Shown here: in pieces, positions 1-64,000 of the stretch | Layout: the number at the start of each line of letters is the position of its first letter | How positions within the stretch are numbered: the stretch's first letter is position 1 | Assembly (NCBI RefSeq): GCF_007625075.1 | Contig: NZ_QMIE01000001.1 | Span: forward strand, 310,001-374,000 | Length of the DNA stretch: 64,000 nt | Direction: 5' to 3' | Origin: Oceanidesulfovibrio indonesiensis | Lineage (GTDB): Bacteria; Desulfobacterota; Desulfovibrionia; Desulfovibrionales; Desulfovibrionaceae | The notes under the pieces: generated by a model | The model's database searches: none | Seen by the model: only the letters and a program-made list of their open reading frames with translations | Told to the model about the DNA's origin: nothing | Translations under genes and position numbers: made by a program

Positions 1-1024
1 CGTAGTCCATGGTGCGCACCAGGCGGTCCGTGGTGAAGTCCGCAAAGCCGATGCCGAGGGCGTTGCCCTGGGAGTCCGGATGCAGGTCGCGGACAACGAT
101 GCGCCTGACCTGCGGCAAGGTCGGGTCCGGCGCGTCGAATACGCTGATGATGTCCCGGTTGCGGCCCGTGACTTTGGTATCCATGCCCGTGCCGCTGATG
201 TTCTTGCCGATCTCGTCCACCACGAGCAGATCGATGTCCCGCACGGGCAGCCGCGGCATGAGCGATTTGGACAAGGCCAGCAGCCCGGCTTCTTCCTGCT
301 CCATGGCCTCGGGATCGCATGCGCGGAGCGTGTGGAGCCTGCCGGCGGCGTTCTCCACCAGGCCGATGCCGGCGATGACGGAGGCGCATTCCAGCGCCAC
401 ACGGCCGACGCTCGTTATGACCTCGGCGAGCCCCAGGCGCACGGCCTCGCGGTGCACTGTCGCTGCGCCCAGGTGTTTGCCCGCGCCCACGGCGAGCATC
501 TTGAACATGCCGCTTTCCAGACGGCCGGTGAACTTTGTGTGTGTCTTCACCCGGTTCACCACCACGATATGATCCGCATCCAGGGCGGTTGCATCCAGGA
601 AGACCGGCACGCCCTGATCCGTCGCGCCGATGCGGCGCACCTCCATGGAGGAGCGGACAGGCGCGCCGAGACGCTCTTCCGAGAGTCCGAGGTGCTCCAG
701 ATACTCGCGCTGGCCCTCGGCCGTGGCGCCGCCGTGGCTGCCCATGGCCGGAAAGACGAAAGGGTGCGCGCCGCGCGTTTTGAAGAACTCCACCGTGGCC
801 GCCAGCACCTTGCCGAGCGAGGCGATGCCCCGGCTGCCGGCGGTGATGGCGATGTGCTTGCCCTCCAGGGGCGTTGCTTCGGGAATGATTCGGCCGAGTT
901 CGGCATGCACGGCCGTTGCCGGATCGGCCAGTTCGGACACATCAAAGGACTGGCGCACCAGCGCCAATGCGGGAAACAGCGGCGGCTCGGCTTCCAGCGT
1001 CCTGGGCGGCGTGCAGACGCTCAT
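1..1024 (-). CDS. LarA-like (DUF2088) nickel-pincer-type isomerase, C-terminus cut by window edge
   Basis: About 341 residues are visible; the C-terminus runs off the left edge. The reading frame opens with ATG at 1024, inside the stop of the upstream PPC gene (ATGA overlap), so the two are translationally coupled. The protein resembles the lactate-racemase LarA superfamily: a GSHGG motif at residues 95-99 (H97), a DADHIVVVNRVKTHTKF stretch at 149-165 and a lysine-rich FKMLAVGAGKH segment at 174-184. In LarA a lysine anchors the nickel-pincer cofactor and histidines act in racemisation. The true substrate is not readable from sequence; many superfamily members are not lactate racemases. The assignment to the superfamily is firm, the reaction is inference. 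Confidence 0.8.
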   Translation of the reverse strand, partial: MSVCTPPRTLEAEPPLFPALALVRQSFDVSELADPATAVHAELGRIIPEATPLEGKHIAITAGSRGIASLGKVLAATVEFFKTRGAHPFVFPAMGSHGGATAEGQREYLEHLGLSEERLGAPVRSSMEVRRIGATDQGVPVFLDATALDADHIVVVNRVKTHTKFTGRLESGMFKMLAVGAGKHLGAATVHREAVRLGLAEVITSVGRVALECASVIAGIGLVENAAGRLHTLRACDPEAMEQEEAGLLALSKSLMPRLPVRDIDLLVVDEIGKNISGTGMDTKVTGRNRDIISVFDAPDPTLPQVRRIVVRDLHPDSQGNALGIGFADFTTDRLVRTMDY

Positions 1025-1482
1025 GTCGCGTTTCCTGAATCCCTGGTGGTCAGCACCTCGAATCCGAACGCCGGGTCCACGGCGCGCAGCATGTCCGTAC
1101 CGTTGATTTCCAGGACCACCACCTCGGCGAGCTTCCAGATGTCCACGCCCTGGCGCACGCAGCCGGTCGTGGCGGATTCGCCGCGGCCCAGCGCCGCGTG
1201 CATGTGCAGGCGGGGCGCGCCGGATTCGTCCGGAAATATTGTGCCTACAGCCGCAGCCTCGTGCACGGCCTGTATGGGGTTGACCATGGGAATGATGCGT
1301 TCGGCAGCGCCGTCTTGCGGCCCCACCACGAGCCTGCCGGAGCCCACGCCGCCGAGCAGCAGGCACACCGCGCGGGTGACGTTGTTCGTGGCGGCGAATT
1401 CCTCGATGCTGCCGGGGAGGGAGTCGCCGTCTTCCAGCCGCAGAACGAAAACGCGTCCGATGGAACCTTGTGATTGAAGCAT
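1021..1482 (-). CDS. PPC/DUF296 domain protein
   Basis: A 153-residue protein made of a single plant-and-prokaryote-conserved (PPC, DUF296) domain. Family signatures include the N-terminal RVFVLRLEDGDSLPGSIEEF segment, the glycine-rich LLLGGVGSG turn and a HMHAALGRG histidine motif near residue 95. Bacterial PPC proteins form trimers and have been proposed to bind metal or small ligands; in plants the domain accompanies AT-hooks, which are absent here. It overlaps the LarA-like isomerase gene by 4 bases (ATGA), so both are made from one message and may act on the same substrate. The family call is solid, the role unknown. Confidence 0.8.
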   Translation of the reverse strand: MLQSQGSIGRVFVLRLEDGDSLPGSIEEFAATNNVTRAVCLLLGGVGSGRLVVGPQDGAAERIIPMVNPIQAVHEAAAVGTIFPDESGAPRLHMHAALGRGESATTGCVRQGVDIWKLAEVVVLEINGTDMLRAVDPAFGFEVLTTRDSGNAT

Positions 1483-1675
1483 GGGCCATGCCTACCTGAA
1501 AGCCGAGAGCAAGAAAAGTCGGCGTCTCAGCCGATTCGGCAAGAAACGCCGGAGGAAATCCGGCTGCTCGGGAAAGGATCTGCAAAGGTTGCAGCGCCGC
1601 GCAAGAAGACCGAATGTCTCATCGATACTTACGCCGTGGCGCACGATGCCGCCTGTTGCCCTTGGGGCTCGGGCG

Positions 1676-1921
1676 TCAGCGTTTCCCGGAAATGATTCCG
1701 ATGAGAAACAAGAGAACGACGGCGCCCACAGTGGCCGTGGCGAGAGAGCCGAGCAGACTCGTTTCCTGCAGGCCGATGATGCGGAAGAGAAAACCGCCCA
1801 ACACCGCGCCGATGATGCCGACGATGATGTTGCCGAGCAGTCCGAACCCCCGGCCTTTCATGATCTTGCCGGCGAGGAATCCTGCCAGAAGCCCGATGAG
1901 CAGAAACCAGATGAGTCCCAT
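1676..1921 (-). CDS. GlsB/YeaQ/YmgE-family small membrane protein
   Basis: An 81-residue, very hydrophobic protein with about three membrane helices and glycine-rich segments (GLLAGFLAGKIMKGRG; GIIGAVLGGFLFRIIG), typical of the transglycosylase-associated GlsB/YeaQ/YmgE family linked to general stress. A start 39 bases further upstream is possible, but ATG at 1921 has a perfect AGGAGG six bases before it and gives the family's usual length. It is a single gene, divergent from the outer-membrane protein at 2167. Function in this family is poorly defined. Confidence 0.85.
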   Translation of the reverse strand: MGLIWFLLIGLLAGFLAGKIMKGRGFGLLGNIIVGIIGAVLGGFLFRIIGLQETSLLGSLATATVGAVVLLFLIGIISGKR

Positions 1922-2166
1922 GGTTCGCCTCCTGATTGTTTGGGTGTCGGCATGGAACAAATAGCCGTCTGTCGTGGTTAGAAACCGATATTCCTATTAT
2001 ATAACGGGATTGACCACAGTGGGCAAGCCAATTCCCGGTAGAGTGCGAACGTCCGGAAATTCTGCATAGCGCATTGACCGTATCCCGCATCATGGTACAA
2101 TGCTCTCCACTGACGAGTCCCCTTCTCGTTGGGCTGATGCAAGACGCAAAAAAAGGAGGCGTACTC

Positions 2167-2718
2167 ATGAAACGTGGAATTATTTCGATCCTTGCGGCTG
2201 TGATGATGATTGTGTCAGCGCAGCTGGCGAGCGCCCAGACATTCGAGACGGAGAAGTTCTACATCGCGCCGGAGTTCGGCGCGTACGGCACCAGTCAGAA
2301 GGATGTGGACCTTCTTCTCTCCTATGGTGGCTCCATCGGCTACTTTGTGCTGGATAACCTCTCCCTCGGCCTGGAAGCCAACGGCTACTATGCGGATATC
2401 GACAGGCGCGACTTTTTCGACTCCCGCAGCAGCTCGGCCAACGGCTTCGGCTTCAACGCGCTCATCCGGTTGTACCTTGTGAATGAAGACCCGTTCCGGC
2501 TCTACGTGGGCACAGGCATCGGCGGCCTCTTCATGGACGAGGCCCTGGTGTACGACGGCGACAGCGACTACCTTACCGTGCCTGTGGATCTGGGCATGAC
2601 GGTCAACTTCACCAAGAACTTCGCGCTGGATATCGGCGGCCGGTACCAGCGCATCGGCTTTACGGACAAGGGCGTGGACGCGTGGGGCGGACGCGCCGCG
2701 CTTCGCATCATGTTCTAA
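2167..2718 (+). CDS. outer-membrane beta-barrel protein
   Basis: A 183-residue exported protein. The start at 2167 is chosen because AAGGAGG lies just upstream and the first 24 residues form a classic signal peptide (MKRGI, hydrophobic core, ASA-Q cleavage). The mature part alternates short amphipathic strands rich in Gly, Tyr and Phe and ends in the sequence RAALRIMF, a C-terminal phenylalanine typical of porin-like barrels that are folded by the BAM complex. The size suggests an eight-stranded barrel of the OmpA-transmembrane/OmpW-like type. It stands alone, followed by a strong hairpin. No specific function can be named. Confidence 0.75.
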   Translation: MKRGIISILAAVMMIVSAQLASAQTFETEKFYIAPEFGAYGTSQKDVDLLLSYGGSIGYFVLDNLSLGLEANGYYADIDRRDFFDSRSSSANGFGFNALIRLYLVNEDPFRLYVGTGIGGLFMDEALVYDGDSDYLTVPVDLGMTVNFTKNFALDIGGRYQRIGFTDKGVDAWGGRAALRIMF

Positions 2719-2728
2719 AATTCCCGCA

Positions 2729-2765
2729 AGTGCGCGGCGTTTTGCATGGTGGGGCGCCGCGCACT
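2729..2765 (+). terminator. hairpin after the outer-membrane protein gene
   Basis: An 11-bp perfect stem (AGTGCGCGGCG / CGCCGCGCACT) with a 15-base loop begins 11 bases after the stop of the barrel gene. No U tract follows, so it may protect the 3' end or act as a weak terminator. Confidence 0.45.
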
Positions 2766-2823
2766 CTGCCGCCTGTAACCGGAGAGGCCGTACACCTTCG
2801 GTCCGTCCTCAATATTTCCCCGG

Positions 2824-3261
2824 ATGCACCCAGACCCGAGTGAGCTATACATGCGCGGTTTTGATAAAAGCGATCTCGACGTCGTTGCCGGACACTATGA
2901 ATCCATGACGCGGACCCTCGAAGCGCATCTGGATGTGCGGGGAAATCATCTGAAAGCCGAAACAGCGCAGGATCTGCGCCGCCGCATCCAGGAGCTGGAT
3001 TCAATGGCCCGGGGCATGGACCCGCGGTTGGTGGAAATAGCCTGGGACGACAGCAGTGAGGACGAGTGGGATTACCCTGCGCTCGTGCGGCGCGCCGCCG
3101 CGCAGCTGGACGAGGACCTGGCCCGGCTCTCGAACACATCGTTTCTGCTCACCCTGGCTACCGGGGCGAGCAACCTCGCGGCTTCGCTGCTTATGCCGGA
3201 CAAGGACCGACTGCGTGTCTCCCTGTTCCGGCTGGGCATGCAACCGTTCACGAAGCAGTGA
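2824..3261 (+). CDS. uncharacterised small protein
   Basis: Encodes up to 145 residues; a second ATG at 2851 (136 residues, MRGFDKSD) is an alternative and neither has a strong ribosome-binding site. The N-terminal two thirds is acidic and helical with a probable coiled coil (residues 20-60); the C-terminal part (SFLLTLATGASNLAASLLMP) is hydrophobic and could associate with the membrane. It converges on addB with 15 bases between the stops. No family is recognised. It is retained because codon use matches the neighbours and because no better reading exists on the other strand. Confidence 0.5.
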   Translation: MHPDPSELYMRGFDKSDLDVVAGHYESMTRTLEAHLDVRGNHLKAETAQDLRRRIQELDSMARGMDPRLVEIAWDDSSEDEWDYPALVRRAAAQLDEDLARLSNTSFLLTLATGASNLAASLLMPDKDRLRVSLFRLGMQPFTKQ

Positions 3262-3276
3262 CGCTTCCTGTACGCA

Positions 3277-6200
3277 TCACACGCTTTCCCCGCGCCGACA
3301 CAGCCCGGCGTAGGCGCACCACTGGCAATGCCGGTCCGGCCGGGGGCGGAGCATGCGCGCTCCGGCCATGTGCCGACGCAGGAACATGAACAGCTCGGGA
3401 ATGAGCTCTTCCACAGCATACCGCCGTACGTCGTCATCGGCCTTCTTTCCAAATATACGCTCCTCCGCTCCGCATTTTTTGAGTTCCACAAGGGCGGCGT
3501 TGCACGCCTCGCCAGGGGCATGGACCAGCGGTCCTTGCTGGCCATTTTGGTCGCGTCCTGCCCGCGCCAGGTGGATATAGGCCGGCAGCTGGACTGAGAG
3601 GAGCGAGGTTGCGAGGTCCTCCAGCGGATCATCCTCGGCCTCCGGTGTCCAATTTTGTAGACGATCCCAAAGCGTCTCGTCCGTCCATATCTTCTGCGCC
3701 GGCGTCCGCACGGAGCCGGTTTTGTAATCCAGCACCATGTATTCGTTTGCGTGCTCGTCCGCGCGTTCGTCCAGACGGTCCAGCCGGCCGCGCAGGGTGA
3801 GCGATCCGTGCGGGTCGGCGATCTCGCAGGTGAGCAGCTGCTCCAGCGCCACGAGCCTGCCTTCCGGAAGGGAGCGGATGTACCGCCTGAGCCGCAGTTG
3901 GCCAGCCTGAATGGCCATGAGCTGGCGGTCCCAGGAAAGCTGCCTGAAAAACGGATCGTCGCGCAGGGCTTCTTCGTAGTTCAGGGCCAGGGTGTCGGCG
4001 GCGTTGTCGTCTCCCGGGCCGATGCGCTCTCCCACCAGGGGCGCCAGATAGTCCCTCAGTACGCCGTGCACGAGCGAGCCGAGCGCCGCGGGGTCGCCGT
4101 CCTCGGCCACCTCGTCTACTTCCCGCAAGCCGGCCACGTGCTCGTACAGAAATCTGGCCGGGCAGGCGAGGTACGCATCCAGATGCGTGGGGGAGACGGG
4201 CTTGTCCAGGATGGCGCGCATGGCCGCGTCAATTGCCGGCGTGCGCTCGATGGCCACCGGCGACGAGGGTATGGGAGCCACCGGAAAGCTCACGCTCTTC
4301 AGGGGGCCGGCGCCGGGCTCGGCGATGGCGCCGTCCTGTTGCTCGCGCTCCCAGAGCAGTTCTTCGGCAAAGCGGCTGCGCGTGGGCTTCTTCTCGTCCG
4401 CGCCGCCGCTGACTCCCGCCTGATACAGCAGCACGGCCTTGCGCGCCCCCCGTACGAGGCGGAAGAAGTGGTGGGCCGTGGTCAGGTCCTTGTCCAGGCC
4501 GGTGGGCAGGCCGGCGAGCCGGCGCAGTGAATCCGGAAAGAGGGGGTCGACGGCCGACGATCCGGGCAGCCTGTCCTCGGTGACGTCCAGTACGTACACT
4601 GTCTCGAATTGTAGACACCGCGCTTCGAGCACGCCGAGCACTTGCAGGCCGGTGAGCGGTTCCGCCTCGAACGGCGCGCGCTCTGCCGCCAGGGTTTGCC
4701 GCAGGATGGTGAACAGAAGGTTCTGACTGAAGGGTGTCTGCGACATGCGGCTGTCGCGCAGTTGCGGAATGACCGAGTAGAGCAGCCGGTGCAGACATTC
4801 TGCGTCGAGTGGGAAGCGCCGCCAGAGCGCCCCGCCATGGGCGATGAGCAGGTCGCAGCAGCGTTCCAGCGCGTCGGCCAGGCCGGCGAGTGTGGCGAGG
4901 TCTTGCCAGTCCCGCATGAACCGCTCGATGATGGCGTGCAGCAGGGATATTTGGGGATCGGGATGATCCAATGTGCGCACGTTGGCAGATTCGCGGCCTT
5001 CCGCTTCGCGCTGTGCCGCCATGATATCCCAGGCCGGCGGCCATTCCGTCGGGCTCGTGTGCTTCTCGCCCAGGCGCACCATGCGTTCCACGGCGTGGAA
5101 CAAAGGACGCAGGCCGCTCGACGCGTCATGGTCCTCTTCGGAATCGGGAGTCGGATCGAGCATCTTCAGATAGGGGTGCCGGAACAGGTCAATGACCTCG
5201 CGCCAGTGATATCGCCCGGGGCCGGGGGAGCTTTCCTGCAGCCGCATGCACGTTTCCAGCAGGCGGGCCAGGCCGGTGCGCTCCAGCGGGTAGCCCATGC
5301 TCACGTTCACGGCCGGGTCCGGCAGGTGGTGGAGCACCGGCATGAGCATGGAGGAATCCGGCAGCACCACGGCCGAGCCCTCCCCGGAATCTTCGCTGCA
5401 CAATCGTTCGCGCAGTGCGGCGAGTTGCGAGTGCAGGTCGAACCCTTCCACGAGTTCCAGTTCCGTTTCGTCAGTTCGTTCCGAGGCTGACCCGCGCAAT
5501 ACGGCATCCCTGCATCGCCAAGAGCGGATCAACCTGGAGAGCGGTTCGCAGGACCAATGCGGAGATGCGCCTTTCGCGGCCAGCGCCGGGTCACCGTGCA
5601 GCACGATGCGCGCCGCGCCGGATTCCCACAGCGAGTGGAACAGCCTGCCGGCCACGCCTTCGAACCCGGGGAAGCCGGCCACGAGGAGCCGCTTGCCGGA
5701 CAGATGCGCCGCGGCGGCTTCGAGATTTTCCCCGACGTGTCGCGCGTCCAGGCCGGGAGTAGTCAGTTCCTCGGCTGCGAGCGCCGTGCGGTAGGCCTTG
5801 TCGATGACGCCGAGCTGTTCGAGCAGCGCCGCTGCAAAGGGGGCGACGTCCTCTTCCGGGTAGGGGATGTCGGCCGGCTCCAGGCCGTGCGCGTAAAACT
5901 CCTCCATGAGCGCGACGAGGCGCATGGCCCAGGGGAAGAATTCCTCGGATGTGAGCCTGGCCAGCGCATCGAGCGGGCCGTGCTTATGCGCGGCCAGGTC
6001 GCGGACAACGGATTCCAGCAGGGCGGCGCGGTCCAGCGGCTGGACGGAAATGGCGTCGTGTCGGGATTCCCGAGCCAGGGCATTGCCGAGCAGAGCGACG
6101 AGTTCGCCGGCAGAAGCCGTCTCGGGCAGGAAACACGGCTTGGGCAGTCGTGGATCCTGCAGCAAGGCCTTGCGCAGATATCGCCCCGGCCGCTTGTGCG

Positions 6201-6324
6201 GGAAGACCACGAGGAAACGGCTCAGGTCGCGGTCGCCCGCGGATTCCTCCAGCAGCATATCGCACACCGCGGCCACGAGGTCCGCGCGCCAGGAGACGAG
6301 ATCAAATCGGCGCTCAGCCGGCAT
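3277..6324 (-). CDS. addB: AddB-like helicase/nuclease subunit (PD-(D/E)XK family)
   Basis: A 1015-residue protein that pairs with the AddA-like helicase encoded just upstream; AddAB resects double-strand breaks to load RecA. The N-terminal part (FLVVFPHKRPGRYLRKALL, residues 37-55) is the helicase-like fold seen in AddB. The C-terminal third is a RecB-type nuclease: GSLVHGVLRDYL, then the catalytic YMVLDYKTGS. Cysteines in AYLACPARF (about residue 718) and HCQWCAYAGLC (about 1000) match the four-cysteine iron-sulfur staple of AddB nucleases. The ATG at 6324 overlaps the end of addA by 11 bases, indicating coupled translation. Sequence is diverged from Firmicute AddB, so the name is by analogy and gene order. 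Confidence 0.8.
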   Translation of the reverse strand: MPAERRFDLVSWRADLVAAVCDMLLEESAGDRDLSRFLVVFPHKRPGRYLRKALLQDPRLPKPCFLPETASAGELVALLGNALARESRHDAISVQPLDRAALLESVVRDLAAHKHGPLDALARLTSEEFFPWAMRLVALMEEFYAHGLEPADIPYPEEDVAPFAAALLEQLGVIDKAYRTALAAEELTTPGLDARHVGENLEAAAAHLSGKRLLVAGFPGFEGVAGRLFHSLWESGAARIVLHGDPALAAKGASPHWSCEPLSRLIRSWRCRDAVLRGSASERTDETELELVEGFDLHSQLAALRERLCSEDSGEGSAVVLPDSSMLMPVLHHLPDPAVNVSMGYPLERTGLARLLETCMRLQESSPGPGRYHWREVIDLFRHPYLKMLDPTPDSEEDHDASSGLRPLFHAVERMVRLGEKHTSPTEWPPAWDIMAAQREAEGRESANVRTLDHPDPQISLLHAIIERFMRDWQDLATLAGLADALERCCDLLIAHGGALWRRFPLDAECLHRLLYSVIPQLRDSRMSQTPFSQNLLFTILRQTLAAERAPFEAEPLTGLQVLGVLEARCLQFETVYVLDVTEDRLPGSSAVDPLFPDSLRRLAGLPTGLDKDLTTAHHFFRLVRGARKAVLLYQAGVSGGADEKKPTRSRFAEELLWEREQQDGAIAEPGAGPLKSVSFPVAPIPSSPVAIERTPAIDAAMRAILDKPVSPTHLDAYLACPARFLYEHVAGLREVDEVAEDGDPAALGSLVHGVLRDYLAPLVGERIGPGDDNAADTLALNYEEALRDDPFFRQLSWDRQLMAIQAGQLRLRRYIRSLPEGRLVALEQLLTCEIADPHGSLTLRGRLDRLDERADEHANEYMVLDYKTGSVRTPAQKIWTDETLWDRLQNWTPEAEDDPLEDLATSLLSVQLPAYIHLARAGRDQNGQQGPLVHAPGEACNAALVELKKCGAEERIFGKKADDDVRRYAVEELIPELFMFLRRHMAGARMLRPRPDRHCQWCAYAGLCRRGESV

Positions 6325-9300
6325 GGCGGACCTCCTCGATGCGTTGCAGGTCCAGGTACACGATATGCGCGGCGAGTGTCGTGCCCTTCGGGTCCGGAAG
6401 CATCCGGTCCAGCAGCTTCAGGTACCGCCGGGCCTGGGTTGCGTGGTCTGGTGACTCCTGGCCGGTTTTGTACTCGATGACCAGGAGTTCGCCTGGCAGG
6501 GAGACGAGGAGGTCCGGCCGATGCACGCTGCCTGTTTCATCCATGATCTGCGGCTCGGCGCGGCCCTTTTGCAGATACAGTGGATAGCGCGGCTGGGCGA
6601 GCAGCCAGCGCAGCATGGCGGCAATCTCCTCGGCCACGACATCTCGATCCACGGCAAAGGCGGCCGGGTCGTGCGGATCGGCCAGTCCGCGCAGACCGGC
6701 GCGCAAGGCGCGCTCCACATCGTCCTCGAAAGGGCCGTCCATGTTTGCCGGCACGAGATGTTCCAGGCAGCGGTGAACCAGCGTGCCCCGCCGGCGCTCT
6801 TCGAATCGTTCCTCCTCCAGGGCGGAGCGGAATATCTTCAGCTCCGGCAGCCAGGCCATGGGCCGGTAGGGAGCTTCCACATCGGGAGAAGAAGGCGCCG
6901 TCGAGCACGCAATGGATTCAGGGGCAGGTTCGGGCTCCCTTCGCGCCATGGGTTTGCGCGCGCCGGTTTCCCAAACGTCGCCGGGGGCAAGCAGTTCGTA
7001 TGGTTCCAGGAGCACGGACAGGCCGTCGAGCAGCTGCTTGTTGCCTGTGGCGCGCAGGTCCAGAGAGAAGAAGGCGTGCAGTTCCTCCACGGGCCGGGTC
7101 CAGGCCACGTAGAGCAGGTGCAGCTGCTCTGCAAGGGCGCCGGCCAGGCGGACATCGCGTTCCGGGCCGGCGGCGGACTGCTCCGTGACGAGATAGCCGG
7201 GGCCGTCGTCCTGGCTCGCTCCGGCAGGTCCTGCAGGCCGCCATGTGGTGAGGCCGCCGCGGGACATGGCGCTGAAATCGTGGAACGGCACCACGACCAC
7301 TGGAAATTCCAGCCCTTTGGACTTGTGGATCGTGGTCACGTGCACGGCGTCCATTGATTCGGGCAGAGGGGCCTTTTCCTCCAGGCCCTGGCTGCGCCAG
7401 TACTCCAGGAACGTGGAGATGGAGTGCCGGCCTTCTTCGTCCGCCATGTGGGCGATTTCCAGGAAGCGCCGCAGGAACAGTTCGTCCTCGGGCAGCTTTT
7501 CCAACAGGCCGAATCGGTCCATGGCCTCGCGCAGGATGTCGTATGGGCTCATGAGTCCGGCCTGGGACAGGAACGGCTGGAAGTACGCGGCGTGGATGCC
7601 CGGGAAGTCTCTGGCAAAGACACGGTGCAGCGGTTCGCCGCGGCTGCCGGGAGGCCGCCTGGCGGCGATCCACGAATGCAGGTGCGCGGCCTGCTCCGGC
7701 GATTCCCACAGCCACTCGGCCGTGGCTACCTCCCAGAAAGCGAGGTCGTCCAGGGGATAATCGATGAATGCGAGGAAGGACGCAAGCTGCCGGATGACGG
7801 GATGCTCCGCGATGCGCAGGCTGGATTCCGTGACCACGGGCAGCCCCCATTCGATGCACCAGGAGGCGATGGCGCGGGCCTGCTCGTTCTTGCGCACGAG
7901 CACGGCCACCTCGCCCGGACGCCGGAAGGGCAGGAACTCGTCGAACAAGAGTGCATGGAGCCGCTCTTTGACGGCGTCCTCGTAATCGCCGACCTTTTCG
8001 CCGGGCAGGCGGTAGAGCCGCACAAGGCCGCGGTCATCGGCGTTCGCATCCGGCACCTGCTGCGCCGCGTCCGCAAAGGTATGCGCGACGCCCGCGGCGA
8101 AGAATTCGCGCAGGGCCTCGTCCGCCTTGGGCAGCATGGCGTCTGCCACACGCCTGGCCGTGTCCGGCTCGCCGAGGCGGGTGAAGAACTCGTTGTTGAA
8201 ACGGACCACATCCGCGGCGCTGCGCCAGTTGCAGGGCAGGTTGTCCAACCGGGCCATGCCGGCGAACGGCGCGATCTGCGGATCATGCACGATTTCGTCG
8301 AAGAGCCGGGCGTCCCCCCCCCGCCAGCCGTAGATGGCCTGCTTGACGTCGCCCACGTAGAGGAACCCGCCGCCCGTGGCCAGGGACTCGGCCACGAGAG
8401 GGGCGAGTGCGCCCCACTGGGAGCGGCTCGTGTCCTGAAACTCGTCGATGAGCATGTGGCGCAGTCGCAGGCCCAGGCGGCAGTATGCCTCGGCAATGCC
8501 GCCGGTCTCGGCCAGGAGCTGACGCACAAGCGCGGGTCCGCGGTCGGCCAGGAGCAGCCCGCGCTGGCGCTGGACCTCGTCCAGGGAGCGCACGATTTCC
8601 TCGGCCAGGGCGGCAAGAGGGGCGTAGGCGAGACAGCTCAGGGAGGCAGTCAGATTGGCGCGCAGGGCTTCATTGCGCGCCGCGATTTCAGCGTAGGCGG
8701 CCTCGGTTTCCGGCGTGGCTTTGCCCTTGGATGCCTTGTTAAGCACCTCGTCCAGGCATGATTTCTTCAGAAACGCCGTGTCCTTGGGCTCGTCCGGGTA
8801 TTCTAGGTTGCGCTGGGATTCCAGGAAATTGAGGAAGCGCTTGTCGCAGCTCAGTCCAAGATTCCAGATCGCATCGGCGAGGCGGCCGCAGGCCTCCACA
8901 TAGGCTGCGTGCTCTGAGGCCAGGGCAGCCTGGAGCGCGTCGGTATCTGCGGCAAAGCCCGCGGACTCTTTGGCGCGGAAGCCGAAGACCTCCAGGAGCC
9001 GCTCCCGGAACGAGGTGCTGGGCATGAATCCGCCCGGATCGTCGTAGGTCAGCACGCCGCGGCAGGCGGCGGCCAGAAGCTCCTGCGCCTCGGCATCCCC
9101 GGCCTGGGCGCGGCTCACGATGTCGTCGTACAGGGGTTCGAACAACTCGGCCGGATCGAAGACCGGTTCGAACCCGGGCGGCAGGCCGAGGTCCAGAGCG
9201 GAGAGCCGCAGCAGGGTGAAGAGCAGGCTGTCGATGGTGCGGATGTTCAGCAGGCCGAGCTCGCGCAGGATGACGGCAAGGCGCTCTGCAGCCGCCTGTT

Positions 9301-9574
9301 TGGAGAACTGTGATGCCGGGTGATGGCCGGCGCGGCTTTTCTCCAGATCGAGAGCGCGTTCCTTGAGTGACCGGATCACTCGGCCCTTCATCTCCTGCGC
9401 CGCGGCGTGTGTGAAGGTGGCGGCCACGATCTCGCTCCACCCGTAACCCGCAGCCGCGCCGCCGCAGGAGGCCGGCGCGTGGGCGCGGCTGGAATGCTCC
9501 AGCAGGCGGAGGAAGTGGGCGGTGAGGGCGTAGGTCTTGCCGCTGCCGGCGGACGCCTTGAGTATGGAAAACAT
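6314..9574 (-). CDS. addA: AddA-like UvrD/RecB helicase-nuclease
   Basis: A 1086-residue superfamily 1A helicase with a C-terminal nuclease. Visible motifs: Walker A (ASAGSGKT, residues 6-13), motif II (LIDEFQDTSRSQW), motif III region (GDVKQAIYGWRGGD), motif V (TIHKSKGLEFPVVVV), motif VI (LLYVAWTRPVEEL) and the nuclease motif (LLVIEYKTG, about residue 1033). Longer upstream reading is open, but the start at 9574 puts the Walker A at the usual distance from the N-terminus. It forms an operon with addB. The product unwinds DNA ends and degrades one strand as part of recombination repair; the cell has no recBCD in view. Confidence 0.88.
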   Translation of the reverse strand: MFSILKASAGSGKTYALTAHFLRLLEHSSRAHAPASCGGAAAGYGWSEIVAATFTHAAAQEMKGRVIRSLKERALDLEKSRAGHHPASQFSKQAAAERLAVILRELGLLNIRTIDSLLFTLLRLSALDLGLPPGFEPVFDPAELFEPLYDDIVSRAQAGDAEAQELLAAACRGVLTYDDPGGFMPSTSFRERLLEVFGFRAKESAGFAADTDALQAALASEHAAYVEACGRLADAIWNLGLSCDKRFLNFLESQRNLEYPDEPKDTAFLKKSCLDEVLNKASKGKATPETEAAYAEIAARNEALRANLTASLSCLAYAPLAALAEEIVRSLDEVQRQRGLLLADRGPALVRQLLAETGGIAEAYCRLGLRLRHMLIDEFQDTSRSQWGALAPLVAESLATGGGFLYVGDVKQAIYGWRGGDARLFDEIVHDPQIAPFAGMARLDNLPCNWRSAADVVRFNNEFFTRLGEPDTARRVADAMLPKADEALREFFAAGVAHTFADAAQQVPDANADDRGLVRLYRLPGEKVGDYEDAVKERLHALLFDEFLPFRRPGEVAVLVRKNEQARAIASWCIEWGLPVVTESSLRIAEHPVIRQLASFLAFIDYPLDDLAFWEVATAEWLWESPEQAAHLHSWIAARRPPGSRGEPLHRVFARDFPGIHAAYFQPFLSQAGLMSPYDILREAMDRFGLLEKLPEDELFLRRFLEIAHMADEEGRHSISTFLEYWRSQGLEEKAPLPESMDAVHVTTIHKSKGLEFPVVVVPFHDFSAMSRGGLTTWRPAGPAGASQDDGPGYLVTEQSAAGPERDVRLAGALAEQLHLLYVAWTRPVEELHAFFSLDLRATGNKQLLDGLSVLLEPYELLAPGDVWETGARKPMARREPEPAPESIACSTAPSSPDVEAPYRPMAWLPELKIFRSALEEERFEERRRGTLVHRCLEHLVPANMDGPFEDDVERALRAGLRGLADPHDPAAFAVDRDVVAEEIAAMLRWLLAQPRYPLYLQKGRAEPQIMDETGSVHRPDLLVSLPGELLVIEYKTGQESPDHATQARRYLKLLDRMLPDPKGTTLAAHIVYLDLQRIEEVRHAG

Positions 9575-9734
9575 GATTGTTGCTCGCCGTGTATAGATTG
9601 GACCCCAGTGGAGATAGCACATGCGAAAAACACCCGCCAGAGCCGTTCGGGCAGGTAACATGCAGTGTTGCGGTAACGCGCCTGGAGCACAGGTAAAACC
9701 CTGGCCGGCGCAGCAGTGCACTGCGGGAGGGTGC

Positions 9735-9770
9735 AAAAGAAGGCGCTCCTTCCGCAGAGGGAGCGCCTTC
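9735..9770 (-). terminator. intrinsic terminator of the phosphofructokinase gene
   Basis: Read on the minus strand: GAAGGCGCTCC, a 10-base loop, GGAGCGCCTTC, then TTTT. The 11-bp stem starts 27 bases past the stop codon of the gene ending at 9797. Confidence 0.85.
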
Positions 9771-9796
9771 GAAAGTATGCATAGTGGTCGAGTCTG

Positions 9797-11149
9797 CTAC
9801 TCGTCGGACGTGGGGCAGTATTCGCCGGGGCCGAAGATGCCGGGAATGGGGTTCTGGCCCGTTGATTCCATGACCGCGCGCCAGTAGTCCGAGTTGATGT
9901 TCAGCTTGCGGCGCTCTTTGGTGACAAGGGAGAGCGGCAGGTGCACGTAGCGATCCTGCAGCCGCGAGATGACCATGCCCGTTTTGCCGGCAAGGGCGGC
10001 GTGGACGGCGTGTTGTCCCAGGAAGCCGCAGTACACGCGATCGTTGGCGTTGGCCGGCACCGAGCGGATAATGTAGCTGGGGTCGATGAACTTGATGGTG
10101 ATCGGAACGTTCTTGGCGCCGAAGTGTTTCTTGATGCGTTTGATGAGCAGGGAAGAGATGTCGCCCAGCACCGGATTGCCCGAGGCGTCCGTCTCGCCGG
10201 TGTACTCCAGAAGGTGCTGGCCCGCGCCTTCGGCCACCACGATGACCGCATGCTTGCGCGACCGCAGCCGTTCTTCGAGTTCGTTGAGCACGCCGTCCTT
10301 GCCGTCCAGCTCGAAGGGCGTTTCCGGAACGAGAACGAAGTTGACTTCCTTGAGCGCCAGGGTGGCGTGCGCGGCGATGAAGCCGGACTCGCGGCCCATG
10401 AGCTTGACTACCCCGATGCCGTTCATGGCGCAGACGGCCTCGGTATGTGCGCACTGGATAGCTTCGGTGGCTTTCTCCACGGCGGTGTCGAAGCCAAAGG
10501 ACTGGGTGATGAAATTGATGTCGTTGTCGATGGTCTTGGGGATGCCGATGATGGAGATCTTGAGCCTGCGGGCGATGATTTCCTCGGCGATCCTGCCGGC
10601 CGCGCGCATGGTGCCGTCGCCGCCAATGAGAAAGAGACAGGAGACATTCATGCGTTCAAGAGCGTCCACGATATCCTCGGCAGGCTGCGGCCCGCGCGAC
10701 GAACCGAGAATGGTGCCGCCGAACTGGTGGCTGCTGGCGACCTTTTCGGGCGTGAGCTCCACGATTTCATGTCCGTAGCTGGGGATGAAGCCTTCGAGCC
10801 CGAAGCGGATGCCCAGAACGGAAGCGACGCCGTAGCTGTGGTGCGCCTCCATGACGATGGCGCGGATGACGTCGTTGACGCCCGGACACAACCCGCCGCA
10901 GGTGACAATGGCGCATTTGGTCTTTGCCGGGTCGAAGTACAGGTTCCGGCGCGGTCCTGCGAGCTGGAAATCCAGGTAGACCGGATCGTCGCCCAGGTTG
11001 CTCATCTGCTCTTCAGTCACCTGGATGAGAACCTTGGCGTCGTCTTCGGTGAAGTGGCAGACGGACAGTTTCGAAGGGATCTTGGCCTTGCCGAGGGTTT
11101 TGATCTCGGTATCCACATCGCGAGCGCGTTGGACGCGTTCTTTGGTCAT
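9797..11149 (-). CDS. pfkA: 6-phosphofructokinase, ATP-type by active-site residue
   Basis: A 450-residue PFK of the long (group II) class. It phosphorylates fructose 6-phosphate to the 1,6-bisphosphate. CGGLCPGVN near residue 84 and GGDGTMRAA form the nucleotide site; the glycine in GGDGT (position 104 in E. coli numbering) favours ATP, while pyrophosphate enzymes carry aspartate there. The catalytic loop reads PKTIDND, with the lysine at position 124 otherwise typical of pyrophosphate enzymes; the G104/K124 pair is known in plant and trypanosome ATP-PFKs. The start is ATG 11149 behind AAAGGA; a TTG two codons earlier is less likely. Single gene with its own terminator. Confidence 0.88.
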   Translation of the reverse strand: MTKERVQRARDVDTEIKTLGKAKIPSKLSVCHFTEDDAKVLIQVTEEQMSNLGDDPVYLDFQLAGPRRNLYFDPAKTKCAIVTCGGLCPGVNDVIRAIVMEAHHSYGVASVLGIRFGLEGFIPSYGHEIVELTPEKVASSHQFGGTILGSSRGPQPAEDIVDALERMNVSCLFLIGGDGTMRAAGRIAEEIIARRLKISIIGIPKTIDNDINFITQSFGFDTAVEKATEAIQCAHTEAVCAMNGIGVVKLMGRESGFIAAHATLALKEVNFVLVPETPFELDGKDGVLNELEERLRSRKHAVIVVAEGAGQHLLEYTGETDASGNPVLGDISSLLIKRIKKHFGAKNVPITIKFIDPSYIIRSVPANANDRVYCGFLGQHAVHAALAGKTGMVISRLQDRYVHLPLSLVTKERRKLNINSDYWRAVMESTGQNPIPGIFGPGEYCPTSDE

Positions 11150-11253
11150 GCTCAATCCTTTCGAGGTAATGGATTACGAGGTGCGGATGGTTCGCAGCTT
11201 CAACGCATTTTTCTAGCACAGGATACCATGCCTTACCAGGATGGGACCATGCG

Positions 11254-11303
11254 AAAATAAGCCGCACCCATTTCCCGTATCAAACCAGGGAGATGGGTGC
11301 GGC
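11254..11303 (-). terminator. intrinsic terminator downstream of tatC
   Basis: On the minus strand a 16-bp stem (GCCGCACCCATCTCCC paired with GGGAAATGGGTGCGGC, one wobble) is followed by TTATTTT. It lies about 60 bases after the tatC stop and probably ends the liv-gua-tat transcript. Confidence 0.85.
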
Positions 11304-11365
11304 TGAAATGGTTCTGTCAGAACCGGGATTTCGTGGCGCGCGATGGAGCGGCTGCGTGCGGCCGA

Positions 11366-12550
11366 CTATTGACGTTCCTGTTCAGCCTCCGTTGCCTCCG
11401 AATCTTCGTTCTCGTCTTCTTCGTCTGGCTCCTCGCCTTTTTTCTTCTTTTCTCGTCGGCCGAATATCTGAGCGACGTAGATGGATATCTCGTAGAGAAG
11501 CATGAGGGGGCCAGCCATGAGCATCTGCGAGACCACGTCCGGCGGGGTGAGCACCGCCGAGACCACGAAGCATCCCAGGAAGGAGTACTTGCGGTGCTTG
11601 CGCAGCATGGCCGAGGTGACCAGGCCGAGCCGGGCCAGGAAGAATATCACCAGCGGCAGTTCGAAGATGACGCCGAATGCGAACAGCAGCTTGAGCGAGA
11701 AGCCGAGATATTCGTTCAGCTTGGGGAACGGCTTGATGAATTCCGTGGTGAATCCCATGAAAAACTCGAAGGCGAACGGGAACACCACGAAGTAGCCGAA
11801 GCAAGCACCCACCACGAAGAACAATGCGGAGACAAAGCCTATGGGTATGAGATACTTGCGTTCTTCCTTGTACAGCCCAGGCGCCACGAACAGCCAGAGC
11901 TGATAGAAGATGAACGGGCTGGTGACGAAGAAGCCGGCCACGAGGGCGATTTTGATGTACGTGAAGAAAGCCTCGGGCAAGGCGGTGAAGATGAGGTGCG
12001 AGCCGGGGGGAAAGACGTTGACCAGCGGCTCCATGAGAATGTCGAACAGCTGCTTGGAGAAGCCGTAGCAGGCGAGGAATCCCACGGCCAGCGCGATGAA
12101 ACAGCGCGTGAGGCGAATGCGCAGCTCCTGCAGGTGATCGGTGAAGGACATGGACCCGTCCTCGTCGTCCTCTTCCTCTTCCTCGTCCTCGTCCTCGTCT
12201 CCGTCGCCGGAGTCACCATCGCCGGCCATGTCCGCCGGGGCGGGGGGCGGCGCATCGCCGCCGTTTCCATCGCCTGCGCCGGCTTCTGTGGGCTTGTCGC
12301 CTTCTTCGGCTGCTTCGCGGGCTGCTGCGATTTCGGGGTCATCCACCCCATCCGGTCCCTGGGCCTGTTCACCCTGGCTGTTCTCGCCCAGAGCGGAAGG
12401 ATCGTCGGACACGTCGGCTTTGATGGGCGCGGCATCTTCCGAGCCGGACTCCGAAGACGCCGTCTGTTCGCCCCCAGGAGCTTCATTCTCCGGGGCGTCG
12501 TCTCCCACAGGCTGATCCTGCTCGAATGGCTTTTTGGATTCGTCGCTCAC
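11366..12550 (-). CDS. tatC: Sec-independent translocase TatC with long acidic extensions
   Basis: 394 residues, against about 250 for usual TatC. The core from about residue 132 (MSFTDHLQELRIRLTRC) to 365 shows six membrane helices and the conserved FTDHLQELR N-terminal motif that helps bind twin-arginine signal peptides. Ahead of it lie some 130 residues that are strongly acidic, Ala/Gly/Pro-rich and end in a run of Asp/Glu (DEDEDEEEEEDDED); the C-terminus also carries a charged tail. Both extensions should lie in the cytoplasm. The gene overlaps tatB by 4 bases. TatC is the receptor of the Tat pathway, which exports folded cofactor-bearing proteins such as periplasmic hydrogenases. The frame starts directly at the tatB stop, so the extension appears genuinely translated. 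Confidence 0.93.
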   Translation of the reverse strand: MSDESKKPFEQDQPVGDDAPENEAPGGEQTASSESGSEDAAPIKADVSDDPSALGENSQGEQAQGPDGVDDPEIAAAREAAEEGDKPTEAGAGDGNGGDAPPPAPADMAGDGDSGDGDEDEDEEEEEDDEDGSMSFTDHLQELRIRLTRCFIALAVGFLACYGFSKQLFDILMEPLVNVFPPGSHLIFTALPEAFFTYIKIALVAGFFVTSPFIFYQLWLFVAPGLYKEERKYLIPIGFVSALFFVVGACFGYFVVFPFAFEFFMGFTTEFIKPFPKLNEYLGFSLKLLFAFGVIFELPLVIFFLARLGLVTSAMLRKHRKYSFLGCFVVSAVLTPPDVVSQMLMAGPLMLLYEISIYVAQIFGRREKKKKGEEPDEEDENEDSEATEAEQERQ

Positions 12551-13065
12551 GCCTTGGACTCCTGGGCGGCACCTGCAGGGGCTTCGTCGCCGGATGCTGC
12601 GTTCCTGTCCTCAGCATCGGCAGTCCTGACCTCGGAGGTCGTCACGTCGATTGTCTTGGCGTCGTCCTCCTGCTGTGCGACTCGGGCCGCTTCTTCCTGC
12701 TCGGCATACGGGTCCTTGAAGGGTTCGGCGCGGTTGGCCTTGTCCGCGGAGCTCAGAGCCTTCCTGGCGGCCTCTTCGGCTTCCTGGCGCGCCTTGGCGC
12801 TTTCCTCGGATTCACCCTTGTGCTTGGACTGCGCCGCCTTGGCCACTTCCTTTTTTTTGACCTTTTCTTCATCGCGCCGCTTCTGCTCGCGTTCCTCGCG
12901 CTCGGCCTCTACGTTGATGGTGCGCTGCAGATCGGTGGAAACCTTCCTGAACTCGGCCATGCCCTTGCCCAGGGCGCGGGCGATCTGCGGAAGTTTCTTG
13001 GGTCCCAGAACAATGAGACCGACGGCGAGAATGATGAGTAGTTCAGTAGAACCGATGCCGAACAT
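12547..13065 (-). CDS. tatB: Sec-independent translocase TatB (TatA/B family)
   Basis: 172 residues: a short N-terminal membrane helix (MFGIGSTELLIILAVGLIVLG) followed by the conserved GPKKLP hinge, an amphipathic helix (ARALGKGMAEFRKV) and a long charged tail. The position directly before tatC, the E at residue 8 and the length favour TatB over TatA, although the two are hard to separate by sequence alone. A GGAG motif precedes ATG 13065. The gene follows guaA by 18 bases and overlaps tatC, so it is expressed with the gua genes. Confidence 0.88.
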   Translation of the reverse strand: MFGIGSTELLIILAVGLIVLGPKKLPQIARALGKGMAEFRKVSTDLQRTINVEAEREEREQKRRDEEKVKKKEVAKAAQSKHKGESEESAKARQEAEEAARKALSSADKANRAEPFKDPYAEQEEAARVAQQEDDAKTIDVTTSEVRTADAEDRNAASGDEAPAGAAQESKA

Positions 13066-13083
13066 GGTGAATCTCCGGGAGGC

Positions 13084-14631
13084 TTACTCCCATTCGATGG
13101 TGGAGGGCGGCTTGGACGAAATGTCGTAGACCACGCGGTTGACGCCCTTGACCTCGTTGATGATGCGGCTGGAGATGCGCGCGAGCACCTCGGAGGGCAG
13201 GCGCGTCCAGTCGGCCGTCATGGCGTCCACGCTGTCCACGACACGCAGCGCGATGACATGTTCGTACGTGCGGTCGTCGCCCATGACGCCCACGGTCTTG
13301 AGCGGCAGGAGCACGGCGAAGCCCTGCCAGACCTTTCTGTACCAGTCCGAGGCGTGGAGTTCATCCTGCACGATGCGGTCGGCCTGGCGGAGAATTTCAA
13401 GGCGCTCGTCGGTAATCTCGCCCAGTATGCGGATGGCCAGACCGGGACCCGGGAAGGGGTGACGCCAGATGACGAAGTCTGGCAGGCCCAGCTCCACGGC
13501 CACCTTGCGCACCTCGTCCTTGAACAGTTCGCGCAGGGGCTCCACGAGGTCGAGCTCCATGATGTCGGGCAGGCCGCCCACGTTGTGGTGGCTCTTGATG
13601 ACCGCCGAGGGGCCCTTGAAGGACACGGATTCGATGACGTCCGGGTAGAGCGTGCCCTGGGCGAGGTAGCTGACGTCCTTGATGTCCTTGGCTTCGCGCT
13701 CGAACACCTCGATGAAGGTCCTTCCGATGATCTTGCGCTTTTCTTCCGGGTCGTCCACGCCGCGGAGCTTGGAGAGGAACTCCTCCTGCGCCTGGACGTA
13801 GTGGAGCTGGAGCTTGAAGTGCTCGTCCAGATAGCCCACGACCTCGGTGCCCTCGCCCGCGCGGAGCAGGCCGTTGTCCACGAAGATGCAGTGCAGATTA
13901 TCGCCGATGGCCTTGGAGAGCAGCACGGCGACTACGGTGGAGTCGATGCCGCCGGACAGGCCGCAGACCACCTTTCTGTCGCCGATCTTCTCGCGCAGCT
14001 CACCAATGACGGCCTCCGCAAAGGAGGACATGGACCAGTCGCCCTTGAGCCCGGCCACCTTGAACAGGAAGTTGCGCAGCATCTGCGCGCCGTCCTCGGT
14101 GTGGTGGACTTCCGGGTGAAACTGCACGGCGTAGAAGCGGCGGTTTTCGTCCGCCATGGCGGCAACGTCCACGTTTTTGGTGCGGCCGATGACCTCGAAC
14201 CCGGGCGGCGGAGCCAGAACCTTGTCGCCGTGGGACATCCAGACTTTGTGGACGCCTTCCTTGGGCAGGCCGTCCCACAAGGGGGAGTCGGCCAGCAGGG
14301 AGAGGTCGGCGCGGCCGTACTCGCGGTCGCTGCTCTGGGCCAGGGAACCGCCCAGCTCGTTGGCGATAAGCTGCATGCCGTAGCATATGCCGAGCACCGG
14401 GATGCCGAGCCCGAGAATGCCTGCGTCCAGTTGCGGCGAGTCCTCGTCGGAAACCGAGGCCGGACCGCCGGACAGGATGACGGCAGAGGGCTGCATGGCC
14501 TTCAGGTCATCGAGGGGGATGGTGCAGGGGTGGATCTCGGAGTAGACGCCAGCCTCGCGCACGCGCCTGGCTATGAGTTGGGTCACCTGGGACCCGTAGT
14601 CTACGATGACGACTTTTTCCTGAACGTCCAT
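13084..14631 (-). CDS. guaA: GMP synthase (glutamine-hydrolysing)
   Basis: 515 residues, the normal length. Converts XMP to GMP using ATP and glutamine. The N-terminal class I amidotransferase domain (to about residue 190) has VDYGSQ, the oxyanion strand SGGP and the nucleophile in GICYGMQL; histidine and glutamate of the triad are in QFHPEVHHT. The synthetase domain has the PP-loop [10 protein letters not shown] and the C-terminal dimerisation domain ends in [13 protein letters not shown], the canonical GuaA terminus. It lies 10 bases after guaB, so the two last steps of GMP synthesis are co-expressed. Confidence 0.98.
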
Positions 14632-14641
14632 GGCTGCTCCG

Positions 14642-16111
14642 CTAGAAGTTCTCGACCCGGTAGTTGGGCGCTTCCTTGGTGATGATGACGTCGTGCACGT
14701 GGCTTTCGCGCAGGCCGGCCGGGGATATCTCCACGAACCTGGCGTCTTCCTGCAGGGACTGGATGGATTGGCACCCTGTGTAGCCCATGCCGGAGCGCAG
14801 GCCGCCCACGAGCTGGTACAGGGAGTCTGTGACCGGGCCCTTGTACGGGACGCGGCCCACGATGCCCTCAGGCACGAGCTTGCCGCCGCCTTCCTCGGCC
14901 TTGTCCTGGAAGTAGCGGTCCTTGGAGCCTTCCTTCATGGCGTCGATGGAGCCCATGCCGCGGTATATCTTGTACCGGCGGCCCTGATAGAGGATGGTTT
15001 CGCCCGGGCTCTCGTCCGTGCCGGCGAAGAGGGATCCGATCATCACGCAGTCCGCGCCGGCGGCAATGGCCTTGACCACGTCGCCGGAGAACTTGATGCC
15101 GCCGTCGGCGATGATATGCTTGCCCACCTCGCGAGCAGCGCGGGTGGATTCCATGATGGCCGTGACCTGCGGCACGCCCACGCCCGCAACGATGCGGGTG
15201 GTGCAGATGGAGCCGGGGCCGATACCCACCTTGACCGTGTCGGCGCCGGCCTTGAGCACGGCGCGAGCGCCTTCGTAGGTGCCCACGTTGCCGGCCACGA
15301 GCTGGCAGTCGGGGAAGGTGGAGCGAACGGCCTCGATGGCGCGCAGGATGTTTCTGGAATGGCCGTGGGCCGAATCCACCACGAGGAAATCCACGCCGGC
15401 TTTGAGCAGAGCGTCGGCCCGGGCTTCGCCTTCCGGTCCCACGCCGATGGCGGCGCCGACGCGCAGGCGGCCTTTGGGGTCCTTGCAGGACTGTGGGTAC
15501 TTCTTGATTTTTTCAATATCCTTGATGGTGATGAGGCCGGAAAGCTTGCCGTCCTTGTCGACCACGAGGAGCTTTTCGATGCGGTTTTCGTGCAGGTGGG
15601 CTTTGGCCTGCTCCAGGGTTGTGCCCACGGGCACGGTAACGAGCCTGTCAGCGGTCATCACGTCCGCGACCTTGAGGTCCATGTCGGAGACGAAGCGGAC
15701 GTCGCGGTTTGTAAGGATGCCTACGAGCTGGTCGCCCTTGACCACGGGCAGTCCGGAAATGCTGTACTCGGCCATGATCTCGAGCGCCTGGCCCACGGTG
15801 AGATCGGGTTCGATGGTCACGGGGTCGACGATCATCCCGGACTCGGACTTCTTGACCTTCTCCACCTCGATGCGCTGCTTATCGATGGTCATGTTCTTGT
15901 GGATCACGCCCACGCCGCCGGCGCGCGCCATGGAAATGGCGAGACCGGACTCGGTAACCGTGTCCATGGCAGCGGAGAGCAGGGGCACGTTCAGGGAGAT
16001 ATCCTGCGTGAGTTGGGTGGATACGTCCACGGTGTCCGGAAGGACTTCCGAGTACGCGGGTTGGAGCAACACGTCGTCGAATGTATAGCCTTTGCCGAGA
16101 ACCTTTTCCAT
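14642..16111 (-). CDS. guaB: inosine-5'-monophosphate dehydrogenase
   Basis: 489 residues. Oxidises IMP to XMP with NAD+, the committed step to guanine nucleotides. The typical start ([20 protein letters not shown]) is followed by the TIM barrel, interrupted by a pair of CBS domains (about residues 95-205) that in many bacteria bind nucleotides for allosteric control. The catalytic loop is [11 protein letters not shown] with the active-site cysteine, and the flap region carries YRGMGS. An AAGGAA ribosome-binding site precedes ATG 16111. It begins 30 bases after livF, so it may be read through from the liv operon. Confidence 0.98.
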
Positions 16112-16140
16112 GAGTCGTATTCCTTGGTTTGCCGTCCGGG

Positions 16141-16840
16141 CTAATCGAGGCCCAGGTAGGCGGCTCTGACTTGCGGGTTCGCCGTGAGTTCGGCCGAGGT
16201 CCCTTCCAGGTGGACGGTGCCTGTGGTGAGCACGTAGCCGCGGTGCGCGATCTGCAACGCCATCTGGGCGTTCTGCTCCACGAGCAGCACGGTCGTCCCT
16301 TCCTGGTTGATGGATTGGATGACCTCGAAAATATTCTCCACCACGATGGGCGCAAGGCCCAGCGAGGGTTCGTCCAACAACAACAGTTTTGGCCGGGCCA
16401 TGAGCGCCCGACCGATGGCCAGCATCTGCTGCTCGCCGCCGGAAAGCGTGCCTCCGGGCTGTTTGCGCCGCTCTGCCAGGATGGGAAAGAGCTCGTAAGC
16501 GCGCTCTTCGTCCGAGGCTATGCCGCCAGCGTCGTTGCGCAGATATGCTCCCATCATCAGGTTTTCACGCACGGAGAGGCGGGGGAAGATCATCCGGCCT
16601 TCGGGAACCTGGGTGATGCCCCGCGCCACAATTTTCTCCGAGGGCAGCTTGGTGATGTCCTCGCCGAGAAAGGTGATGGCGCCCCGGCGCGGTTTGTATA
16701 CGCCGGAAAGGGACATGAGCGTCGTTGTCTTGCCGGCGCCGTTGGCTCCGATGAGGCAGACGATCTCCTTCTCCCTGATCTTCAGGGAGACGCCTTTCAG
16801 GGCGTGAATCGAGCCATAATACGTATGGATGTCGTTAATC

Positions 16841-16848
<8 letters not shown>
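16141..16848 (-). CDS. livF: branched-chain amino-acid ABC transporter ATPase LivF
   Basis: 235 residues. An ABC ATPase of the LivF type: Walker [10 protein letters not shown], the LivF-type Q-loop region [11 protein letters not shown], signature [16 protein letters not shown], Walker [14 protein letters not shown] and a switch histidine replaced by the usual LVEQN. The start is ATG 16848, which overlaps the stop of livG by 8 bases; the family's [12 protein letters not shown] opening confirms it. It works with LivG, LivH, LivM and the binding protein LivJ to import leucine, isoleucine, valine or related amino acids. Confidence 0.95.
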
Positions 16849-17635
<787 letters not shown>

Positions 17636-17647
17636 GACGAATTACGA

Positions 17648-18688
17648 TCAGGCTGTTGCCCGTTCACGGTCGAGGCGCTTCTTCAGGTCCTTGATCACCG
17701 GGTTGTCCATGCCGGTGGCGGCGATGCGCGGCAGGAATCCAGAGGGCTTGAAGCGCATGATGAGGATCATGATCAGTCCATAGAAAAGGAAGCGCGTTTC
17801 CACGGGCAGCCCGAGTTCCGGGAGCACCACGCGCAGCACTTCGCCAAGGGCCACCAGGATGGTCGCGCCGATGAGCGCGCCGTTGATGTTGCCCAGACCG
17901 CCCAGCACCACCATGCACAGCACCAGGAAGGATTCCCAGAACTTGAACATGTCCGGCGAGAGGAACAGGGTCCAGCGTGCGAAGAAACAGCCGCCCACGG
18001 CGCCGATGCCGGCGGAGATGGCGAAGGCGATGACCTTGTAGTTGAGGATGTTCACGCCGCAGCTGGACGCGGCCAGGGGGTCTTCGCGTATGGCGTACCA
18101 GGCGCGCCCCAGCCGGGAATCCTCCAGCCGGCGCAGTATGGCGTAGACCGCAAGGACCAGGAGCATGGCGAGGAAGTAGTAGGGCGTCTCGCCGTCGAAC
18201 ATGTAGTACCAGTCCCAGGCGGGGTTGAGCGCCTTGGAGATGAAGGAAAGGTCGATGGTGACGGGATCGATGCCGGGCAGCCCCAGGGGGCCGCGGGTGA
18301 GCCAGATTTCGTTGGTCAGAAAGAGCACCACGAGTTCGGAAAACCCGAAGGTTACGATGGCGAAGTAGTCCCCGGTGAGCCGCAGCGTGGGCGCGCCGAG
18401 CAGAACGCCCCACAACGCTCCGTTGAGCGCGGCCAGCGGTACGATGACCCAGAAAGAGAGCCCGTAATGGATGGTCAGCAGCCCGGCGGTGTATGCGCCG
18501 ATGCCGTAGAACCCGACGAAGCCGAGGTCCAGCAGGCCGCAGAATCCCGGCACGATGTTCAGGCCCATGGCCAGGATCATGTAGACCATCACCAGGGTGA
18601 GCACGTGCAGCGCGTACTCCGAGGCAAATGGCAGGAACGGAAAGAGGCAGGCCGCGGCGAGGATGGGAAGTGCGATCTTCAGCTTCAT
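17648..18688 (-). CDS. livM: branched-chain amino-acid ABC transporter permease LivM
   Basis: 346 residues with eight to ten membrane helices. The LivM signatures are visible: GLLDLGFVGFYGIGAYTAGLL near residues 50-70, APTLRLTGDYFAIVTFGF, and the coupling segment GRAWYAIREDPLAASSCGVN that contacts the ATPases. LivM and LivH form the membrane channel. It is separated from livH by 9 bases and from livG by 12. Confidence 0.95.
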   Translation of the reverse strand: MKLKIALPILAAACLFPFLPFASEYALHVLTLVMVYMILAMGLNIVPGFCGLLDLGFVGFYGIGAYTAGLLTIHYGLSFWVIVPLAALNGALWGVLLGAPTLRLTGDYFAIVTFGFSELVVLFLTNEIWLTRGPLGLPGIDPVTIDLSFISKALNPAWDWYYMFDGETPYYFLAMLLVLAVYAILRRLEDSRLGRAWYAIREDPLAASSCGVNILNYKVIAFAISAGIGAVGGCFFARWTLFLSPDMFKFWESFLVLCMVVLGGLGNINGALIGATILVALGEVLRVVLPELGLPVETRFLFYGLIMILIMRFKPSGFLPRIAATGMDNPVIKDLKKRLDRERATA

Positions 18689-18697
18689 GGCTCTACC

Positions 18698-19585
18698 CTA
18701 AGCCTTGTCCACCAGGGCTTTGCCCAGAATTCCAGAGGGACGGAAGATGATCACCGCTATCAATACCGCGTAGGCCACGCCGTCCCTGTACAGGGAGGAG
18801 ACGTAGCCCGCGCCGAGCGCTTCGGCGATGCCGAGAACGATGCCGCCGAACATGGCGCCGGGCACGGAGCCGATGCCGCCCAGCACAGCTGCGGCGAAGG
18901 CCTTGACGCCGGCCACGTAGCCCATGGTGGGGTAGAGGGTATTGTAGAACAGCGCCACCAGGATGCCGGCCATGGCGCCCATGGCCGAGCCCAGCACGAA
19001 AGTGAAGGAGATCACCCGGTTCACGTTGATGCCCATGAGCTGGCAGCACGTCCTGTTCTGCGCGAGGGCGCGCATGGCGGTGCCCACGCGCGTCTTCGAG
19101 ATGATCAGGAAGAGGCCGATCATCATGGAGAAGGTGATTCCGAAAATGAAGAGATGCAGCCAGGTGATGGTCACGTCGCTAAAGGCGAAGGCCTGCTCGG
19201 AGAAGAATGCCGGAACAGCCTCCTGCGGGAAGGCGCGGGGGCGGCTGCCCCAGATGACCATGGCCAGGTTCTGCAGAAAGATGGACATGCCGATGGCCGT
19301 GATGAGCGCCGCGAGTCTATGCGCTTTCCGTATAGGTCGGTAGGCGAAGATGTCGATCGCGATGCCCAGGAGCGCGCAACAGATCATGGCGCAGGGAATA
19401 GCGACCCACAAAGGAAGGCCGACCACCGTGATGAACGAGACGCAGAAGAACGCGCCGAGCATGTATATTTCGCCGTGGGCGAAGTTGATGAGCTCAATGA
19501 CGCCGTAGACCATGGTGTAGCCGACAGCGATGAGTGCGTAGATGACGCCAAGGGTGAGACCGTTTACGAGCTGCTGTTCGAGCAC
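18698..19585 (-). CDS. livH: branched-chain amino-acid ABC transporter permease LivH
   Basis: 295 residues from a GTG start at 19585 (MLEQQLVNGLTLG), which matches the family N-terminus. The ATG further out (19654) is rejected because it lies in the livJ terminator hairpin. Typical LivH features are GYTMVYGVIELINFAHGEIYMLGAF and the EAA-like loop RALAQNRTCCQLMGINVNRV. It forms the transport channel with LivM. The GTG has no clear Shine-Dalgarno sequence. Confidence 0.9.
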   Translation of the reverse strand: MLEQQLVNGLTLGVIYALIAVGYTMVYGVIELINFAHGEIYMLGAFFCVSFITVVGLPLWVAIPCAMICCALLGIAIDIFAYRPIRKAHRLAALITAIGMSIFLQNLAMVIWGSRPRAFPQEAVPAFFSEQAFAFSDVTITWLHLFIFGITFSMMIGLFLIISKTRVGTAMRALAQNRTCCQLMGINVNRVISFTFVLGSAMGAMAGILVALFYNTLYPTMGYVAGVKAFAAAVLGGIGSVPGAMFGGIVLGIAEALGAGYVSSLYRDGVAYAVLIAVIIFRPSGILGKALVDKA

Positions 19586-19620
19586 TGTAGTATTGGGGGC
19601 TTGGCGCGACCGGCGGCGAA

Positions 19621-19651
19621 GAAAACAGGCTGGGTCCGAAGACCCAGCCTG
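19621..19651 (-). terminator. livJ-livH intergenic terminator/attenuator
   Basis: On the minus strand CAGGCTGGGTC-TTCG-GACCCAGCCTG is followed by TTTTC: an 11-bp stem closed by a UUCG tetraloop. It sits between livJ and livH, so most transcripts should end after the binding-protein gene and only some read into livHMGF. This gives the usual excess of binding protein over permease. Confidence 0.9.
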
Positions 19652-19680
19652 CATGTATCGCTCGATACCGTGACGCGTGG

Positions 19681-20832
19681 TTAGTTGAGTTGCTCAGGAG
19701 CCGGGATGAACTCGCCGTCCTTGACCATCTTGACGTAGGCGGCCTTCTGGGCGTCGCCGTGTTCGTCGAAGTAGGTCAGACCGGTCACGCCCTGGTAGCC
19801 CTTCTCCGGAGTGGTCATTGCAGCCAGGTACTCCTGCACCTTCGCGCGGTCGGCGCCCACTTCCCTGATGGCGGCGATCAGCATGCCGGCGGCGTCGTAG
19901 GCGTTGGCGCTCATCCAGTCCACATCACGGCCGGTTTCTTCCTTGAACTTGGCGATGAACACCTGGGCGTCTTCGCCGGCAGCGTCAGCCAGGAAGGGCA
20001 CGGTCATGTAAGTGCCGTCGGCGGCGTCCTTGGCAAGATTGATGTAGTCCACGTTGTCCAGGCCGTCGGCGCCGAATTTGATCACGTCCATGCCGAGCTT
20101 CTTGGCCTGGTTGGCGATGAGGGCGCCTTCGTTGTAGTAGCCGCTGATGAACAGGCCGTCGGGATTGTCGGACTTGAGGGAGGTGAGCTGCGGGGTGAAG
20201 TCGGTGGTGCCCTTCATGTAGCCTTCCGAGCCCACGACCTCGAGACCCACGTTGCCGGCCTCGCCCGAGAAAGCGTCCTTGAGGCCGATGCCGTAGTCGT
20301 TGTTCTCGTAAAAGATGGCGATCTTCTTGAGGCCGAGGACCTCGGAGACGTAGCGCGCCAGGAACTTGCCCTGGTAGTCGTCACGGTACACATCGCGGAA
20401 GGACCAGACGCGGCCGTCGCGATCCTTGTTCTTTTCGCTGATGGTGACGTTGGTGGCGGTGGGGGAAATCATCGGAATGCCCTTGCGCACGTAAGTGGGC
20501 AGGGCGGCAAGATGCGCGGAGGAGCACAGGTGGCCCACGCCGCCGATGATGGAATCATCCTGCGCGATCTTGGAGGCCACGGTGGCGGCTTCCTTGGGCT
20601 CGCACATTTCGTCCAGATACACGGCCTCGATCATGCGGCCGTCGATGCCGCCGGCTTCGTTGACTTCGGCGATCTTCATGGCGACGCCGGCCTTGACGTT
20701 GTCGCCGTAAGCGGCAGCGCCGCCGGAGAAGGGCGAAGGCACTGCGATCTTGATGGGTTCTTCGGCCATGGCCGGACCGGCAAGCAGGAGGGTCATTGCC
20801 GCTGCGACGAGAATCTGCACGATCTTTTTCAT
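19681..20832 (-). CDS. livJ: branched-chain amino-acid-binding protein LivJ
   Basis: 383 residues with a clear signal peptide (MKKIVQILVAAAMTLLLAGPAMA, about 23 residues). The mature part is a type I periplasmic binding protein: IKIAVPSPFSGGAAAYGDNVKAG start, GVGHLCSSAHLAALP hinge region and ISPTATNV ligand site. It captures amino acid in the periplasm and delivers it to LivHMGF. It is first in the liv series and is followed by a strong attenuator hairpin. Exact ligand (Leu/Ile/Val or another) is not resolvable. Confidence 0.93.
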   Translation of the reverse strand: MKKIVQILVAAAMTLLLAGPAMAEEPIKIAVPSPFSGGAAAYGDNVKAGVAMKIAEVNEAGGIDGRMIEAVYLDEMCEPKEAATVASKIAQDDSIIGGVGHLCSSAHLAALPTYVRKGIPMISPTATNVTISEKNKDRDGRVWSFRDVYRDDYQGKFLARYVSEVLGLKKIAIFYENNDYGIGLKDAFSGEAGNVGLEVVGSEGYMKGTTDFTPQLTSLKSDNPDGLFISGYYNEGALIANQAKKLGMDVIKFGADGLDNVDYINLAKDAADGTYMTVPFLADAAGEDAQVFIAKFKEETGRDVDWMSANAYDAAGMLIAAIREVGADRAKVQEYLAAMTTPEKGYQGVTGLTYFDEHGDAQKAAYVKMVKDGEFIPAPEQLN

Positions 20833-20984
20833 GCTCAGTCCTCCAACGTTGGGAATATGGAGCGCTGCGAAGCGCGGTTGCTACGATTCAAGGGCATTGT
20901 ATCGCCGACTTTCCTCGTAATATGCGCGGTACTCGACTACTTGCGCAGGGAATATGGTTCTTTGCCACTAAATCTTGCCGCTCG

Positions 20985-21767
20985 TCAACTTCCCGTGGCA
21001 TTGGCCGCGGACGGCGCAGACTGCTCCTCCGAGGCGCCGTTCGACGCTCCGTCGGCTCCCGATTCGTTTTCAGAATGGTCGTGGGCCGGCATGCCGAGCT
21101 CGTTCTGAATGCGGTGGCCCAGGTCCGAGTGGTCGTCAACCAGGCTCAGCGCGGTCTCCAGGTGTTCCCGGGCGGCCTCTGGCTGGTCCAGGAAATGCTT
21201 CTCCAGCATGCCGAGGTTGTAGAAGTGCGTCGCGTTGTCTGCGTCCAGCCTGACGAGGCGGCGCAGCAGTTCCGCAGCTTCCTCGTGCTCTCCGGCTTCG
21301 AAGCGCACCATGCCGAGCAGGCTCATGGCCTCGATGTTGCCGGGGTCGGCCACAAGCGCCCGCTGCAGGAAGTTGCCGGCGGAAGCCACGTCTTCCATGG
21401 CCAGGAACCGCTTGGACAGCGCAACGAGCACGTCCGGGTCGTTGGGATTCTCGCGCATCTGTTGCATGAGACTGCGAACTTCTCCCATGCCTTCGCCGCC
21501 TTGGCCCATCATGCCGCCCTGGGATGCAGGGGGCATGCCGTCCTCGTCACCATGGTCGTGCTCCTGCGCAGTGACCACCTTGCGTTGCAGCGAGTGGTCC
21601 ATGCGGTACATGAACGACGTCACGAAAATAACGACGAGCCCGCCGAGCACCAGCGCCAGAATAAGCCGGCGCGGTCCCTTGGGCATGGCCGCGACAGCGT
21701 TTTGCTGCTTTTTTGGGGAAGTGGGCTGCGGGACGGCCTTTTTCGATTGCTTCTTTTTTTTCGCCAT
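20985..21767 (-). CDS. membrane-anchored TPR protein, CcmI/NrfG-like
   Basis: 260 residues. A Lys-rich N-terminus (MAKKKKQSKK) precedes one membrane helix (residues about 34-51), so the rest should face the periplasm. After a His/Gly/Met-rich linker (about 72-95) come three or more tetratricopeptide repeats (residues 100-215), and a low-complexity acidic tail with Ser/Asn/Gly. It is the last gene of the ccm operon, 5 bases after ccmD, and so is likely the apocytochrome-binding chaperone equivalent to the periplasmic part of CcmI or to NrfG. The assignment rests on position and TPR content. Confidence 0.7.
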   Translation of the reverse strand: MAKKKKQSKKAVPQPTSPKKQQNAVAAMPKGPRRLILALVLGGLVVIFVTSFMYRMDHSLQRKVVTAQEHDHGDEDGMPPASQGGMMGQGGEGMGEVRSLMQQMRENPNDPDVLVALSKRFLAMEDVASAGNFLQRALVADPGNIEAMSLLGMVRFEAGEHEEAAELLRRLVRLDADNATHFYNLGMLEKHFLDQPEAAREHLETALSLVDDHSDLGHRIQNELGMPAHDHSENESGADGASNGASEEQSAPSAANATGS

Positions 21768-21772
21768 GAGCG

Positions 21773-21931
21773 TCAGGCCCTTGTGTCTTCATCCTCATCG
21801 TGAGTGAGGCGTTCGAGTTGGGTAAGGCGTTCGCCGAGTCGCTTCTGGTTCAGGGCGAGAAACGCCAGATAGGCGCCCATGCCGATCCAGACCACGGCGT
21901 TGCCGGCGATGAGAAAACCTGTGGGGTCCAT
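21773..21931 (-). CDS. ccmD: CcmD-like small haem-exporter protein
   Basis: 52 residues: one membrane helix (about residues 6-28, AGNAVVWIGMGAYLAFLALN) followed by a basic then acidic cytoplasmic tail (QKRLGERLTQLERL). This is the size and topology of CcmD, which stabilises the CcmABC-CcmE complex and helps release holo-CcmE. The ATG sits one base after the ccmC stop, with the next gene 5 bases downstream. Sequence conservation in CcmD is low, so the name depends strongly on position. Confidence 0.75.
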   Translation of the reverse strand: MDPTGFLIAGNAVVWIGMGAYLAFLALNQKRLGERLTQLERLTHDEDEDTRA

Positions 21932-21932
21932 A

Positions 21933-22601
21933 TCAATGCTCCTTCCAGATGATTCGCGCCTCGATGCGCTCGGCCGCGTTCATTTGCCACAGGCGGCCCA
22001 GCAACAGGGCGGCCCAGAGCAGGCCGAAGGCGCCCAGACAGACGAACAGGGTGAGCTTCATCTCTGGCTCCAGTCCGCCCCCGGAGGCGCTGAACACCGC
22101 CGGATGGATGGAGCGCCAGAGGCGTGCGGAATAGAATACGAGCGGAACGTCCAGAAAAGCAACGATGCCGAGCACTGCGCTGACCACGGCGCGTCTGCCC
22201 GGCTGCATGGAAAGCGAACGGATAAGCAGGTAGCCCGCGTAAATGAACCACATGACGAGCGTGGTGGTGAGGCGCGGGTCCCATGTCCACCAGACGTTCC
22301 AGGAAACGCGGCCCCAGATGGAGCCAGTGGCCAGGGCGAGCAGGGCGAGCAGCACGCCCAGTTCCGCGGCCGCTCCTGCCAGACGGTCCCAGAAAAAATT
22401 GCGTTTGAGCAGGTAGGCGATGGACGCGACGAAGACCACGAAGAAGCTCATGAGCGCCCACCACGCGCATGGCAGGTGGAGATAGAATATCTTCTGGATA
22501 GGCCCCAGCGTCATCTCCACGGGCGCATACAGCCACACGAGCAGTTGGCTGCCGAAGACCGCCACGCCGGCGGCCAGTGCGAGCAGGAAACGGATGTTCA
22601 T
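21933..22601 (-). CDS. ccmC: haem exporter/handling protein CcmC
   Basis: 222 residues with six membrane helices. It contains the tryptophan-rich haem-binding motif of the family (WNVWWTWDPRLT, about residues 101-112) and flanking conserved histidines in FYLHLPCAWW. CcmC loads haem onto CcmE at the periplasmic face. The gene is followed immediately by ccmD and preceded by a 230-base gap containing a hairpin repeat that separates it from ccmB. Confidence 0.95.
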   Translation of the reverse strand: MNIRFLLALAAGVAVFGSQLLVWLYAPVEMTLGPIQKIFYLHLPCAWWALMSFFVVFVASIAYLLKRNFFWDRLAGAAAELGVLLALLALATGSIWGRVSWNVWWTWDPRLTTTLVMWFIYAGYLLIRSLSMQPGRRAVVSAVLGIVAFLDVPLVFYSARLWRSIHPAVFSASGGGLEPEMKLTLFVCLGAFGLLWAALLLGRLWQMNAAERIEARIIWKEH

Positions 22602-22710
22602 GGATTTAATCTCTTTGTCATGCGCTTCGGCATCCGGTGTTAGTGCCTTTTTGCCAGAGACGCAACGGGCCTGGAATCGTCCGGGAAAAGAAAATTTTTA
22701 TGCCTCGCGC

Positions 22711-22800
22711 TGCTGAGGGACAATGTCCCCCAGACTCCCTGAAAGGGTTCAAGGGGCAACTGGCCCCGTGCCGGGGAGTTTGAGGGCTGAGTCCCCTCGA
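22711..22800. repeat. tandem-hairpin element inside the ccm operon
   Basis: The 232-base gap between ccmC and ccmB holds a chain of short inverted repeats: GGGACA/TGTCCC, CCC/GGG, GGGGC/GCCCC and GAGGG/CCCTC. The arrangement resembles segments at 40052-40147 and 57657-57723. No gene is seen here. It may act as an mRNA processing or stability signal between the two halves of the operon. Confidence 0.5.
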
Positions 22801-22833
22801 CCCCGACAGTAAATCAATCTCCACTAAACAGCT

Positions 22834-23520
22834 CTAGTCACCTGCCCGGTACAGCACGGGGAACAGGAGCAGCCCCACAGCGGAATACAGCGCCCCGAAG
22901 CCGAGCGCCAGCCCCAGCCACGAGCCCGCGCCCAGGGGCGAGGCGCCCTCCAGAAATCCAGTGGTGAGGCGGATTCCGGCGAGAAGCACCGGAACCACCA
23001 GCGGAAAGAGCACCAGCGAAAGAAGCGACTCCCTCCCGGCCTGCCCCTGAGCCAGGGCGCCAAGCAAAGCGCCAACCGCCACGAGGCCCCAGTCCACCAC
23101 GAGTATGCCGGCAATGCCGACAAGCCAACTTTCCGCGGGGCCTGAGGGCTCGTTGCCTAGAAAGATGATGGTCGCCGGCATGAAGGCGAGCTGGGAGGCG
23201 ACGAGCAGGAGGCCGGAGGCCAGGGCTTTGCCCGCCCAGACGGAGGCCAGCGGCGCCGGGGAAAGTATGAGTCCTGGCCGTGCGTTGCTCTCTTCCTCCA
23301 GGCTGAACAGGGCGTTGGACATGAGCACGAGCGAGAAGAGCGAGGCGAGCCAGAAAATGGTGGCCGCGGTCTGCGCAGGCACAAGATCGCCTGCCTGGCG
23401 CGAAAGGCTGAACACGAAAACCAGCACCAGCCCCAGAAGCAATGCCTGCACGAGACCGGCTCCCCGCGTGAGCGTGAGGCGCAGGTCCTTGGCCGCAATA
23501 AGCATGGTGGGTTTCAGCAT
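22834..23520 (-). CDS. ccmB: haem exporter permease CcmB
   Basis: 228 residues with six membrane helices, in the length range of CcmB. Family features are the N-terminal AAKDLRLTLTRG, the FSLEEESNARPGLILSPAPLASVW segment and GKALASG. CcmB is the membrane partner of the CcmA ATPase. It overlaps ccmA by 7 bases. Confidence 0.93.
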   Translation of the reverse strand: MLKPTMLIAAKDLRLTLTRGAGLVQALLLGLVLVFVFSLSRQAGDLVPAQTAATIFWLASLFSLVLMSNALFSLEEESNARPGLILSPAPLASVWAGKALASGLLLVASQLAFMPATIIFLGNEPSGPAESWLVGIAGILVVDWGLVAVGALLGALAQGQAGRESLLSLVLFPLVVPVLLAGIRLTTGFLEGASPLGAGSWLGLALGFGALYSAVGLLLFPVLYRAGD

Positions 23521-24177
23521 ACGGCCTCCGGCTCATAGTCCTCGGCCGGGCCGATGAACACGGTCTTGCGGCGCGCGATGCCGATGACGCGATCGGCAAG
23601 GGGGAGATCGTGCTCCACATGATGGCTCACCCAGACGATGCCGGCTCCGCGTTCCTTGGCCCGGGCGATCTCCTCGTGCAGGATCTGCGCGGACCGGCGG
23701 TCCAGGCCCGTGCCCGGCTCATCCAGAAACAGAAGCTGCGGCTTCGTGAGGAACACCCGCGCGAGGTTCAGTCGCTGCGCCATGCCTCGGGAGAAATGTC
23801 CGGCGCGTTCTTTGGCCACGGCGGCGAGTTCCACCCGCTGGAGCATGGCCTGCAGGGATTCTTCGTCGTCGGGCGCGTTGTACATGCCTGCCCAGAAGCG
23901 AAGGTTTTCCAGGGCCGTGAGTTGCGGGTAGAGAAACGGCCGGTGGCCGAGGAATCCGATGCGTCCCGGCGGCGGGGTCCGCTCCACGGTGCCGGCGTCC
24001 GCATGGCCGTCGCCAGCCAGGATGCGCAGCAGGGTGGATTTGCCCGCACCGTTGGGCCCCACCACCAGCAGCGCCTCGCCCGCATCGGCATAGAGGCTCA
24101 CGTCCTTGAAGACGAGGCGCGGCCCGTAGAATTTGGCGAGGCCGGCGGCTTGCAGCAGCCGCAGATGCCCGGCCGGA

Positions 24178-24185
<8 letters not shown>
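23514..24185 (-). CDS. ccmA: haem exporter ATPase CcmA
   Basis: 223 residues. ABC ATPase with Walker A GPNGAGKST, a Q-loop region (GFLGHRPFLYPQLTALENL) characteristic of CcmA, signature HFSRGMAQRLNLARVFL (a degenerate LSGGQ) and Walker B LLFLDEPGTGLD. It powers release of holo-CcmE from the CcmABCD complex. It overlaps ccmF at its start and ccmB at its end. Confidence 0.94.
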
Positions 24186-26100
<1,915 letters not shown>

Positions 26101-26151
26101 GATGGATGGCTCCGCTGAAGTTGGAGGCGCGGACTATAGAACGATTGGCGT

Positions 26152-26186
26152 GCAAAGAAAAGACCCCCGTGGAATGGGGGTACTTT
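26152..26186 (-). terminator. terminator-like hairpin between ccmE and ccmF
   Basis: On the minus strand: AAAGTACCCCC, a 7-base loop, GGGGGTCTTTTCTTT. The stem is short (6 bp of C/G plus A-U pairs) but is followed by a T-rich run. Located in the 137-base gap after ccmE, it could reduce read-through and so make more CcmE than CcmF. Confidence 0.55.
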
Positions 26187-26237
26187 TCATGCGTGCTGTC
26201 GGACGCCTTGCGCAAAACCCTGGTGCGATCGCCGGGG

Positions 26238-26657
26238 CTATGTGTCGCGGTTCTCTTTTTCGTATTTGGAAGGGCACTTCGTCATCAGCGTTTTGGCGCC
26301 AAAGACGTGGTCGGCGACGTTCATGCGGCCTTCCACGATGACTTCCGCGCCGGCCTTGAAGGTGTCCGGCACGGCGCCGTGGTACAGGACCCGAATCGTC
26401 TGCCCCGGATTGTCCGTGTCTTCCAGGATGAACGCCACGCCCGGTTTGCCCTGGGACATCTGTATGTCAGCGGGGTGGACCGTGCCGAACAACCTGGCCG
26501 AGGTGAGCTTTTCAGGTTCCATGGCCAGCGCTTCGGAAACGTTGAGGAAATATGAACTGTCCTCGGAAAGGCCGGTGAACACCAGGAAGCCAAGTCCGCC
26601 GAGCAGAAGCAGGGCCAGGGCGAGGTATACGGGGGTGTTGGATTTTCTTTCGCTCAT
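26238..26657 (-). CDS. ccmE: haem chaperone CcmE, CxxxY variant
   Basis: 139 residues from ATG 26657 (MSERKSNTPVY), which gives the right N-terminus: one membrane anchor (residues about 10-29) and a periplasmic beta-barrel domain with AILEDT-like FILEDTDNPGQTIRVLYHGAVPDTF and the VIVEG strand. The usual haem-attaching histidine (HDENY region) is replaced by Cys in KCPSKY, the Cys-x3-Tyr form described for Desulfovibrio and some archaea. CcmE carries haem from CcmC to CcmF. It is the first gene of the ccm series. The variant motif goes with the absence of ccmG and ccmH here. Confidence 0.92.
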   Translation of the reverse strand: MSERKSNTPVYLALALLLLGGLGFLVFTGLSEDSSYFLNVSEALAMEPEKLTSARLFGTVHPADIQMSQGKPGVAFILEDTDNPGQTIRVLYHGAVPDTFKAGAEVIVEGRMNVADHVFGAKTLMTKCPSKYEKENRDT

Positions 26658-26742
26658 GAACGCCTCTGAAAAAAGTCGTGAAAGGGAACGAGCCGTTTGA
26701 AGTACGGTAGATTTGAAGAATGTAATAACAAGGCCGGTCACG

Positions 26743-27855
26743 TCAACCTTTATCGCGCGATCCACGGCCCAGACCAGGCAGGCGACGGAATCGCGGCTCT
26801 GGGGTTTCTTTCCTGGGAGCAGCCTCCGTGGCCAACTGCTGGCGTTGCAGGCGCGCCAGCTCGCGCAGGTCCTCCACCTGGTCGGTCTCGTCCACTATTT
26901 CTTTGCCCAGCATCTCCTCGAGCACGTCCTCCAGGGTGACCACGCCGTCCACCCCGCCGTACTCGTCCAGCACCACGAAGAGGTGGAGCCGGGATTCAAG
27001 AAAACGCAACAGCAGGCGGTCCAGGGTGAGGGAGGACAACACGAAACGCACGGGCCGCATGAGCATGTCCAGGGTGATGTCGTCCTGCTGGTTGGCCAGC
27101 GCATTGAGCACGGAGCGGCGGTACACGATGCCCACGACTTCCTCGGGGTCGTCGTTTTCGTACACGGGAATGCGGCTGTGGTTCCAGAATTTGGGCATGT
27201 TCCGCGCCTGCGCCGCCGTGGTGGAAGTCGGCAGGGAAAATACCACGGTGCGCGGCGTCATGATGTCGCCCACCACCTTGGTGTCCAGGCTCAGGATGTT
27301 GCGGATGGTGGATTCCTCGAACGCTTTGAGGATGCCGGCCTTGCGCGTCAGGCTCACGATGGCCATGATGTCGTTTTCGGTGGTGGCCGTTGCCGAGGCG
27401 CTGGGGCGGCGTATCAACCGGGTGATTGTTCCGGTAGTCCAGATCAGCGGTTTCAGAGCGAGAACCATGTACTTGAGCGGCTTGGCCATGACCGGCGCAA
27501 TCTGCTTGGCGTAGGCCACGCCTATTGTCTTGGGCACGATCTCCGAACAGATGAGGATGGAGAGGGTGAAGAACGCCGCGAAAATCCCTGTATACGCATC
27601 GCCAAAATAGTTCACCGCCGCGGCGCCGGCTATGGAGGCGCCGGCCGTGTTCGCCACCGTGTTCAATATGAGAATTGCCGAGATGGGCTTCTCGATGTCG
27701 TTGCGCAGGTCCTGGAGTATGCGGCCGGAGTTGCGGCCGCCGGCGCGCAGATGCTCGACGTGGCTCACGGGCACGGAGTACAACGCGGCCTCCATGATTG
27801 AGCACAAACCCGATATGATGATGGCCAGACCGGCCGAGAGGATGAGAGCGAACAT
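26743..27855 (-). CDS. CNNM/CorB-type membrane protein with CBS pair
   Basis: 370 residues. The N-terminal CNNM (DUF21) domain has four hydrophobic segments (residues about 1-150) including a SIMEAALYS opening and EIVPKTIG. A tandem CBS module follows (DIMTPRTVVFSLP ... HSRIPVYENDDPEEVVGIVY ... FVVLDEYGGVDGVVTLEDVLEEMLG). Relatives export or sense magnesium and cobalt; old names are TlyC or hemolysin-like. The terminal CorC/HlyC domain is missing. Start ATG 27855 is taken because the upstream open frame is not membrane-like and lacks an RBS. It precedes ccmE by 86 bases. Confidence 0.85.
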   Translation of the reverse strand: MFALILSAGLAIIISGLCSIMEAALYSVPVSHVEHLRAGGRNSGRILQDLRNDIEKPISAILILNTVANTAGASIAGAAAVNYFGDAYTGIFAAFFTLSILICSEIVPKTIGVAYAKQIAPVMAKPLKYMVLALKPLIWTTGTITRLIRRPSASATATTENDIMAIVSLTRKAGILKAFEESTIRNILSLDTKVVGDIMTPRTVVFSLPTSTTAAQARNMPKFWNHSRIPVYENDDPEEVVGIVYRRSVLNALANQQDDITLDMLMRPVRFVLSSLTLDRLLLRFLESRLHLFVVLDEYGGVDGVVTLEDVLEEMLGKEIVDETDQVEDLRELARLQRQQLATEAAPRKETPEPRFRRLPGLGRGSRDKG

Positions 27856-28194
27856 GATTATCCGTTGGCGTGGCGGGGCAACGGGCGAGGGGAGGCAAGG
27901 AAGATTCTTCGTCGGGGTTTTTCCAGAACGTCCATCTCGGCATACTAACGGACATGATATGTGAAAATCAATCCTGGAATGCGGCCTGCGGCGTGAATTC
28001 TTGCCAGAGAACGGAGCGCATGGAATATTACGCAGAGCAAAAGGTTTCAATCATTCTGCTCTCGCGACGTTTGCCGCGTGTGCGCACTTTCTGCGTGGCC
28101 GTTCTTGTAACTTCGAACAACAAACTGTTTAACATTTAATGCTCACGGTAATATCAAGCCGAAACGAGTTCACCATAAACGAAAAAGCCAGCAA
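27856..28194. other. divergent intergenic region
   Basis: 339 bases between the CNNM gene and the cysteine desulfurase, read in opposite directions. It is less GC-rich than its surroundings and must contain both promoters. I see no convincing -35/-10 pair, riboswitch or repeat. Confidence 0.6.
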
Positions 28195-29358
28195 ATGAGA
28201 CACCTGTATTTCGACTATAACGCCACTACGCTCACGCATCCTGAAGTGCGCGACATGATGCTGCCGTATTTTTCCGAGAAATTTGGCAATCCAGGCTGCT
28301 CCCACCTGCCCGGCATGTTCGCCAGGGAAGCCGTGGCCGAGGCCCGCGCCAACGTTGCGGCTCTGCTGAACGTGGAACCGGAATTCGTTATCTTCACCTC
28401 CGGCGCCACCGAGGCGAACAATCTCGCCATACTCGGCACGGCAGGTCCGTTCGCGCCGGAGGACCGGCCCAGGCGCATCGCCCTGAGCGCAGTGGAGCAC
28501 CCGGCGGTGTTCGCCCCCGCGACAGCCCTGGAACGGCTGGGAGTTAAAAAATTCGTCATACCGGTGGATTCACAGGGCGTGCTCGATCTTGCGTCCCTGG
28601 AGCGCGTCTGCGCGACGGGCGGGCCCGGGCTGCTCGCCGTGATGCTCGCGAACAACGAGACTGGCACGCTTAACCCGGTGCAGGAAGCAGCGGCCATTGC
28701 GAAAGAGTACGGCTGGTTCGTCCATTGCGATGCGGCACAGGCCGTGGGCAAGATCCCAGTGGATGTCCGGGATCTCGGCGTGGACTATCTCTCCGTGGCG
28801 GGGCACAAGTGCTACGCGCCCAAGGGGGTGGGGGCGCTTATCGTGGCCAGCGACGAGGCGCGCCGCCGCATCCAGCCTGTCACCTTCGGCGGCGGCCAGG
28901 AAGGCGGCCTTCGCCCCGGCACGGAGAACGTTCCCTACATGGTCGCGCTGGGCGCGGCCGCGGAACTCGCCGGCCGCGACGTGGCCGCGGAAGCAGCCCG
29001 ACAGAAGGCGCTGGGCCTGCGGTTCCTGGCAGGGCTGGACGACATTGGCCGCGCGTTCATGCTCTTCGGCAGGCCTATGCATCACGACGCCCGGCTGCCA
29101 CAGACCGCCAACGTGGGGTTCGAGGGGGCCGCGGCGGGAGATATCCTCTCCGGCCTCGTGGCGCGGGATGTGGCCGTGTCCGGCGGAGCGGCCTGTCATG
29201 CAGGTCAGGTGCGTGTATCCGCCACGCTGCAGGCCATGAACGCGCCGGAACGCTACGCCGCCGGGGCAATCCGGTTTTCCTGGGGCCGGTTCACGCAGGA
29301 GGCGGACATCGACGAATTGCTGGAACGGCTGGAAGAGACGCTGGGCGAGCTGGGGTGA
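28195..29358 (+). CDS. cysteine desulfurase (NifS/IscS class V aminotransferase fold)
   Basis: 387 residues. A PLP enzyme that takes sulfur from cysteine for Fe-S clusters or thiolation. Motifs: YFDYNATT start, TSGATEANNLAI, the histidine in SAVEHPAV, the D-A-A-Q cofactor contact HCDAAQAVGKIPVDV, and the PLP lysine in SVAGHKCYAPKG (about residue 206). The active cysteine is in SGGAACHAG near residue 340, with a short loop as in group I enzymes. No IscU, NifU or tRNA-thiolation gene is adjacent, so the acceptor is unknown. It is monocistronic, bounded by a good terminator. Confidence 0.9.
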   Translation: MRHLYFDYNATTLTHPEVRDMMLPYFSEKFGNPGCSHLPGMFAREAVAEARANVAALLNVEPEFVIFTSGATEANNLAILGTAGPFAPEDRPRRIALSAVEHPAVFAPATALERLGVKKFVIPVDSQGVLDLASLERVCATGGPGLLAVMLANNETGTLNPVQEAAAIAKEYGWFVHCDAAQAVGKIPVDVRDLGVDYLSVAGHKCYAPKGVGALIVASDEARRRIQPVTFGGGQEGGLRPGTENVPYMVALGAAAELAGRDVAAEAARQKALGLRFLAGLDDIGRAFMLFGRPMHHDARLPQTANVGFEGAAAGDILSGLVARDVAVSGGAACHAGQVRVSATLQAMNAPERYAAGAIRFSWGRFTQEADIDELLERLEETLGELG

Positions 29359-29390
29359 TTGAAATTATACGCTGCGTCTTTCCCGTCACG

Positions 29391-29428
29391 AAAAAAGCCG
29401 GTCCTCCGCGAAGGAAGACCGGCTTTTT
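29391..29428. terminator. bidirectional intrinsic terminator
   Basis: AAAAAA-GCCGGTCCTCC-loop-GGAAGACCGGC-TTTTT lies between the convergent cysteine desulfurase and gap genes. The A tract on one side and T tract on the other let it work in both directions. Confidence 0.9.
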
Positions 29429-29466
29429 GTCCAGAATTTCAGACTCCGGTGTGTGAATCCTGAATT

Positions 29467-30465
<999 letters not shown>

Positions 30466-30466
30466 T

Positions 30467-31204
30467 CTATGACTCCCTTAGAGATTGAGTGGAACGTTCC
30501 ATGAGTCGCGCGGCGCCCTGGGCGGCGGTGAGTCGCGCAGCCTCGGCAACCAGCTGGGGCGTGGGTGCTCCGTCCGCTTCGAATATCACGAGGCACACTC
30601 CGGTGCGCACGGCGGCGCGAATGGGGTGTTCTCTGCCGGGAAAAAACGTGGCCTCTGCCGGTTCGCCAGGGGCGAGGGCGTCCGCGTCGGGCCGCAGGGC
30701 CAGGGGGATGTTGGGCAGCAGCGACGTTGCGCGAACCAGGTCCCCCAGCTCGGGCATATGGCCGGGTTCGAAGGCGAAGATGTCGCCGGCAGTCGCACTC
30801 GACTGGGCGAGACAGTCCAGCGGGGAGCCGCGCAGGGCGTGCATGCCGGCGTCACGAATCGCACCCGCGTCAGCATCCATGGCTGCGCACAGGGCGAAGC
30901 CGGCCGTAGAGGCCTGCGGGATCAGCGATGAATCGTCCAGCCCCTGCAGGGCCAGGGCGAAGGCGAAATCCTCGCCATAGGCGGCGCGGGCAGAATTCGC
31001 GAGGGTCGTGCAGACGTCCTTCCAGCTGGAGGCCGGGAAGTCGGATGCGTTCAGAACAAGCACCAGGGGCGCTCCTTCCGAGGCCGCAGCCTCGATGCCC
31101 GAGAGGCCGTGCTCCATGCTGCGGATGACAAATGCGGGCGCGGCATATCCCGCGGTATAGGCGTCTTGCAGAATCGCGGCGAGGGTCGTGGTGGATTCCG
31201 TCAT
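30467..31204 (-). CDS. degenerate class II fructose-bisphosphate-aldolase-like protein
   Basis: 245 residues, shorter than real class II aldolases (about 290-350). The N-terminal part follows the aldolase pattern (LQDAYTAGYAAPAFVIRSMEHGLSGIEAAASEGAPLVLVL). Where active enzymes have the catalytic and zinc-binding HLDHGSS, this one has LQGLDDSS, so the aspartate-histidine pair and a metal ligand are lost, and no later zinc histidines in the family context are seen. It is encoded one base ahead of gap, where other bacteria often have a true fba, so it may be an inactive paralogue with a structural or regulatory role. The homology is my own pattern reading. Confidence 0.6.
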   Translation of the reverse strand: MTESTTTLAAILQDAYTAGYAAPAFVIRSMEHGLSGIEAAASEGAPLVLVLNASDFPASSWKDVCTTLANSARAAYGEDFAFALALQGLDDSSLIPQASTAGFALCAAMDADAGAIRDAGMHALRGSPLDCLAQSSATAGDIFAFEPGHMPELGDLVRATSLLPNIPLALRPDADALAPGEPAEATFFPGREHPIRAAVRTGVCLVIFEADGAPTPQLVAEAARLTAAQGAARLMERSTQSLRES

Positions 31205-31342
31205 GATCGTGTGTTCGCAATGGACTCGCGCGTGGCCATGCGCCCCGAAACAAGGCAGGGACGCGGGCGCACGATCGACTTTCCTTGTTTAGGGCAGGTT
31301 TCGGGGAGTGTCAATGAACCGCTCCTTGCCGGGGATCGGCGA

Positions 31343-33073
31343 TTACCTTGTTATCCTGAGCGCCTTCACCAGCCGGACCAGCAGTTCCGGCGCTTCATTG
31401 AGGTCCGATTGTTCCAGGAACCGCCGACGCTGGGCGAAGCGGTCCTCCAGCGTGGTCAGGTATGCTTCGCGGGCGTCCACGGAGTCCGGGTCGTATGTTT
31501 CGGCGAATCCGGGCAGCACCGCGTTCACCGTCTCGGCCGTGGGAATCTGCGCTCCGGGCAGAAGATCCCAGTCGCGCCATTCCAGCTTGTCCAGAAGTAT
31601 GGACGTCTGGAGGGTGAGCGAGGTCTTCAGCGGAATGGGGTTGAGGTCGGAATCGGAATGCTTCCAGAATCCCACGGAGTTGAAGCAGTAGCACTGCGCG
31701 CCATGATCCATGACGCCGAGAAACGCCTCCACGTCCTTCCATAAAGGGTACACGCGGAAGGGATTGGCAAAGGGAATGAAGACGAGCTTCTTGAGCTCTT
31801 CTTCGGAGACGTTCTCTGCGAGGTTGCGGCGGGTCATCAGGCTGGCGCCCATGGCCACGGCGAGTTCGCCGTTGGAAAAACGCAGGATGGGCGGCAGGGT
31901 GGTGTCCTTGGTGAGCCAGCAGACCAGATCCGGAAAGCGGCAGCGGTTCACGTAGTCGCCCAGCAGGTCGCGGTCGAAAAGGGCGCGGCCGTTGGGGTTG
32001 CGCAGATCCTGGCCCATGGGCAGGACCTTGCCGTCCGCGTTGATGAGGCCGTGGTTCATGATCGAGATGCAGTAATCCCACTCCGGATGCCCCAGGGGGC
32101 GGGAGTCGGTCTTGTCGAACAAAGTGGGCTCCCAGACACGGCAGACTTTCTCCTCGCTGTCTATCTGGAAGGCGTCGTCGTGCAGAACCACCTTGCTGCT
32201 CCCGGCGGGCAGGGTGCCGGCATTGTCCACGGCGTTGGTGTGCGAACTCTTGCCCGTTCCGGAAAGGCCGAAGAAAGCGATGGAGCGCTTGCCGATGTTC
32301 TTGGGCGCGTCGTCGCATTCGGAGAAGTCGAACTCCTTGATGCCGCCGTGGCAGGCAGCCCAGCCCAAGCGCATGCCGGATGTCCATGCCAGGGTGAGGG
32401 TGCCTTTCTTGCGCTCCCCGAAGTAGCGCATGCCGAAGTTGAACATGACGTTGGCGTCTTCATCCACCAGGGCCAGCTGGGAGCCGCCTTCGTCGTGGTA
32501 GTACGGGTCCCGGACTGTCCAGTGGTTGTCGCCCACCACGATGATGTCCGGCACGGGCAGCACCGTGCTGGCTTCGTACTGCTCGGCCAGTTCCTCGTAC
32601 GGGGTGAAGTTCACCAGCCAGTTGAAGACGTTCATGGCGTCGTCTTCCGCCGCCACTATGGTGGCCTTGATCATCATGTCGGGGTCCAGGCCGACTACGG
32701 CGTGGGCCTTGATGAGAGGGCGCTCCCGCAGAGCCATGAACGCTTCGCGCACGTCGCCCAGCACTTTGCGACGTTCGGCGGCGGGCATGCGGTTGTAGAA
32801 ACGCCGGGCCTGGGCTGTACGGCCCACGATGCGACCGTGAACGTTGTTCAGCACGGTGGCGCCTTCGGGCAGGCCGAGCCGGCTGGCGGCGGGCGGGTAT
32901 ATGGGCAGGTCGGTTTGGATGACGTCGGTCTGGCGCCGGGCCAGCTCGTACGCCTCGGCAGCGGAGACCGTGCGCACGCGCGGATCGCATATCAGCGTTT
33001 CCGCCATCGCGCGGGTCGGGGGGATGCTCTTCAGATCGTCCTTGTAAAACTCGTACGTCGATTTGCTTGCCAT
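31343..33073 (-). CDS. pckA: phosphoenolpyruvate carboxykinase (ATP-type fold), divergent
   Basis: 576 residues from ATG 33073 (GAGGGAG upstream). The P-loop FFGLSGTGKSSHTN (about residues 280-293) and the metal site VVLHDDAF are those of the PEPCK kinase fold, which interconverts oxaloacetate and PEP. The usual HCSANVG histidine block is replaced by LAWTSGMRLGWAACHGG, and the arginine loop reads GRIVGRTAQARRF, so it belongs to a divergent branch. Location beside a GapB-like dehydrogenase fits gluconeogenesis from C3/C4 acids. It appears monocistronic. Kinase fold assignment is strong; nucleotide preference is not proven. Confidence 0.75.
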   Translation of the reverse strand: MASKSTYEFYKDDLKSIPPTRAMAETLICDPRVRTVSAAEAYELARRQTDVIQTDLPIYPPAASRLGLPEGATVLNNVHGRIVGRTAQARRFYNRMPAAERRKVLGDVREAFMALRERPLIKAHAVVGLDPDMMIKATIVAAEDDAMNVFNWLVNFTPYEELAEQYEASTVLPVPDIIVVGDNHWTVRDPYYHDEGGSQLALVDEDANVMFNFGMRYFGERKKGTLTLAWTSGMRLGWAACHGGIKEFDFSECDDAPKNIGKRSIAFFGLSGTGKSSHTNAVDNAGTLPAGSSKVVLHDDAFQIDSEEKVCRVWEPTLFDKTDSRPLGHPEWDYCISIMNHGLINADGKVLPMGQDLRNPNGRALFDRDLLGDYVNRCRFPDLVCWLTKDTTLPPILRFSNGELAVAMGASLMTRRNLAENVSEEELKKLVFIPFANPFRVYPLWKDVEAFLGVMDHGAQCYCFNSVGFWKHSDSDLNPIPLKTSLTLQTSILLDKLEWRDWDLLPGAQIPTAETVNAVLPGFAETYDPDSVDAREAYLTTLEDRFAQRRRFLEQSDLNEAPELLVRLVKALRITR

Positions 33074-33197
33074 GATGTATAGGCTCCCTCGGGCTGTTTG
33101 GGGGGCCATATCGCGTATGACGCTGAAAGGCCAGTGTGCATTTCATGCATTTCCCGCCCCCTTTTCGCGCGGCCTGCTCGATGATACGATCAAAAGC

Positions 33198-33557
33198 ATG
33201 AAACGCCCCACCGATCTCCTTTTCTTCGACTGGCAGGACGAACATACTGAACAGCCAGGATTTTCAGGAAAAATGCAGCCTGGGGAGCCGCCTGCGCATG
33301 CGGGCCACGGCTCAGCCTGCCGTCCTGGGGGGGCCTTGGAGCACGGCCGGGCCATGGCAGGGCTGGCCGCCTCGCTCAAGGAACGCAACAAACGCGCCCG
33401 CCAGACCGGCGGCGCCAGGGAGCAGAAAGCCAGGGCCAAGAGCCGCACAACGCTGTCCAAGGCGCTCGGCAGGATTTTCGATGCGCAGGCAGACCCGGGA
33501 CAGGACGAGGTTGTTGTCGTGAGCCGGCCAGCGAAAAAGGGTGGGGACGACCGCTAG
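33198..33557 (+). CDS. uncharacterised basic protein
   Basis: 119 residues starting [15 protein letters not shown]. The first half is Gly/Pro/His-rich and probably unfolded; the second half is strongly basic and helical ([14 protein letters not shown], then [15 protein letters not shown]) and ends in [14 protein letters not shown]. The stop overlaps the tmk stop on the other strand by 4 bases. Basic character suggests nucleic-acid contact, but there is no family match. Existence is supported only by composition, so confidence is moderate. Confidence 0.45.
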
Positions 33558-34216
33558 CCGGATCCCTGCGGTGGTGCTCCGCGTTTTTCCAGTTCTTCCA
33601 GCAGAATACGCTCCGCTGCCTTGCAAACATCCGGCAGCGGCTGCATGGCGTCCACTATTCGGTAGCGGTCCTTGTTGATGGCGGCCCAGGTGAGGTAGCC
33701 CTCGCGCACGCGGCTGTGGAACTCCAGCGACTCGGCCTCGAACCGGCCTTCGGACGCCGTCTTCTGTTCAGCCACGTTGCGAGTGAAGGCGCGCTTCAGC
33801 CCCACTTCCGGGTCCAGATCGAAGAGCAGTGTCAGGTCCGGCCACAGTCCGCGAACCGCCATATCGTTGAACTCGTGCAGCTTCTTCGGGTCCAGGCCGC
33901 GGCCGTAGCCTTGATACACAACGGTGGAGTCGGCGAAGCGGTCGCAGAGCACCACGAGATCGTCCTCCAGCGCCGGGCGGATCACGTGGTGGATGTGCTG
34001 GGCGCGGTCGGCCAGGTACAGGAACAGCTCGGCCTCGCTCGTGAGATCGGTGGATGAGATGTCCAGCAGGATCTGGCGCAGGGTGCGGCCAAGGCGGGAG
34101 CCGCCGGGTTCGCGCGTGGTGGTCACTCCGAATCCTTTGTTCATCAGCACCTCGGCCAGATGCACGATGACCGACGACTTGCCCGACCCCTCTATCCCTT
34201 CAAAGGTAATGAACAT
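33554..34216 (-). CDS. tmk: thymidylate kinase
   Basis: 220 residues. Phosphorylates dTMP to d[16 protein letters not shown] is the P-loop, [15 protein letters not shown] the dTMP-binding DR(E)PGG loop, and [19 protein letters not shown] the second substrate motif. The LID region ([15 protein letters not shown]) has basic residues. It overlaps the preceding HD-domain gene by 25 bases, so the two are made together. Confidence 0.96.
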
Positions 34217-35343
34217 TGGTTTTCCTTGTTCGTCTTTTCCCGGTTCACGGGGATGGAGGCGCCCGGCGTGGGCCGGGCCTTGAAGAGAAAACGGTCCAGA
34301 CCGCGCTGGAAGGCGGACCAGCCCGTGACCTCGGCTGGCGACTCGTCACCGTTTTCAGGCTGCGGCGCCGCCTCTTCCAGGGGAGCGAGGGCGTTCGCCA
34401 CCTGGTTCATCTTGGCGTCCATGTTGTCCGCATAGTGCAGGGCGAAAGCTTCGGCCGTCTTGGGCCGCTTGGGAGAACCGTACTCGTACTCCCCGTGGTG
34501 CGACAGGATGATGTGCTTGAGGTGCAGGACGAGGTGGTCCGGAAGGCCGGAATCCGCCAGGAAGGGCGCTATCCTTTCCAGGCCGATCTGGATATGGCCC
34601 ATGAGCCGGCCGGCGTCGGTGTAGTCGTTGGCGAGGCCGCCGGAGAGCTCCCACGCCTTGCCCAGATCGTGCAGGATTGCCGCGGCGAAAAGTATCTCGC
34701 GGTCCAGGTGGGGGTACTGGTCGGCGAATTTAACGCACAATCCGCACACGGAAAGCGTGTGCTCCAGCAGGCCGCCGAGGTAGGCGTGGTGCATGGCCTT
34801 GGCCCCAGGGGAGTACATGAAGCGGTGGCGGATCTCCGGATCGTTCAGGATTTTTTTCATCAGCCGGCGCCACGGCGGGTAGTGGAGGTTCTGGCGGCAC
34901 AGCTCCTCCAGCTTGTGCATCATGTCCTCAGGTTTCTGCGGTGCCGAGGGCATGAACTCCGAAAAATCCACACGCAGTGCGATCTCGCCTTCGGCAGTCT
35001 GCTCGGGCAGGTCGTCCTCGCCGAGTACCGCTTCGACAAACGTAAGGCGATCCAGAGAAAGCTGGACCGAATCCCGGTACGTGCCGGCGCGCGCCTCCAC
35101 AAGCACGAGGCGGCCGGGATCTATGGATGGGAACTGCTGGCTCAGCGGGCTCCATATCTTGGCTTCCACCGTGCCGGTGGCGTCCATGAGATGCAGGGTC
35201 CAGAACGGTCCGTTCTTCGCCGTGCCGCTGCGGGCGGAGGCGATGGCAAAGACATCGGTCACGGCGTCGCCGGATTGCAGGTCCCGGACGAATTGCCGTT
35301 TGGTATGAGTGGGGACAGGCTCCCCCTTCCGAGAAGCTTCCAT
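34192..35343 (-). CDS. OB-fold/HD-domain protein, YhaM-like 3'-5' exoribonuclease
   Basis: 383 residues from ATG 35343. An N-terminal OB-fold (residues 20-110: [18 protein letters not shown], then [18 protein letters not shown]) is followed by an HD domain with [16 protein letters not shown], the metal-binding [10 protein letters not shown] and the later [10 protein letters not shown] and [12 protein letters not shown]. This two-domain order is that of YhaM/CBF1-type 3'-5' exonucleases. Longer starts (ATG 35424) are possible because the frame stays open; none has a clear RBS. The 3' end overlaps tmk. Confidence 0.82.
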
Positions 35344-35647
35344 GAGTCGGGGCGTCACTCCGATGAAACGTATGGGTCGTATTTCTAGGGGCGCGAAGAC
35401 GTTTGTTTCGTGCTCCCGCGGCATGCGCCGCATGGCCCGCCGCTGGCGTGGCCGTCCTGTATGACCGGGTGGACGAAAACCCAGGAATCGACAGCTCCCG
35501 GTCAAAACAAAAGGCGGAATGTTGCTGGAGGCGGTGGGATCGTATACCCTTTCCGCTCGTGTCGCATTCCGCAGTCCGAGCAGGCGCCAAGGTGACCCCA
35601 TCGGGCTGTTCTGTCAATCCACCAGCCATTTTCCGGAGCCCATTCGC

Positions 35648-36403
35648 ATGCGCATATTGTTGACCAACGACGACGGCATCCAGGCGCACGGCCTGCGCGT
35701 TCTGTACAAGGCGTTCAGGGAAGCCGGACACGATGTCCATTGCGTGGCGCCCGTCACGGAGCAATCCGCCGTGGGACACGCCGTGACCATCGCACTGCCC
35801 TTGCGCGTCAAGGAGTTCAAGGAAAACGGCTTCCGCGGCCACGGGGTATACGGCACGCCCGTGGACTGCGTGAAGCTCGCGCTCTCGGCCCTTCTGTACG
35901 AGAAGCCGGACCTCGTGGTCTCGGGCATCAACGCCGGGGCCAACGTGGGCGTGGATCTTCTGTACTCGGGCACGGTCTCGGCCGCCACGGAGGGCGCGTT
36001 CATGGGATTCCCTGCCCTGGCCATCTCCTATGACGACTTCAATCACGAAGGACTCACTGGAGAACACGGCAGCTATGTCGCGAATCTGGTCGAGCGGCTG
36101 CCCCTGGACAACCTGCCGCACAAGTGCGTGCTCAACCTGAACTTCCCCAACCGCCCCGTGGCCGAGTGCAGGGAGCTCAGGATATGCCGGCACACCAGCG
36201 CCATGTGGGAGGACTGGTACGACCAGCGCCACGACCCCCGCGGCCGGCCGTATTACTGGCTCACCGGCGTGATTCCGCCGGAAAAGGTCTCGGCCGATAC
36301 GGACCGCGCGCTGCTCACCGCCGGCCACGTCACGCTCACCCCGCTGCGGTTCGATTTCACGGACTACGATCTCATCCAGAGCCTGGGCGGTTCGCTGGAG
36401 TAA
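35648..36403 (+). CDS. surE: 5'/3'-nucleotidase SurE
   Basis: 251 residues starting MRILLTNDDGIQAHG, the invariant SurE opening with the metal-binding NDDG. Further motifs are APVTEQSAVGHAVT, GTPVDCVKLAL and SGINAGANVGVDLLYSGTVSAA. The enzyme removes phosphate from nucleotides in stationary phase and stress. GGAG lies 9 bases before the ATG. It is divergent from the OB-HD/tmk pair and ends in a terminator 140 bases downstream. Confidence 0.96.
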   Translation: MRILLTNDDGIQAHGLRVLYKAFREAGHDVHCVAPVTEQSAVGHAVTIALPLRVKEFKENGFRGHGVYGTPVDCVKLALSALLYEKPDLVVSGINAGANVGVDLLYSGTVSAATEGAFMGFPALAISYDDFNHEGLTGEHGSYVANLVERLPLDNLPHKCVLNLNFPNRPVAECRELRICRHTSAMWEDWYDQRHDPRGRPYYWLTGVIPPEKVSADTDRALLTAGHVTLTPLRFDFTDYDLIQSLGGSLE

Positions 36404-36719
36404 CAGGCTGCTGGAAAAATCCTGGTTGCGATGATGGTTTTTTCAAGGCCCAGGGCAGGGCTCCCCGGGTAAACGACCCGGGCAGGGCCCTGGACAGGAT
36501 CCTGCGCAGGGCGCGTCAAAGGCGGAGTCGTCCGGACCACAAGGGCCCGGTTCCAGTAAGGAGCCGGGCTTTTATGCGTTTTGCTTTCCGGACAGCTATC
36601 CGTCGGCATCTCGTCAAGAGGGCAGAGGCGGGTCTTTTCCGGGCAGGGGCGGGTACACCCGGAACCGGCCCGAACGCGCAAGTACACTGGTGTCCAGACG
36701 CTCAACAAGGAGAGACGCT
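36404..36719. other. surE-prophage junction region
   Basis: 316 bases without a gene. It opens with CAGGCTGCTGGAAAAA, a decayed copy of the palindromic repeat at 44929. A strong GC palindrome follows (CCCGGGT/ACCCGGG within 36448-36494). The surE terminator is next, then sequence leading into the Mor-like gene. This is a plausible left boundary of the phage block, but no attachment-site duplication could be identified. Confidence 0.55.
36545..36573 (+). terminator. surE intrinsic terminator
   Basis: GCCCGGTTCC-loop-GGAGCCGGGC with one wobble pair, followed by TTTT. Confidence 0.75.
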
Positions 36720-37166
36720 ATGGACGCCACATCCCAAGAACCCCCCCATGGTTTCACACAGGACGCCGTTGACCGCTTCGAAGAAGGAGCTGGTATGGCC
36801 GCGTTGCATGAGTGGGCCGAGCTCGACTGGAGCGACCTGCCCAATGGGCTGCAGGATATCAAAGAAGTGGTCGGACCCGGGGCCGCGTTCATCCTCGCCG
36901 AGGAGTACGGCGGCGGCGCCGTCTACGTTCCGTACCGCATCCGCGACAACCATCCGCTCGTCGAACTTATCGGCATGGACAAGGCTTTTCGGCTCGCAGA
37001 GGCGTTCGGCGGAGACAAACTGCACATCCCCAAGGTGGACGCCATCGAGCGACAGTTCCGGACCCGGCGCATCGTGAAGCTGCGGCAGGCTGGACGGACA
37101 GTCGCCTCCCTGGCCCGTGAGTTCAACCTCACTTGCCGTCGTGTGCGGCAGATATGCGCGTCGTAG
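36720..37166 (+). CDS. Mor-type phage transcription activator
   Basis: 148 residues; AAGGAG precedes ATG 36720. Similar to the Mu middle-operon regulator (Mor/C) family: a dimerising region (DLPNGLQDIKEVVGPGAAFILAEEYGG, the strand VYVPYR, and GGDKLHIPK) and a C-terminal helix-turn-helix (RTVASLAREFNLTCRRVRQIC, residues about 126-147). Such proteins activate a phage's lysis and head genes, which lie immediately downstream here. It is the first gene of the left phage block, consistent with control of that block. Confidence 0.8.
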   Translation: MDATSQEPPHGFTQDAVDRFEEGAGMAALHEWAELDWSDLPNGLQDIKEVVGPGAAFILAEEYGGGAVYVPYRIRDNHPLVELIGMDKAFRLAEAFGGDKLHIPKVDAIERQFRTRRIVKLRQAGRTVASLAREFNLTCRRVRQICAS

Positions 37167-37176
37167 GGAGCGGGCC

Positions 37177-37614
37177 ATGGAGTTCTGGAAAGACATCGTC
37201 CACTTCGCGCCGTCGGAGTGGCCGGACGATCCGAGCCGAGTCGCCCCGGACCTTGTGCGCCTGATGGACGCCGTGCGCAGCGATGCCGGAGTGCCGATCC
37301 ACATCCACGCAGCCTGGTCGCTCTCAGGGCATGGAGCCGGCTCCCTGCACGGCCAGGGCAGAGCGGTGGACTTCCACTTTGCCCCCGGCCTGGAGCCGGC
37401 GGCCGAGTTCGCGCTGCTCGCGGCGTTCGGTTTCGGCGGCATCGGACTGTATCCGGAGTGGCGGCCCCGTCACGGCTGGCATGTAGATCTGCGGTCGGGA
37501 AAGATACGCCTGTTCTGGGTGCGATCGGACGGCCGCTATCGCTACGGGCACGAAGCAGTGGGCCGGGCAATCACTGTCCTGACAGGAACCCATGCCACTT
37601 CAATGTGTCCATGA
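37177..37614 (+). CDS. M15-type peptidase, probable phage endolysin
   Basis: 145 residues; GGGAGCGGGCC precedes ATG 37177, 10 bases after the Mor gene. Contains the zinc-peptidase pattern of the M15 (YcbK/DacD-like) family: SGHGAGSLHGQGRAVDFHF (His and Asp ligands) and RHGWHVDL (second His pair). Such enzymes cut peptidoglycan cross-links. With the adjacent small membrane protein it forms a lysis pair. No signal peptide, so it depends on a holin to reach the wall. Confidence 0.8.
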   Translation: MEFWKDIVHFAPSEWPDDPSRVAPDLVRLMDAVRSDAGVPIHIHAAWSLSGHGAGSLHGQGRAVDFHFAPGLEPAAEFALLAAFGFGGIGLYPEWRPRHGWHVDLRSGKIRLFWVRSDGRYRYGHEAVGRAITVLTGTHATSMCP

Positions 37615-37643
37615 ATCTGGACAGAACGAAGAAGGGAGGACGC

Positions 37644-37811
37644 ATGCGCAATGCGGTCAATACTGCATCGTTTCCGGCTGATGTGTCTGCCGCCGATAGT
37701 GGCACGATCCGTGGAGCAATGCGCTTTGCCTGGCGCAGTTTCAGGTCCGTGGCGTCTGGTTCTGGCTGCCGGAAAACGGGTGGCGCCTGCCGGCGAAGCG
37801 TTTGGCCATGA
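37644..37811 (+). CDS. possible small phage ORF
   Basis: 55 codons with a very good GGGAGG ribosome-binding site and an ATGA overlap with the next gene. The encoded peptide is Arg/Ser/Cys-rich with no recognisable features. In the frame of the next gene the stretch 37711-37807 reads as plausible protein (ALCLAQFQVRGVWFWLPENG) without a start codon, so this region could also be a frameshifted N-terminus. Confidence 0.3.
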   Translation: MRNAVNTASFPADVSAADSGTIRGAMRFAWRSFRSVASGSGCRKTGGACRRSVWP

Positions 37812-38059
37812 GCGAGCGCGAACTGCGGGACCTCTGGGACGCGGTTGAGAGCCTGCGCGAGCAGCAGAGCGTGACGAATGCCCTGTTGGCGGAGATACGG
37901 ACCATTCTGAACGAGCGGTGCGAGCACCGCGGAACGCGGCTGGCCGATCTCGAAAAGCAGGTGGATTCCATCCGCGCCCGCGTATGGTGGTTTTCCGGCG
38001 CCACGGGCGCGCTCACATACGTGTTCACCAAGATCATTCCGTTCAGCCTGGGAGATTGA
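37808..38059 (+). CDS. holin-like / XhlA-type small membrane protein
   Basis: 83 residues: an N-terminal coiled coil (LRDLWDAVESLREQQSVTNALLAEI ... LADLEKQVDSIRAR, residues 5-59) and one C-terminal membrane helix (WWFSGATGALTYVFTKIIPF, 61-81). This is the layout of the XhlA/haemolysin group of phage holin partners. It lies next to the M15 peptidase, which supports a lysis role. Start ATG 37808; TTG 37802 is also possible. Confidence 0.6.
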   Translation: MSERELRDLWDAVESLREQQSVTNALLAEIRTILNERCEHRGTRLADLEKQVDSIRARVWWFSGATGALTYVFTKIIPFSLGD

Positions 38060-38061
38060 AC

Positions 38062-38697
38062 ATGGCGCCGAAAACCGGCGGAACAACGAAATCGAAACGC
38101 ACGGAAGCCGGCAGCGGGCGAGGCCGGCAGGGCAAGCTGACGCCGGAAGTCATCGAGATTCTGGGCGCAAGCCTGGAGCGCGGCGATTCGCTCGAAGGGG
38201 CGTCCGCAGCGGCCGGCATCAGCCGCAGCACGCTCACAAAGTGGATGCGTCGCGGCGCGCGGGCGCTGGAGGAAGGCGAGTCATGCCCCATCGAACCGGC
38301 CAGCGAAACCGAGCGGCTCGCGCTGGAGCGAGAGGCCCTCTACGCCGAATTGTTCGGCCGGGTGCGTCTGGCGCTGGCCCGGGCCGAGGCCGACAACCTG
38401 CGCGTCATCGAGGATGCCGGCCGCGGCGGGGCGAAAATCACCGAGACCGTCCAGGTGGTGGACAGCGAGGGCAACATCGTCAAGCAGACCACGACCACCA
38501 AGCAGGCTCCGGCCCAGTGGAAAGCCGCAGCATGGAGGCTGGAGCGGCTCTACCCGCACAAGTACGGCGGCAAGATCCGGGACGGCGGATCTTCGGGCGG
38601 AGCGCTCACCGTGGAGATCGTGGCGGACGCGCCGAAGCAGACCGGGCAGGAAGGGGCCGGGAACAATCACGCCGGGAGCGACCCTGATGGCGGATAA
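38062..38697 (+). CDS. phage terminase small subunit
   Basis: 211 residues; GGGAG precedes the ATG, two bases after the previous stop. An N-terminal helix-turn-helix (SLEGASAAAGISRSTLTKWMRRG, residues 44-66) would recognise the packaging site. The rest is helical (ERLALEREALYAELFGRVRLALARAEA) with a C-terminal Gly/Asp tail, as in small terminases that pair with this large subunit. It overlaps terL by 11 bases. WKAAAWRLERLYPHKYG near residue 160 is a common feature of such proteins. Confidence 0.85.
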   Translation: MAPKTGGTTKSKRTEAGSGRGRQGKLTPEVIEILGASLERGDSLEGASAAAGISRSTLTKWMRRGARALEEGESCPIEPASETERLALEREALYAELFGRVRLALARAEADNLRVIEDAGRGGAKITETVQVVDSEGNIVKQTTTTKQAPAQWKAAAWRLERLYPHKYGGKIRDGGSSGGALTVEIVADAPKQTGQEGAGNNHAGSDPDGG

Positions 38698-40033
38698 CGA
38701 AGACGGGTTCGAGTGTCCGGGCGATCTGCCCGGCCTGGAGGGGGTGCTGTCCGGCGGAGGCAAGGTACGGCGGGTGCGCTACCACGCCCTGCCGCATCAG
38801 CTGGCTGTGCTGCGTTCCGACAGGCGCTACGTCTTCCTTGGCGGAGGCGTGGGCTCGGGCAAGACGGACGTGGGCTCGTTGTGGACGCTTTCCAGGGTGA
38901 GCAGCACCCCGCGCGGAGTGCTCGGGCTCATCGCGGCGAACTCCTACAGCCAGTTGCTGGATTCCACTGTGCGCAACTTCTACCGCAATCTCAAGCAGTG
39001 GGGCGTCTCCTTCACCCCGGAGGAACTGCCCAAAACGCGCGGGCCATTCAACATCGCCGTGAACGTGGGAACGCATACGGTGGAGATCCTCTGCCGTTCG
39101 CTTGAGAACTACGCCATGCTCGCTGGCATCGAGTTCGGCTGGGAGTGGGTGGACGAGTGCTTCCTTGCCCGGCGCGAAGCCATGGACGTGCTCATGGCTC
39201 GGCTTCGGGACGCGCGGATGCCGAACCAGATGCTGCTGACCACTACCCTGGACGAGCCGGGCAGCTGGATGCACGAGATGTTCGTGGAACGCTGCGACCC
39301 GGCGCTCATGGACGTGTTTTACGCATCCACCTGGGACAACCACCACCTGCCGCCCGAATATGTGGAAGGCCTGCGCGCCTTATACGACGACAAGCTCTTC
39401 GCGCGGATGGTGGAGGCCAGATGGGTGAGTCTCGCCGGCGGTGCCATCTATTATAACTTCGACCGCCGCACGCACCTGAGCGGAGAGACGGGGTTCGATC
39501 CCGCGCTCCCCATCCTCTGGTCCCACGATTTCAACATCGGCCAGGGCAAGCCCATGTCATCGGTGCTGGCGCAACTGCGCAAGGGACCGGACGGCCCTCG
39601 GCTGGAGGTCTTCGACGAAATCGTGATGGATACGGCGGACACCAACGACGCGGTGCGCGAGTTCATGGCCAGGCCCTGGCTGGAGCAGAGCAGGGCCGGC
39701 GTCATCGTGTATGGCGATGCGGCAGGCCGCGCCCGGGATACGCGGTCCAAAAAGACGGACTACCTCATACTGTCGCAGGCTGGATTTTCGCGGCAGAAGG
39801 TCCCGCGGGCCAATCCGCCCGTCAGGCAGCGGCACAACACGGTGAATGCGCTGCTCAAAGATGCCGCAGGCCGGGTGCGCCTGGCCATCCACCCGCGCTG
39901 CACGGTTCTGGCCAAGGGGTTGGAGACGGCCCGCCTGGTGCCGGGGTCCGGCTATCTGGAGGACGACTCCCTGCGGGAACAGCACGTGACTACAGCCCTC
40001 GGCTATCTGTGCTGCCGGGAGTTCGGAATATGA
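38687..40033 (+). CDS. phage terminase large subunit
   Basis: 448 residues; GGGAG before ATG 38687. The ATPase motor has Walker A GGGVGSGKTDVG (about residues 57-68), Walker B region FGWEWVDECF and the coupling motif LLTTTLDEPGSW. The C-terminal nuclease shows acidic clusters WSHDFNIG and VYGDAAGRARDT. It cuts concatemeric DNA and pumps it into the prohead. About 448 residues is normal. It follows terS directly and precedes the portal. Confidence 0.92.
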   Translation: MADNEDGFECPGDLPGLEGVLSGGGKVRRVRYHALPHQLAVLRSDRRYVFLGGGVGSGKTDVGSLWTLSRVSSTPRGVLGLIAANSYSQLLDSTVRNFYRNLKQWGVSFTPEELPKTRGPFNIAVNVGTHTVEILCRSLENYAMLAGIEFGWEWVDECFLARREAMDVLMARLRDARMPNQMLLTTTLDEPGSWMHEMFVERCDPALMDVFYASTWDNHHLPPEYVEGLRALYDDKLFARMVEARWVSLAGGAIYYNFDRRTHLSGETGFDPALPILWSHDFNIGQGKPMSSVLAQLRKGPDGPRLEVFDEIVMDTADTNDAVREFMARPWLEQSRAGVIVYGDAAGRARDTRSKKTDYLILSQAGFSRQKVPRANPPVRQRHNTVNALLKDAAGRVRLAIHPRCTVLAKGLETARLVPGSGYLEDDSLREQHVTTALGYLCCREFGI

Positions 40034-40051
40034 AATGGGGGAATGTTGTTT

Positions 40052-40147
40052 TCGCCTCCGGCGGCCAGGGTGCCAAGTTCCCCTGGACCCCAGAAATGGG
40101 TCCACGGAGCACTGCTCCCTGGTGGAAGTGTGAGGGCAAAGCCCTCA
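40052..40147. repeat. tandem-hairpin element
   Basis: The 151-base gap between terL and portal contains successive hairpins GGACCC/GGGTCC, GGAGCA/TGCTCC and GAGGGC/GCCCTC, preceded by GCCTCCGGCGGCC. Similar in layout to 22711-22800. No gene is present. Confidence 0.5.
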
Positions 40148-40184
40148 TTCTGAACATGCTACAGTCATTGAAGGATGGTGAATC

Positions 40185-41582
40185 ATGAAGAACGAAGAGC
40201 TGCTCACCACGCACGCGGACTACGACGCCATGCTTTCCCGCTGGCGTTTCTGGATGGCGGCGTACGAAGGCACCCGGGCGCTGGTGGATGCCGGCGCGCT
40301 GACCCGCCACCCCCGCGAGGAGGGCCAGGCGTATCGCGACCGCTGCGCCGAAGCCGTGGGTTTCAACTACAGCCGATCCATCGTCCACCTGTTCGGCAAC
40401 TATCTGTTCGAGAAGCCGTCCATGCGCGACCTGGGCAGTCTGGCCGAAGATTCCTTGTGGCAGACCTTCGAATCGGACTGCGATCTGTTCGGGACGGATC
40501 TCGCCACGTTCTTCGTAGAGCAGCAGAAGTACGCCTCGGTGTACGGCCACGTGGGCGTGCTGGTGGATACGCCGGGCCGCGGCGCCCTGACCCGCAAGGA
40601 GGAACAAGAGCGCGGCGTGTATCCGTATCTGGCGGCGTACCATCCCGAAGCGATACTGGACTGGGGCTACGCGCGGGAGGAAGGCGGCAGGCCCGAGCTC
40701 GCCTGGGTCAAGCTGCTGGAGGAAGACGGCACCGTGCTCATCTACGAGCGCGACCGCTGGGAGCGCTGGAAGCCTGCGGATACCAAAGGCGGTGCAGTGG
40801 CGGCCGAGGCGGAACTCGTGGCTGGCGGGGAGCACCCGTTGGGCCGGGTGCCGTTTGTATGGCTGCTGAACGTGAATGGCCGGCGCCGGAACATCGGGGT
40901 GTCGGACATCGCAGATATCGCCCTGCTCGACGCCTCCATCCTGCGCGATTTGTCGCTCGGGACCGAGGTCATAAAGAACTCGGCGTTTCCGATGTTCCGC
41001 GCGCCCAAGCAGCAGCCGGACGCCTCGGGCGAGCGCGAGGTGGAGGTTGGCCCGCGGGCCGTTCTGGAGTGGGATCCCGAGTACGAGGGCGGCGCCAAGC
41101 AGGATTGGCTGGAAGCCGCGGCCCGGGAGCCCATCGAGGCAATCCTCATGTGGACTTCCAAGAAGGCCGAAGAAATATACCGCATGGCCAACGCCGGCGG
41201 GTTGCACGCCACCCAGGTCTCGGGCGAGGCGAAAAGCGGCGTGGCGCTCCGGCAGGAGTTCCAGCTGTTGAACACGGTTCTCGCGGCCAAGTCCAATAAC
41301 CTGGAGGAAGCCGAGCGGGCAATTATCGGTTTGTGGCTCGCCTGGCAGGGGCGGGGGGACGAAGCCTCCCGAATCAAGGTGGAGCGGCCGCGGAATTTTT
41401 CCGTGGAGGATCTGGCGGCGGACCTCGACAACGCCATTCGCGGGGCCGAGCTCATTGCCGAAAGCCCCACGTTCCAGTCAGAGATCAAGCTGCTCATGGC
41501 CAAACGGCTGCTGCCCAAGGCGGGTCCGGCTCTGGATCGGATACGCGAGGAGCTCGAGAACCGGCATACCGGCTCCGTCTGA
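40185..41582 (+). CDS. phage portal protein (DUF4055-like)
   Basis: 465 residues. The portal is the dodecameric ring at the prohead vertex through which DNA passes. The reading shows a helical clip/stem pattern: VGFNYSRSIVHLFGNYLF near residue 65, PYLAAYHPEAILDWGYARE, then DIALLDASILRDLSLGTEVIKNSAFPMF and AEEIYRMANAGGLHATQVSGEAKSGVALRQEF. This matches DUF4055 portal proteins. Placement directly after terL supports it. The next gene is not phage-like: sdaA starts 57 bases on. Confidence 0.85.
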   Translation: MKNEELLTTHADYDAMLSRWRFWMAAYEGTRALVDAGALTRHPREEGQAYRDRCAEAVGFNYSRSIVHLFGNYLFEKPSMRDLGSLAEDSLWQTFESDCDLFGTDLATFFVEQQKYASVYGHVGVLVDTPGRGALTRKEEQERGVYPYLAAYHPEAILDWGYAREEGGRPELAWVKLLEEDGTVLIYERDRWERWKPADTKGGAVAAEAELVAGGEHPLGRVPFVWLLNVNGRRRNIGVSDIADIALLDASILRDLSLGTEVIKNSAFPMFRAPKQQPDASGEREVEVGPRAVLEWDPEYEGGAKQDWLEAAAREPIEAILMWTSKKAEEIYRMANAGGLHATQVSGEAKSGVALRQEFQLLNTVLAAKSNNLEEAERAIIGLWLAWQGRGDEASRIKVERPRNFSVEDLAADLDNAIRGAELIAESPTFQSEIKLLMAKRLLPKAGPALDRIREELENRHTGSV

Positions 41583-41639
41583 ACAGTCATTTCTGAAGAA
41601 TGCTTGCGCAAAAGGGCGGCATGCCTGTAGATTCGTGGC

Positions 41640-43013
41640 ATGTCGCCCATTACAACATCCCTCTTCGAGCTGTTCACCATCGGCCCCGGGCCCTCCAGTT
41701 CGCACACCATCGGCCCCATGCGGGCGGGGAACGACTTTCGCCGGGAGATAGAATCACTGCGCGCCGAGGACCTGGGCGGAACGCCCGTCCGGATTCAGGT
41801 TGTGCTGTATGGTTCGCTGGCGGCGACGGGCGAAGGACACGGCACGCCCTGGGCCGCTCTGGCAGGGCTCGCCGGCATGCGCCCGGAGGACTGCCCACCC
41901 GACATATTGGAAACCTGCGCGCGGGATGATCCGGAAAACAGTGTGACGTTCGCCGACGGGACCAGTATCGCCTTCGCGCACAGGGATGTCACCGCGGACA
42001 TGCTGCGGGTGAAGGGTCTGGGCCACCCGAATACGCTGCTGTTCCGGGTGCTGGACAGCGACGGCACTGCGTTGCGCGAGGCCGAGTATCATTCCGTCGG
42101 CGGCGGCTCGATCCGTCGCTCCGGCCGCCCAGTGGACAAGGCGCCTCCGGTGCCGCACGTGTACTACACCATGCGGCAGTTGCGGCGGCTGCTGGTAGAT
42201 GCCGGCCTGCCGCTCGACAGGGTGATCGTGGAGAACGAGTGCGCGTTGACCGGTGCGAGCGAGGCCGAGGTGCTTGCCGGGCTGGACGCCGTGCTGGCCG
42301 CCATGGAAGACGCCGTGCGCCGGGGGCTGGCTGCGGAGGGCGAATTGCCCGGACCGCTGGGGCTGCATCGCAAGGCCAGAGCCATGCACAAACGGTTCAG
42401 GAAGACGCCCGTTTCGGCAGGGCGTCTCATGCTGGCGCTGGATGCGTATGCCCTTGCCGCTGCGGAGGAGAACGCCGCCGGGCATACCGTGGTCACGGCT
42501 CCCACCTGCGGTTCGGCCGGGGTGCTGCCATCCGTGGCGCATGTGATGAAGCATCATCTGAAGCTGGCGCATGATGACATTCGACGCGGGTTGTGCGCGG
42601 CAGCGTTGGTGGGACTTCTGGCGCGGCACAACGCGAGCGTTGCCGGGGCGGAAGTTGGTTGCCAGGGCGAGATCGGCGTGGCGGCGTCCATGGCTGCGGC
42701 CATGCTGGCCATGGGCAGAGGCCTGGGAATGCACGTGGTGGAAAACGCTGCCGAGACGGCGCTGGAGCATCACCTGGGCATGACCTGCGACCCCGTGGCC
42801 GGCTACGTGCAGATTCCCTGCATCGAACGCAACGCAATGGGCGCGGTGAAGGCGTTCAATGCGTATGTGATTGCATCGTCCGAAGTGGAGATGCATCACA
42901 TGGTGGGCCTTGATCAGGCGATCATCGCCATGGCCGAGACGGGCCGGGACATGCATCGCAAGTACAAGGAAACATCGCTGGGCGGTCTTGCGGCGAGCAT
43001 GGTGAACTGCTGA
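41640..43013 (+). CDS. sdaA: L-serine dehydratase, iron-sulfur type
   Basis: 457 residues. Deaminates L-serine to pyruvate with a [4Fe-4S] cluster. The single-chain form is present: N-terminal beta domain (LFTIGPGPSSSHTIGPMRAG) and C-terminal alpha domain (VVTAPTCGSAGVLPSV, AEVGCQGEIGVA, GMTCDPVAGYVQIPCIERNAMGA). Three cluster cysteines lie in the last two motifs. No good ribosome-binding site precedes ATG 41640. It is an ordinary metabolic gene placed between phage portal and capsid blocks. A GC-rich hairpin follows the stop. Confidence 0.97.
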   Translation: MSPITTSLFELFTIGPGPSSSHTIGPMRAGNDFRREIESLRAEDLGGTPVRIQVVLYGSLAATGEGHGTPWAALAGLAGMRPEDCPPDILETCARDDPENSVTFADGTSIAFAHRDVTADMLRVKGLGHPNTLLFRVLDSDGTALREAEYHSVGGGSIRRSGRPVDKAPPVPHVYYTMRQLRRLLVDAGLPLDRVIVENECALTGASEAEVLAGLDAVLAAMEDAVRRGLAAEGELPGPLGLHRKARAMHKRFRKTPVSAGRLMLALDAYALAAAEENAAGHTVVTAPTCGSAGVLPSVAHVMKHHLKLAHDDIRRGLCAAALVGLLARHNASVAGAEVGCQGEIGVAASMAAAMLAMGRGLGMHVVENAAETALEHHLGMTCDPVAGYVQIPCIERNAMGAVKAFNAYVIASSEVEMHHMVGLDQAIIAMAETGRDMHRKYKETSLGGLAASMVNC

Positions 43014-43021
43014 AGCCGAAC

Positions 43022-43060
43022 GCGAGCGGCCGCCTCGATTGCTCGGGGCGGCCGCTTGCG
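43022..43060 (+). terminator. hairpin after sdaA
   Basis: A 16-bp stem (GCGAGCGGCCGCCTCG paired with CGGGGCGGCCGCTTGC, two wobble pairs) eight bases after the sdaA stop. No U tract follows, so termination efficiency is uncertain. Confidence 0.5.
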
Positions 43061-43084
43061 ATATCATAAGTAATTCCGAATACC

Positions 43085-43203
43085 TGCCCCACGCATGAAG
43101 CCAAGCGCAGACAATCCGGCCTTTTCGGAGTCGTACTCCTTTGTAAAGGGCCGGAGCTGTCACGCAGTAGGTATCCGGCAGCTCCGGTCTTCCATGTGGG
43201 GCA
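43085..43203. ncRNA. candidate structured RNA or foldback element
   Basis: This 119-base region folds on either strand into a branched structure. The outer stem is TGCCCCACGCATGAAG with CTTCCATGTGGGGCA; one arm is CCGGCCTTTT/AAAGGGCCGG capped by GGAGT/ACTCC; a second arm is CCGGAGCTG/CAGCTCCGG. The two arms compete for a shared CCGG, which would allow alternative folds. It lies between the convergent sdaA and MucR-like genes. Resembles no riboswitch that I recognise. It could equally be a MITE. Confidence 0.35.
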
Positions 43204-43242
43204 CTGTGCACATCCGGCTGGTGCGACTGATGAAGCGGGACG

Positions 43243-43632
43243 TTACTTCTTGATGCGCTTTTCCCAGAGCTTCATGTCCTTCATCTTCTTGCGGCGCTCA
43301 CGTTGGAGCGCTTTACACACCAGCGGCTGGTTCTTCTTGTAGCCCCATTTCTGGCGGTACTCATCCGGGGTGAGGCCGAACTGCGCCAGAGTTTTCTTGG
43401 TAATGATCTTGTACTGCTTGCCGTTTTCAAGGCAGGTGATCGACTTTTCCTTGATGGCCTTTTTGGGATCGATGGGCGGCTCGGGTTTTTCCGTAGCAGA
43501 ATCGCCTTCGTCGATGCCTTTAATGCCTTCGGCAAGCTTCTTGACCATGGAGGTGATTTCCTCCTCGGTCATATTACGGACACTGGCTTGCGCCTTTACG
43601 ATTTCAAGGGCTTCCTTGATGTAGCTTTCCAT
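43243..43632 (-). CDS. MucR/Ros-family regulator without zinc ligands (copy 1)
   Basis: 129 residues. The C-terminal half follows the Ros/MucR DNA-binding domain: CLENGKQYKII, LAQFGLTPDEYRQKWGYKKNQPLVCK and a basic tail (QRERRKKMKDMKLWEKRIKK). In zinc-binding Ros the ligands are C-x2-C and two histidines; here only the first cysteine is kept (CLEN, KKTL), so the fold must be held without zinc. N-terminal ESYIKEALEIVKAQASVR is helical and probably oligomerises. It has a paralogue 380 bases upstream in the same direction. MucR proteins are H-NS-like silencers of AT-rich DNA in some bacteria. Confidence 0.85.
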   Translation of the reverse strand: MESYIKEALEIVKAQASVRNMTEEEITSMVKKLAEGIKGIDEGDSATEKPEPPIDPKKAIKEKSITCLENGKQYKIITKKTLAQFGLTPDEYRQKWGYKKNQPLVCKALQRERRKKMKDMKLWEKRIKK

Positions 43633-44010
43633 GAAGTGCCTCCGTTTATCTCTACAGGGAACGACGCGCTTGAACTCTTATTGACTATGGAATGAGAAAA
43701 GTCAAGGCGTGTTGCAGGAAATGATAGTCAGACTAAAATGAAATTGCATCCATGCTGCGTCAGGTGTTGCATGTGTTGCATGCAAAGGATCTCGATAAAT
43801 AGTCTAAAAAATATTTAACATGGAAGTAATATTAGAACTATTGCAGGAATAACAGTCATGCTGGTCTGCATGTACGCGTTGCTTTCCGCTAAGCGCATGG
43901 AGTGAAGGCTGCGGCATTGCAACAAAAAAACCGCCGGGTTTTCAGGCCCGGCGGTGCGGATGTCGATATGGGAGAATTCGGGGTGCAGCGCGAACTGTGC
44001 GCGGCTCAGT
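43633..44010. other. AT-rich spacer between the two MucR-like genes
   Basis: 378 bases, clearly lower in GC than the rest of the window, with runs such as AATAAATAGTCTAAAAAATATTTAAC. It holds the promoter region of copy 1 and the terminator of copy 2. AT-rich DNA is the kind of target MucR proteins bind, so autoregulation is plausible. Confidence 0.5.
43924..43955 (-). terminator. terminator of MucR-like copy 2
   Basis: On the minus strand ACCGCCGGG-loop-CCCGGCGGT is followed by a run of T residues (43924-43930). Confidence 0.88.
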
Positions 44011-44412
44011 TTAATTTTTGCCCCGAAGTTCCCAAGGCTTGATCTGCTTGATGCGTTCGCGCCGCTTGCGTTGCAGTGATTTGCATGCAAGGGGCTGATT
44101 CTTGGAGTACCCCCACTTTTCGCGGTACTCGTCCGGCGTCAGTCCGAACTTGGCAAGGTGCTTGCGGGTGAGGATCTTGTACGATTTGCCAGATTCCAGG
44201 CAGATGATTGCATTTTCCTTGATGGCTTTGGACGGCTCCACCGGAGGCTCTTGGGCAGGAGCGGCAGATGCTGCATCCGTGCCGGCCTCGGACAGCATGC
44301 GAAAATCACGGGTCAGGTTGCGCACCATATCCATGATTTCATCTTCGGTCATAATTCGCACAGATGCCTGTGCCTTCACGATTTCAAGGGCTTCCTTGAC
44401 AAAGCTTTCCAT
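44011..44412 (-). CDS. MucR/Ros-family regulator (copy 2)
   Basis: 133 residues, paralogue of the gene at 43243: same N-terminus (MESFVKEALEIVKAQASVR) and C-terminal domain (AIICLESGKSYKILTRKHLAKFGLTPDEYREKWGY, basic tail). It keeps one cysteine and one of the two zinc histidines (RKHL) but has CLES instead of C-x2-C, so zinc binding is doubtful. The middle linker is Ala/Pro-rich and differs most between the copies. It has its own terminator, so the two are separately transcribed duplicates. Confidence 0.87.
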   Translation of the reverse strand: MESFVKEALEIVKAQASVRIMTEDEIMDMVRNLTRDFRMLSEAGTDAASAAPAQEPPVEPSKAIKENAIICLESGKSYKILTRKHLAKFGLTPDEYREKWGYSKNQPLACKSLQRKRRERIKQIKPWELRGKN

Positions 44413-44677
44413 GATTTGCTCCCAAAGTAACTATTGGCTTCATGCGACAGAGGTACAGTATCCGCTCCCTCTACAGCATATGGCCCTGATGTCAAGTCAA
44501 ATACGGCGCCTCCTTCGACATCATCAGAACCGGACGCAACGTTCGTGTTGTATTCGATGCATTGTCTCGGCGCCGAATCTCAAGTAGTGGCGGAAGTTGG
44601 CAAAGCGAGGCATTCTGTTTTTGCGGACTTCCCGATGCGGTTCGTGTTTTCGAAGAGCGGCAGTACAGCTTTGAATA

Positions 44678-44803
44678 TTACTGGGAGCAGAAAATTTTTA
44701 CATTTTCGCGCCCCAGTTATTTATAAGGACGGCCACGCTCCAGGCGGGGCCACGCGGCGAACGCCGCGGGAGCAAGAAGTTTAAAATTTCTTGCTCCCAG
44801 TAA
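44678..44803 (+). mobile_element. 126-bp MITE-like element, copy 1
   Basis: Bounded by 12-bp inverted repeats TTACTGGGAGCA / TGCTCCCAGTAA and flanked on both sides by TA, as left by mariner/IS630-type transposases. Internally it carries a long hairpin (GGGAGCAAGAAG with its complement TTTCTTGCTCCC at 44769-44799). It has no gene. A near-identical copy lies in opposite orientation at 58467-58592. Confidence 0.7.
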
Positions 44804-44928
44804 TAACAAACGGAGCCGCTGCAAAGGCTGTGCAGTGTGGCTCCGACGCGTCGTCGGCACGGACTTTCTCAGAAAAAGAACCGACAGACGAGATACCTTC
44901 TCAGCGGATGCTTCGCAATTGTTTATCC

Positions 44929-45049
44929 GGCAGTCGAAAAAGCCCGGTTGCTGCGTTGCTTCAGAGATTTCGAATCCTCACGTGCTGGAAGTATTCTCCA
45001 GCCCTGGTCTTTTTATGTTTCTTGCGCTCAAATTATTGAACAACCTGCG
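44929..45049. repeat. palindromic CTGTTGAAAAA-type repeat, full copy
   Basis: An imperfect palindrome beginning CGGCAGTCGAAAAAGCCC and ending TTGAACAACCTGC, with GTTGCTGCGTTGC and CTTGCGCTC arms. It is the pattern of a dispersed intergenic repeat common in many Proteobacteria. A shorter relative is at 55222-55299, and decayed ends are at 36406 and 53683. Confidence 0.6.
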
Positions 45050-45215
45050 AGAATGATATTTTCACCGGCCAGTCTTTCTTTGTAAAATGTTTGTCTTCGA
45101 GCACTCCTGCCGTATACAATGTGGTACGCAGTCATTTCGCCGATAAAGCAATCGGGTGTTGCGCCGGAATGTCCAGCCATCATTGCCGATTCTACCTTGC
45201 GGCGTGGAGAACAGC

Positions 45216-45878
45216 ATGGGCGATGCTCGAAGCAGCTCATATCGTCAGGCAGCCCCAGGAAAGAGGGGCTGTGGCCCGTACCAATCCCGGGTCTGGTCCT
45301 ACCTCATCCTTTCCGACAAAGCCCCTCGTCGCCGTTTACCGATCCGGAAACGCCTGGCGCTCATCGCAGCATTTGTCAGCGTGCTCACAATTGTGCTGGC
45401 GACGCCTGCGCCATCCGCGGCACAGGACAGCCGTCGCGTCATCAGGCCCACCATCGGCGAGCCCGTGGTGCGGCAATGGTTCGACTCCATCTCTATGGAG
45501 GGGTTCCGCCGCGTGGCGCTGTTCCACGAGTTCCACCCCATAGACGGCAGCCTGGTGGGGCGCTACGCGGGCACGGGAAAGCGCAACGGGGCCATGGTTT
45601 TCGTTACGTATATGGACGAAGAGCGCAAGGACCCTAAGTACGGCATGTTCCGGACTGCCAAGGAAATGGTTTCCGTTGGCGCCAGAGGATGGATCGAGCG
45701 GCGGGTGCTGGGCGGGCGCGTCTGGTTTGGCGACGACTCGGACAAACCCACGGTGGCCACGGATATGGGACCAAAGGTCCGCGTGGTGCTGATGAGCTAT
45801 GACGGCGTGAGCCTGGAGGAGCTGTTCGCCCTTGCCGACTCCATGGAACTGTCCATCCTGGAGAACGCGCTGAACTGA
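45216..45878 (+). CDS. exported protein of unknown function
   Basis: 220 residues from ATG 45216, which has GGAGAA upstream. A long basic N-region ends in RKRLALIAAFVSVLTIVLATPAPSAAQ (about residues 43-69), a signal peptide with an AQ cleavage site. A shorter start is not evident. The mature domain of about 150 residues starts with RRVIRPTIGEPVV, has GSLVGRYAGTGKRNGAMVFV and ends in an amphipathic helix (SLEELFALADSMELSILENALN). No family recognised. It is convergent with the exported-protein/ABC operon on the other strand. Confidence 0.65.
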   Translation: MGDARSSSYRQAAPGKRGCGPYQSRVWSYLILSDKAPRRRLPIRKRLALIAAFVSVLTIVLATPAPSAAQDSRRVIRPTIGEPVVRQWFDSISMEGFRRVALFHEFHPIDGSLVGRYAGTGKRNGAMVFVTYMDEERKDPKYGMFRTAKEMVSVGARGWIERRVLGGRVWFGDDSDKPTVATDMGPKVRVVLMSYDGVSLEELFALADSMELSILENALN

Positions 45879-45903
45879 TGCGCGTCGACGTCCCGCATCC
45901 GTG

Positions 45904-46122
45904 TCAGGCGGATTCTGATTCGTCGATCTCTTCTACATCCAGGGCCCGGAACTGCGGATAGAATTTCAGCTTGTCCGGGGTGCCGTGGACTTCGTTGGCT
46001 ACCTTGAGTGCAGCCACGCGTTTTCCCACGGCTTCAATCTCCACGGTATCGCGGAGTGTGCGGGATTCCTGCTTGGTCTCATCGACGAGCGTTGTAACGA
46101 ATGTGACCTGGTAGCGGGGCAT
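45904..46122 (-). CDS. small protein of unknown function
   Basis: 72 residues; GAGGGATG lies before the ATG. Predicted as one compact alpha-beta domain: YQVTFVTTLVDETKQ strand pair, RTLRDTVEIEAVGKRVAALKVANEVHG helix, then KLKFYPQFRALDVEEIDE. The acidic C-terminus and lack of a signal suggest a cytoplasmic protein. It is last in the series of minus-strand genes starting at 51421, with a 50-base gap from the preceding gene. Confidence 0.6.
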   Translation of the reverse strand: MPRYQVTFVTTLVDETKQESRTLRDTVEIEAVGKRVAALKVANEVHGTPDKLKFYPQFRALDVEEIDESESA

Positions 46123-46172
46123 GGTCGTTCATCCCTCAGGATATCGTGGTGTTAATGGTGGCTTACAAGCTG

Positions 46173-46628
46173 TCAGTTGCACTGTGTGCTGCACAGCCGG
46201 AAGCTGGCCTGGGCGCGGTTGGCGCATTCCTGCGGCGCGGGGGCGAGATCGCATGTGCGCAACTTGCTCTGCAACTGGTTGCCGCAACGCTGGGAGCAGC
46301 TGGAGCGCAGGTTGTTGCGGACCGAGGCGCGCACGGACTCGCCGATGGCCGGAGCCTGCGGTGTTTGCGGAACGGACGCCCCTCTGCTGGACGATGAGGA
46401 GTCGCTCTCTTCCGAAGTTATCAGGTCATCAGCGCTCTGCTCAGGCACGCCCAACACGTCGCGGATCAATTGCTCATTGGTCTCGGCCTGTTCCCGGACA
46501 ATCTGTTGTCCGGTCTTCTGGGCATGGCCCGCTACAGGCACATGCAACACGAGGATGCCGCCCAGGATGCCGACGCAAAGCAGCTGGCGCATGCCGGGCA
46601 GGAATTTCGAATAGTTGTGAATATTCAT
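46173..46628 (-). CDS. secreted cysteine-rich protein
   Basis: 151 residues. N-terminal signal peptide (LLCVGILGGILVLHVPVAGHAQ, about residues 16-37), a helical section (QQIVREQAETNEQLIRDVLGV), a Ser/Pro-rich linker and a C-terminal segment with six cysteines in the last 45 residues (CSQRC, RTCDL, QECANR, RLCSTQC). The spacing suggests disulfides in the periplasm or a small metal site. It is 12 bases after the large ABC transporter gene, hence in its operon. Unknown family. Confidence 0.65.
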   Translation of the reverse strand: MNIHNYSKFLPGMRQLLCVGILGGILVLHVPVAGHAQKTGQQIVREQAETNEQLIRDVLGVPEQSADDLITSEESDSSSSSRGASVPQTPQAPAIGESVRASVRNNLRSSCSQRCGNQLQSKLRTCDLAPAPQECANRAQASFRLCSTQCN

Positions 46629-46640
46629 TCCCTTTATGTA

Positions 46641-49600
46641 TCACTCCAGTTCCCGGCTGTCCAGATGTAGCACCTGCCGAGCAGCACGCTTCAAACGTCT
46701 GCGGGCCATGATCCGACCGCCGGACGTGGTGGGTTTGCTGCGGAGCGCCCCCAGGGTGAAGATGTTGAGGCCGAAGCCCATCAGCGCCAGCACTACGCCG
46801 TTGAGCATGGGGGTGGACACGGATGACTCCAGCAAAGGCAAGGGCTTTTCGCGCACGAACAGTGGCATGTCCAGGCTGTCGTCCGCTTTGATCCGGCCCT
46901 CGGCAATCAACTGTTCGCGCCGCCGTTCGGCAAGAATGACGGCGTCGTGCACGTTCTTGTTGCCGTAGGCGTGCTTGCGTTCCTGGCGCAGTCGCTCAAG
47001 ATCGCCTTCCAGCTTCGCAATTTCGAAAGAGAGGGGCGTTGAGCTGTCGGCGGATTCTTCGCTGCGCAGGATTTTGCGCTGGCGCAGCTCCTGAAGCAAG
47101 GCGGCGTGGGCTCCGTCGTAGCTGTTCCCTGCTTCCTGCATCACGATGAGGCCTTCGAAGGCCCAGCGCGAGGGCATGAACTGGCATATCTCCGGTATGG
47201 GGTTCTGGGAGAAGAGCCGGAGCTGCTTGTTCATTTCCTCATACTCGATGAGCGCGCCGCCCAGCACGATCTGCGGGATGAGCAACAGCGGCACGGCGTT
47301 GAGCGCAGCGCGCAGGGAGAGTCCCGGCAACGAGGAAATAGCGAGCCCCAGCGAAACGCCGGCGAAGGACACAAGCCCCAGGTAGAGGAAATGCTGCAGG
47401 TACAGCTCGCGCAACTCCAGCAAGAGAAATGCCGGCAACATAAAAAGGGCGTTCTGCACCAGGGCGAAGGCCATGAGCACAAGGAGCTTGCCCGAGAGGT
47501 ACACATAGTTTGGCACGTCCACCATGCGCTCGCGCAGAAACACCGGCGCGTCGGACACGATCTCGTGCACCGAACCGGAAAGAGCCAGGAACATGACGGC
47601 GATGACCGCGATGAACAGGAACGTGCGGAAGAGGTCGTTGGTGTACAGGGAGTAGTCGCCCGCCGGGCTGTAGCGCAGCACGAAGCCGAGCCCCGCGCCC
47701 AGCAGCGGCGCTTCCAGAAAGGTGACCAGAAGGCTGGAGCGATCGCGCAGTTTGTTCATGCCGTTGCGCGAAGCCAAGGACGCAACCTGGGAGACACGCT
47801 CCATGGCCGTGGCCCGGCGCCTGGGCGGAAGCTTCTCCTCGGCCGGCATGCGCAGCGAGCTGATCCACGCCGAGACCACTTTCTGCCGGTAACGTGTCTT
47901 CCAGTATCCGGGCGAGTGTTTGCGTTCGCCCAGTTGCGAGCCGTCGATGTCCCGAAGCGTCTCCTCAAGTCTGTCCAGGAGAAGCTCCGGCATCACGGTC
48001 TTGCATTCAGGACACTCCACGGCCGGATCCTCTCCGGCCTCCTCATGGTGCGCGCCGTGGCTGCCGAAGTAATCGAGCGCCTCGAACGTGGACCCGTAGA
48101 AAGCCAGGCGGCCGCCCTTGTCGATGAGCGCTACCTTGTCGAAGGCCTTGAACAGGCGCGATCCCGGCTGGTGGAGCACGGATACCACGATGCGGCCGGA
48201 CAGGGCGATGTCGGTGAGGATCTCCAGGATGTGCTCGGAATCCTTGGACGACAGGCCGGAAGTGGGTTCGTCGAGAAAATAGATGGCCGGGTTGCCCAGA
48301 AGCTCCAGGCCGATGTTCGCGCGTTTGCGTTCCCCGCCGCTGAGCACGGAGTCCTCTGGCGGCCCCACGCGGGTGTGCGCTTTGTCCTGCATGCGAATCG
48401 AGGCGAGCACGGATTCCACGCGCTGGCGGACTTCCCGCCTGTCGATCTCCGGAAAGCGCAGCCGGGCGTGGTAGGCGAGGTTTTCGTACACGGTGAGGTT
48501 GGGGAACAGCAGATCCTCCTGCGGCACGAAACCGATGAGGTCGCGCAGCCGGTCGAACTCCATGTGCACGTCGATGCCGTCCAGGGTGCTGGTGCCGGAG
48601 TCCGGCGGGAGGATGCCTGCCAGCACCTTGAGCAGGGTGGACTTGCCGCTGCCGGAGGGCCCCATGATGCAGACCATTTCGCCGTACTCGGCTTCCAGGG
48701 AAATCTCGTCCAGGGCGCCGCCCCCGCGGGACAATATGCCGCTGCGCTGTCCGTGTGTGAGTCGTTCGGCAGTGAGCTTGCGGAAACTGAAGCGTTCCGA
48801 TTCGAAACGCTGTCGTTCGAGGTCGATTTCGATGAAGGTGTCCCGCAGATAGAGCACGTCGCCGTGTTCCACGCGGTCTCCGGCGGTCATGCTGCGGCCG
48901 TTGAGGTAGGCCTGATACGGGCAGCCGCCCGGTTCGAAATAAAGCGCCCCGTGCCGGCGCAACAAATGCGCGGTCCAGCGCTTGGGCAGATTGTCCGGCA
49001 GGTGCACGGCGCTTTTCGCGTCGTTGGCGATGGTCAGTGCGATGCGGCCGGTGCCGAGGGAGCCGGCCCGACGAGAGGCAAGCAGGTGGAATATTTCGCG
49101 GGGGTCGATTTTGAAGCCGTTGACGAAGATCACGTCGTCGAACCCCACTTCGCGGTCTTCCATCTGATCCGGGTGGGCGCGCAGTTGTTCGCCGTTCACC
49201 ATGACCAGGGCCTTGATGTCCAGCTGGGAGATGGTGAGGCGCGTGCCCGTCATGCGGAACCGGGCTATGTCCTCGTCCCTGAGCTGGCGCGACAAGGCGA
49301 GGGAAAACCCCTGCCGGCGGATTGCCAGCGAGGTTTCCGGGGAATGCGCCTTTACGCTGAAATAGGCGGCGAGGTCGCTGGACCGCAACACCGTATCGCC
49401 GATGATGATGGTGGAGTGCGGGGTGATGCGGGTGGTGAAGGTTCGCGTGAGCGTCCGTCCGTCCACGAGCACGCGTATGCCAGTGGTGTCTGCGTGGCGC
49501 GCGGCCATGAGCATGAGGTTGTGCGTCTTGTGGGCCACGAGATCCAGGCCGGGATAGGGCAGCAGGATGTCGGCCCTGTCCGCGTTATCGGAGATGACCA

Positions 49601-50078
49601 GCGAGAGCAGGCTCGATTTCTCGATGATCCACTCAGGGGATTCGCCCACGCCGGCGGCGTGCTCCAGAAAGGCCACGTCCTCAGGCGTGATGCTCACGAA
49701 GGAGGCCACGGTGCGCGCCGTGCGCAAGCCGAGGTCGCCCATGCCGGAAGCGGCCACGAACTCGTACGCCGTGAGCAGGCAGGATATGCGCTCCGGATAG
49801 TTCAGCCGGTTGCGCAGGGTGGAGGCGAAGCGTTCGATATCCGCGGGGCTGGCCGCCAGATCTTCGAACGTGGCGAGGAAATATGCTGTGATGTCGTGCG
49901 GATAGAGAGATTCGTAATACGCCCAGATAAAGGCTCGCGCCCGGGCGCCGGACTCCTCGGATTCCGAGGCCCCAACCTGCGCGATAAGCGCAAGCAACTC
50001 CAGCGTCCGCATGGCCAGGCTTTGGGACAGGACATTGCGGATGTCGGGGTCGAGTTCGGGCGCGCCGGAAAAATGCAT
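46641..50078 (-). CDS. TerB-FHA-ABCG transporter, single 1145-residue chain
   Basis: A very large fusion. Residues about 1-150 are a helical, TerB-like domain. Two FHA-like (phosphothreonine-recognition) regions follow (about 150-270 and 330-430; PYQAYLNGRSMTAGDRVEHGDVLYL is typical). Next is an ABCG-type ATPase: Walker A GPSGSGKST, Q-loop GFVPQEDLLFPNLTVYENL, signature LSGGERKRANIGLELL, Walker B IYFLDEPTSGLS. A linker carries a CPEC zinc-like motif. The C-terminal membrane domain (about 800-1125) has six helices of the ABC-2 type with a long periplasmic loop before the last. Half-transporters of this class usually export lipids or polymers. The FHA modules suggest control by protein phosphorylation. 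It is in an operon with at least three exported proteins. Confidence 0.85.
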   Translation of the reverse strand: MHFSGAPELDPDIRNVLSQSLAMRTLELLALIAQVGASESEESGARARAFIWAYYESLYPHDITAYFLATFEDLAASPADIERFASTLRNRLNYPERISCLLTAYEFVAASGMGDLGLRTARTVASFVSITPEDVAFLEHAAGVGESPEWIIEKSSLLSLVISDNADRADILLPYPGLDLVAHKTHNLMLMAARHADTTGIRVLVDGRTLTRTFTTRITPHSTIIIGDTVLRSSDLAAYFSVKAHSPETSLAIRRQGFSLALSRQLRDEDIARFRMTGTRLTISQLDIKALVMVNGEQLRAHPDQMEDREVGFDDVIFVNGFKIDPREIFHLLASRRAGSLGTGRIALTIANDAKSAVHLPDNLPKRWTAHLLRRHGALYFEPGGCPYQAYLNGRSMTAGDRVEHGDVLYLRDTFIEIDLERQRFESERFSFRKLTAERLTHGQRSGILSRGGGALDEISLEAEYGEMVCIMGPSGSGKSTLLKVLAGILPPDSGTSTLDGIDVHMEFDRLRDLIGFVPQEDLLFPNLTVYENLAYHARLRFPEIDRREVRQRVESVLASIRMQDKAHTRVGPPEDSVLSGGERKRANIGLELLGNPAIYFLDEPTSGLSSKDSEHILEILTDIALSGRIVVSVLHQPGSRLFKAFDKVALIDKGGRLAFYGSTFEALDYFGSHGAHHEEAGEDPAVECPECKTVMPELLLDRLEETLRDIDGSQLGERKHSPGYWKTRYRQKVVSAWISSLRMPAEEKLPPRRRATAMERVSQVASLASRNGMNKLRDRSSLLVTFLEAPLLGAGLGFVLRYSPAGDYSLYTNDLFRTFLFIAVIAVMFLALSGSVHEIVSDAPVFLRERMVDVPNYVYLSGKLLVLMAFALVQNALFMLPAFLLLELRELYLQHFLYLGLVSFAGVSLGLAISSLPGLSLRAALNAVPLLLIPQIVLGGALIEYEEMNKQLRLFSQNPIPEICQFMPSRWAFEGLIVMQEAGNSYDGAHAALLQELRQRKILRSEESADSSTPLSFEIAKLEGDLERLRQERKHAYGNKNVHDAVILAERRREQLIAEGRIKADDSLDMPLFVREKPLPLLESSVSTPMLNGVVLALMGFGLNIFTLGALRSKPTTSGGRIMARRRLKRAARQVLHLDSRELE

Positions 50079-50111
50079 GAGGCGGTTGTTCCGGATAATA
50101 GAAGAAAGCGA

Positions 50112-50570
50112 CTAGCGGTATCCGGTCAGGAGGAACCAGCCCGCGCCCTCGCTGCCGGCGTCGGCGATGGTGACCTGGACGTGGTAGGAACCGCTCCAGA
50201 ACACCTGGAACATGGCTTCGGCCTGCCGGAGCTGCCGGTTGTCCGCAGTCACGAGCTGCCAGTTCTCGTCGAAGATGCGTATTTCGACGCCCTTCAGGTC
50301 TGCGTCGCCGGCGGCGTAGAACACATAGTCGATGCCGGCGGAAAGCTGCGTGGTGAAGTAATAGGACTCGCCTGTCTTGAGCGCCCCCATCTGAAGCTCG
50401 CGGATGGCGTAGCCGTCTTCGGCGTAGTCGGCCATGGCGGCGGTGGAGTGCCGCACCAGTTCGCGTCGGCGCGCGTCGTCTATCTGCTGGGCAAAAGAAG
50501 GCTGCGCGGCCACAAGTAAAGCCGCCACAAGGAGCCAGGTGCTCGCCTTGCAGTGCGGCCGTGCCATCAT
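50112..50570 (-). CDS. secreted small protein of the ABCG operon
   Basis: 152 residues starting MMARPHCKAS; the signal peptide ends SFAQ at about residue 28. The mature part contains GALKTGESYYFTTQLSAGIDYVFYAAGDADLKGVEIRIFDE and a C-terminal FWSGSYHVQVTIADAGSEGAGWFLLTGYR. This pattern of beta strands ending in Y-x-V-x-V-x-I is that of a pre-peptidase C-terminal (PPC)-like beta-sandwich. ATG 50570 overlaps the preceding gene's stop (ATGA); the ABC gene begins 33 bases later. Confidence 0.7.
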   Translation of the reverse strand: MMARPHCKASTWLLVAALLVAAQPSFAQQIDDARRRELVRHSTAAMADYAEDGYAIRELQMGALKTGESYYFTTQLSAGIDYVFYAAGDADLKGVEIRIFDENWQLVTADNRQLRQAEAMFQVFWSGSYHVQVTIADAGSEGAGWFLLTGYR

Positions 50571-51421
50571 CCGGCTTCTATCTCCTCGACCAGGGTTGCG
50601 GAGAGCTCGCGCAGCCTGTCGATGTTCTCGGGTGGTACGGGCGTGCCGAAGCCCACGTCGATGAGCTTGCGTATGGCTTCGAGCTCGGCAAAGAGTCGCT
50701 GCACGGCGGGGTGCTCGCGCATTTCGGGCCGCATCTCCCGGATGCGCCTGATGAAATGGTCCACAAGCGCCGGCTGATGCAGCAGCGATGAGGCGCGCGC
50801 ATCGTAGGATTCCGCGAGCGTGGCCGAGGTGGCGCGCAGACCCTCCAGCCAGCCGCCGGCGGTCACCAGCAGGGCGAGATCGTCGTCGCCCAGCCGCTCC
50901 ATCTCGGCGATCACCTTGCGGCGCAGGCTGTCCAGCTCCATGCGCAGGGCGTTCCATTCCTCGCGGCTCGCCATGGCTTCGATGCGCCGTCCTTCCGCCA
51001 GCAGGGTTTCTCCCACCATAAGCTCCTCGGCCAGGGTGATGATCACGGAGATCATTTCCCCGAGCATACCCTTATCCCGGGCCTGGATCGCCAGGAAGCC
51101 GTCCGCGGCGCGCACGCCCAGGTTCAGCGCGCGCAATACATCGTCCGGATAATCATAGCGCGTATCGAAGCTCGCCGCATCCCGCCAGTCGCGCCCGCCC
51201 ATCCTGTCCAGGGCGGCGAAAATCTCTCCGGGCGACGGCATCAGCACGCGCTCCTCGAAAAGCGCCTTTTCGGAATCCGGGATCACGGAGGAATTTGCGG
51301 AAAGCTGGAGTGCGGGAGCGGCTATGGCCGCGGCCAAGGTGAGGCCGAGAAGTGGACGAACCACCATGCGGCGCAAAGGTCGGCCGCGCATGCGCAAGAG
51401 TATGGATGGAATGGGGGGCAT
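50567..51421 (-). CDS. exported helical protein of the ABCG operon
   Basis: 284 residues. An N-terminal signal or anchor (PLLGLTLAAAIAAPALQLSA, about residues 23-42) is followed by an all-helical domain of about 230 residues with charged amphipathic helices (LLAEGRRIEAMASREEWNALRMELDSLRRKVIAEMERLG; VDHFIRRIREMRPEMREHPAVQRLFAELEAIRKL). No cysteines or known motifs. It is the first gene in the operon and overlaps the next by 4 bases. Likely a periplasmic partner of the transporter. Confidence 0.7.
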   Translation of the reverse strand: MPPIPSILLRMRGRPLRRMVVRPLLGLTLAAAIAAPALQLSANSSVIPDSEKALFEERVLMPSPGEIFAALDRMGGRDWRDAASFDTRYDYPDDVLRALNLGVRAADGFLAIQARDKGMLGEMISVIITLAEELMVGETLLAEGRRIEAMASREEWNALRMELDSLRRKVIAEMERLGDDDLALLVTAGGWLEGLRATSATLAESYDARASSLLHQPALVDHFIRRIREMRPEMREHPAVQRLFAELEAIRKLIDVGFGTPVPPENIDRLRELSATLVEEIEAG

Positions 51422-51709
51422 GTCGTGCTGGTTCCGGTGTTCGATCTACATGGTCTGACAATGGAGATTGATACTTCCTAAGCCATGCCGACGCGAAGCG
51501 CAATCCCGCGGCGGTGTTTTGATGACCATTCATGGGAGCCGCCGTCACGTTATGCGGAGGCCGGTCACACCAGCCGAGGACTCAGGCGCGTTCGGGGGAA
51601 CGGCTTCCGTATGGAGAGGTGGAGCAGGCCGCGCGTAATCTCGGTGCTGGATCGCAACATAATGGACGTCGGATCGAACGACAGTCCGAAACAGCAACGA
51701 GGTGTGCAC

Positions 51710-52420
51710 ATGGACGAGAAGAGAATGGATCCCGTGGCCGCCATGGCCGGGCCCTCGAAAGACAACGTTGGGGAGGCAGCGCGTGGGGATTCCTCAGAAA
51801 ACGGGACGCCGGAGGAGCATGCGCAGGAAGCCGCCCTCAAGGCGCTTCAGGACCGGGTGAATGCGCTGGTCGCCCAGAACGAGGAACTGCGCGAACGCAA
51901 CCGCCTACTCATCGCCAGGGTGGAACAGCCCGCGGCCAGGGAGAAGCCGGCCGATGAGCCCGCGAAAAACGATGCCGCCGTGGCTCGGCTGCAGGAGCAG
52001 CTCGCCAGACGCGACGAGCAGATCCGAACCCTGCTGGTGCGCAACGCCGTGGCATCCAGCCGGTTTATCAACGAGAAAACCCTGCTGCCTCCGGGCGTGG
52101 CGCTCGACGTCTTCTCCCGCATCTTCACCGTAGAGGAGATTGACGGCGAGCTCATGCCGGTGGCGCATCTGCCTTCGGGCGAGCCCATCATGTCCCGCGT
52201 CAATCCCGGCAAGCCGGCCGGTCCTGAAGAGGCCATCGAGATCTACGTGCTGAACCACTTCCCGGAGCGTGACGCCATCCTCAAGGGCGGCAGCGGCGGT
52301 TCCGGCGCGGGCGGCAATCAGGAGTACCGCACCACGCCCCGGGCCGTTCCCCGCAACGACGCCCGCGCTTTCAGCCGGCATCTCGAAGCCATCGCCGCCG
52401 GCAAGGTGGATGTGATTTAG
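51710..52420 (+). CDS. phage scaffold-like head protein
   Basis: 236 residues from ATG 51710 with GAGGTG upstream. The N-terminal half is acidic and coiled-coil (ALKALQDRVNALVAQNEELRERNRLLIARVEQ; ARLQEQLARRDEQIRTLL, residues 40-115). The C-terminal half is compact (FSRIFTVEEIDGELMPVAHLPSGEPIMSRVNPG) and ends in a Gly/Ser linker and a basic region. Coiled-coil proteins of this size just ahead of the coat gene serve as scaffolds. It starts the right phage block. Confidence 0.65.
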   Translation: MDEKRMDPVAAMAGPSKDNVGEAARGDSSENGTPEEHAQEAALKALQDRVNALVAQNEELRERNRLLIARVEQPAAREKPADEPAKNDAAVARLQEQLARRDEQIRTLLVRNAVASSRFINEKTLLPPGVALDVFSRIFTVEEIDGELMPVAHLPSGEPIMSRVNPGKPAGPEEAIEIYVLNHFPERDAILKGGSGGSGAGGNQEYRTTPRAVPRNDARAFSRHLEAIAAGKVDVI

Positions 52421-52520
52421 AGCAGTTTGAGCTCGAAAAGGCACTGGAAACAGCCGGCCCCGCATTCGTACACCCCGATAATCCCATTACCCAATTGTAT
52501 AGAGATGGAGGATTCCTCAC

Positions 52521-53675
52521 ATGCCGAACGATCTTTCCGCCGTAACCCCCAAGCTTCTCGCCCAGGGCCTGCTCGCCCTGCGCGAAACGTGCGTCATGCC
52601 GCGGCTGGTGAACTCCGACTACGGCGACACCGCCGCCTCCCGCGGGGCGGTCATCGACGTTCCCGTACCCTCGGCCATCACCAGCACGCCGGTGAATCCG
52701 GCGAACACCGCGCCGGACCCGACCGGCCTCACCCCCAGCTCCGTGCCCATCGCCATGGACCAGTGGCGCGAGGCTCCGTTCACCCTCACGGACAAGGACC
52801 TCATGAACGTGTTCGACGGCGTGATCCCCATGCAGGCGTCGGAAGCCATCAAGGCCCTGGCCAACTACGTGGACGCCTATCTGCTGGGGCTTTACACCGG
52901 CATTCCGTATCTGGTGGGCACGCCCGGCACAGCGCCTTTCGGCGCCAGCGTTGCCGAGGCCACTGCGGCGCGCAAGGTGCTCAACAACAATCTGGCCCCG
53001 CTCCAGGACCGCCGCATGGTCATCGACTCCGACGCCGAGGCCAACGCCCTGGGCCTGCGCGCCTTCCAGGACGCCTCGTTCTCCGGCGACGCTTCGGCAA
53101 TCAACGAAGGCCAGATCAACCGCAAGCTCGGGTTCGACTGGTTTCTGGACCAGAATGTGCCCACCCACGTGGCGGGCACGGCCGGCGGCACCGAGGCCAG
53201 CCCCACCACAATCGCCTCCGCCACGGTGGAGCCCGCAGGCGAGACCAGCCTGGCCGTCACCGTGGGCGCGGACAATGATCTCAATCTCAAGCAGGGCGAC
53301 ATCATCACCATCGCCGGGGACGCGAATTCCTACGCCGTGGCCCAGGATGTATCCATTCCGGCCGGAGACACCGGCATGGTGCAGATCGCGGGCGGCCTCA
53401 AGCAGGCCACTGCCGGCGACGAGGCCATTACGGTCAAGGGCGACCATGTGGTCAACCTCGCCTTCCACCGCGACGCCATCGCCTTTGCCAACCGTCCCCT
53501 GGCCGACAACACCGAGGGATTGGGCAACCTGGTGCAGACCGCCACGGATGCTGTTTCCGGTCTGTCTCTGCGCCTGGAAATCTCGCGGGAGTACAAGCGC
53601 ACCCGCTACTCATTCGACATCCTCTTCGGCGCCGCGCTGGTGCGGCCGGAGCTGGCCTGCCGCGTGGCCGGCTAG
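52521..53675 (+). CDS. P22-like major capsid protein
   Basis: 384 residues. AGATGGAGG precedes the ATG. It follows the P22 coat pattern: N-terminal MPNDLSAVTPKLLAQGLLALRETCVMPRLV, FTLTDKDLMNVFDGVIPMQ, INRKLGFDWFLDQN, an inserted domain (about residues 230-310, VTVGADNDLNLKQGDIITIAGDANSYAV) and FHRDAIAFANRPL near the end. These are HK97-fold subunits that form the icosahedral head. It shares P22-type capsids with the DUF4055 portal in other phages. Confidence 0.88.
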   Translation: MPNDLSAVTPKLLAQGLLALRETCVMPRLVNSDYGDTAASRGAVIDVPVPSAITSTPVNPANTAPDPTGLTPSSVPIAMDQWREAPFTLTDKDLMNVFDGVIPMQASEAIKALANYVDAYLLGLYTGIPYLVGTPGTAPFGASVAEATAARKVLNNNLAPLQDRRMVIDSDAEANALGLRAFQDASFSGDASAINEGQINRKLGFDWFLDQNVPTHVAGTAGGTEASPTTIASATVEPAGETSLAVTVGADNDLNLKQGDIITIAGDANSYAVAQDVSIPAGDTGMVQIAGGLKQATAGDEAITVKGDHVVNLAFHRDAIAFANRPLADNTEGLGNLVQTATDAVSGLSLRLEISREYKRTRYSFDILFGAALVRPELACRVAG

Positions 53676-53682
53676 CAGACGA

Positions 53683-53696
53683 GGCTGTTGAAAAAA
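53683..53696 (+). repeat. partial CTGTTGAAAAA repeat end
   Basis: GGCTGTTGAAAAAA occurs 8 bases after the coat gene stop and matches the end of the palindromic repeat at 55299 in inverted orientation. The rest of the repeat is not clear here. Confidence 0.4.
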
Positions 53697-53802
53697 ACAC
53701 GCTGGAGAGTGTGATTGCATACCTCCGGTTGAAGTTTCGAGCAGGCAAGGGGCGGCGCATTCGTCGCCCCTGTTCAGAACATCGGCAACCACAGGGAAGG
53801 AC

Positions 53803-54069
53803 ATGCAGGAGCGACCCGAAACCATCACCGTGCGCACGCCGGAAGGACGCCGAGCAGTGCTGAACGCAGACGATTTCGACCCCCGCGCGCACGAGCCGTG
53901 GGACGATGATTCCGAAGCCCCGGATCCGGAAACCGAGACGCTGGTGGGCATGAGCAAGGCCGAGTTGAAGGCCCTGGCGAGGCGCAAGCGCATTCCCGGC
54001 CACGGTTCGTGGAAAAGCAGGAGTGCGCTGCGCTCCGGCATCGCAAACCATCTACGGAAGGAAGGATAG
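53803..54069 (+). CDS. small phage protein with SAP/Rho-N-like end
   Basis: 88 residues. Acidic N-terminal half (ITVRTPEGRRAVLNADDFDPRAHEPWDDDSEAPDPETE). The C-terminal part LVGMSKAELKALARRKRIPGHGSWKSRSALRSGIANHL is like the SAP/HeH/Rho-N helix-turn-helix fold that binds nucleic acids in short phage proteins. It lies between coat and connector genes, ending two bases before the next ATG. Confidence 0.6.
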   Translation: MQERPETITVRTPEGRRAVLNADDFDPRAHEPWDDDSEAPDPETETLVGMSKAELKALARRKRIPGHGSWKSRSALRSGIANHLRKEG

Positions 54070-54071
54070 CC

Positions 54072-54524
54072 ATGCAGTTCTGCACCGACAGCGACCTGAC
54101 GGCCGTGGCTGCGGATGTGCGCCACCTGGTGCCGGCGGAGCTGGACGACTGGTCCATACAGCGAAAGCTGGCGGAAGACGCTGTGCTGCGCGACCTCTCC
54201 CGCGTGTGGTACGCGCCGGCGGCCCGCGCGCGGGGCATCGACCCCACAGTCTCGCCACTTGTCCCCGATCGTTTGGCTGCTTCGGAGATCAAGCCCCTGG
54301 CCGTGCTCAAGTGCCTGGAGGTTGTCTACGGCTATCTTGCCAAACCGGGCATGCGCGAGGCCGACGGCTTCGAGCGCAATGCCGAACGCTACCGCCGCCG
54401 CTACAGTGAGGAGCTGGACAATGTCGCCACGGCTGGCCTCGCTTACGACTGGAACAACTCCGGCGCTCTGGAGTCCTGGGAATCGTCCACACCCAGAACA
54501 CCGCGCCGGCTGACGCGTGCGTGA
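54072..54524 (+). CDS. phage head-tail connector-like protein
   Basis: 150 residues; GAAGGA before the ATG. All-helical: FCTDSDLTAVAADVRHLVP, then LAEDAVLRDLSRVWYAP, IKPLAVLKCLEVVYGYLAKPG and FERNAERYRRRYSEELDNVA. The pattern fits head-completion (gp6/gp15-like) connectors, which typically sit just after the coat gene. The family call is moderate because sequence similarity cannot be measured here. Confidence 0.6.
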   Translation: MQFCTDSDLTAVAADVRHLVPAELDDWSIQRKLAEDAVLRDLSRVWYAPAARARGIDPTVSPLVPDRLAASEIKPLAVLKCLEVVYGYLAKPGMREADGFERNAERYRRRYSEELDNVATAGLAYDWNNSGALESWESSTPRTPRRLTRA

Positions 54525-54533
54525 GGTGCGCTG

Positions 54534-55220
54534 ATGGCTGCTTCTCCATCATTATACAGGCGTCGTCGGTTTCGGGATGCGCCGTTCACGTTCGTACAAG
54601 GCTGGGTGGAGCGGTTCCCCTTCCTTGGCGGAGCGAAGGTTCCGCTGCCAGAGTGGCGAAGGGAGATGATGCTCGCCAACCGCGCCATGCTGGACGATGC
54701 GGACGAGTACCTGATCATCACCGAAGACGCGTCCCTGGCGTACGATCTCTGCGCCACGCGCGTCGACCCCTGGCCGCTGTGGCAAAACGTCTGCGCCCAT
54801 CTCGGGCTATCCGTGCGCTGGCATGTTCGCAATGGGGCGGACGTCGGGGCGTGCCTGGATCTCTGCCGCGTTTATCTGGCGCTGCAGACTCCGCGGCTGG
54901 TCTGGCTGGATTCGGACGCAAGGCTGCGCGCACGGCCGCAAATCGACATGCGTGAGCACAGGCCGCACCTCTATCGGCGCGGGCCGCTCGTGGCGTTTTA
55001 TTCCGGCATCCAGTGCGAGGCCGTCTCGTCGTTCTGGCGGGCGAGCCTCCGGGCCCTTGCAGGCGGGGTGGAGCAGAGCAAGTGGTTGCCCACGGCGCTA
55101 CGTCTCAACGATCTGAATGCCGGCGGGCCATGGCCGGCGTTTTCCGAGGAGTACGTTGTCCATCATTTCCGCGGAACAGGAGTGCGACGCTGGCGAATGC
55201 GGACACGGGCTGGCCGTTGA
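54534..55220 (+). CDS. glycosyltransferase-like protein in the phage block
   Basis: 228 residues; GAGGTGCG precedes the ATG. The central part LLDDADEYLIITEDASLAYDLCATR ... GADVGACLDLCRVYLALQTPRLVWLDSDARLRARPQ (residues about 50-135) has the DxD-containing layout of GT32-type sugar transferases: a helix of recruited residues (DLCRVYLAL) then a strand ending in the DSD metal motif. The remainder (FYSGIQCEAVSSFW, then FSEEYVVHHF) also fits an acceptor region. Function in a phage could be modification of host surface or virion glycans. Alternative: a head protein of unknown fold. Confidence 0.4.
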   Translation: MAASPSLYRRRRFRDAPFTFVQGWVERFPFLGGAKVPLPEWRREMMLANRAMLDDADEYLIITEDASLAYDLCATRVDPWPLWQNVCAHLGLSVRWHVRNGADVGACLDLCRVYLALQTPRLVWLDSDARLRARPQIDMREHRPHLYRRGPLVAFYSGIQCEAVSSFWRASLRALAGGVEQSKWLPTALRLNDLNAGGPWPAFSEEYVVHHFRGTGVRRWRMRTRAGR

Positions 55221-55221
55221 A

Positions 55222-55299
55222 TAAATCGTTTTCGCGGGTTGTACGAAAATCTTTGAGGCAACACAGCAATCGGGCGTTTTTCAACAGTCTGCCATCGAG
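55222..55299 (-). repeat. CTGTTGAAAAA-type palindromic repeat, short copy
   Basis: On the minus strand it starts GGCAGACTGTTGAAAAACGCCCG, contains TTGCTGTGTTGCCTCAAAGA and ends at GATTTATTCAAC, giving GTTGAA/TTCAAC ends. It lies in the 97-base gap after the glycosyltransferase-like gene and is the best match to the repeat at 44929-45049. Confidence 0.65.
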
Positions 55300-55317
55300 T
55301 CGCAAAGGAGCATGCGC

Positions 55318-55671
55318 ATGCAGGACATGATTGAGGAATACCGCGGCGATCTCTGGGAATGGGGAATCACCGTGAGCGGATACGATGAGGAGACCGGCGA
55401 GGAGACGCCGGTGGATCTGAGCGGCGCCACGCTGCTCGCCACGCTCAAGCGCCGACTGACCGACGCGGACGAAGACGCCGTGCTCGCGGCCGAGGTGGTG
55501 GAGCATGAAGACGCGGCCGGCGGAGTGAGTGCGGTGCGATTCGAGACGGAACGGACCTCCGCATTGGAGCCGGGCGAGTACGCGGCGGACATGCGTCTGC
55601 TGCCCGGACCGTATGTGCTGTGGCGCGGCGTGGTGATCGTGAAGGAGCCGGTGACCGGGAGGACGAGCTGA
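55318..55671 (+). CDS. phage structural protein of unknown function
   Basis: 117 residues from ATG 55318, placed 7 bases after AAGGAG; a second ATG at 55312 is too close to it. The sequence is rich in beta strands with GITVSGYDEETGEETPVDLSGATLLATLKRRL, ADEDAVLAAEVVEHEDAAGGVSAVRFETERTSALEPGEYAADMRLL. This is an Ig-like, BppU/tail-associated profile. It overlaps the tail fibre gene start by one base. Confidence 0.55.
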   Translation: MQDMIEEYRGDLWEWGITVSGYDEETGEETPVDLSGATLLATLKRRLTDADEDAVLAAEVVEHEDAAGGVSAVRFETERTSALEPGEYAADMRLLPGPYVLWRGVVIVKEPVTGRTS

Positions 55672-57233
55672 TGGCCGCTCATATCCATGCAACCATTATA
55701 CGCCGCAACTTCCGCGTGCGTTTCGACAAGGTCGTGCGGGTGAGCACCTATCAGCCCGGCGAGGGCGGCGTGGCCGAGCACGGGTTGCTTCTCGGTCTCG
55801 GCCAGGACGACCATCCCCAGTACCATACGGACGCGCGGGGCGATGCGCGCTACTGCCGCCGCGGCGAGATGGACGCGGCGCTGAGTTCCAAGGCCGATGC
55901 AGCCCACGGCCACGCGCAGCTTCACTCCCACGGGAACCGCGCCACTCTGGACGCAATGCCGGACCACGCAGCCGCAGCAGTGGGACAGGTGCTGACGCGC
56001 GGCGACTCCGGTCTGGAGTGGATCGACGCCGGGCAGGGTGTGGGCTCTGGCGATATGCTCAAAGCGGAGTACGACAGCGACGGCGACGGCAAGGTGGATG
56101 CGGCGGTATCCGCCGACCAGGTGGCGTGGGACGGGGTGAGCGGCAAGCCTTCCTCGTTCCCTCCGGATTCGCATGACCACGACGGGATGTACGAACCGGC
56201 AGACGCCACCATCCTGCGCGAGTCCGACCTTGCCGGCACGGGGGCGGCTTCAACTCCGGCGCGGTCCGATCATCACCATGACGGGACGTATGATGCGGCC
56301 GGCACGGCCGCGACCGAAGCCGCTGCCGAGGTGGCCGCCCATGAAGCGGGGCACGACCACGGGGCCTTCGATGCGCATCTGTTGGACACGATGAATCCCC
56401 ATGGCGTGACGGCGGCGCAGGCGCCTTACGACAACATCGCCTCGGGCCTCACTGCAACGGATGTGCAGGCGGCTGTGGATGCGCTGGCGGCGCGGGCGCA
56501 TCCTGTGCCTGGAGTGGACACGCTGGCGTACATCACCAGCGATACGAAAATTCACGTGTCAGCATCAGGCGACGATTCGACCGGCGACGGCTCGAACGAC
56601 GCGCCGTATGCAACAATCACGCAGGCGCTCAGCAGCATCGCAAACGTTGCGATATCCGCTGACGCCACGGTGACGATTTCTGTTGCTGACGGTACGTATA
56701 ACGATCATCCCGCGATAATCGTCACATCGCTGTTCAGCGGCAGGGTGAACATCATAGGCAACGCGGAATTCCCTGGAAATGTTGTCCTGAACATGGCAGA
56801 AAATGCAATAGGCATCTCTGTTTCTGGAGTTCAGATGGGACACATTTCAGGATTCATTATCAAAGCCCATACGTCCATTCCTGGTAATATTGGCGTGAGT
56901 GTAGTCAGTAGCGGGTCTATTTCGAATCTGACACACATGAAAATAGTTGGGTTTTCATCATATGGTGTTGTAGTTAACACCAACGCAGTTATACACTCTC
57001 AAGGGGGATTGGTGGTGGATAACTGTTCCACGGGTCTGTTTGCTGCAATGTCTCGCATCAGTCTGGTTGGCTCTCCAACTATTCAGAATTGTGCAACGAG
57101 ATGGGCGTTCGCGACAATGAATGGATTCATTCGCGCTCTGAACCCGATGCTGACAAACAACGGCAACAGCAACAGTCCTACCCCGGCTGTGAATACTGTA
57201 GGAAATCACAACTCATACGTAACAACGGGTTAA
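55671..57233 (+). CDS. phage tail fibre or tailspike protein
   Basis: 520 residues; GGGAGG before the ATG. The N-terminal half has histidine/aspartate repeats typical of trimeric fibre shafts: DDHPQYHT, DSHDHDGMYEP, RSDHHHDGTYD, DHGAFDAHLLDTMNPHGVTAAQAPYDN. The C-terminal half (from about residue 290) changes to repeated short beta strands (ATITQALSSI, VTISVADGTYND, GIIGNAEFPG-like turns), the pattern of a beta-helix receptor-binding domain. Base composition shifts to AT-rich at the same point, suggesting the receptor-binding part was acquired separately. It likely sets host range. Confidence 0.78.
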   Translation: MAAHIHATIIRRNFRVRFDKVVRVSTYQPGEGGVAEHGLLLGLGQDDHPQYHTDARGDARYCRRGEMDAALSSKADAAHGHAQLHSHGNRATLDAMPDHAAAAVGQVLTRGDSGLEWIDAGQGVGSGDMLKAEYDSDGDGKVDAAVSADQVAWDGVSGKPSSFPPDSHDHDGMYEPADATILRESDLAGTGAASTPARSDHHHDGTYDAAGTAATEAAAEVAAHEAGHDHGAFDAHLLDTMNPHGVTAAQAPYDNIASGLTATDVQAAVDALAARAHPVPGVDTLAYITSDTKIHVSASGDDSTGDGSNDAPYATITQALSSIANVAISADATVTISVADGTYNDHPAIIVTSLFSGRVNIIGNAEFPGNVVLNMAENAIGISVSGVQMGHISGFIIKAHTSIPGNIGVSVVSSGSISNLTHMKIVGFSSYGVVVNTNAVIHSQGGLVVDNCSTGLFAAMSRISLVGSPTIQNCATRWAFATMNGFIRALNPMLTNNGNSNSPTPAVNTVGNHNSYVTTG

Positions 57234-57235
57234 TC

Positions 57236-57640
57236 ATGCAGATTGTTATCAGCAACGGTAATGTTGCCGCACTCCATGAAGACGGACAGCAGGTTCAGAA
57301 ACTGTACCCCGGCGCGGAAATCATAACGGCGCCTCAACATCTCGTGGCCTTGTTCGAAGTGGACAAGCCCGACCCAAGGCCGGCGCTGCCGCAGGATGTG
57401 CAGGGCCAGATCACCGGTCGACTATTGAGCGTCGCGGCGTTCGTGGGGCGATTCACCGACGTGGAGAAATCCACCATCATGACGTCGCCGGAGCTGGCGC
57501 CGCTTGCCCTGCACGTGCTCGCCGCGCCCTCGCGCATGGTGGACGTGACTGATGTAACTGCGCAGCTGGCCCGGGCGGCGCTGGAGCAGGCGGGTTGGCC
57601 GCAGGAGCGGCTCGACGCGATTTTTGCTGTGGAGGTATAA
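57236..57640 (+). CDS. phage tail-fibre-associated protein
   Basis: 134 residues, two bases after the fibre gene stop. N-terminal beta part (MQIVISNGNVAALHEDGQQVQKLYPGAEIITAPQHLVALFEVDKPDPRP) and a helical C-terminal half (SPELAPLALHVLAAPSRMVDVTDVTAQLARAALEQAGWPQERLDAIF). Its location after the fibre suits a fibre-assembly chaperone or a small virion protein, but no family is recognised. It is the last phage gene. Confidence 0.5.
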   Translation: MQIVISNGNVAALHEDGQQVQKLYPGAEIITAPQHLVALFEVDKPDPRPALPQDVQGQITGRLLSVAAFVGRFTDVEKSTIMTSPELAPLALHVLAAPSRMVDVTDVTAQLARAALEQAGWPQERLDAIFAVEV

Positions 57641-57656
57641 ATCATCGCCTCCTGCG

Positions 57657-57723
57657 TCTGGGGAACATTGCCCCGCAGACCTCCACAAAAAGAGTCCGCG
57701 ATTTTCCAGGACTGGAAAATCGA
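57657..57723. repeat. hairpin pair after the phage block
   Basis: Two inverted repeats: TCTGGGGAA/TGCCCCGCAGA and CGATTTTCCA/CTGGAAAATCG. They lie just after the last phage gene and before the lipoprotein gene. The second is a perfect 11-bp stem. Possible terminator for the right phage block and related to the hairpin elements at 22711 and 40052. Confidence 0.45.
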
Positions 57724-57827
57724 GTCGACGTGCAAAGCGCAACGGCCGCGGGGGTGAGGCCCAGAACGGGGGCGAATCAGGGAGTGCAGACCCCCGGCTG
57801 GCATGGGGCGTCCCGTGCAGGCAGAAC

Positions 57828-58331
57828 TTACCCGCCTACGCCGAAGACCGCGCTGTGGATTCTCCAGCGGCCATCGGCCTTGCGCACGTCCACGAGGTTG
57901 TCGAGTTCCACGATGCGTGTCGGATCAAAGCGATAAATATACTCGATGCGTCCGCCCAGGTGCACCACGGCGCTGTTCTCGCCCTTCGAGACGAGCCGTG
58001 TCCGCATGTGTGCCGTGTTCACGCGCATGAGGCCGGCTCCTTCCTCGCGGATCCGCTCACGGAAGATTCCCATGAGCATGGGCCGGGCGCGGAATGAGCG
58101 TTCTTCCGGCGTCAGGCGCTCCACGCCATCGGGGCGCAGGTCGAAGTACTCCAGAGCCATGGCCCGGTTGTTCACGTAATGGTGAACGAAGAGGTGCACG
58201 GTATCTTCGGGGCCTGGGGCCGCGCATCCGGGAATGAACAACGACAGCGAGAGAACAAGGGAGGCGCAGGCAGCAAGGCGGATGCCTCTGACATGGCGTT
58301 GCGACTCGCGCGGGCAAGAACGGAAGATCAT
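57828..58331 (-). CDS. lipoprotein, DUF4878-like fold
   Basis: 167 residues from ATG 58331, preceded by GAGGGTGC. The N-terminal lipobox LSLSLFIPGCAAPG makes it a lipoprotein with C about residue 36. The mature domain of about 125 residues reads DTVHLFVHHYVNNRAMALEYFDLRPDGVERLTPEERSF ... GGRIEYIYRFDPTRIVELDNLVDVRKADGRWRIHSAVF. An NTF2-like cone (DUF4878-type) is likely because of the final DGRWRI strand. Unknown function. Single gene; its upstream region has a MITE copy. Confidence 0.7.
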   Translation of the reverse strand: MIFRSCPRESQRHVRGIRLAACASLVLSLSLFIPGCAAPGPEDTVHLFVHHYVNNRAMALEYFDLRPDGVERLTPEERSFRARPMLMGIFRERIREEGAGLMRVNTAHMRTRLVSKGENSAVVHLGGRIEYIYRFDPTRIVELDNLVDVRKADGRWRIHSAVFGVGG

Positions 58332-58648
58332 GGCTGCACCCTCGGCTGCGGAATAATGAAAAGGCGGCATGAGCCCTGGCATGGCGCGTGGCTCGTACCG
58401 GTCCAGACCAGTATACCGCGGCCGCAGCTTTGCGAAAAGCAGGAATCCCGGAACGAGGCGCGCATATTACCGGGAGCAAGAAATTATAAACTTCTTGCTC
58501 CCGCGGCGTTCGCTGCGTGGCCCCGCCTGGAGCGTAGCCGTCCTTATAACTGGGGCGCGAAAATGTAAGAATTTTCTGCTCCCCAGTTATATGCGTGTGC
58601 TTCGTCCCGGGATTCGTCGCGTAGTCAGGTCTGGGCAAGGACAGCCGG
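58332..58648. other. intergenic region with MITE copy 2
   Basis: 317 bases between the lipoprotein start and the opgH stop. It holds the second 126-bp repeat and presumably the opgH transcript end and the lipoprotein promoter. Confidence 0.55.
58467..58592 (-). mobile_element. 126-bp MITE-like element, copy 2 (inverted)
   Basis: Nearly identical to 44678-44803 on the opposite strand, including the GGGAGCAAGAA/TTCTTGCTCCC hairpin (58471-58501). Ends are TTACCGGGAGCA and TGCTCCCCAGTTA, with TA on both outer sides. The surrounding bases CGCATA/TATGCG are also inverted repeats, so it sits at a palindromic target. Confidence 0.7.
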
Positions 58649-61036
58649 TCATTCTATGGCGTCGCTCCAGTGGGCCGCAAGCCGATCGTGCGGCAGCGTC
58701 CACACCTTGCGGTGCAGGTCGCGCAGGGCCTGGGCGTCGTAGAGCAGAGCTCTCTTCTGGAACGGTGTCAGGGATTCAGGCCCCTGTTCGACAGCTTTGT
58801 CGATGAACTCTTCGCGTTCGGCGCGTACGGATGGAGCCACGGAGCGCCGGTTGTTGAGCTGGCGCAGGTGGAGCGCGCATGTGTCCGGGTCCAGCACGGC
58901 GAGGGTGAAGCCATTGCCCTTGGGGGTGGAGAGCGGGCGTTTTGCCGCCCTGTTGCGCTTGTAGGCGGCTTCGGTCTCGGCCAGTTCGCGGGGCTGGTTC
59001 ATTTCTTCCGGCGTCTTCAGCAGTCCGAGCCGGTACATGGCTCGTCCCAGGCCCGGTTTGCTGGTCCACACGGAAATGGGGATGGAGAGTACGACGGGTA
59101 TGAAGATGGGCGAGATCCACCAGAAAAAATCACGGTTCAGCAGAAACAGCGCCCCGCCCCAGAGCAGAGCCAGAAACGTACCGCCGATGTGTGAGCGGAA
59201 CGCCTCCCGCCAGGTGGTGGGCTCGTCCTCGCGCTGCTGCGTGTGCCAGTGGGTTTCGCGTCCCAGCAGGGTGAGGAACACGAATTTGCTGTGAAAGAGC
59301 ATGCGCGTGGGCGCGAGCAGGGTGGAGGTGATAATCTCGATGAAAATGCTGACGGGCAGACGGAAGAATCCGCCGTATGAACGGGTCCTTCCTTTGATGA
59401 CCACGAGCAGGAACACGAGCAGTTTGGGGAGGAACAGCAGCACGCCTGTGGTGGCCAGCAGGCTGAGCGCCCACCACGGCTCCCAGTTCGGCCAATGGGG
59501 GAAGAGGCTCTTGGTGTCCGGGAAGTATGTGGGTGGTGTGAACGCCTCTACGATGGCCTCGGCCGATGAGACGGCCAGGAACAGGAACCAGAGCAGCGCG
59601 GAGCCGTAGGCCATGATGCCGTTGAGGAACAAGGCGCGGTGGGCGGAGAAGATGCCCCGGGTGAAGATCAGCCGCAGGTGCTGGAGGTTGCCTTTGCACC
59701 AGCGGCGGTCGCGGATCATCTCGGACAAAAGGTTGGGCGGCCCCTTCTCGTAGCTGCCTTCGAGGTCGTACGCCAGCCAGACCTCGAAACCGGCCCGGCG
59801 CATGAGCGCGGATTCCACGAAGTCGTGGCTCATGATCTCCCCGCCCATGGGCGGCTTGCCGGGCAGGCGGCCGAGAGCGCAGTGGCGAATGAACGGTCGC
59901 ATGCGGATGAGCGCATTGTGTCCCCAGTAAGGCGCGTCGCCCAGGAGCCAGTAATGCAGGCCGGCGGTGAACACCGGGCCGTAGAGCCTGGCGGCGAACT
60001 GTTGCACTCGGCCGATGAATGTGCGCTGGCCCGTGCCGGCTGGGAGACTCTGGAGGATGCCCACGGTGCGTTTGCGCTCCATGAGGTCCACCATGCGGTT
60101 CAGGGTCTCGCCGCTCATCACGCTGTCCGCGTCAAGCACGGCCATGTACTCGTAATTTTTGCCCCAACGCCGGCAGAAGTCGGCCACGTTGCCGCTTTTT
60201 TTCTTGATATTGCTTCGACGGCGGCGGTAGAAGACGCGCCATTCGGCATCCAGCCGGCGCACCAGCCGCGCCCATGCCGCCTCTTCTTCGATCCAGGCGT
60301 CCGGGTTCTGCGTGTCGCTCAGTATGTACACGTCGTACTCGGCCAGCCGCCCCGTGCGCTCTATGGATCGGTAAACCGCCTCGATGCCGGCGCAGACCAT
60401 GTACATGTCCTCGTTGTACACCGGAAAGACGATTGCCGTGCGCACGTTCTTCCGTGGTTCCTTGTCCGCTTGGCCGGGCTTGGTGATCGTAAAACGGTCC
60501 GTGCCGCGGAGCAGCACGCCTATGCCGGCCATGGCGGTCCAGAACCCCAGGGATATCCAGGCGAAGAGGATGGCGAACACGGCCACGAGGACCATCTCCA
60601 GGACCGTACTGCCCTGATGCGGCAGCACCGTGGCCATGCGCCAGGAGGCCACTGCCGTGAGGCAGAATATCACCAGGAGCAGCATCATCCGCCGCCTTCT
60701 GGAAGAGCGGACCCAGGGTTGGTCCAGGCGCTTTCTGGACAGGCGGGCGCGCCAGGAGCGCGAGTCCCAGTGCTCGGGGGCCATGGAAGCACGCTCGATG
60801 TCGGGCATGGCGCAGGGCCAGGAACCGGGATCCGGGCCGATCCCTTCCGCGAATAATCTCTGCATGGCGTCCGCACCGGGCTCCGGTGAATCGGATGGCA
60901 GATCGCGAACGGTCGCCAGCGTGCGCTCCAGGCGTTCCGTTTCCGTCAACGGAAGACGGCGCAGATACGCAAACAGGCGCGAACTGGCGGCTTTGGTTTC
61001 CGGCGGCGTGTTGTCGGCCTGCTGTGTGCTTGTCAT
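58649..61036 (-). CDS. opgH: glucans biosynthesis glucosyltransferase OpgH (MdoH)
   Basis: 795 residues. Inner-membrane processive glucosyltransferase that makes beta-glucan backbones of osmoregulated periplasmic glucans. Start ATG 61036 is 7 bases after the opgG stop and follows AGGAATGA; an earlier ATG would overlap opgG by 29 bases. The cytosolic GT2 domain has VFPVYNEDMYMV, the metal-binding VLDADSVM, HDFVESALMRRAGFEVW and the (Q/R)xxRW-type motif DRRWCKGNLQH. Several membrane helices flank it (from about residue 115 and after 460). It is the second gene of an opgG-opgH operon. Confidence 0.94.
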   Translation of the reverse strand: MTSTQQADNTPPETKAASSRLFAYLRRLPLTETERLERTLATVRDLPSDSPEPGADAMQRLFAEGIGPDPGSWPCAMPDIERASMAPEHWDSRSWRARLSRKRLDQPWVRSSRRRRMMLLLVIFCLTAVASWRMATVLPHQGSTVLEMVLVAVFAILFAWISLGFWTAMAGIGVLLRGTDRFTITKPGQADKEPRKNVRTAIVFPVYNEDMYMVCAGIEAVYRSIERTGRLAEYDVYILSDTQNPDAWIEEEAAWARLVRRLDAEWRVFYRRRRSNIKKKSGNVADFCRRWGKNYEYMAVLDADSVMSGETLNRMVDLMERKRTVGILQSLPAGTGQRTFIGRVQQFAARLYGPVFTAGLHYWLLGDAPYWGHNALIRMRPFIRHCALGRLPGKPPMGGEIMSHDFVESALMRRAGFEVWLAYDLEGSYEKGPPNLLSEMIRDRRWCKGNLQHLRLIFTRGIFSAHRALFLNGIMAYGSALLWFLFLAVSSAEAIVEAFTPPTYFPDTKSLFPHWPNWEPWWALSLLATTGVLLFLPKLLVFLLVVIKGRTRSYGGFFRLPVSIFIEIITSTLLAPTRMLFHSKFVFLTLLGRETHWHTQQREDEPTTWREAFRSHIGGTFLALLWGGALFLLNRDFFWWISPIFIPVVLSIPISVWTSKPGLGRAMYRLGLLKTPEEMNQPRELAETEAAYKRNRAAKRPLSTPKGNGFTLAVLDPDTCALHLRQLNNRRSVAPSVRAEREEFIDKAVEQGPESLTPFQKRALLYDAQALRDLHRKVWTLPHDRLAAHWSDAIE

Positions 61037-61043
61037 GGCCGGG

Positions 61044-62663
61044 TCATTCCTGGAGGTCGGGTTTGAAGACATAGCTCCAGGTCTCGCTCAAGATGTCGTC
61101 CTTCTTGCGCAGAAACGCGCGCAATTCCACCGGGCCCTCCTTGTCCGGCAGCATGCGCTCCAAAGCGGACTTGCCTGCGAAGCGCACCTTGAAGGACAGA
61201 CGCCAGCCCTTGGTGACGGGGTTGTGGTAAACCTGCTGCTCCAGGAGTTCGGCTCCCTGCGCCACATCCACCTGCGCGGACAGCTCGGTGTCGGGGTCGA
61301 GCTTGCTCAAAGATTCGCCCACGAAATCCACCACGAATCTGTAGTCGTCCCCATTGGTTGTCTCGCCGTTCCCGCCGTTCTTTTTGATGCGGCCTACGCG
61401 AGTGTTGCTTACGTAGGCTCCGGGAACGATCTTCTCCGGCTCGCCCGTCCAGCGCATGCGGTACTCGATGGACAGGGGCTCGCCGACAGGGGGCAGGTTG
61501 TCTGGCGACCAGTAGGCAACGATGTTGTCGTGAATCTCCTGCTCCGAGGGGATCTGGACCAGCTCCATGCGGCCCTCGCCCCAGGCGTTCAGCGGTTCGA
61601 TCCACAAACACGGCCGTTTTTCGTACCGGGCTTCCAGGTCTTCGTAGTTGTGGAATTCGCGGTCGCGCTGCATGAGACCGAAACCTTGAACGTCCGAGGC
61701 ATCGAAGGTGGCGAGCTGCAACACGCGAAGGTTCTGCAGAGGACGCCAGAGCCATTCGCCGTCCGCCCGGTGCACGAGCAGTCCGTCGGAATCATGGACC
61801 TCTGGCCGCCAGTCCATGCGGCTGCTGGGCAGGCTGTTCTCGCCGTAGAAAAACATGCTGGTGAGCGGGGCGAGCCCCAGCTTCTTCACCGGGTTGCGCA
61901 GGAAAATCCGCGCCGCCACGTCTATCTGCGTTGTCTCGCCGGGCCATACGCGGAATGCGTACGCGCCGGTCAGACTCTGGCTGTCCAGCAGGGCGTAGAT
62001 GATCAGGTCCTTGTCCCTCGCACCCGGCTTTCGAACCCAGAACTCGCGGAACCAGGGGAACTCTTCGCCCTCGGACAGAGCTGTGTTCACGGCCAGGCCG
62101 CGTGCGGAGAGTCCATACTGGTGATCCTTACCCACGGCGCGGAAGTAGCTCGCGCCGAGAAACACCAGGAACTCATCGTAATACTTGCGCGTCTTGATGG
62201 GGCCGTGAATGCGGAAACCGGCAGCGCCCACCTCGGTCGGCAGGTTCTCGGCCAGGGTGCGGTTGGCGCCATAGGTGAACATCTCCTTGGTCGCGTTGAG
62301 TTCCCGGACCGTGCCGCCTTCGACGAGGTTGATGGTAATTGGTGATTGATAGAGGAATCCGGGATGGAAAAGCTGCATCTCGAATGGCAGTTTATCGGAC
62401 CCCCAGATGGCTTCCTCGGGTTTGAAGCGGATGTCGCGCCATGTGTCGTAGTTCAACGGCGCGAACTGCTCGGGCAGCGGGGGCGGCTCCGTATAAGGGG
62501 CCTGGCTCAGCTCCTTCGCCAGATCGATGACCGTGTTGTAGGAAAAATCCGCTGCAGCCGCATCCGGGGGGAGGATGCAACGAGGCATCATATGGAGCAC
62601 GGCAGTCAGACACACAACTATTCCGACGAGAGCGGGTCCGAAGTTCGGAATTCTCAGCTTCAT
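61044..62663 (-). CDS. opgG: periplasmic glucan biosynthesis protein OpgG (MdoG/D family)
   Basis: 539 residues from ATG 62663 (MKLRIPNFG). The signal peptide is VGIVVCLTAVLHMMPRC..., with cleavage near DAAAA-DFSY. The mature protein starts FSYNTVIDLAKELSQAPYTEP and shows the family blocks YDTWRDIRFKPEEAIW, FLYQSPITINLVEGG, FLGASYFRAVGKDHQYGLSARGLA, FREFWVRKP, FFYGENS and VHDSDGLLVH. It acts on nascent glucan in the periplasm, probably in branching or release. Earlier starts (62690, 62747) are possible but fit less well. Coexpressed with opgH. Confidence 0.94.
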   Translation of the reverse strand: MKLRIPNFGPALVGIVVCLTAVLHMMPRCILPPDAAAADFSYNTVIDLAKELSQAPYTEPPPLPEQFAPLNYDTWRDIRFKPEEAIWGSDKLPFEMQLFHPGFLYQSPITINLVEGGTVRELNATKEMFTYGANRTLAENLPTEVGAAGFRIHGPIKTRKYYDEFLVFLGASYFRAVGKDHQYGLSARGLAVNTALSEGEEFPWFREFWVRKPGARDKDLIIYALLDSQSLTGAYAFRVWPGETTQIDVAARIFLRNPVKKLGLAPLTSMFFYGENSLPSSRMDWRPEVHDSDGLLVHRADGEWLWRPLQNLRVLQLATFDASDVQGFGLMQRDREFHNYEDLEARYEKRPCLWIEPLNAWGEGRMELVQIPSEQEIHDNIVAYWSPDNLPPVGEPLSIEYRMRWTGEPEKIVPGAYVSNTRVGRIKKNGGNGETTNGDDYRFVVDFVGESLSKLDPDTELSAQVDVAQGAELLEQQVYHNPVTKGWRLSFKVRFAGKSALERMLPDKEGPVELRAFLRKKDDILSETWSYVFKPDLQE

Positions 62664-63050
62664 GCTATTTCTCACAAGGTGCTGTGTCATGCATTCGCAC
62701 GCCACAATGCTGAACACTGCGAGTCGGGTGCGGATATCGCGCCGCACGACCGGAATGTTCGCGTGTAGTTGTCAGGAGTGGTTTCAAAACCTTGCAGCCT
62801 TCCGTGTGCCAGCCGTTCCCGTTGCGCCGCCGGCCTGCGAGCACCGGCCGCTGGAGACCTTTCACAGTTCCTGGCCACAGCTCCGAAGTCCGGATTTGGA
62901 TGCCGGAAAAGCCGCTTCGGGCATGCTAATGTACCTCCAGGGGCGAAGCGGTCGGGCCGTCCTCTCGGCAGCACCGCCAGAGGGTTCAATCAAGCATATT
63001 CCAATATGCTTGGGCCATTTTCGTGGGGCAAGCGGTATAATACGGATATT
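62664..63050. other. intergenic region upstream of opgGH
   Basis: 387 bases without a gene. The opgGH promoter should lie here. The only clear structure is a perfect 10-bp inverted repeat (CAAGCATATT-CC-AATATGCTTG, 62991-63012) about 40 bases past the stop of the gene ending at 63051. Because it is AT-rich and lacks a U tract in the expected direction, an operator is as likely as a terminator. Confidence 0.55.
62991..63012. promoter_or_regulatory. perfect inverted repeat, possible operator
   Basis: CAAGCATATT-CC-AATATGCTTG is a 22-base perfect palindrome with a central CC, the form of a dimeric repressor site. No matching regulator gene is in the window. Confidence 0.35.
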
Positions 63051-63428
63051 TTACCCCGTGGGGGTGGGCCTGGATGCGGCGAACCGGACGAGATCGTCGT
63101 AAATGCGCTGGGTTTCATCCACTGTGAGATCTTCCGCCACGAGAAGGAACGGGTAATCCTCCCGAAATTTTGCGGCCCAGGGTTTCTTCGAAAGCTCTTC
63201 CCAGACGCCCCACTCGCCGTAGGTAATCACACCGCCACGCGTCATGAGGCTGACGTGGAAGGTGTCGCAATCGTAGGGATCGCCTTCCACCATGGGGGAG
63301 TCGTCGTAAGGCCGGCGAGCCTGGATGGAAACAGTGAACCAGGGCTCCAGGATAATGTCATCATAACACATCTTCGTTGGGTCTTCCGGGTACAGCACGG
63401 TGAGACGTGAGCGAAAATCGTCAGCCAT
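63051..63428 (-). CDS. small conserved-looking protein of unknown function
   Basis: 125 residues; AAGGAG seven bases before the ATG gives a confident start. No signal or membrane segment. Acidic, with many aromatic residues (ILEPWFTVSIQARRPYDDSPMVEGDPYDCDTFHVSLMTRGGVITYGEWGVWEEL ... KFREDYPFLLVAEDLTVDETQRIYDDLVRFAA). Probably a compact cytoplasmic alpha-beta protein. Family not recognised. It is transcribed alone, downstream of cytochrome c3 but beyond that gene's terminator. Confidence 0.65.
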   Translation of the reverse strand: MADDFRSRLTVLYPEDPTKMCYDDIILEPWFTVSIQARRPYDDSPMVEGDPYDCDTFHVSLMTRGGVITYGEWGVWEELSKKPWAAKFREDYPFLLVAEDLTVDETQRIYDDLVRFAASRPTPTG

Positions 63429-63564
63429 CTGTATCTCCTTGGGGGCTTGATCGGGCGGGTTGAGTAACCGATTTCATGGGGCCTGACAACGAGTTATGTA
63501 AAACCTGTATAAAATGTCAGGACTTGGTAGGTACGTCTGTTTCTAGGCGTGAGCCTCTCCATGT

Positions 63565-63597
63565 AAAAAGCCGGCCTCCAGAAAAGGAGACCGGCTT
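63565..63597 (-). terminator. terminator of cytochrome c3 gene
   Basis: On the minus strand GCCGGTCTCC-TTTTCT-GGAGGCCGGC is followed by TTTTT, about 25 bases after the stop codon. Confidence 0.9.
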
Positions 63598-63620
63598 GGT
63601 GTCGTCGTATTCGGTGCTGC

Positions 63621-64000
63621 TTATTTGGGATGGCAGGCGGAGCCCATGCAGCCGGTGAGCTGCTTCTTGAGCTCGATGTCGTCGCCAGCGGTTTCGAGGT
63701 GGCAGGACACGCAGGTGGGCTTGGAGCCGGCCTTGCGATCGTGAACGACCTTGTACCAGGACATGTCGGCCTGCTTGTCGGCGGCGTCGTGGCAGCCTTC
63801 GGCTACACAGCTGGCATACTGCTGCTCGCCTTCCACATGGTGGCAGGTGGCGCAGTCCACGGAGGTGTGCGTGCTGTGGTTGAAGGTAGTGGTGTAGCCT
63901 TTGGGATCATCAGTATGATCGAGAACGAGGCCATCCGCCGGAGCTTCCTCAGCATAGATGGACGGGAGGGCAAAAGCCAGAACCAGGGCGGCCGCCGTGA
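63621..64000 (-). CDS. tetrahaem cytochrome c3, N-terminus cut by window edge
   Basis: About 126 residues are visible; the start codon is beyond the right edge. The end of a signal peptide is seen ([13 protein letters not shown], cleaved before EEAPAD). The mature part has the four c3 haem sites in order: CATCHH, CVAEGCH, CVSCH and CMGSACH, i.e. two CxxCH and two CxxxxCH. The distal histidines [11 protein letters not shown] precede site 1. Class III cytochromes pass electrons from periplasmic hydrogenases and formate dehydrogenases to membrane complexes in sulfate reducers. The maturation system encoded at 21-26.7 kb would attach its haems. Confidence 0.95.

Follow-up and report, generated by a model that had tools for sequence, protein, structure and literature searches.

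Known targets of partner switches are sigma factors; in Pseudomonas, the target is a diguanylate cyclase. One report gives Thr68 as the phosphosite of SiaC in Pseudomonas (PMC7647112), and another suggests modulation of adjacent proteins as a common role of DUF1987/SiaC proteins (PMC8457831). Among ABC transporters, Rv1747 is described as having two FHA domains and the kinase PknF as its operon partner (PMC3908365). Here, we describe a gene cluster that looks like a genuine unnamed bacterial export system, made up of an ABC pump and two exported partners, and comparisons among genomes suggest that the pump itself is the target turned on or off by a phosphorylation switch. The original prediction did not recognize this combination as a named system; in agreement with it, the PMC literature (titles and abstract starts among the matches listed) yielded no description of the cluster.

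The window (the whole 64-kb stretch of DNA analyzed) contains five minus-strand ORFs where the original prediction had placed a tight operon, an organization confirmed by the ORF coordinates, with a 4-base overlap of P2 and P3 followed by gaps of 33 (P3-P1), 12 (P1-P4), and 50 (P4-P5) bases:

P2 (P0002, 284 aa), 50567..51421, minus strand: exported and all-helical, with no name in Pfam or NCBIfam.
P3 (P0003, 152 aa), 50112..50570, minus strand: small exported protein, putative beta-sandwich as read from its sequence, without a Pfam or NCBIfam name.
P1 (P0001, 1145 aa), 46641..50078, minus strand: TerB-like domain, three beta modules, ABC ATPase, and membrane part.
P4 (P0004, 151 aa), 46173..46628, minus strand: signal-peptide-like start, then six cysteines.
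P5 (P0005, 72 aa), 45904..46122, minus strand: small protein without a signal-peptide-like start.

An Rfam scan of the window returned zero matches, and the domain scans run gave no pointer to a type VI or lantibiotic exporter.

P1 belongs to the ABCG-type half-transporters and presumably works as a homodimer. Pfam recognized both the predicted ATPase (PF00005, 115 bits) and the predicted ABC-2 membrane domain (PF01061, 60 bits), which follow each other in ABCG-type order within a single chain bearing Walker A and an LSGGE-type signature. Walker A, at residue 473, is present in all 47 homologues; the string LS[GS]GERKR, the one fixed string scored, occurs in 10 of the 10 rows of the first P1 alignment and is absent from all 37 Bacteroidota rows. 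The best NCBIfam match, TIGR00955, scored 250 bits, below its cutoff of 736. The P1 model adopts the ABCG fold, with low confidence across much of the membrane part; among the 50 Foldseek matches to the PDB listed, 47 are named ABCG and one Cdr1, and two more, 6ffc and 5nj3, we take to be ABCG2. Six hydrophobic segments (residues 782-946 and 1089-1113) make up the membrane part, and ∼140 residues separate the fifth from the sixth. An extra hydrophobic stretch was noticed at residues 617-635, within the ATPase. The CPEC motif pointed out earlier lies at residues 689-692; CPxC is found in 7 of 10 homologues and is missing in three from other lineages.

The N-terminal domain of P1 (about residues 11-142) had been called TerB-like, an assignment upheld indirectly, through the profile relation of homologues to PF05099, as neither Pfam nor NCBIfam calls TerB in P0001 itself. 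Searching 395 sampled genomes of the phylum with a profile of 10 P1 homologues turned up 11 other proteins, matched solely within positions 15-154; all four of those that were scanned carry PF05099 above its cutoff and are TerB-DnaJ proteins. TerB also exceeded the cutoff of 24.4 in three of the four Bacteroidota P1 proteins scanned (L080, 25.8; L086, 27.6; L087, 28.6), the fourth (L126) scoring 23.6. Together with an M48 protein that follows P1 in one locus (L019) and contains a TerB-like region of 21.7 bits, below the cutoff, this profile support would fit a tellurite or metal stress exporter, with TerB marking a Ter-type stress response. Such a function was nevertheless set aside as quite unlikely, given that each TerB match scanned, four in all, belongs to a TerB-DnaJ protein and that no further Ter-type gene occurs among the neighbor proteins scanned.

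The AlphaFold model places three beta modules (residues 158-232, 248-324, and 336-429) after the helical domain, rather than the two FHA-like regions first proposed; as modeled, the third may be weakly FHA-like. P1 lacks the canonical phosphopeptide-binding motif, GR...SxxH, and a reading of its modules as canonical phosphopeptide-binding FHA domains is not supported. Pfam found no FHA match in P1, and comparison with PDB profiles gave eight subthreshold matches, the best (E 0.3) to a beta-hexosaminidase and the other seven (E 0.67-1.9) to what are presumably FHA proteins. Against the window genome's own FHA protein (L094), the hhalign probability was 0.5%. L094 carries GR...SxxH within its FHA domain, the regex also matching other L094 frames by chance; the same regex matched 3 of 47 P1 sequences, two near relatives at one place and one elsewhere, which we likewise read as chance matches. 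Invariant in the ten P1 alignment rows are instead D362, W368, C386, and N393. An Rv1747-like mode of control, in which FHA domains of P1 would bind phosphothreonine peptides under a Hanks-type Ser/Thr kinase encoded elsewhere, draws on the FHA-like modules ahead of the ATPase of an ABCG-type transporter and on the weak FHA matches among PDB profiles. We consider it improbable: the missing GR...SxxH motif makes FHA-phosphopeptide control unlikely, the conserved residues are different ones, and a regex over the 64-kb window found no ORF with a kinase motif. The original prediction had already noted that no kinase lies nearby, and scanning two sets of window ORFs (9 and 10) with Pfam likewise revealed no Hanks-type kinase adjacent to P1. 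Gating would more plausibly involve a SiaC/STAS-type phosphoprotein than FHA-phosphopeptide binding.

P2 displays the motifs PSPxExFxAL, ALNLGxR, and GGWLEGL, and its model, built from three sequences, is helical (pTM 0.70; mean pLDDT 68.9; residues 1-62 unreliable), with no match at E≤0.001 among PDB folds. This all-helical model is in line with the exported helical protein predicted in the operon. P3 is probably beta-rich judging by its sequence, at which level the earlier exported beta-sandwich reading is kept; a profile search against PDB sequences led nowhere.

Every one of the 11 genome entries with P1 also has P2; they represent 10 distinct genomes, G022 and G452 being the same assembly. 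P2 adjoins P1 in 9 of these 10, which come from the window's family and from three further lineages. P3 is conserved with P1 less firmly than P2 is: it is credible in nine of these genomes, and the tenth, G454, has an E=0.003 match on a different contig, E-values from such small profiles being rough. The cross-phylum conserved unit is P1, P2, and P3, i.e., three of the five operon genes. Conservation as partners is thus supported for these three and not confirmed for the six-cysteine (P4) and 72-aa (P5) genes, which, among the 10 neighborhood loci compared, appear outside the window organism only in its sister species. In both of these organisms, the operon has phage-type flanks, with terminase and portal genes on one side and scaffold and capsid genes on the other, as would be expected of cargo of a phage or gene-transfer-agent cluster. 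That reading is highly improbable and was rejected: the Pfam-matched neighbors at L028, L030, and L032 include no phage families (those at L029 had no match in the Pfam scan), the core is present in other phyla, and tblastn with P2 retrieved no match at E≤1e-5 from 50,697 phage records or 72,556 plasmid records.

In relatives, the core adjoins partner-switch genes. Two of seven members of the window's family (G013 and G022) show the gene order PP2C-STAS-P2-P3-P1, and by our reading the phospho-serine of the STAS protein would sit within an ASMG motif. The stretches fetched from the window genome, its sister, and three more family members hold no adjacent switch genes. Our own profiles detected no PP2C, SiaB, or SiaC gene and no close STAS gene across the 64-kb window, nor any SiaC in the window organism's whole genome (G000). 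That genome has seven STAS matches; by profile, no PP2C lies near the two STAS places checked (L182, with a STAS pair, and L183), which account for three of the seven matches.

P2 is also common (90 of 148 genomes) in one order, which we take to be Bacteroidota from the GTDB grouping of the genome behind an Ignavibacteriales record (L020) in the same phylum. The loci analyzed are the best P2 places of 41 positive genomes out of the 90; they were drawn from the first 47 genomes of the list, six of which (G850, G791, G781, G799, G837, and G808) were skipped. Their ORFs were chosen by a simple script, with unrefined starts. On P2's strand, these 41 loci contain P1 (37), P3 (36), SiaC (32), SiaB (31), and PP2C (30), with all six in 27; the order is siaA-siaB-siaC-P1-P2-P3 in every one of these complete loci, 7 of which have extra gene copies. 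Four of the 37 loci with P1 reach a contig end before SiaC, and SiaC is present in 32 of the other 33; L137 has P1-P2-P3 and room for SiaC, which is absent, and P2 occurs without P1 or SiaC in L138, L153, L158, and L159. Because the profiles for P1, P2, P3, PP2C, and SiaB include Bacteroidota members, these counts are no independent homology test against the window genes; the SiaC profile was built from one protein entered twice. The Bacteroidota P3 and the window P3 are linked solely through position, size, and a multiple alignment, with an hhalign probability of 1.4%. PP2C, a SiaB-family kinase, and SiaC are thus found beside the core in these relatives, with family matches in L126 (NCBIfam SiaB_fam_kinase, 183 bits, cutoff 85; SiaC equivalog, 86, below 150) and L080 (Pfam SiaC, 135.5, cutoff 24.5). 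The position numbered Thr68 in the L080 SiaC, a putative counterpart of the Pseudomonas phosphosite, carries T in 31 of 31 SiaC proteins with a length of at least 110 aa, a count that omits the 61-aa SiaC fragment of L136. A motif test for GGDEF ORFs, as indicators of a diguanylate cyclase, was negative at every exporter locus (0 of 41); applied identically to 10 SiaC loci lying apart from the exporter, it was positive at 3, and these 3 comprise every one from the window's family.

With PP2C-STAS in the window's family and SiaABC in Bacteroidota, two kinds of partner switch therefore adjoin one exporter core. Adjacency is not proof of interaction, and the switch genes may be mere co-transcribed neighbors with other targets, P1 being regulated by P2/P3 or substrate only. 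The five family genomes without adjacent switch genes are in line with this, as are G730 and G738, whose P2 loci lack switch genes, with P1 near just two of four P2 copies and all seven SiaC genes away from P2 loci and without a GGDEF ORF. We nonetheless give this explanation a clearly minor share of our confidence, as two switch modules lie beside the same core in two phyla, the order is fixed in the 27 complete loci, and no SiaD-type GGDEF gene occurs in any of the 41.

Our preferred reading, in which confidence and doubt are evenly balanced, is that P1, P2, and P3 together form an envelope exporter gated by a phospho-switch through a SiaC/STAS-type phosphoprotein, with P2 and P3 as release partners. 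A P1 homodimer would carry a hydrophobic or envelope-type molecule over the inner membrane. The cytoplasmic TerB and FHA-like domains would serve as a docking platform for the phosphoprotein, whose state would depend on two opposing enzymes, a kinase and a membrane PP2C phosphatase equipped with a Cache sensor; the P1 ATPase would be switched when one of the phospho-states binds, so that control would run from switch to pump through direct physical contact. On the outer side, P2 and P3 may contact the enlarged P1 stretch that separates membrane segments five and six; they would aid release or hand-over of the substrate. In the window species, control would come from proteins encoded elsewhere or have been lost. 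Ser/Thr-phosphorylation control, as first proposed, thus survives as a probable link in relatives with PP2C/SiaB/SiaC or PP2C/STAS beside the core, and not by way of canonical FHA domains. More tentatively, and somewhat short of an even chance, the exporter may represent an unnamed multiphylum class in which the partner switch acts directly on an ABC transporter via TerB/FHA-like docking domains, P2 and P3 are two new extracytoplasmic families, and the regulator module is exchanged between phyla while the core is kept. If true, partner switches would gain a new kind of output, an ABC pump under their direct control, and the TerB and degenerate FHA-like domains of P1 would gain a role. As P2 is common in the Bacteroidota order and P2 and P3 are nameless, a first test of their function would carry over to the annotation of many genomes.

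Compared with known systems, P1 resembles Rv1747/PknF of Mycobacterium tuberculosis in joining an ABC ATPase, a membrane domain, and, putatively, FHA-type modules in one chain with a probable connection to Ser/Thr phosphorylation, but differs by its TerB domain, its degenerate FHA-like modules, the lack of a kinase motif in the window, the conserved exported partners, and the partner-switch genes in relatives. TerB-DnaJ proteins share the TerB-related helical domain, which in P1 is fused to a transporter without a DnaJ domain. The ABCG exporters (ABCG5/G8, ABCG2, and ABCG25) share domain order and ATPase motifs with P1 and are its best structural matches, whereas P1 adds a long N-terminal regulatory region and the ∼140 residues between its fifth and sixth hydrophobic segments. 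Finally, the Bacteroidota clusters share with SiaABCD of Pseudomonas aeruginosa a phosphatase of SiaA type, a kinase of the SiaB family, and a phosphoprotein of the SiaC family, but have the exporter with P2-P3 where Pseudomonas has the diguanylate cyclase SiaD.

The exporter operon is made of five minus-strand open reading frames whose coordinates match those of the original prediction. In transcription order, they are as follows:

51421-50567, minus strand: P2, exported helical protein of 284 residues (first)
50570-50112, minus strand: P3, exported small protein of 152 residues (second)
50078-46641, minus strand: P1, ABCG half-transporter of 1145 residues with TerB and FHA-like regions (third)
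46628-46173, minus strand: P4, six-cysteine protein of 151 residues (fourth)
46122-45904, minus strand: P5, small protein of 72 residues (fifth)

P2 and P3 overlap by 4 bases, and the remaining gaps (P3-P1, P1-P4, and P4-P5) span 33, 12, and 50 bases, as anticipated for a tight operon. Its surroundings include a phage head-gene module that is split around host-type genes (window 37918-41582 and 51485-57233):

37918-41582: terminase small and large subunits, portal
51485-53675: scaffold and major capsid
55620-57233: tail-like gene

Between the phage parts lie a serine dehydratase, MucR-type regulators, an ORF of unknown kind, and the exporter operon. Window positions 39860-56112 align collinearly with sister-species DNA, the matching blocks having 73-83% identity, and the capsid gene is also present there; among viral contigs, this gene matched three loci at 27-28% identity. 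The split module looks like a domesticated phage or a gene-transfer-agent cluster; Dd1-type gene-transfer agents are known from Desulfovibrio. An ORF adjoining the operon on the opposite strand (45156-45878, plus strand) has neither a Pfam nor a PHROG match and has a counterpart in the collinear sister-species DNA (L027, 4892-5545).

The structural model of P1 (mean pLDDT 64.3, five sequences used) displays an N-terminal region of eight helices (residues 11-142) and three beta modules (158-232, 248-324, and 336-429), all mostly at pLDDT 65-88. A2, a profile of ten P1 homologues, matched 11 other proteins within positions 15-154 in a 395-genome sample of the phylum, and the four of these that were scanned are all TerB-DnaJ proteins with TerB above the cut-off. 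TerB was also called above the cut-off in the P1 of a Bacteroidota locus (L080), which aligned to A2 with an hhalign probability of 96.6%. These matches indirectly support the predicted TerB-like helical domain. Support for FHA is weaker. Searching the PDB with A2 yielded eight matches, all sub-threshold. A beta-hexosaminidase ranked first (E 0.3), followed at E 0.67-1.9 by seven matches to Ki-67, OdhI, GarA, Mb1858, and an adenylate cyclase-like protein, which we take to be FHA proteins. P1 had no significant hhalign match to the single Pfam-FHA protein of the genome. We read the first two beta modules as FHA-like. Phosphopeptide binding of the usual type is unlikely, since the GR...SxxH motif occurs in 3 of 47 P1 sequences and at no conserved place. 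In place of the two phosphopeptide-binding FHA-like regions first proposed, the model has three beta modules, and the matches to presumed FHA proteins are sub-threshold.

P1 also contains an ABC ATPase and an ABC-2 membrane domain. ABCG8 and ABCG1 chains, among the 60 PDB sequences listed, align across both, and the 50 Foldseek matches listed for the model comprise 47 named ABCG, Cdr1, and two that are presumably ABCG2. The membrane part has six hydropathy segments, with ∼140 residues separating the fifth from the sixth. The CPEC sequence (689-692) retains the CPxC form in 7 of 10 homologue rows. P1 matched 72 places in its own genome, the other 71 being confined to the ATPase (query residues within 433-694). 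The ABCG fold of the model suggests that the substrate may be a hydrophobic or envelope molecule.

The P1 N-terminal region was found in 7 of 59 genomes, a count that includes the window's own. All seven belong to the window's family, which supplied 35 of the genomes; none of the 24 from other families of the order had it. The 395-genome sample listed 16 family genomes (15 new) with no match; P1 is therefore patchy within the family. A genome-collection scan returned nine loci, four of which hold P1 relatives, i.e., Delongbacteria (L019), Ignavibacteriales (L020), and Halanaerobiales (L021) records plus L018 (same contig as L031 of genome G022), while five match the P1 ATPase mainly or only. 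P2 is present in all 10 distinct P1-bearing genomes searched and adjoins P1 in 9; the Delongbacteria genome has P2 and P3 as a pair on a different contig from P1 (L078). Of the five operon genes, conservation together holds for P1, P2, and, credibly, P3 (9 of 10 genomes) but not for P4 and P5, which among 10 loci compared occur outside their own genome in the sister species only. In genomes G730 and G738, P1 lies near two of four P2 copies (L075 and L077), and neither P3 nor switch genes were seen around these copies. A fold search of P2 against the PDB gave no match at E≤0.001; we read its start as Sec-signal-peptide-like in the window and lipoprotein-like in many Bacteroidota, as judged from sequence. 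In the Delongbacteria record, P1 is directly followed by an M48 metallopeptidase (L019, 5794-7047) whose C-terminal part is TerB-like at a score below the cut-off, and in the Halanaerobiales record P1-P2-P3 precede a 316-residue protein with no Pfam match and a CHASE2 protein (L021, 4947-7348).

A more distant P2 match led to L080 (genome G601), a cluster encoding a PP2C joined with Cache-HAMP-GAF-PAS, DUF6272/SiaB, SiaC, P1, P2 (hhalign probability 95.6%), and, at the place of P3, a small protein that scored 1.4% but is still alignable with similar spacing. P2 matched at E≤1e-6 in 90 of 148 genomes of this Bacteroidota order, at E≤1e-10 in 7 of 395 genomes of a sample spanning the order's phylum (at least 3 of the 7 from this order), and in 1 of 299 genomes of the Halanaerobiales record's phylum, namely that record's own. 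On the strand of P2, the 41 Bacteroidota loci carry P1 (37), P3 (36), SiaC (32), SiaB (31), PP2C (30), or all six (27), the gene order being identical in the 27 complete loci, 7 of which have extra gene copies. In four of the 37 P1 loci, the contig stops short of where SiaC would appear. SiaC is present in 32 of the other 33; it was not found in L137, a P1 locus not cut by a contig end. Residue 68 is Thr in 31 of 31 SiaC proteins, matching by number, not by alignment, the Thr68 phosphosite of Pseudomonas SiaC (PMC7647112). No GGDEF ORF was detected in the 41 exporter loci. The same test on 10 SiaC loci lying apart from the exporter detected one in three, which belong to the three SiaC-bearing members of the window's family (G014, G015, and G022), and in none of the seven from G730 and G738. 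The three loci with a GGDEF ORF (L081, L082, and L088) are SiaABCD-like sets that combine it with SiaC and SiaB, and in L081 and L088 also with PP2C; they lie on other contigs or ∼0.5 Mb from the exporter.

Within the window's family, P2-P3-P1 are preceded in G013 and G022 by two further genes, one for a PP2C-Cache protein and one for a STAS protein. Both STAS proteins (44% mutual identity) have an ASMG motif, presumably the SpoIIAA-type phospho-serine site. No PP2C, STAS, or Sia neighbors were found in the fetched stretches of the window's genome, the sister species, G014, G015, and G023, and none of the seven STAS matches in the window's genome was linked to the exporter system. Elsewhere in that genome, two STAS genes lie beside an 841-residue ABC-type protein (L182, 5809-10139, contig C6); the small ORF separating the two STAS genes resembles an RsbW-type kinase by eye.

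One exporter core is joined to two kinds of partner-switch modules in two phyla, and the simplest explanation we infer from this is that P1 would be the output of the switch. The TerB/FHA-like region would then be a putative docking site for a switch protein. For the window's species, this reading would call for a regulator encoded elsewhere, or for one that has been lost. Among the papers listed by the literature searches, none described the combination of parts, the two exported families, or the fixed cluster in its title or the opening of its abstract. The parts are of known kinds: an ABCG pump, TerB, and a partner switch. Whereas the Pseudomonas Sia system has the diguanylate cyclase SiaD, the Bacteroidota cluster has the P1 exporter, which would occupy that place.
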